DNA from: a virus
Length of the DNA stretch: 21,245 nucleotides
Strand: one strand, 5' to 3'
IMG/VR virus record: IMGVR_UViG_3300025418_001603
Coordinates: 1 to 21,245 of that record
Made by a program: the position numbers and the translations under genes. Below are positions 1 to 21,245 of the stretch, piece by piece. The notes beneath the pieces are model-generated. The model ran no database searches. It saw only the letters and a program-made list of their open reading frames with translations, and was not told the DNA's origin. Position 1 is the first letter of the stretch, and each line of letters opens with the position of its first letter.

Positions 1-301
1 AACTTATAGCGGCGGAGGTGGTTCTGGAGGTGGTTCAGGCGGAGGCGGCAATGGTTCCTTTAATTCAACTGGCGGAGCAGGTACAAACAACCTAGGCGGC
101 GGCGGCGGTGGAGCTAATGATTCAAACACTGGAAGACCAGGCGGAAATGGTGGTTCTGGAGTAGTTGTTATCGCTTACCCAACATCACTTCCAACACTTG
201 GTACAATTGGTGCAGGCCTTACGTATACATATAGCACATCTTCAAGATCGGGCTACAGAGTTTATACATTTACAGCGGGAACGGGGACGGTTAGCTTCTA
301 A
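1..301 (+). CDS. Glycine-rich tail adhesin, C-terminal part only
   Basis: This reading frame enters from the left edge and ends at a TAA at 299-301. Its visible 99 residues are a polyglycine-rich stretch (runs of Gly broken by Ser, Asn and Ala), then GGSGVVVIAYP, then a short beta-rich tail ending YRVYTFTAGTGTVSF. The GGSG-hydrophobic-xxY signature closes the glycine-rich domain of phage tail adhesins, and three other genes here share it. The final Tyr/Thr/Phe strand resembles the element that opens such a domain in the genes at 4407 and 12164. The protein therefore stops just where another module would begin. By family it should lie at a tail-fibre tip and help bind the host surface. The N-terminus is outside the window. 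The stop overlaps the next start as TAATG, suggesting translational coupling. Confidence 0.85.
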   Translation, partial: TYSGGGGSGGGSGGGGNGSFNSTGGAGTNNLGGGGGGANDSNTGRPGGNGGSGVVVIAYPTSLPTLGTIGAGLTYTYSTSSRSGYRVYTFTAGTGTVSF

Positions 302-684
302 TGGCACACTATGCATTTATTGATGAAAATAACATCGTTGTTCAAGTAATTGTTGGCAAAGATGAAACAGAATTTGTGGAAGGCATTGAAAGCTGGGAGA
401 AACATTATTCTGAGATACATAATTTAAGATGCTTAAGAACTTCCTACAATACACGTGGCGGAGATCACACTGATGGAAAGGAACCTTTTAGAAAAAATTA
501 TGCGGGAATAGGGTATACTTATGATGAGAAAAGAGATGCCTTTATTCCTCCAAAAAATTACCCATCTTGGGTTTTAAACGAAGATACTTGCATCTGGGAA
601 CCTCCAGTGCCTCGTCCACAATTTGGTGAAAAACCATTTGTTTGGGATGAAGAACTTAGTAAATGGCTAGAAGTAGCTGATTAA
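301..684 (+). CDS. Small Trp-rich phage protein, copy 1
   Basis: This 127-residue protein belongs to a family I recognise from aquatic phages but whose function I do not know. The N-terminus (MAHYAFIDENNIVVQVIVG) is a small beta unit. The middle holds the block TSYNTRGG...FRKNYAGIGYTYD (about residues 47-74). The C-terminus is a Trp/Pro repeat: PSWVLNEDTCIWEPP, then FVWDEELSKW. Copies occur at 6271 and 7320, with a C-terminal half-copy at 7699. Copies 1 and 2 both directly or closely follow a glycine-rich adhesin gene. That suggests a fibre-associated partner, such as an assembly chaperone or tip protein, but this is inference from position. The ATG overlaps the upstream TAA by one base. No strong Shine-Dalgarno is present, which fits coupled initiation. 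Confidence 0.85.
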   Translation: MAHYAFIDENNIVVQVIVGKDETEFVEGIESWEKHYSEIHNLRCLRTSYNTRGGDHTDGKEPFRKNYAGIGYTYDEKRDAFIPPKNYPSWVLNEDTCIWEPPVPRPQFGEKPFVWDEELSKWLEVAD

Positions 685-712
685 AAACAAATAGTAGAGT
701 AAGAGTAAATTT

Positions 713-1456
713 ATGAGCAAAGACACCATAAATGTCTATTGGGCACCACAGGCATCCTATGAAATAGATGGCAAGAACTGGAACATGCTATATCCAGAGC
801 CAACAAATCTTTTTGCTGAAATGCAAAAATTAAAAACCCCAGAAGCGGGCACAAGAACTTATTTTTCATGCCCAGCAACAAGTAAAAGATTTAAAAATAC
901 CTATGTTTTTAGAAATGATCTATTTTCAAGTTATACCTATGATTTTACTTTAGGGGAGGGTAAAAATTATTTTACCCCAGTAAGTCCAACCTATCTTAAT
1001 ACAGAAGTAAAAAGACCACCATCAATTAAAACTGGTCCACTTGTGGAGTTTAAGCTATTCTACTCTGTATTTGCAGATGAGCCACTTGAAGCTTCTTTTA
1101 CTCCACCAATGATGCATCCCGCCCAATATACAAGATATGGAACTAGCATACCTGGAGATTTTGATATTGGTCAATGGTTCAGGCCATATCCGCTTGAAAT
1201 GCAAATGTGGAATATGAAAGGCGAGTTCCATCTAAAAGAAGGTGAACCTTTATTTTATGTTTATTTTAATACTGACAAAAAGATCAACCTTCAAAGATTT
1301 GAAATGAATGCAAAGATTAATTCCTACATAGATGCATGCTCTACTTCTTCACAGGTATGGGGCATGGGCGTTCCTTTGGTAAAAAGATATCAAAGGTTTA
1401 AAGAGTCTAAGATGCGGGAAATGGTCTTGAATGAAATTAAAGCAAATCTAGTATAA
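713..1456 (+). CDS. Conserved phage protein of unknown function
   Basis: This 247-residue globular protein starts MSKDTINVYWAPQ and is rich in Tyr, Phe and Pro. It has no signal peptide, membrane segment, low-complexity region or catalytic motif that I can identify. The opening INVYWAP...NWNMLYPEP resembles conserved hypothetical proteins of aquatic phages, though I cannot name a family with certainty. The C-terminus is basic and helical (RYQRFKESKMREMVLNEIKA). It sits between two fibre modules, 28 bases after the copy-1 Trp-rich gene and 62 bases before the FN3 adhesin. A virion or assembly role is plausible by context only. Upstream there is only a weak purine-rich stretch (AGAGTAAGAG) before the ATG. 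Confidence 0.8.
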   Translation: MSKDTINVYWAPQASYEIDGKNWNMLYPEPTNLFAEMQKLKTPEAGTRTYFSCPATSKRFKNTYVFRNDLFSSYTYDFTLGEGKNYFTPVSPTYLNTEVKRPPSIKTGPLVEFKLFYSVFADEPLEASFTPPMMHPAQYTRYGTSIPGDFDIGQWFRPYPLEMQMWNMKGEFHLKEGEPLFYVYFNTDKKINLQRFEMNAKINSYIDACSTSSQVWGMGVPLVKRYQRFKESKMREMVLNEIKANLV

Positions 1457-1481
1457 TTTATGATATTGGTTTTATTTAGGC

Positions 1482-1512
1482 TATAATAAGTCTATAATCT
1501 AATAAACTAGGA
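1482..1512 (+). promoter_or_regulatory. Candidate promoter and RBS before the FN3 adhesin gene
   Basis: The 62-base gap before the ATG at 1519 contains two perfect TATAAT hexamers, at 1482-1487 and 1493-1498. A short Shine-Dalgarno-like TAGGA lies at 1508-1512, six bases from the ATG. No convincing -35 box is visible. If the second hexamer is used, the leader would be about 14 bases. In AT-rich DNA such hexamers arise by chance, so this is moderate evidence only. Confidence 0.4.
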
Positions 1513-1518
1513 TGTGAA

Positions 1519-3477
1519 ATGGCTGTTTCTAACTACCCCGCACCAAGGCTACCAATCAATAACTCCCAATGGAGATATACGGCGGTAGGTGGAGAAACAT
1601 CTCTATCTGGTTATGATAACTTTGGACTACCTCTTCAATATACAGTAAATAACGAATTGCTTTATCAAAACGGTGTACTTTTAGTAAGAAATGTTGACTA
1701 TGTAGCATCCAGCGGAAACACAATTACAGGTTTAACCGCACTAGCGGCTGGGGATACAATTGAGATCCTTACCTATTCTAATTTTTCTCTTACAACAATT
1801 CCCGTCGGAAATATACAGGGTCTTGTTCAAAATTCCCAGCTTCAAAATCCATCAATTACCATAGGTTCAACAACCGTATCGTTTGGAACAACATTATCAA
1901 CTTTGACGGGATTGACAATTGATGGCACAAATAATTCTATTCATACAAATAGGGGTGCTACAAATCCAGCAACAGCAACAGCTGGAGATTTTTTTTGGAA
2001 TACTACAGCAAATGCACTACAAGTTTATAATGGAAGTTCATGGACTTCTTTTGCTCCTCCCGCTGCCCCTACTATTGGCACTGCAACTGATATTGGAACA
2101 GGGCGGGCATTTAACAACGCTGCAGCTATAGTTACATTTACTCCAAATAATACGGGGGGAGTGGCATCACAATATTTTGTTACTTCAACTCCAGGCAGTT
2201 TAACAAGTTATGGATCTTCATCTCCAATTACTATAACGGGCTTAACATCATCAACTCAATATACATTTACTGTAACCGCTCAGGGTTCATTTGGAAATAG
2301 TAATGCTTCTGCATCAACAGGATTGCTAACAGTTACTTCAGTTCCACAAGCACCAACTATTGGAACTGTTACTGCATCGGGGGCAATTGTATCAATTCCA
2401 TTTACTGCAAACGCAACTGGCGGATCAGCAATAACAAGTTACACAGTTACGTCTTCCAGTGGAAAAACTGCTACTGGGTCTTCAAGCCCCTTAAGTATAG
2501 CTGAATCTACCGCTTCATCATTTACATATACAGTTACAGCAACAAATGCAAATGGAACTTCTGCATCAAGTACTGCAAGTAATTCAATAACCACTACATT
2601 GCCAACAATTACAGGCGGAACTTTAACTTCAGATTCAACATATTATTATCGTACATTTACTGGAAATGGAACTTTATCAGTAACTAATGCAGCGTTAACA
2701 GCAGATATCTTAACAATTGCTGGTGGTGGCGGTGGTGGAGCACGTGCAGGCGGCGGCGGTGGAGCTGGTGGTGTAGTTTATACTGGTTCACAGCCTTTGT
2801 CAACTAATACATATTCAGTTACAGTAGGTGGACCAGGATCGGGTAACTCTGTGCAAGCAGGAGTTCCTGGAACTCAAGGGTCTAACTCTTCTATCACTGG
2901 AGGATCACTTTCTTTGACTGCCGCAGTGGGCGGCGGAGGCGGTGGAGCATACGCAGGACCACCAACAACAGGTGGATCTGGTGGTGGCGGTAACGACACA
3001 GAAGGCTCTGCATCATGGGCAACTGGTGCTAACGGAACAACAAACCAAGGAAATGCTGGAGGAACAGGAACAGGTAGCCCTAACTACTCAGGTGGTGGCG
3101 GTGGCGGTGCAGGATCACCAGGATCTAACTACACAAGCACTAATGGCGGAGCTGGTGGAGCTGGAACAAATTCTTATGCTACATGGCTATCAGCAATTAC
3201 TTCATCAATGTCTGGAGTATCTGGTTGGTCAGCTGCAACATCTGGGGGATACATCGCAGGCGGTGGCGGTGGTGGAACAGCATATGGAAGTGGTAACGGT
3301 GCTGGAGGACTCGGTGGCGGCGGAACAGGTGCAAATAACTCTGCAGTAGGATTAACAACCCCACCTTCAAATACTGGCGGCGGCGGTGGTGGTGGAGGCT
3401 ATCCAACCACAACATCTTCAAATGGCGGTAGTGGAATAGTAATAGTCCGCTATACAAGAGCACAGGTAGGTGGATAA
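1519..3477 (+). CDS. Tail fibre adhesin: fibre N-terminus, two FN3 domains, glycine-rich domain
   Basis: This 652-residue protein is modular. Residues 1-95 resemble a common fibre module: LLYQNGVLLVRNVDYVASSG, then a Gly-Asp before a beta strand. Residues 105-178 carry a short shaft-like stretch and the GDFFWNT...LQVYNGSSW motif common in phage fibres. Two fibronectin type III-like domains follow at about 181-273 and 276-360, each with the pattern TYTFTVTA or close to it. The rest, from about 365, is a glycine-rich domain opened by TYYYRTFTGNGTLSV and closed by GGSGIVIVRYTRAQVGG. Such glycine-rich tips are known receptor-binding elements; polyglycine-II sandwiches occur in T-even-type adhesins such as S16 gp38. 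Whether this one folds that way is inference. The stop overlaps the next gene as TAATG. Confidence 0.9.
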   Translation: MAVSNYPAPRLPINNSQWRYTAVGGETSLSGYDNFGLPLQYTVNNELLYQNGVLLVRNVDYVASSGNTITGLTALAAGDTIEILTYSNFSLTTIPVGNIQGLVQNSQLQNPSITIGSTTVSFGTTLSTLTGLTIDGTNNSIHTNRGATNPATATAGDFFWNTTANALQVYNGSSWTSFAPPAAPTIGTATDIGTGRAFNNAAAIVTFTPNNTGGVASQYFVTSTPGSLTSYGSSSPITITGLTSSTQYTFTVTAQGSFGNSNASASTGLLTVTSVPQAPTIGTVTASGAIVSIPFTANATGGSAITSYTVTSSSGKTATGSSSPLSIAESTASSFTYTVTATNANGTSASSTASNSITTTLPTITGGTLTSDSTYYYRTFTGNGTLSVTNAALTADILTIAGGGGGGARAGGGGGAGGVVYTGSQPLSTNTYSVTVGGPGSGNSVQAGVPGTQGSNSSITGGSLSLTAAVGGGGGGAYAGPPTTGGSGGGGNDTEGSASWATGANGTTNQGNAGGTGTGSPNYSGGGGGGAGSPGSNYTSTNGGAGGAGTNSYATWLSAITSSMSGVSGWSAATSGGYIAGGGGGGTAYGSGNGAGGLGGGGTGANNSAVGLTTPPSNTGGGGGGGGYPTTTSSNGGSGIVIVRYTRAQVGG

Positions 3478-3746
3478 TGTCTAAAGCATCACAAATAGCA
3501 AGATTTGCTACCAATCAAGGATATAATGCGGTACAGAGTAATGGCTCTTCAGTTACCGCCCGCAATACATTAAATATTGTAAATGCGGTAATTACAGATG
3601 ATTCTGTAAATTCCCGTACTAATGTTACAATTGGTGGTGTACAAGATAATTTAGACGGCGGTGTCGTAGATGGTATCGCTAACTATGATGGTGGAGATCC
3701 AACATCAGCAAGCTTTGTATATAATATCAATGGCGGAACGCCATGA
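3477..3746 (+). CDS. Short fibre-associated protein
   Basis: This 89-residue protein starts at the ATG overlapping the previous stop (TAATG at 3475-3479), with AGGTGG at 3468-3473 just upstream. The centre reads TARNTLNIVNAVITDDSVN then RTNVTI, a pattern seen in phage fibre proteins. The end is rich in Gly and Asp (DGGVVDGIANYDGGD) and finishes NINGGTP. It is too short to be a fibre alone and may be a shaft segment, tip or accessory. I do not know its function. Its tight coupling to the adhesin gene argues that both products are made together. Confidence 0.75.
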   Translation: MSKASQIARFATNQGYNAVQSNGSSVTARNTLNIVNAVITDDSVNSRTNVTIGGVQDNLDGGVVDGIANYDGGDPTSASFVYNINGGTP

Positions 3747-3771
3747 TAAATAAAACTGGGAGTGATGCATA

Positions 3772-4407
3772 ATGGCAGTCCAAACACAATTTCAATTCCG
3801 TAGAGGCACAGCAGCACTGTGGACATCTACAAATCCAACCCTTGCAGCGGGAGAATTGGGATATGAAACCGATACAGGTAATATCAAAATTGGAACAGGA
3901 TCAACAGCTTGGAACTCCCTTGGATATGGAACAATTACTGCAACAGGTGCAGTTACTCTTACAAATAAAACTTTAACTTCTCCAACTATTAACGGAGCAG
4001 CATTATCTGGAACTATTACAGGTTCCCCGACTTTTTCAGGAACTCCAACATTTTCGGCGGGAACTACATTAAACGCCCCAATTATTACTTATACTATTAA
4101 TGCACAAACAACTTCATATACACCAGTATTATCAGATGCAGCAGCAATTGTCACACTTAGCAATGCATCCGCAAATACATTTTCAATCCCGACAAACGGT
4201 GTAGTTGCTTATCCAATTGGTGCATCATTAACAATTATTCAAACTGGTGCGGGACAGACAACAATTCAAGCAGTAACTCCTGGCACTACTACTATTGCCT
4301 CTACTGGTGCAACATCAACAGCACCTAAATTGAGAGCACAATATTCTACTGCAACAGTTATTAAGGTTGCTACAGATACGTGGTATGTGGTAGGAGATAT
4401 TGTTTAA
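3772..4407 (+). CDS. Fibre protein with Mtd-like N-terminal motif
   Basis: This 211-residue protein begins with the motif FQFRRGTAALWTSTNPTLAA then GELGYETDTG and IKIGTGSTAWNSL (about residues 7-52). This is the head-proximal module found at the start of many phage fibres and resembles the N-terminal domain of the Bordetella phage major tropism determinant. The middle has beta-rich repeats (GTITGSPTFSGTPTFSAGTTLNAP). The C-terminal half (PVLSDAAAIVTLSNASANTF ... TWYVVGDIV) looks like a small beta fold seen at fibre ends. A GGGAG at 3758-3762 serves as ribosome binding site nine bases before the ATG. No reverse transcriptase or variable-repeat pair is in the window, so there is no sign of a diversity-generating retroelement. 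Confidence 0.85.
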   Translation: MAVQTQFQFRRGTAALWTSTNPTLAAGELGYETDTGNIKIGTGSTAWNSLGYGTITATGAVTLTNKTLTSPTINGAALSGTITGSPTFSGTPTFSAGTTLNAPIITYTINAQTTSYTPVLSDAAAIVTLSNASANTFSIPTNGVVAYPIGASLTIIQTGAGQTTIQAVTPGTTTIASTGATSTAPKLRAQYSTATVIKVATDTWYVVGDIV

Positions 4408-6077
4408 TGCCTATTATTGGAATTATAGATTCAGGTAAATCAGGACACTTAAATATTATTGCTGATATTTTAATTGTTGCTGGTGGTGGTAGTGGAAGCG
4501 GATTGGGCGCTGGTGGATCGGGCGGTGGCGGTGTAATTGCTTATTCTGCTCAAACGCTTCCTAAAAATACTAATTTGTACGCAACTGTTGGCGCTGGTGG
4601 CGCTGCAAATGGTTATCAAGGAAACAATTCATCTTTAACTAATTATGCAATAGCAGTAGGTGGTGGAATAGGTTCTTATGCAAACTCCACAGGTGGACGA
4701 GGCGGTTCAGGAGGCGGTGGGGGTGGAGGTTACGAAGCGACTGCTGGCGGTGGTGCAGGTACGGCTTTCCCTACTGGACAAGGTTATAACGGCGGTGCTG
4801 GACAAAATGGTAACGGAGCATTAGGTAAAACTAACGCTTCGGGTGGTGGCGGTGGCGCAGGTGGCGCAGGTGTAAATGGTGTTTATAATGGCGCTGCAGG
4901 AGCGGGTGGCATTGGAGCAACTTATAACACAGTAATTGGCGGAGTTAATGGACCTTATTCTTTTATTGACGCTATGGGTTCAGCAACCTCATCAGGAGAT
5001 TTACAAGGCGGACATTATTATTTTGCTGGCGGTGGCGGTGGCGGGCAAGGTGGTCAGGCATCTTCTAATGGTGCTGGCGGTTATGGCGGTGGCGGTGCTG
5101 GCGGTACAGGTAGCGTAAATGCCGTAAATGGCACAGCCAATACAGGTGGCGGTGGTGGCGGTGGTGGAAACTCTAGTGGCGGTGCTGGAACTGCTGGCGG
5201 TACAGGTGGTTCAGGTATTGTTATTGTTCGCTATCCAGGTGGACCAAGCGCTACGGGTGGCACAATTACTACAACGGGCGGATATACATATCACGCATTT
5301 AAATCTTCTGGAACATTAGCAATTGGTACTCCGCCATCAGCAAAAGCAACGGGCGGAATTATTGCTAATGATTCAACTTATATTTATCATACATTTATTA
5401 ACTCAGGTAGTTTTATTCCTAATCAAGCAATTACTGGTCAAGTTATTCAAGTTGCTGGCGGTGGTGGTGGTTCATCGTCAGGTGGAGGCGCTGGCGGTTT
5501 CCTTTATTTTTCTAGCGTTTCATTTGCATCAGGCACTACATATACAGCAACAGTAGGCGCTGGTGGACCTGGTCACTCTGCTCCAACAAACATAAATGGC
5601 GGAAATAGCACATTAACGGGTGGTTCATTATCATTAACAACTTCTTATGGTGGCGGATTTGGTTCGCAATATGAAGCAGGAGATAATGCTGGCTCGGGTG
5701 GTTCAGGTGGTGGCGGACGTCAAAGTTCTTCTGCTGGTACAGGTACAAGTGGACAGGGTAATAACGGCGGTTCGGGTACGTTTTCTTATGGCGGTGGCGG
5801 TGGCGGTGCTGGCGCTGCGGGCGGTGCTGGAACTACTACATACGGAAGTGGTGGAGATGGAACTTCGTCCTATTCCGCATGGGGATTAGCCACAGGAACA
5901 GGTGAACTATTAAACGGTACTTATTGGTATGCTGGAGGTGCTGCAGGTTATAACGGTCCCACTGGTGGAAAAGGTGGGGGTGGCGCATTAAACGCTGCTG
6001 GAATGCCAGCAACAGGTGGCGGTGGTTGTGCAAATAGTGGTGGTTCAGGTATTATTATTATTAGATATCCATTCTAA
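4407..6077 (+). CDS. Tandem double glycine-rich tail adhesin
   Basis: I place the start at 4407, not at the upstream in-frame ATG 4380. This gives a TAATG overlap with the previous stop, as at two other junctions here, and AGGAG at 4392-4396 lies ten bases ahead. The protein is then 556 residues. It has almost no N-terminal domain (MPIIGIIDSGKSGHL) before the first polyglycine domain, which closes with GGSGIVIVRYPGG near residue 265. Two HTF-type beta modules follow (GGYTYHAFKSSG, then STYIYHTFINSGSFIP). A second polyglycine domain ends the protein with GGSGIIIIRYPF. The lack of an obvious virion-attachment module suggests it caps another fibre protein, perhaps that of the preceding gene. Role in receptor binding is inferred from the family. 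Confidence 0.88.
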   Translation: MPIIGIIDSGKSGHLNIIADILIVAGGGSGSGLGAGGSGGGGVIAYSAQTLPKNTNLYATVGAGGAANGYQGNNSSLTNYAIAVGGGIGSYANSTGGRGGSGGGGGGGYEATAGGGAGTAFPTGQGYNGGAGQNGNGALGKTNASGGGGGAGGAGVNGVYNGAAGAGGIGATYNTVIGGVNGPYSFIDAMGSATSSGDLQGGHYYFAGGGGGGQGGQASSNGAGGYGGGGAGGTGSVNAVNGTANTGGGGGGGGNSSGGAGTAGGTGGSGIVIVRYPGGPSATGGTITTTGGYTYHAFKSSGTLAIGTPPSAKATGGIIANDSTYIYHTFINSGSFIPNQAITGQVIQVAGGGGGSSSGGGAGGFLYFSSVSFASGTTYTATVGAGGPGHSAPTNINGGNSTLTGGSLSLTTSYGGGFGSQYEAGDNAGSGGSGGGGRQSSSAGTGTSGQGNNGGSGTFSYGGGGGGAGAAGGAGTTTYGSGGDGTSSYSAWGLATGTGELLNGTYWYAGGAAGYNGPTGGKGGGGALNAAGMPATGGGGCANSGGSGIIIIRYPF

Positions 6078-6088
6078 GGAGAAGGCAA

Positions 6089-6268
6089 ATGACAGAAAAT
6101 AAAATTACAAAGGTTTATACCTATCAAGTAACAATGACCGTGCATCTTATTGCTGATAGTGATGAAATAGCCAAAAACCAACTTGACGACAAAGGCGGAA
6201 TAGTTACAAAAAGAGAAGTAGAATTATTAAACGCAGTACCGCTTTATGGAGAAATTGAGGAGAACTAA
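6089..6268 (+). CDS. Small protein of unknown function (59 aa)
   Basis: A perfect Shine-Dalgarno, AAGGAG at 6076-6081, overlaps the preceding stop codon and stands seven bases before this ATG. The product starts MTENKITKVYTYQVTMTVHL and contains a helical, charged segment (DSDEIAKNQLDDKGG) before KREVELLNAVPLYGEIEEN. It looks like a small alpha/beta protein with no signal, membrane or metal motif. Its own end encodes the GAGGAG that serves the next gene, so the two are translated in sequence. Function unknown. The strong ribosome binding site and conserved-looking composition make it a real gene despite its length. Confidence 0.75.
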   Translation: MTENKITKVYTYQVTMTVHLIADSDEIAKNQLDDKGGIVTKREVELLNAVPLYGEIEEN

Positions 6269-6270
6269 TT

Positions 6271-6618
6271 ATGGGACATTACGCAAAAGTAGAAAAAGGG
6301 ATTGTTACGCAAGTTATTGTTGCTGACGGACCCGATTGGTGTGAAAAAAATCTTGGCGGTGAGTGGATACAAACATCATATAACACTCACGGTGGAATTC
6401 ACTCAAATGGTAAATACCCAATCCACAAAAATTATGCGGGAATTGGATTTACTTTTGATGGCGTAGGATTTGCTGCGCCACAACCCTATAAGTCTTGGTC
6501 ATTAAATAAAGAAACTTATTTATGGGAAGCGCCAACACCAATGCCAACTGACGGCAAACAGTATTCTTGGAACGAAGATAAACAAGAATGGGTGGAGTTA
6601 GTCCCACCTACAGAATAG
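6271..6618 (+). CDS. Small Trp-rich phage protein, copy 2
   Basis: This 115-residue paralogue of the protein at 301 starts MGHYAKVEKGIVTQVIVADG. It shares the central TSYNTHGG...HKNYAGIGFTFD block and the Trp/Pro repeat (YKSWSLNKETYLWEAP, then YSWNEDKQEW). It is shorter than copy 1 because the stretch after IVADG is reduced. DNA identity is patchy, but a 17-base run including AATTATGCGGGAAT is shared with copy 1. The ribosome binding site GAGGAG (6257-6262) lies inside the upstream 59-residue gene, eight bases from the ATG. It follows the double glycine-rich adhesin, repeating the adhesin-then-Trp-rich order seen at the left edge. Function unknown, probably fibre associated. Confidence 0.85.
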   Translation: MGHYAKVEKGIVTQVIVADGPDWCEKNLGGEWIQTSYNTHGGIHSNGKYPIHKNYAGIGFTFDGVGFAAPQPYKSWSLNKETYLWEAPTPMPTDGKQYSWNEDKQEWVELVPPTE

Positions 6619-6625
6619 AGTTACT

Positions 6626-6805
6626 ATGACGGTAACTACTTATCGCTATTTATTTACCAATTTAGCGACCCAAGAAGTTATAGCCGAATTACCCTTAACG
6701 GGCGTAGGCTGCGGTGGTGGAAATGGTGGAGCTAACGGTTACGGCGGAAATGGTGGGTCTGGAATTCTTGTAATTAGATATACTCGCTCACAAGTAGGCG
6801 GTTGA
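6626..6805 (+). pseudogene. Chimeric remnant: minor-tail N-terminus joined to glycine-rich adhesin C-terminus (59 aa)
   Basis: This short open frame encodes two unrelated pieces. Residues 1-27 (MTVTTYRYLFTN, then EVIAELPLTGV) match the usual beginning of a phage minor tail protein, where a long beta-rich body normally follows. Residues 28-59 are a glycine-rich stub ending GGSGILVIRYTRSQVGG. That is almost the same C-terminus as the 652-residue adhesin at 1519 (GGSGIVIVRYTRAQVGG), although the DNA differs at many positions. The simplest reading is a large in-frame internal deletion, or a recombination join, in an adhesin gene. The frame remains open, so a mini-protein could still be made. It begins seven bases after copy 2 and has no clear Shine-Dalgarno. 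Confidence 0.65.
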
Positions 6806-6818
6806 TTTTAAAATGCAG

Positions 6819-6835
6819 TATAATAAGAATATAAA
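6819..6835 (+). promoter_or_regulatory. Candidate promoter for the HNH gene
   Basis: A perfect TATAAT lies at 6819-6824 in the 33-base gap before the HNH gene, with a second AT-rich hexamer TATAAA at 6830-6835. Initiation seven bases after the first box would leave a leader of about eight bases and no Shine-Dalgarno. No -35 box is clear. A separate promoter suits a free-standing mobile endonuclease gene. Confidence 0.4.
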
Positions 6836-6838
6836 GCT

Positions 6839-7327
6839 ATGAAATTTATCAAAGGTATTCCTGAATCTGAATATAAAAGAATTTGGCGGAACAACAACAG
6901 GGATAAAGTGCTTGCCAGCAAAAAACGTAGCTATGAAAAAAATAAGAATTCTATACTTAAAGCAAATTCTGAATATAGGCAAGAAAATCATGAGCGTAGG
7001 CTTGAAATAGAAAGAGCATCCAGAGACCGTAATATCCATAGGGTCAGGGCTTCTAAAATACTATCCCAAGCTAAGCGAAAAAAGCGAATTTCTGAGTGTA
7101 AAACTTATTATATATCAGACAAAGATTTATTAAGGTTATATACTGATCAGTGCTATAATTGTGGTAGCAGTAAAAATCAAAGCATAGATCACAGGATACC
7201 TATTTCAAGGAATGGTGATCATGGAATTGGAAATTTAATGACATTATGTAGAACATGCAATGCCAGTAAAAAAGATAGAACCATAATGGAATGGAAACTA
7301 TCAAAAATTAAAAAAGGAGATGATTAA
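6839..7327 (+). CDS. HNH homing-type endonuclease
   Basis: This 162-residue protein has a long, basic, helical N-terminal half rich in Asn, Lys, Arg and Glu (about residues 12-85) that probably contacts DNA. An HNH nuclease domain follows at about 100-155. The visible motif is C105-x2-C108, D117-H118, H128, N132 and C137-x2-C140. The two CxxC pairs should hold a structural zinc, and H118 is the likely general base. Such free-standing HNH genes are mobile in phages: they nick or cut alleles that lack them and spread by recombination. It has its own candidate promoter and sits inside the fibre cassette zone, next to a truncated adhesin. Its last eight bases overlap the next gene. Cleavage target unknown. 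Confidence 0.88.
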   Translation: MKFIKGIPESEYKRIWRNNNRDKVLASKKRSYEKNKNSILKANSEYRQENHERRLEIERASRDRNIHRVRASKILSQAKRKKRISECKTYYISDKDLLRLYTDQCYNCGSSKNQSIDHRIPISRNGDHGIGNLMTLCRTCNASKKDRTIMEWKLSKIKKGDD

Positions 7328-7709
7328 AATTTCACATTGGGCAGAAATTGATAATAATAACATTGTAACTCGTGTTCTTGTTGGTAATAATAATGATTCA
7401 GCAGGCGATGAAGGTTATAAGTGGTTGATTGACAACCTTGGAGGAACTTGGGTAAAGACCTCATATAATACAATTGGTGGTAAGCATACTTTGGGCGGGA
7501 CCCCGCTAAGAGGTAACTATGCAGGAATCGGTTATACATATGATAAAGATCTTGATGCATTTTATGCACCACAACCATTTCCTTCTTGGATTTTAAATAA
7601 GACTACATTTACTTGGGAAGCTCCCGTCGCATATCCAACAGACGGAAAGTTTTATACTTGGAATGAAGAGAATAAAGCTTGGGATGAGGTAGCAATAGAT
7701 GGCAAGTAA
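7320..7709 (+). CDS. Small Trp-rich phage protein, copy 3, with doubtful start
   Basis: This 129-residue copy reads MIKISHWAEIDNNNIVTRVL, then TSYNTIGGKHTLGG, NYAGIGYTYDKDLDAF, and the Trp/Pro repeat (FPSWILNKTTFTWEAP, then YTWNEENKAW). Alignment with the other copies places the family start (MAHYA, MGHYA) at ISHWA. An ATT codon at 7329 therefore stands where Met is expected. The ATG at 7320 directly abuts the AGGAG at 7315-7319, which is too close for normal initiation, while the ATT lies nine bases from it. Either ATT is used as a rare start, or ATG 7320 is reached by coupling to the overlapping HNH gene. The HNH insertion may have remodelled this 5' end. Coordinates give the ATG start. Confidence 0.82.
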   Translation: MIKISHWAEIDNNNIVTRVLVGNNNDSAGDEGYKWLIDNLGGTWVKTSYNTIGGKHTLGGTPLRGNYAGIGYTYDKDLDAFYAPQPFPSWILNKTTFTWEAPVAYPTDGKFYTWNEENKAWDEVAIDGK

Positions 7710-7866
7710 GCCAAATACAACAATTCCACAACCTTTTAAATCTTGGACTTTTGATGAAAATCTAGGATATTGGGTTGCACCAAAAGCAATTCCAGATGTA
7801 ACTCAACCTTATACATGGAATGATAAGACGGGAGAGTGGGATCTCATAGAATTTCCCGCCGAATAA
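7699..7866 (+). CDS. Half-copy of the Trp-rich protein (C-terminal module only, 55 aa)
   Basis: This ATG lies inside the end of copy 3 (11-base overlap). The 55-residue product contains only the Trp/Pro module: IPQPFKSWTFDENLGYWVAP, then PYTWNDKTGEWDLIEF. It aligns with PQPFPSWILNKTTFTWEAP and YTWNEENKAWDEV of copy 3 and lacks the MAHYA and NYAGIGYTYD parts. It looks like a partial tandem duplication that has kept an open frame and a start. An alternative is that the Trp/Pro module works as a unit by itself. No Shine-Dalgarno is obvious, so translation may depend on coupling. Confidence 0.65.
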   Translation: MASKPNTTIPQPFKSWTFDENLGYWVAPKAIPDVTQPYTWNDKTGEWDLIEFPAE

Positions 7867-7870
7867 TTAG

Positions 7871-8338
7871 ATGACAGCAGCCAGAACATTAGCTAGTTTG
7901 CTTAACGGAACTGCAACATTTACGGGAGAGGTAATTGTACCTACTCCCGTAAACTCACAAGATGCAGCCACAAAAGCATATGTAGATAATTCTTCTGGCT
8001 CTAATATTGGTTTGCTTGATGATTTGAGTACAAAGTTTGACGGGATTGAAAGTCGCTTTGCTCCAACATCAGGTGGTTATTCAGTTAATATAACAAATCC
8101 TTTTAGGCTTTTAATCACTGTTAATGGTATACTACAATCAGTATATACGCCAGATTATGTTTGGCAGTCTCCACTACCAAGGACGGGACTTCAAGTAGAC
8201 TCCAGTGGATATATAAGCTTTGCAGAAGTACCTCCAGCAGGATCTTCTTTCAACGGAAGAATAATGTTGGGGCCAACAACAAATACATCAAATACAAATT
8301 ATCCGTTTAAGGCAGCGGACATTTTACTAGGAGCGTAA
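7871..8338 (+). CDS. Fibre or baseplate-associated virion protein
   Basis: This 155-residue protein opens with ATFTGEVIVPTPVNSQDAAT followed by KAYVDN (about residues 15-40), a motif very common in phage tail fibres where a repeated shaft meets a coiled linker. The remainder (LLDDLSTKFDGIESRFAP, NPFRLLITVNGILQ, then a final AADILLGA) is a beta-rich segment also seen in aquatic phage structural proteins. A virion role is likely, the exact place unknown. It starts four bases after the half-copy stop with no clear Shine-Dalgarno. Its end carries AGGAG (8329-8333), which serves the next gene. A strong hairpin lies in its first 30 codons. Confidence 0.75.
   Translation: MTAARTLASLLNGTATFTGEVIVPTPVNSQDAATKAYVDNSSGSNIGLLDDLSTKFDGIESRFAPTSGGYSVNITNPFRLLITVNGILQSVYTPDYVWQSPLPRTGLQVDSSGYISFAEVPPAGSSFNGRIMLGPTTNTSNTNYPFKAADILLGA
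7919..7953 (+). other. Strong intragenic hairpin
   Basis: The left arm TTTACGGGAGAGGTA (7919-7933) pairs with TACCT (7938-7942) and CTCCCGTAAA (7944-7953). This forms 15 perfect base pairs with one bulged A (7943) and a four-base loop, ATTG. It lies about 50 bases inside the gene at 7871 and encodes part of TFTGEVIVPTPVN. No T-tract follows, so it is not a standard terminator. It could act as an RNase processing site, a pause, or a brake on translation. It may instead reflect codon choice alone. Confidence 0.6.
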
Positions 8339-8341
8339 TAA

Positions 8342-11300
8342 ATGGCAAGAAAAATCATGCTGGATACCCAGTACACATTCACACCATCAACAGGTGTAGT
8401 AGTTTTATCACAGAGATATGTACCACAAGAGCGTTTGCTACTTATTACAAACGTCACAAAGAATAAAGTCATTTATAACTTCTCCGACCCTTCCCTAGGA
8501 GCAACTTCATATGTAACATCAATGAACGGTGCCGCTGGAACAACAACAATTACTCTTGCCTATAATACTTCTACAATGTCTTCAACTGATAAGCTTCAGG
8601 TAACAATTGATGAATATTCAGAAGCAATTCACCCAGATGAAACATCAACTGACCCAGTTGGAAAGATGCGTGTATCCACGCCATCCAACCTTATTGATAC
8701 AGACTTTGAATATGGTACACAGGTTTCTAAGTGGGAAAACCTAACCATGATTAATAACCGTCCACTCGCATATCAGACAGTTCCAAACGTTGCAAACTTG
8801 CAGTCAATGTACCTAGGAACTGGTACACGTAACGTAGTTGTAAATTTTAACGCAACACACTATCTTGCAGCAGCAGCAGCAATTACAGTTCAAGATACAT
8901 ATCTTTCAGTTGCAAACGGTAACTATGTAATTGACTCAACTTCAACTAATACAGGTACTTCAACATCTCCAGTTTGTGCACCAATTACAGGTTCAATTAC
9001 TGCAATTTCAAGCACAGGAACTGCAATTACTTATTCAACATCATCAACGACGGGACTTGTAGTAGGTCAAACCGTAACAATTACAGGTGCATCATCTGCA
9101 GGATATAACCTAACAAACGCAGTTATTACATCAATTGTTTCAAATACCAGCTTTACTGTTGCTTCAACAGCTACTGGATCAACATCAACTGCATCATTCT
9201 CAGCATCTGCTTGGATTTCATATACAGCACGTTCAGCAAACTCTACAACAATTACACAGCTTTTGGATGCTAACAAAACAGCAATTTACTCTGCTAACTT
9301 TTATTCAGGTGTAGCAATTGGTACAGCTCCAACAATTACATATTCAGGAAGTGCTGTAACTGTAACAACTTCAATCAACCATGGTCTTGCGATTGGTAAT
9401 GAAGTTGCAATTACTGGTGTTACAACAAATGGTACAAATGCTCCAAACGGTTCATTTGTAGTTGCAACCGTTACATCACCTACATCATTTGTAGTATATG
9501 TACCTAATACTCCTACTGGAACACTTACATCTACCTCTGCAAACGTATATGTTCGCCCACAAGGACAATTCCTACACCGCCCATTTGACGGTGGAGTTAT
9601 TTTTTCAACAAATGGTTCATCTAACTTTGAACAATCAGTTCGTCAAACTCGTCGTTATTTCCGTTACCAATCAGGTAAGGGATTGCAAATGTCAACAGGT
9701 ACAATTATCAAGCCTAATTTGCTTGTAGATCAAATCACTTCATCTGGAACGCTTGTAACTGTTCAAACAAAAGAACAACATAATTTGCAGGTAGGTGCAA
9801 CCGTAACAATTTATGGTGCAAATGAAACTGCATATAATGGAACATTTACTGTTGCAAACGTGACTGGATATAATACATTTACATATACAGCAAATACAGT
9901 ACCTTCAGCATCACCAGCATCTGGAACATATTTTGTTCAAGTAGTTGGATGGTATGGTGCAAAGAACCGTATGGGAATTTTTGATCAACAAAACGGAATG
10001 TTTTTTGAGTTTGATGGACAAACTCTATGGGCAGTTCGCCGTAACTCCGTATTCCAAATTGGTGGAAAAGTTTCTGCTACAAATGGATCAAATACAGTTA
10101 CTCAAACAAACTCATCATTCCCTACAACATTTTCTAAGCAGTTAACTCCAGGAGATTATATCGTTCTTCGTGGAGCTTCATATCGTGTAACAGATATTCT
10201 TTCTGATACAACTCTTCAAATTTCCCCTGCATATCGTGGAACAACTGATAACTATATTGTTGCGTCTAAGACAATTGAAACTCGTATTCCACAATCTCAG
10301 TTTAATCTTGATAAGCTTGATGGAACTGGTCCTTCAGGATTCAATATTGATCTATCAAGAATGCAAATGTGGTTTATTGACTATGCTTGGTACGGTGCAG
10401 GTGTAGTTCGCTGGGGTGTTCGTGGTACTGATGGTAAAATTATTTACTGCCATTCATTACCAAATAACAACACTAATTCAGAAGCTTTCTTGCGTTCTGG
10501 TAACTTGGCAGGACGTTATGAAACTTCAACAATTCCAATGTCTACAGTATTAACAGCATCAGCTGCTGCATCAGATACTACAATTAACGTAGCATCAACA
10601 ACGGGATTTCCATCATCAGGAACACTGTTGATTCGCAATCAGTCAGCTTACGAATATGTAAACTATACGGGTACAACATCAACAACATTTACTGGACTTA
10701 CTCGTGGACAAGCAGGTAACTCATCACTTGCTCTGACAATTTCAGCTGGTTCTAACCAAGCTTCAGTATCATCTGCAGCGGGACTTCAAGTAGGACAAAG
10801 AGTTATTGCTCCGTTATCATTCCCAGATAACACATTTATTGCAGCAATTAATGGTACAGTTCTTACACTTTCACAAGGTGCATTAACTTCTAATCCAACA
10901 GTAATTGTTCCACCAATGGGTGCATCTTCTGGACAATCATTTACTTATAGTGCAACTAACCCAGTTGCAATAGAGTTTGCATATCCAACATTTGCTCCGA
11001 CTATCTCACACTGGGGTACTGCAGCAATTATGGATGGCGGATTTACCGCTGATAAGTCCCTCTTGTTTACATACGGACAGCAGACTCCAGTATCAATTCC
11101 AACAGCTTCTATTGTATTCTCAGGTTCTGCAAGCGGATCTGCAGCATCAAATACAATTACTTTGTCTGGAACTGGTACACAAACAACGGCAAATATTCTT
11201 ACAGGAATGTCAGTTTCAGGAACTAATATTGCAGCGGGAACATATGTAACTTCTGTTGTTAACTCAACAAACTTTACAATTACTCCAAACCCAACAGGTA

Positions 11301-12142
11301 CAATTACCAGCGGTTCTTTAACCTTAACTGGAAATAATACAAGAGCTTTGATGTCAATCCGTCTATCTCCTGCAGTAGATAATGGTATCGGAGCGGGATT
11401 TGGTCAAAGAGATCTTCTAAACCGTGCCCAGTTGATTCTTTCAACACTTGATGTATCTCTTTTGAATACTAACACGGGTAACATTCTTGTAAGAGGATAT
11501 ATCAATGCATCACCATTTGGTGGTTCTCAAACAATTTATGGAGCTGCAACAGGTGTTCCAATTTACCTATCAACAGCTTCTGGCTCAGGAACAGTTCAAA
11601 CTTATACAACTACAACCCCTCATGGATTAAATATTGGAGACCAAGTTGTTGTATCTGGTGTAACTTCTTCAATTGGATATAATGGAACTTATACGATTAC
11701 ATCTGTTCCATCATCAACAACATTTGCAGTGGCAGGTACTTATTCCACAGCATATAGCACAACAGGCTCTCCATCACTTCTTGCATATAAGCAATGGACA
11801 AATGCTGTAGGTAACGTTTATGGCTCACTTACATCTTCCCTTGCACAAATTGCAGACTTTGCTCCAAATGCCACAAATGGTGGTTCGGCAGGTGCTTATG
11901 GGGTAACTGGCGGTGAAGTAACTGGTGGTTTCTTTGCTAACCAGACTACAGAGCTTGATCTTTCTAACCTCCGTGACCTTGGTAACTCAATCCTTGGTGG
12001 TGGAGGACTTGGAACTCCAGCATATGCAGGACAAAATGGATATCCTGACGGGCCAGATGTACTTACAATTGTTGTAACAAATCTTGCATCTACTCCAGCA
12101 CAGGTTATCGGAAGACTTGCTTGGACTGAAGCTCAGGCTTAA
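8342..12142 (+). CDS. Large virion structural protein with inserted beta-modules
   Basis: This 1266-residue protein has a conserved scaffold that I recognise from large structural proteins of aquatic phages. Landmarks are FDGGVIFSTN and RQTRRYFRYQSGKG (about residues 418-445), RIPQSQFNLDKLDGTGPSGF (about 655), MQMWFIDYAWYGAGVVRWG (about 678), and the end PDGPDVLTIVVTN ... RLAWTEAQA. Into this scaffold are set similar beta-modules of about 60-70 residues with the pattern H-G-L-x-I/V-G-xx-V-x-I-x-G ... NGTFTV. They lie near residues 216-291, 331-400, 465-532 and 1077-1146, with looser relatives near 800-853 and 925-1000. They may decorate the virion surface. AGGAG at 8329-8333 stands eight bases before the ATG. 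The exact virion location (baseplate, fibre or wedge) cannot be read from the sequence. Confidence 0.85.
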   Translation: MARKIMLDTQYTFTPSTGVVVLSQRYVPQERLLLITNVTKNKVIYNFSDPSLGATSYVTSMNGAAGTTTITLAYNTSTMSSTDKLQVTIDEYSEAIHPDETSTDPVGKMRVSTPSNLIDTDFEYGTQVSKWENLTMINNRPLAYQTVPNVANLQSMYLGTGTRNVVVNFNATHYLAAAAAITVQDTYLSVANGNYVIDSTSTNTGTSTSPVCAPITGSITAISSTGTAITYSTSSTTGLVVGQTVTITGASSAGYNLTNAVITSIVSNTSFTVASTATGSTSTASFSASAWISYTARSANSTTITQLLDANKTAIYSANFYSGVAIGTAPTITYSGSAVTVTTSINHGLAIGNEVAITGVTTNGTNAPNGSFVVATVTSPTSFVVYVPNTPTGTLTSTSANVYVRPQGQFLHRPFDGGVIFSTNGSSNFEQSVRQTRRYFRYQSGKGLQMSTGTIIKPNLLVDQITSSGTLVTVQTKEQHNLQVGATVTIYGANETAYNGTFTVANVTGYNTFTYTANTVPSASPASGTYFVQVVGWYGAKNRMGIFDQQNGMFFEFDGQTLWAVRRNSVFQIGGKVSATNGSNTVTQTNSSFPTTFSKQLTPGDYIVLRGASYRVTDILSDTTLQISPAYRGTTDNYIVASKTIETRIPQSQFNLDKLDGTGPSGFNIDLSRMQMWFIDYAWYGAGVVRWGVRGTDGKIIYCHSLPNNNTNSEAFLRSGNLAGRYETSTIPMSTVLTASAAASDTTINVASTTGFPSSGTLLIRNQSAYEYVNYTGTTSTTFTGLTRGQAGNSSLALTISAGSNQASVSSAAGLQVGQRVIAPLSFPDNTFIAAINGTVLTLSQGALTSNPTVIVPPMGASSGQSFTYSATNPVAIEFAYPTFAPTISHWGTAAIMDGGFTADKSLLFTYGQQTPVSIPTASIVFSGSASGSAASNTITLSGTGTQTTANILTGMSVSGTNIAAGTYVTSVVNSTNFTITPNPTGTITSGSLTLTGNNTRALMSIRLSPAVDNGIGAGFGQRDLLNRAQLILSTLDVSLLNTNTGNILVRGYINASPFGGSQTIYGAATGVPIYLSTASGSGTVQTYTTTTPHGLNIGDQVVVSGVTSSIGYNGTYTITSVPSSTTFAVAGTYSTAYSTTGSPSLLAYKQWTNAVGNVYGSLTSSLAQIADFAPNATNGGSAGAYGVTGGEVTGGFFANQTTELDLSNLRDLGNSILGGGGLGTPAYAGQNGYPDGPDVLTIVVTNLASTPAQVIGRLAWTEAQA

Positions 12143-12163
12143 AGAGAGGGCGGTGGCAATAAT

Positions 12164-14449
12164 ATGCCTTTAGATAAACCAAAAAACGTAGCCAACGACT
12201 CTCTAAAAACTCCGTATGTTACGGTTAATAATAATATAACCCCACTGGGAACAAGCACATTTACTCAGTTATCTGGAACTCAGACAAATCGCCCAACATC
12301 TCCAGCAATTGGAACATTTTATTATGATACTACAACTGGACAAACAGAAGTTTATACGGCAAATGGTTGGGTAAATCCAGCAACTGCCCCAAATGCCCCT
12401 ACAAACGTTACTGCAGCAAATCAGGCTATTGCATATGGCGGAACACCAGCAGCATATGTTTATTTTACTCCAGCAACTACGGGAAATCCTGCAACTACAT
12501 ATACTGTAAATTCTAATACAGGTGGTTTTACTGCTACAGGAACTTCAAGCCCTATTTCAATTACAGGACTTTCTGCAGGAACTTCTTATACATTTACAGT
12601 TACAGCAACAAATGCTTATGGTTCTGCAGTATCTTCTGCTAGTGGCTCTTTAACAGCAGCAACTGTTCCGCAAACTCCTACTATAGGAACAGCAACTGTT
12701 TCTGCAAATAGTGCTTCGGTAACATTTACCCCAGGTAATAATGGTGGTGCTTCAGCTACAACATATACCGTTTATGCTTCGGGAGGGTATGGTATATTCG
12801 CTACTGGTACATCATCTCCAATAACAGTTTCTGGTTTGACTGCGGGACAATCTTATACATTTACTGTAACAGCAAGTAACTCTGCAGGAACTTCCAGTGC
12901 TTCATCACCTTCAAATTCAATAACAGCATTACAGCCTTTTACTGTTGACTACTTACTTGTTGGTGGCGGTGGAGGCGGCGGAACAACAGATTCTTCTCGT
13001 CCATTTGCAAACCCAGCCTCTTGGTCAGGTGGGGGCGGAGCTGGAGGATATGTTAGTGGTTCAGCAAACCTAAATAATTTGTCAGTTTATGCTATTACTA
13101 TTGGCAACGGCTCCTCACCTGGTGGATCAGGAGGAAATTCTACATTTAACGGACTAACCGCACTCGGAGGAGGTTACGGAGGAAACTCTAATTCCTCAGT
13201 TGTTCAAAACGGTGTAGCTGGTGGTTCAGGCGGCGGTGGTGGTGGAGACGTCCCTGGTCTAGTTTATCCAAATTCTGGAATAGGTGGAGCTTCTACGCAA
13301 TCATCTACTTATGGTTATGGCTATGGAAATGCTGGAGGAAATGGTTACGATCCATCACCAGAACGTCCTGGTGGTGGCGGTGGTGCAGGAGCAGCAGGAG
13401 CAGCAGGACCTGTTTCATCTGGAGGAAATGGATTACAATGGCTTGATGGAAATTACTACGCAGGCGGTGGTGGAGGAAATGCTGGAACAGCAGCTACTAC
13501 TACAAATACAGGTGGCCTTGGCGGTGGCGGAAATGGATCAACATTAGCATACTTATCTGGTTCTAACGCCACAAATGCTACAGCTAATACAGGCGGCGGC
13601 GGAGCTGGTGGTACTTCTGGAGGCTCTGGCATATGTATTATTAGATATCCAGGATCATCATCAAAAGCTACTGGAGGAGCCATCACCACAAACGGCGGAT
13701 ATGTATATCATACCTTTACTGGAAATGGAAGCTTTATTCCTAATGGAGCAAACCCACTAGCAAGTGTTACTTCGGCAACACTTACAAATTGGTATGATTT
13801 TTCTAATTCTAGTTTTATGACCCTTAATGGCTCTAATATTTCAACTGTTATAGATTTGAGCGGAAACAATAGAAACTTAACTGCTGTTGGAACCGTCCCT
13901 CTAGCCTCAAATCAAATAAACAGCTTAAGCGTTGCCAGCATAAACTCGGGTAGCTACTTGTCTATTGCTAATCCAATAACATATACTAGTACTAACATAC
14001 ACTGGTTTGTTGTTGTACAGCCTAAGTCCTCAGCACCTAGCCACGATAATGGTTTAATTGGTGGTACAGGAGACCCAGGAATCCTTGCATACACTCTTCC
14101 AGGTTCTTCAGGAAATGGTTTTACTCAGAGCTTGCTAAACACAAGTCGTTATTGGTTTGCTACTCCAGGCTCATTTGGTGGATATTCAACAAGTCGTGCA
14201 TATCAAATTAACGCCTCGTATGTTCTTTCTTCTGGTGCTTATGTGTATCGCCAGTCTAGAACTGCAGACGGCTCAGGTACACAAGCTTTAGGTTCTGGAT
14301 ATTCCAGCCCAACAAATGCTATTGGTTATCAAGAAAGTGGTTATCCTGGAGTATCGTATATTGGTGAAGTTATTATGTTTAATGGCCCACTTAACTCAAC
14401 AGATTTAGCAACCGTTGAAAACTATTTATACTCTAAATGGGGAGTATAA
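12164..14449 (+). CDS. Tail adhesin: two FN3, glycine-rich domain, lectin-like C-terminus
   Basis: This 761-residue protein is a second full-length modular adhesin. Residues 1-72 include a short anchor and the fibre motif GTFYYDTTTGQTEVYTANGW. FN3-like domains follow at about 75-165 and 168-256, both with SYTFTVTA. A polyglycine domain runs from about 260 to the closing GGSGICIIRYPG near residue 490. An HTF module (GGYVYHTFTGNGSFIP) leads into a C-terminal domain of about 225 residues. That domain has the pattern W-Y-D-F ... VIDLSGNNRNLT ... YIGEVIMFNGPLNSTDL ... YLYSKWGV, typical of concanavalin A/LamG-like lectin folds. The other glycine-rich genes here lack this lectin-like end, so it may recognise a different glycan. 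Shine-Dalgarno is weak (CGGTGG seven bases before the ATG). Confidence 0.88.
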   Translation: MPLDKPKNVANDSLKTPYVTVNNNITPLGTSTFTQLSGTQTNRPTSPAIGTFYYDTTTGQTEVYTANGWVNPATAPNAPTNVTAANQAIAYGGTPAAYVYFTPATTGNPATTYTVNSNTGGFTATGTSSPISITGLSAGTSYTFTVTATNAYGSAVSSASGSLTAATVPQTPTIGTATVSANSASVTFTPGNNGGASATTYTVYASGGYGIFATGTSSPITVSGLTAGQSYTFTVTASNSAGTSSASSPSNSITALQPFTVDYLLVGGGGGGGTTDSSRPFANPASWSGGGGAGGYVSGSANLNNLSVYAITIGNGSSPGGSGGNSTFNGLTALGGGYGGNSNSSVVQNGVAGGSGGGGGGDVPGLVYPNSGIGGASTQSSTYGYGYGNAGGNGYDPSPERPGGGGGAGAAGAAGPVSSGGNGLQWLDGNYYAGGGGGNAGTAATTTNTGGLGGGGNGSTLAYLSGSNATNATANTGGGGAGGTSGGSGICIIRYPGSSSKATGGAITTNGGYVYHTFTGNGSFIPNGANPLASVTSATLTNWYDFSNSSFMTLNGSNISTVIDLSGNNRNLTAVGTVPLASNQINSLSVASINSGSYLSIANPITYTSTNIHWFVVVQPKSSAPSHDNGLIGGTGDPGILAYTLPGSSGNGFTQSLLNTSRYWFATPGSFGGYSTSRAYQINASYVLSSGAYVYRQSRTADGSGTQALGSGYSSPTNAIGYQESGYPGVSYIGEVIMFNGPLNSTDLATVENYLYSKWGV

Positions 14450-14521
14450 AATATATAATAAATATGAAAAATTACACTCAAAGTTTTATCAGTATAATCT
14501 TTAAAAATTATTTAATTAAAG

Positions 14522-14536
14522 TATAATAGTATTATG
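14522..14536 (+). promoter_or_regulatory. Probable leaderless promoter for the 863-residue gene
   Basis: A perfect TATAAT at 14522-14527 ends six bases before the ATG at 14534, so the expected first transcribed base is the A of the start codon. No Shine-Dalgarno precedes the gene. This is the layout of leaderless actinobacterial transcripts. Another TATAAT is at 14493-14498. The 84-base gap holds nothing else convincing. Confidence 0.55.
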
Positions 14537-17125
14537 TCATACAAACAAGTAGTACTTAGAGATAACCCTTTAGCATTTTGGCCATTAAATGGCACATCAT
14601 TGCTAAGAACCTATGCCACTATTTTGCTTGAATATAGAACATATCAAGACTGGATATCTGCAGAACCTACTTATGGATCTACTTCTCCAACATTTACCTT
14701 GCAAGATATATCTACAAATGGAAATCATGGAGCTTATACAATTGGTCAGCCAAACTTTCTTGACATCCTGCCCCTAGCAACTCTTTCTAGTTATGACACC
14801 CAATTGGCGGGATGTAAAATAAATGGCACATCAGAGGTTGGTATAACCAACCTAGCTCAGCTATATGACATGTTTTATACTGGAACTGAAAACTTAACAT
14901 TTGGTATGGAGATATGGTTGGCTTTTGATTCAAACCCGCCACTTAATAACACACTTCTTTCAGTAACATATCTAAACGACACTATTTCTCAAGTATATAT
15001 AAATAACGATAGAGTTTATTTTACTATTAATGGTAAAGATAAAAAAACAGGTGCAGCACTTTCATATACTGCATATAAACAAGTACAGTCATGGGAATCA
15101 CAATGTCACTTATTTGTTTATTATTCCAAAGGCACTATTAATGTAGTTGTTAATGGTATATCTGGAAACTCTGCAACAGCATCGTCAAACTTCATCTGGT
15201 CTCATGATACATATGCTGCACCAGACTTTTTCTATAAAGTAGGGCCATCGTCAGGTTCAAATAGTTTTGTTGTTAATGATTTAGCATTTTATGATTATAC
15301 ATTATCTCAAAATCAAATTAGATCCCATATGGTTTGGGGAACATATGACTCATCCCCACAAAGTTATGTAAAACAAACAAGCGGATATTTTTTTGACATT
15401 AAAGAAAACGATGCAATGTATGCTTATAAAAAAGATTTTTCAGATCCCAAAAATTATAGCCAAGGCGTATTAACTAATTTAATTACTGATAATAATGGAT
15501 TGACACTTAAAACAATCCCGTCCCTAACCAAGACAGGTACCTCTGGAGCAATAACAACTTCAAATGGATTATCTGTAACAAATACAGCTTCAGCAAAGTT
15601 TTCAAATATATCTTCATACTTTGATATAAACTCAATGTCTATAATGGGTCAGATTAACTGGCAAAGCAACACAACTGGAAATCCAGCAGTTATATTTGCT
15701 GTTGAAGGATTTAATAATGGTGAATGGTTGTATCTTGCACAAGATACATCAAATAAACTAACATTGTATTATCATTCAATATCTCCTAATTATCCATATA
15801 CAGTTACAGAAAATGTTGTTGCACAACTACCTGCTCAAAATACGGCGGGAACTTATAATTTTGGAGTAGCAATAAATAGCACTACAGTAAAGATATATAT
15901 GTCAAATACAGGCTCATCTAATGGATCTTTACCTTCATATACATATGCTAACTTGAATCTGTACTTTGGAAACCAATATTCATCTGCAACCACCAGCCCA
16001 ATGGTTGGAAGCATTTTTTACATGTCTCTTTTGCCAAAATATGTTGATCCATCAACTTATACAAATTATGGAGCTTACGATAGCACCACAATATCCTTTA
16101 TTAATAACACGGCGGTATCTCAAATAGGAACATGGACGCTAAGTGTACCTTCTTCACAATTTGCCAAGATATTTGGAGCCAGAATGACCTGGGATACAGG
16201 TTCTTATTATGATTCAACAGTTAGCACAAATCAAAGCGTAAATGTTCAATTATCACAAGATTATGGCAAGACATGGACTAATGTTCTTAATGGTTATCCA
16301 GCATTAAAGTATCCAGATAGTGCTACAGCATATACAGATACGATTTTTAAAACAACTATATTTACAGCTGACTCATCTTCACAGTATTTGCCAAGAATGG
16401 ATAATGCACTAGTTGTGTTTTATAATGATTTGTCAATTATCTCAGATGCAGGTGCCTTCGTGTTAGCTCCAAGACAAGGAAGCTATACAGGCGATACATA
16501 TTCAATTGAAAAAAATTTCTTTAACATCCTAGCTAGATCTTCAAACTTTGGGATTAAAATTGCAGAAGTAAATAATGCAAACTCTGTTGCTACAATTACT
16601 CCAGCAGCAATTGCCACGGGATATCAAACAATAGAATTCTGGTTTAGGTGGGATCAGCTTACAGCAACTCAAGTACAGATTATTTTGGATACCATAGGTA
16701 TTAGAGCGTCTTTGTACTTTGATTCAACAGGGGCAATTTATCAAACAGGTTTTGGTAATGTATATGTAAATGGTTTATCATTAACATCAGGCAAAACCAT
16801 GACCCAAGGTGAGTCCTACCACTTTGTGTGCGTTTATCCATACTCAATTAATACTCAAATCTACTTGGGCGGAGATCAAAGACTACAGAACTTCTCCAAT
16901 GGCACATTTGGATATGTAAGCATTTATCCACAAGCATTTGCCCAGTCAGATGCCCAAACAAGATACCTGGAATTCCTTTCTAGCAATGTTTCTCAAGTTG
17001 ATTATTCAACACTTTTGTCAGGAGCATCAAACATAATTGGCACATTGTCAGAATATTCAGGCGGTAGTACAGCATTTAATGCTGGACAACCAATTTTGGC
17101 ATACCCACATCCCGTAAATGGTTAA
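14534..17125 (+). CDS. Large LamG-like virion protein with an Asp-box
   Basis: This 863-residue protein begins YKQVVLRDNPLAFWPLNG, a usual opening of phage proteins with concanavalin A/LamG-like jellyroll domains. The first such domain spans about 1-265, with LQDISTNGNHGAY, then LTFGMEIWLAF, and a closing VNDLAFYDYTLSQNQI. Two further jellyroll-like regions lie near 320-500 and 670-820 (TIEFWFRW; GYVSIYPQAF). Between them, residues 574-581 read SQDYGKTW, a perfect Asp-box (S-x-D-x-G-x-T-W) as found in sialidases and other beta-propellers, though here only one copy is seen. The protein probably forms part of a tail fibre or baseplate that touches host glycans. No catalytic set is apparent. It appears to start its own transcription unit. 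Confidence 0.85.
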   Translation: MSYKQVVLRDNPLAFWPLNGTSLLRTYATILLEYRTYQDWISAEPTYGSTSPTFTLQDISTNGNHGAYTIGQPNFLDILPLATLSSYDTQLAGCKINGTSEVGITNLAQLYDMFYTGTENLTFGMEIWLAFDSNPPLNNTLLSVTYLNDTISQVYINNDRVYFTINGKDKKTGAALSYTAYKQVQSWESQCHLFVYYSKGTINVVVNGISGNSATASSNFIWSHDTYAAPDFFYKVGPSSGSNSFVVNDLAFYDYTLSQNQIRSHMVWGTYDSSPQSYVKQTSGYFFDIKENDAMYAYKKDFSDPKNYSQGVLTNLITDNNGLTLKTIPSLTKTGTSGAITTSNGLSVTNTASAKFSNISSYFDINSMSIMGQINWQSNTTGNPAVIFAVEGFNNGEWLYLAQDTSNKLTLYYHSISPNYPYTVTENVVAQLPAQNTAGTYNFGVAINSTTVKIYMSNTGSSNGSLPSYTYANLNLYFGNQYSSATTSPMVGSIFYMSLLPKYVDPSTYTNYGAYDSTTISFINNTAVSQIGTWTLSVPSSQFAKIFGARMTWDTGSYYDSTVSTNQSVNVQLSQDYGKTWTNVLNGYPALKYPDSATAYTDTIFKTTIFTADSSSQYLPRMDNALVVFYNDLSIISDAGAFVLAPRQGSYTGDTYSIEKNFFNILARSSNFGIKIAEVNNANSVATITPAAIATGYQTIEFWFRWDQLTATQVQIILDTIGIRASLYFDSTGAIYQTGFGNVYVNGLSLTSGKTMTQGESYHFVCVYPYSINTQIYLGGDQRLQNFSNGTFGYVSIYPQAFAQSDAQTRYLEFLSSNVSQVDYSTLLSGASNIIGTLSEYSGGSTAFNAGQPILAYPHPVNG

Positions 17126-17139
17126 TTAACCTGTATTTT

Positions 17140-17162
17140 TGGTAGTCATATGTACCATTTTT
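17140..17162 (+). terminator. Weak terminator-like hairpin
   Basis: TGGTA (17140-17144) and TACCA (17153-17157) form a 5-bp stem around an 8-base loop, followed at once by five T bases (17158-17162). It lies 15 bases after the stop of the 863-residue gene and just before a candidate promoter. The stem is short, so termination may be partial. Confidence 0.35.
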
Positions 17163-17172
17163 AACAGTTACG

Positions 17173-17190
17173 TGGTATTATGGGCATATG
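17173..17190 (+). promoter_or_regulatory. Probable extended -10, leaderless promoter of the portal operon
   Basis: TGGTATTAT (17173-17181) is an extended -10 element. The hexamer TATTAT ends six bases before the ATG at 17188, the same spacing as at 14522. No Shine-Dalgarno is present, so transcription probably starts on the A of the start codon. Together with the hairpin just upstream it marks a transcription-unit boundary. Confidence 0.55.
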
Positions 17191-17526
17191 GGTAAAATGA
17201 AGATTACTCCCGTTGATGAAGTTAACTGGGGATTATATATTTGGCAGATGCCAGACGGCAAAATTGTCATGGATGAAGAAGGTGCTTATCTAAGTATCCC
17301 GTCCATGAAAGGCGATATCCGTCAGATAAAGAAGCTTAAAGATGTTGCAAAGCACTACGGGCTAGAAGATGGAAAGCCATTGTTTATGGCTGGACATAGA
17401 CCAGTTACAGATGAAGAACTTGAAATGCAAAGACAAAGATTAGAATTGGGCCTTGTGCCAGATGAATATGATACTCCAGCTATGATGGATTATGTTAAAG
17501 AAATGAGGGACATGAAACTTGGCTAA
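17188..17526 (+). CDS. Small conserved protein encoded upstream of the portal
   Basis: This 112-residue protein reads VDEVNWGLYIWQMPDGKIVM then EGAYLSIPSMKGDIRQIKKL and ends with a charged helical stretch (TDEELEMQRQRLELGLVPDE). I recall similar short genes just before portal genes in actinobacterial phages, but no function that I can state. The helical, acidic and basic mix suggests a small assembly factor or virion accessory; this is inference. It has no Shine-Dalgarno and probably sits at the start of a leaderless message. It overlaps the portal gene by eight bases and carries the portal's ribosome binding site. Confidence 0.75.
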   Translation: MGKMKITPVDEVNWGLYIWQMPDGKIVMDEEGAYLSIPSMKGDIRQIKKLKDVAKHYGLEDGKPLFMAGHRPVTDEELEMQRQRLELGLVPDEYDTPAMMDYVKEMRDMKLG

Positions 17527-19099
17527 TTTAAGAATTGATGACACGATTGATGAAGATGAGGGCGGGATCACAGTAAAACTTGATGCCCCATCACATACAG
17601 TAGAACACGATTTTGGTGACCCATTTAACGCATCATGGGATGAAATTAAGAAAGCAGATGGTCTAAGCCCTAACTTTCGTCGTCAAGTAAATAGAATTCA
17701 AAAGTCATTTACTGGCGTTGGTGATGCAAAGTCCAAAAAACTTGATCCGCTTGATCTGACTGGATATTCGTTATTTCAGATTGTTCAACCTCCATACAAC
17801 ATTCTTTACTTGGCACAGCTTTATGATATCTCCCCATATCATCACTCTGCTGTAAATGCTAAAGCTGCCAACGTAGTTGGCCTTGGTTATAAGTTTGAGA
17901 ACACATGGGATACAACTTCAAAAATTGAATTGGCTATGGATAATCCAAAGAAGCTTGATAAGCTACGTTCAAAGATTGAAGGTTTAAAAGAAGAGCTTCG
18001 CAGCTTCCTAGAATCCCTTAACTCAGATGATTCATTTACAGAAACAATGAAAAAGATATTCGTTGACCTAGAGTCTACTGGAAATGCTTACATGGAAGTT
18101 GGTCGCACATCAACAGGTAAGATTGGTTATATTGGACATATTCCTACAACTACAATGCGTATCCGTCGTCACCGTGACGGCTTTGTACAAGTTGTTTATA
18201 ACCGTTATACATTTTTTAGAAACTTCGGTGATACCGAGACCCCAGATCAGATAGGTACTGATCCCCAGCCAAACGAAGTAATTCACTTTAAAGTATTTAC
18301 TCCGTCAAATACCTACTATGGTGTACCTGACGTTTTGTCAGCAAAGAATGCAGTTGCAGGTGATGAATTTGCACAACGCTTCAACCTAGACTACTTTGAG
18401 AATAAGGCTGTTCCACGCTATATCATTACAGTAAAGGGTGCAAAGCTTACTGCTGATTCAGAGCGTAAATTGCTTGAGTTCTTCCAAACTGGACTCAAAG
18501 GTAGAAACCACAGAACTCTTTATATTCCACTTCCATCAGATGGTGAGCAAGGTCGTGTTGAATTTAACATGGAGCCAATTGAAGCGGGAATCCAAGATTC
18601 TTCATTTAGAAACTATGCTGTAGAAAATAGAGATCGTATTCTTCTTTCACACCGTGTTCCTGTATCAAAGCTTGGAATGCCAGCAAATGTATCTTTGGCA
18701 AATGCTAAAGATGCAGACAAGACATTTAAAGAGCAGGTATGTCGTCCACGTCAAGAAGAACTTGAATTTAAGATTAACTTAATTATCAAAGAATTTACTG
18801 ATGCATTCGTTCTTCGTTTTAATGAACTTGCACTTACAGATGAAGAGACTCAATCAAGAATTGATGATCGTTATCTCAAGGATCAAGTTATTACTCCTAA
18901 CGAAGTTCGTGCACGTCGTGGAATGGCTCCACTTGAAGGTGGTGATGCAGTGTTGGTTATTAACCCTAAAGCACAAACAGATGCAAAGTCCGACTTTAGT
19001 GGAAATAAAACACGTGATCAAAACAGAACCTTGAACGCTCCAGATAAAATGGGAACTGGTCGTAATGCAAAAGGCGACGGGCCACAAGAAGGTAATTAA
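17519..19099 (+). CDS. Portal protein (PBSX/SPP1-like portal family)
   Basis: This 526-residue protein forms the dodecameric ring at the capsid vertex through which DNA enters and leaves. Family marks include LFQIVQPPYNILYLAQLYDI (about residue 83), NAKAANVVGLGYKF, the core VIHFKVFTPSNTYYGVPDVL (about 254-273), and the late helical part LGMPANVSLANAKDADKTFK. The C-terminal tail is polar and probably disordered. The start codon is TTG at 17519, giving MANLRIDD. GAGGG at 17505-17509 stands nine bases upstream, and the nearby ATG at 17512 is in the previous gene's frame. The length suits portals of this group. The downstream XkdF-type protease agrees with a PBSX-like head module. Confidence 0.92.
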   Translation: MANLRIDDTIDEDEGGITVKLDAPSHTVEHDFGDPFNASWDEIKKADGLSPNFRRQVNRIQKSFTGVGDAKSKKLDPLDLTGYSLFQIVQPPYNILYLAQLYDISPYHHSAVNAKAANVVGLGYKFENTWDTTSKIELAMDNPKKLDKLRSKIEGLKEELRSFLESLNSDDSFTETMKKIFVDLESTGNAYMEVGRTSTGKIGYIGHIPTTTMRIRRHRDGFVQVVYNRYTFFRNFGDTETPDQIGTDPQPNEVIHFKVFTPSNTYYGVPDVLSAKNAVAGDEFAQRFNLDYFENKAVPRYIITVKGAKLTADSERKLLEFFQTGLKGRNHRTLYIPLPSDGEQGRVEFNMEPIEAGIQDSSFRNYAVENRDRILLSHRVPVSKLGMPANVSLANAKDADKTFKEQVCRPRQEELEFKINLIIKEFTDAFVLRFNELALTDEETQSRIDDRYLKDQVITPNEVRARRGMAPLEGGDAVLVINPKAQTDAKSDFSGNKTRDQNRTLNAPDKMGTGRNAKGDGPQEGN

Positions 19100-19102
19100 A
19101 AA

Positions 19103-19972
19103 ATGTCTACAGCATTAGATGTATTAAATGTTGCTAGAAGTCAAATAGGATTTATTGAAGGTCCTATGAATGAAAATCCATACGGTATCTGGTATGGTGT
19201 TCCAAATGCGTCTTATTGTGCAATGGGAATTAGTTGGTGTTTTGCACAAGTTGGTTTATCTTCATTAGTCGCAGCACAAACACCAAAAGGTTTTGCATAT
19301 TGCCCTGCAGGACTTCAATGGTTTCAGCGTCAAGGATTAGTAGTAAATAAATATCAGGCACAACCAGGAGACCTTGTTTTCTTTTCATGGGGTACTGGTG
19401 TTGCAGAGCATGTTGAAATTGTAGAAGCTGCATCTGCAGACGGATTAACAACAATAGGTTTTAATACAACTGATAAAAATACAAGTGCTGCTGCAAATGG
19501 TGGGGGATGTTATAGAGAGCATCGTCCGTATCTTTATGTTATGGCAATTGTAAGACCTAAATATCCAGTGCCATTAAAACCAGTTTCAAAGGGCGTTACA
19601 AGCAAGAAAGCAACAGCAGTTGTCGGAGCGACAGGAGCAGCCGTTGCAGGCGGCACAGCAGCATTACATGGCTCTGTAGCAGGTACTACAAGTACTTCAA
19701 CACCAGTCCCTACACCTTCTCCAACAGCATTTTATGCTCCACCTTTTCCTACAACGTCAAAGTCATTTGCACTAGGACAGACCAATGATGCAGTTCTAAC
19801 AGTTCAAAAAGCTCTTGTTAAAAAAGGACTTCTTGTAGCAAAATACGCCACAGGAACTATGAATACTCAAACTGAAGCAGCACTAACCATCTTTGATAAA
19901 AAGGCGGGAATTATAGTGCAAGCAGGAACTGTTCCACAAATAGTTTATGATACTTTAAAGGGATCGCTATGA
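19103..19972 (+). CDS. Endolysin: CHAP amidase/endopeptidase with peptidoglycan-binding domain
   Basis: This 289-residue enzyme should cut host peptidoglycan at the end of infection. The N-terminal CHAP domain (about 1-155) shows the nucleophile C39 in SYCAMGISWC, H103 in AEHVEIV after PGDLVFFSW, and N121 in GFNTTD as the likely third residue. A low-complexity linker rich in Ala, Gly, Thr and Pro spans about 165-215. The C-terminus (about 222-289) is a PG_binding_1-type domain: LGQTNDAVLTVQKALVKKGL then TMNTQTEAALTIFDKKAGI. No signal peptide is seen, so export needs a holin, and the next gene is a candidate. A virion-associated hydrolase is the alternative. Its position between portal and protease is unusual. 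The AGAAGG ten bases before the ATG is a weak ribosome binding site. Confidence 0.9.
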   Translation: MSTALDVLNVARSQIGFIEGPMNENPYGIWYGVPNASYCAMGISWCFAQVGLSSLVAAQTPKGFAYCPAGLQWFQRQGLVVNKYQAQPGDLVFFSWGTGVAEHVEIVEAASADGLTTIGFNTTDKNTSAAANGGGCYREHRPYLYVMAIVRPKYPVPLKPVSKGVTSKKATAVVGATGAAVAGGTAALHGSVAGTTSTSTPVPTPSPTAFYAPPFPTTSKSFALGQTNDAVLTVQKALVKKGLLVAKYATGTMNTQTEAALTIFDKKAGIIVQAGTVPQIVYDTLKGSL

Positions 19973-20310
19973 GCCTAAAACATCATTTTAAGTTCAATAT
20001 TCTTGATGCCAAAACCCTAGGAATTGCATTAACAAGTTCTTTTTCAACATGGGCAGCTACTGGATTTCAACATGACATATCCCACTTAGCTTATGTAGGG
20101 GTAGGATTTATAACAGGTGGGTTAGTTTCACACAATTCAATGGCAAACCCTAATGTCACCCCAGATTCTCATATAGTAACGCCATACGTGTCTAATATTG
20201 AAGACCACAACTCAGCAGCACCAGAACCATCAAACGCAGGGTTAGAATACAAACCAGAAGGGGCGGATGTCAAAAAAGTCATCCAAATCAATAGCGGCAT
20301 TATAAAATAA
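19969..20310 (+). CDS. Putative holin or lysis-associated membrane protein
   Basis: This 113-residue protein starts with an ATGA overlap on the endolysin stop, so the two are probably coupled. Near the N-terminus are two moderately hydrophobic stretches, TLGIALTSSFSTWAATGF (about 16-33) and LAYVGVGFITGGLVS (about 40-54), short enough to be a hairpin of membrane helices. The rest is polar and acidic, ending in a small basic region. Size, position after a lysin and this topology suit a holin, which would open the membrane for the endolysin. The helices are weakly hydrophobic because of many Thr and Ser, so the call stays tentative. An anti-holin or other membrane protein is possible. Confidence 0.5.
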   Translation: MSLKHHFKFNILDAKTLGIALTSSFSTWAATGFQHDISHLAYVGVGFITGGLVSHNSMANPNVTPDSHIVTPYVSNIEDHNSAAPEPSNAGLEYKPEGADVKKVIQINSGIIK

Positions 20311-20343
20311 TTTCTACCAAAATTATGCTTTATTTATAAATAT

Positions 20344-20365
20344 TGCTATTATTTATTTACATATG
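20344..20365 (+). promoter_or_regulatory. Candidate extended -10 promoter for the protease gene
   Basis: TGCTATTAT (20344-20352) is an extended -10 element ten bases before the ATG at 20363. A start seven bases downstream would leave a leader of about four bases. No Shine-Dalgarno is present. TATAAATA at 20335-20342 is also present but is hard to interpret in such AT-rich DNA. Confidence 0.4.
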
Positions 20366-21245
20366 GAACTACAAAAAACTTATTGGCAGAACAGTGAATC
20401 TTCTACGGCCTTGCATTTTCCTATTACCAAGGTTGATAAGGAGAAGCGTCTTGTCTCAGGATTTGCATCACTAGACAATGTTGATCGCCATGGAGATATT
20501 GTAACTGCAGATGCAAATAAGAAAGCCTTTGAAAGATTCAGAGGAAATATCCGTGAGATGCACGGGCCAACAGCAGTTGGTAAGATGGTTAAGTTTAAGC
20601 ATGATACATTTTTTGACCCAGAAACACAGAAGAAATATAACGGAGTTTATGTAACTGCTTATATTTCAAAGGGTGCACAGGATGCATGGGAGAAGTGCCT
20701 AGATGGTACTTATTCTGGATTTTCTATTGGTGGCAACATCAATGATGCAAAGATGGAGAAAGTTGACGGGGAGAACGAAACACGTCGTGTTATTCATGAC
20801 TACGATCTTCATGAACTTTCACTAGTAGATTCACCAGCAAATCAGCTTGCAAACTTTTTTTCTATTGAAAAGAATGTAGATGGAAGCACATTTGTAAAAG
20901 GAATGATTGCAGACATTACCCTAGAGAATGTTTTCTGGTGTAAGCAAGATGAAGTTGCTTCAACATCAGAAGCAATGTCAAAGGATTGCGTTGTTTGCGA
21001 TGCACCTATGACAAACATTGGATGGGTTGAACAAAAGGATTCAGAGAAGTTTGAAGCAATTGAAAAAGTAATTGATTCTTATTTTAAGAAAGATAATGCA
21101 CCAACATCCGCACACGAAGCTGGCGAAACAGCTGCACCAGGTTTGGCAGGTAATGTCATTGATAGCAACGCTACCATTAATCTTTATCCTGATCAAAATA
21201 GCAAGAAAAAAGTCACGTTTGAAGACGGACTTAAAAAGAGTGAAG
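20363..21245 (+). CDS. Prohead protease, XkdF/S78-like (3' end outside the window)
   Basis: The open frame runs from ATG 20363 to the right edge, giving 294 residues so far. The start region includes SGFASLDNVDRHGDIVTADA, the typical opening strand of prohead proteases. Likely catalytic residues, by analogy with the HK97-type S78 fold, are H67 in REMHGPT, S121 in SGFSIGG, and E151 in LHELSLVDSPAN. The fold ends near residue 170. A long tail with a CxxC at 209-212 and an acidic, Ala-rich stretch follows, perhaps a scaffold-like extension cleaved during capsid maturation. The enzyme should process scaffold and capsid subunits inside the prohead. It fits directly after a PBSX-type portal, with the lysis genes between. 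The major capsid gene is expected further right. Confidence 0.88.
   Translation, partial: MELQKTYWQNSESSTALHFPITKVDKEKRLVSGFASLDNVDRHGDIVTADANKKAFERFRGNIREMHGPTAVGKMVKFKHDTFFDPETQKKYNGVYVTAYISKGAQDAWEKCLDGTYSGFSIGGNINDAKMEKVDGENETRRVIHDYDLHELSLVDSPANQLANFFSIEKNVDGSTFVKGMIADITLENVFWCKQDEVASTSEAMSKDCVVCDAPMTNIGWVEQKDSEKFEAIEKVIDSYFKKDNAPTSAHEAGETAAPGLAGNVIDSNATINLYPDQNSKKKVTFEDGLKKSE

Follow-up and report, generated by a model that had tools for sequence, protein, structure and literature searches.

The locus considered here raises the question of how a frame of only 59 codons, running from an ATG to a TGA on the forward strand (MTVTTYRYLFTNLATQEVIAELPLTGVGCGGGNGGANGYGGNGGSGILVIRYTRSQVGG), came to begin like the gene of a tail protein and to end like that of a glycine-rich adhesin. 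It lies in a virus window of the IMG/VR type, the window being the whole stretch of 21,245 bases that was analysed. A sequence-only reading had described the frame as the N-terminus of a minor tail protein joined to the end of a glycine-rich adhesin, and this composition was found at 6626-6805 just as described, residues 1 to 27 corresponding to the start of a hub gene and residues 28 to 59 to the end of a Gly_rich_2 adhesin. By sequence comparison, both halves match homologues beyond chance. The explanation that we favour, with a probability of roughly 0.83, is that the mini-ORF is a junction scar left by the exchange of adhesin cassettes, possibly with the involvement of an HNH endonuclease. 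The features concerned are collected in Table 1.

Table 1. Positions in the window of the mini-ORF, its two parts and the surrounding exchanged block
Feature	Position	Strand	Remark
Left exchange point, in the terminal part of conserved gene 3772-4407	4400..4411	+	Identity to L164 (99.7%) ends at 4410
Putatively imported cassette with the gene order of hub-carrying contigs	4411..6705	+	Absent from sister L164/L083
Cassette member: Gly-rich adhesin	4407-6077	+	
Cassette member: small gene	6089-6268	+	
Cassette member: phrog_7759 gene	6271-6618	+	
Chimeric 59-aa mini-ORF (probable recombination scar)	6626..6805	+	Sole frame with both ends
5' part: beginning of a phrog_1885 gene for a tail hub / minor tail protein (~27 codons)	6626..6705	+	
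Probable recombination junction, GGCGTA / GGCTGCGG	6705..6706	+	DNA similarity to intact hub genes breaks off
3' part: end of a Gly_rich_2-type adhesin gene (~32 codons, terminating in RYTRSQVGG)	6706..6805	+	
Free-standing HNH endonuclease gene, right edge of the cassette	6839..7327	+	PF01844, E 2.5e-10
Right boundary of the exchanged block, where resident gene 7320-7709 (phrog_7759) starts	7313..7320	+	

For the 5' part, IMG/VR was scanned with the mini-protein, and 112 related stretches were obtained (best E 2e-10), 80 of which were analysed as hub loci. The aligned part covers residues 1 to 28 in most of the matches and extends to residue 31 or 41-42 in some, and in each of the 80 loci the matched stretch begins a longer frame. 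This frame comprises about 366-382 aa and at full length ends like VYRIVGLSVQPGEDGPERVTLTLT, apart from four frames that reach contig ends and one, in L010, that stops at 194 aa. The latter, at 5971-6552 of an otherwise hub-type contig, probably reflects a frameshift or a sequencing error. None of the 75 complete genes from the 80 loci kept has a glycine-rich tail. The intact protein matches the phrog_1885 'minor tail protein' family (E 6e-57), whose N-terminal signature YRYL..AELPLTGV is present in the mini-ORF. Comparison of its AlphaFold model, built from 29 relatives (mean pLDDT 80), with the PDB returned central baseplate hub proteins and VgrG spikes with E down to 4e-17, among them Mu gp44 (1wru), the prophage hubs 3cdd and 3d37, 80alpha (6v8i) and T4 gp27 (1wth). 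On this modelling, the intact hub protein of ~370 residues is predicted to adopt a gp27/VgrG-type fold, of which the first strands alone are left in the mini-ORF, and a tblastn search found no remainder of the hub gene elsewhere in the window. Isolate relatives of the hub are mostly Streptomyces phages, e.g., OnionKnight and Raleigh, at 30-34% identity.

In the lineage to which the window belongs by its portal protein, the hub gene was found in none of 17 records, which are fragmentary, some being up to 108 kb in length. Nor was it found in the related contigs L164, L163 and L165, the same search detecting it in 7 of 7 control records that carry it. That the portal lineage is devoid of the hub gene is supported, although not proven, by these sequence searches.

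The 3' part has a glycine-rich stretch and closes with the GGSG-hydrophobic-RY motif, as Gly_rich_2 adhesins do, and residues 26-57 of the mini-ORF weakly match the Gly-rich family phrog_2295 (E 0.0036), which also takes in the three intact adhesins of the window (genes 1519, 4407 and 12164; Gly_rich_2, PF21722, E 4e-11 to 6e-17). The claim that the frame ends nearly as gene 1519 does holds for the protein, there being four differences in the final 17 residues, but not for the DNA, since identity over the final 57 nt is only 65%; a recent copy of gene 1519 is therefore ruled out as the origin of the 3' part. Its closest DNA match is an adhesin end in L142/L143 (86% over 51 nt), two contigs that belong to the same portal lineage as the window. 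The ending RYTRxQVGG occurs in four portal-lineage loci and in five loci that were retrieved with gene 7320; the 80 hub loci and those retrieved with gene 6271 all lack it. Among the 7320-type loci, its position is directly 5' of the 7320-like gene; because these loci, some of them near-duplicates, were chosen for that very gene, the adjacency does not constitute independent evidence. The only repeat near the junction is a 14-nt glycine-codon repeat at 6716/6743, which lies within the 3' part.

The two parts, each with separate and identifiable homologues, join at a single base. Window positions 6096-6705, spanning the hub gene start, are 73.7% identical over 612 nt to the hub-carrying contigs L247/L061, and positions 6240-6705 are 79.9% identical to L243; these alignments end inside the mini-gene, right after GGCGTA. 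Among the 220 distinct Gly-tail frames and 78 hub frames (YRYLF) fetched, that of the window is the only one to have both a hub start and a Gly tail. Among complete Gly-tail ORFs, moreover, it alone is short (59 aa), the first percentile of length for Gly-tail ORFs being 259 aa (202 ORFs) and the 95-aa ORF of L012 starting at a contig edge. The exact 26-base junction had no match in IMG/VR, a search from which the window's own record may have been left out, and no relatives of the mini-ORF were confirmed in a collection of bacterial and archaeal genomes. The relatives checked thus uphold the view that the frame is a remnant and not a conserved small gene (1 of 220 Gly-tail frames has the hub start). 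The proposal that it records the collapse of one adhesin gene fared differently: an intact gene bearing both ends was looked for among the relatives and not found, and the mini-gene is therefore not the product of an internal collapse of a single adhesin gene.

The extent of the exchange is evident from a sister contig, IMGVR_UViG_3300021139_000213 (L164/L083), which matches the window at 3657-4410 (99.7%), 7313-12894 (96% overall) and 14511-21245 (99.3%). In bins of 300 bases, identity across 7313-12894 lies for the most part between 0.96 and 1.00, falls to 0.94-0.95 in a few of them and drops past 12300. In place of 4411-7312, the sister carries two other Gly-rich adhesins and a gene of 85 aa, and a second sister, L163, has the same 85-aa gene ahead of gene 7320; identity to both sisters resumes at 7313. 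This 85-aa gene (MADKLTRLEVCLGECEPKCGKC..., L164 4101-4358, L163 996-1253) occupies the place of the HNH gene in the window. Directly after the left exchange point, the donor-type start ATGCCTATTATTGGAATT opens the block, and the order adhesin, gene 6089, gene 6271 and full hub gene is common to many hub-carrying contigs, in which the closest homologues of gene 6271 (62-84% identity) have the full hub gene next to them. Hence two observations that characterise a cassette-exchange scar were made, i.e., homologues meeting at one base and a near-identical genome with a different block. No close donor of 4411-6705 was found in the collections, similarity being only 74-80%, and neither GC nor GC3 gave a useful separation of donor and recipient segments. 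The last adhesin of the sister ends otherwise (..RYLM) and is followed by the 85-aa gene; therefore, the 3' remnant would derive from another resident or an intermediate adhesin, and the block would have at least three origins.

The portal of the window lineage is ~54-55% identical to the portals of Streptomyces phages of 126-134 kb, e.g., Wakanda and Karimac, and the window belongs to a large lineage of actinophage-like viruses with block-wise replacement at the adhesin locus. A second block unlike the sister contigs (L083, L126, L085) is found at 12500-14510, where it covers most of adhesin gene 12164-14449, and represents another region of exchange within the adhesin locus. Small phrog_7759-like genes occur three times in this one locus (301-684, 6271-6618 and 7320-7709), each after an adhesin block.

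According to the exchange hypothesis, a block from a different type of phage, comprising an adhesin, a small gene, a phrog_7759 gene and about 27 hub codons, would have taken the place of the adhesin block resident there. On the left, the joint would lie at the conserved gene end near 4400-4410, and on the right in glycine codons at 6705/6706, where the hub start would have been joined, in the same reading frame, to the final ~32 codons of a different Gly-rich adhesin, the frame staying open across the joint by a one-in-three chance. The HNH endonuclease, whose gene separates the adhesin remnant from the resident gene that comes next, may have made the double-strand break by which the exchange began, as in intronless homing.

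DNA similarity to L165 runs from 6839 on into gene 7320. Only two relatives of the HNH gene were found, one in L321/L165 (L321 6001-6486) and one in L322 (5890-6438), the latter with a different N-terminal region and a very similar C-terminal half. All three HNH genes, including that of the window, are located immediately 5' of a phrog_7759-like gene, and both relatives, like the window's gene, stand where an adhesin block ends. In both sisters the same site is without HNH gene, so that a nuclease gene at a recurrent site (three occurrences) and an empty allele, the hallmarks of an intronless homing element, are both present. The presence of the HNH gene goes along with an altered start of gene 7320, which reads MIKISHWAE in the window (compared at 7313-7345) and MAHWAE in the sisters (L163 1254-1300, L164 4359-4405), and the new start codon falls within the end of the HNH frame. 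By analogy with homing systems, the HNH gene suggests that its enzyme may have helped the exchange of the block. It is a considerably more speculative notion, which we hold to be rather doubtful, that an HNH enzyme sited at the boundary might drive the swapping of whole host-recognition cassettes between actinophage lineages that are unrelated, with the 59-codon frame as its fossil. The titles and abstracts of the literature contained nothing that directly links homing endonucleases to glycine-rich adhesins.

The same final sequence as by one-step illegitimate recombination could also have been reached in two steps, namely by the import of a whole hub gene with downstream sequence and a consecutive deletion from hub codon 27 to the tail of a downstream adhesin. 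Such a two-step origin is a variant of the exchange and comes closest to the deletion proposed from the sequence alone, and deletions between runs of glycine codons would presumably be easy. However, no intermediate was seen, in the hub-carrying contigs small genes follow the hub towards the lysin, as in L243, and the matches to the window's adhesins lie upstream of the hub gene in these contigs; we therefore consider this route unlikely, if still the most plausible of the alternatives. The principal doubt that is left concerns an assembly or library chimera, in which an artificial joint at 6705/6706, and perhaps a second at 4410, connects the reads of two phages in the sample, so that no virion has the fusion. 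In its favour, the fusion is known from a single record, the locus is strain-variable, and misassembly is usual at repeats of glycine codons. Yet two false joints would be needed, since the flanks in the sister enclose another block at the same place, the letters shared at 6705 look like a few bases, which is less than an assembler overlap, and an HNH gene directly followed by a 7320-type gene was seen independently in L165/L321. Because of the clean block limits with respect to the sister and the too few shared letters at 6705, a chimera is given low weight and appears improbable.

By far the least probable explanation is that the frame encodes a functional micro-protein in which a hub start and a glycine-rich tail serve to cap fibres or to compete with them, as had also been proposed. 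The frame is still open, and as its start lies 7 nt past the stop of gene 6271-6618 it could be translated by coupling. However, only the weak ribosome-binding-like sequence AGAG, judged by eye, precedes the ATG, and the frame is unique among all fetched relatives. Its 32 adhesin residues are a small share of the ~226 positions of the Gly_rich_2 profile, a Pfam scan of the mini-ORF matched no family, and AlphaFold, run on the single sequence, predicted a lone hairpin (residues 4-26) with low confidence elsewhere, including the tail (mean pLDDT 62.9). These observations speak against the capping or competing protein. A scan for promoters and terminators gave little above background. In the hub-derived codons, pN/pS is ~0.24 as compared to 0.16 among the donors, a value based on 23 codons with near-saturated synonymous sites, and this seemingly constrained state fits recency and function alike. 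Accepting the junction scar as the best explanation, the product of the mini-gene would be non-functional or only incidentally translated.

As a gene, the mini-ORF is thus of no importance in itself. As a junction, it offers a base-resolution view of a recent acquisition of an adhesin block, with flanks that over most of their length are ~99% identical to a genome without that block. If the HNH enzyme promotes such swaps, host recognition in freshwater actinophages would be changed by an enzyme whose role can be tested.

Amongst known systems, the free-standing homing endonucleases SegF and SegG of phage T4 carry the sequence around them into relatives during co-infection (PMC2988022), and for lactococcal phages it was suggested that HNH homing drives exchange (PMC12724721). 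As in the intronless homing and marker exclusion of SegF and SegG, a free-standing HNH gene lies beside the replaced block in the window, its two relatives occupy the same kind of site, and a near-identical genome is without it. In contrast to intronless homing, the exchange proposed here would involve unlike adhesin blocks and not alleles, and cleavage and co-transfer by the HNH enzyme are putative. Compared with central tail hubs (T4 gp27, Mu gp44, 80alpha, and phrog_1885 proteins such as that of Raleigh), the mini-ORF has the first strands and is without all later strands and domains. With the Gly_rich_2 adhesins (PF21722) it shares the glycine-rich stretch and the characteristic ending in its last 32 residues, whereas the remainder of the domain, and with it any match to the Pfam model, is missing. 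Seams with fused gene fragments are ordinary in phage evolution. Like the gene-fragment scars of mosaic phages, the fragment described here sits where similarity switches from one phage type to another; it differs from them in that the fusion, as it happens, preserves an open reading frame.
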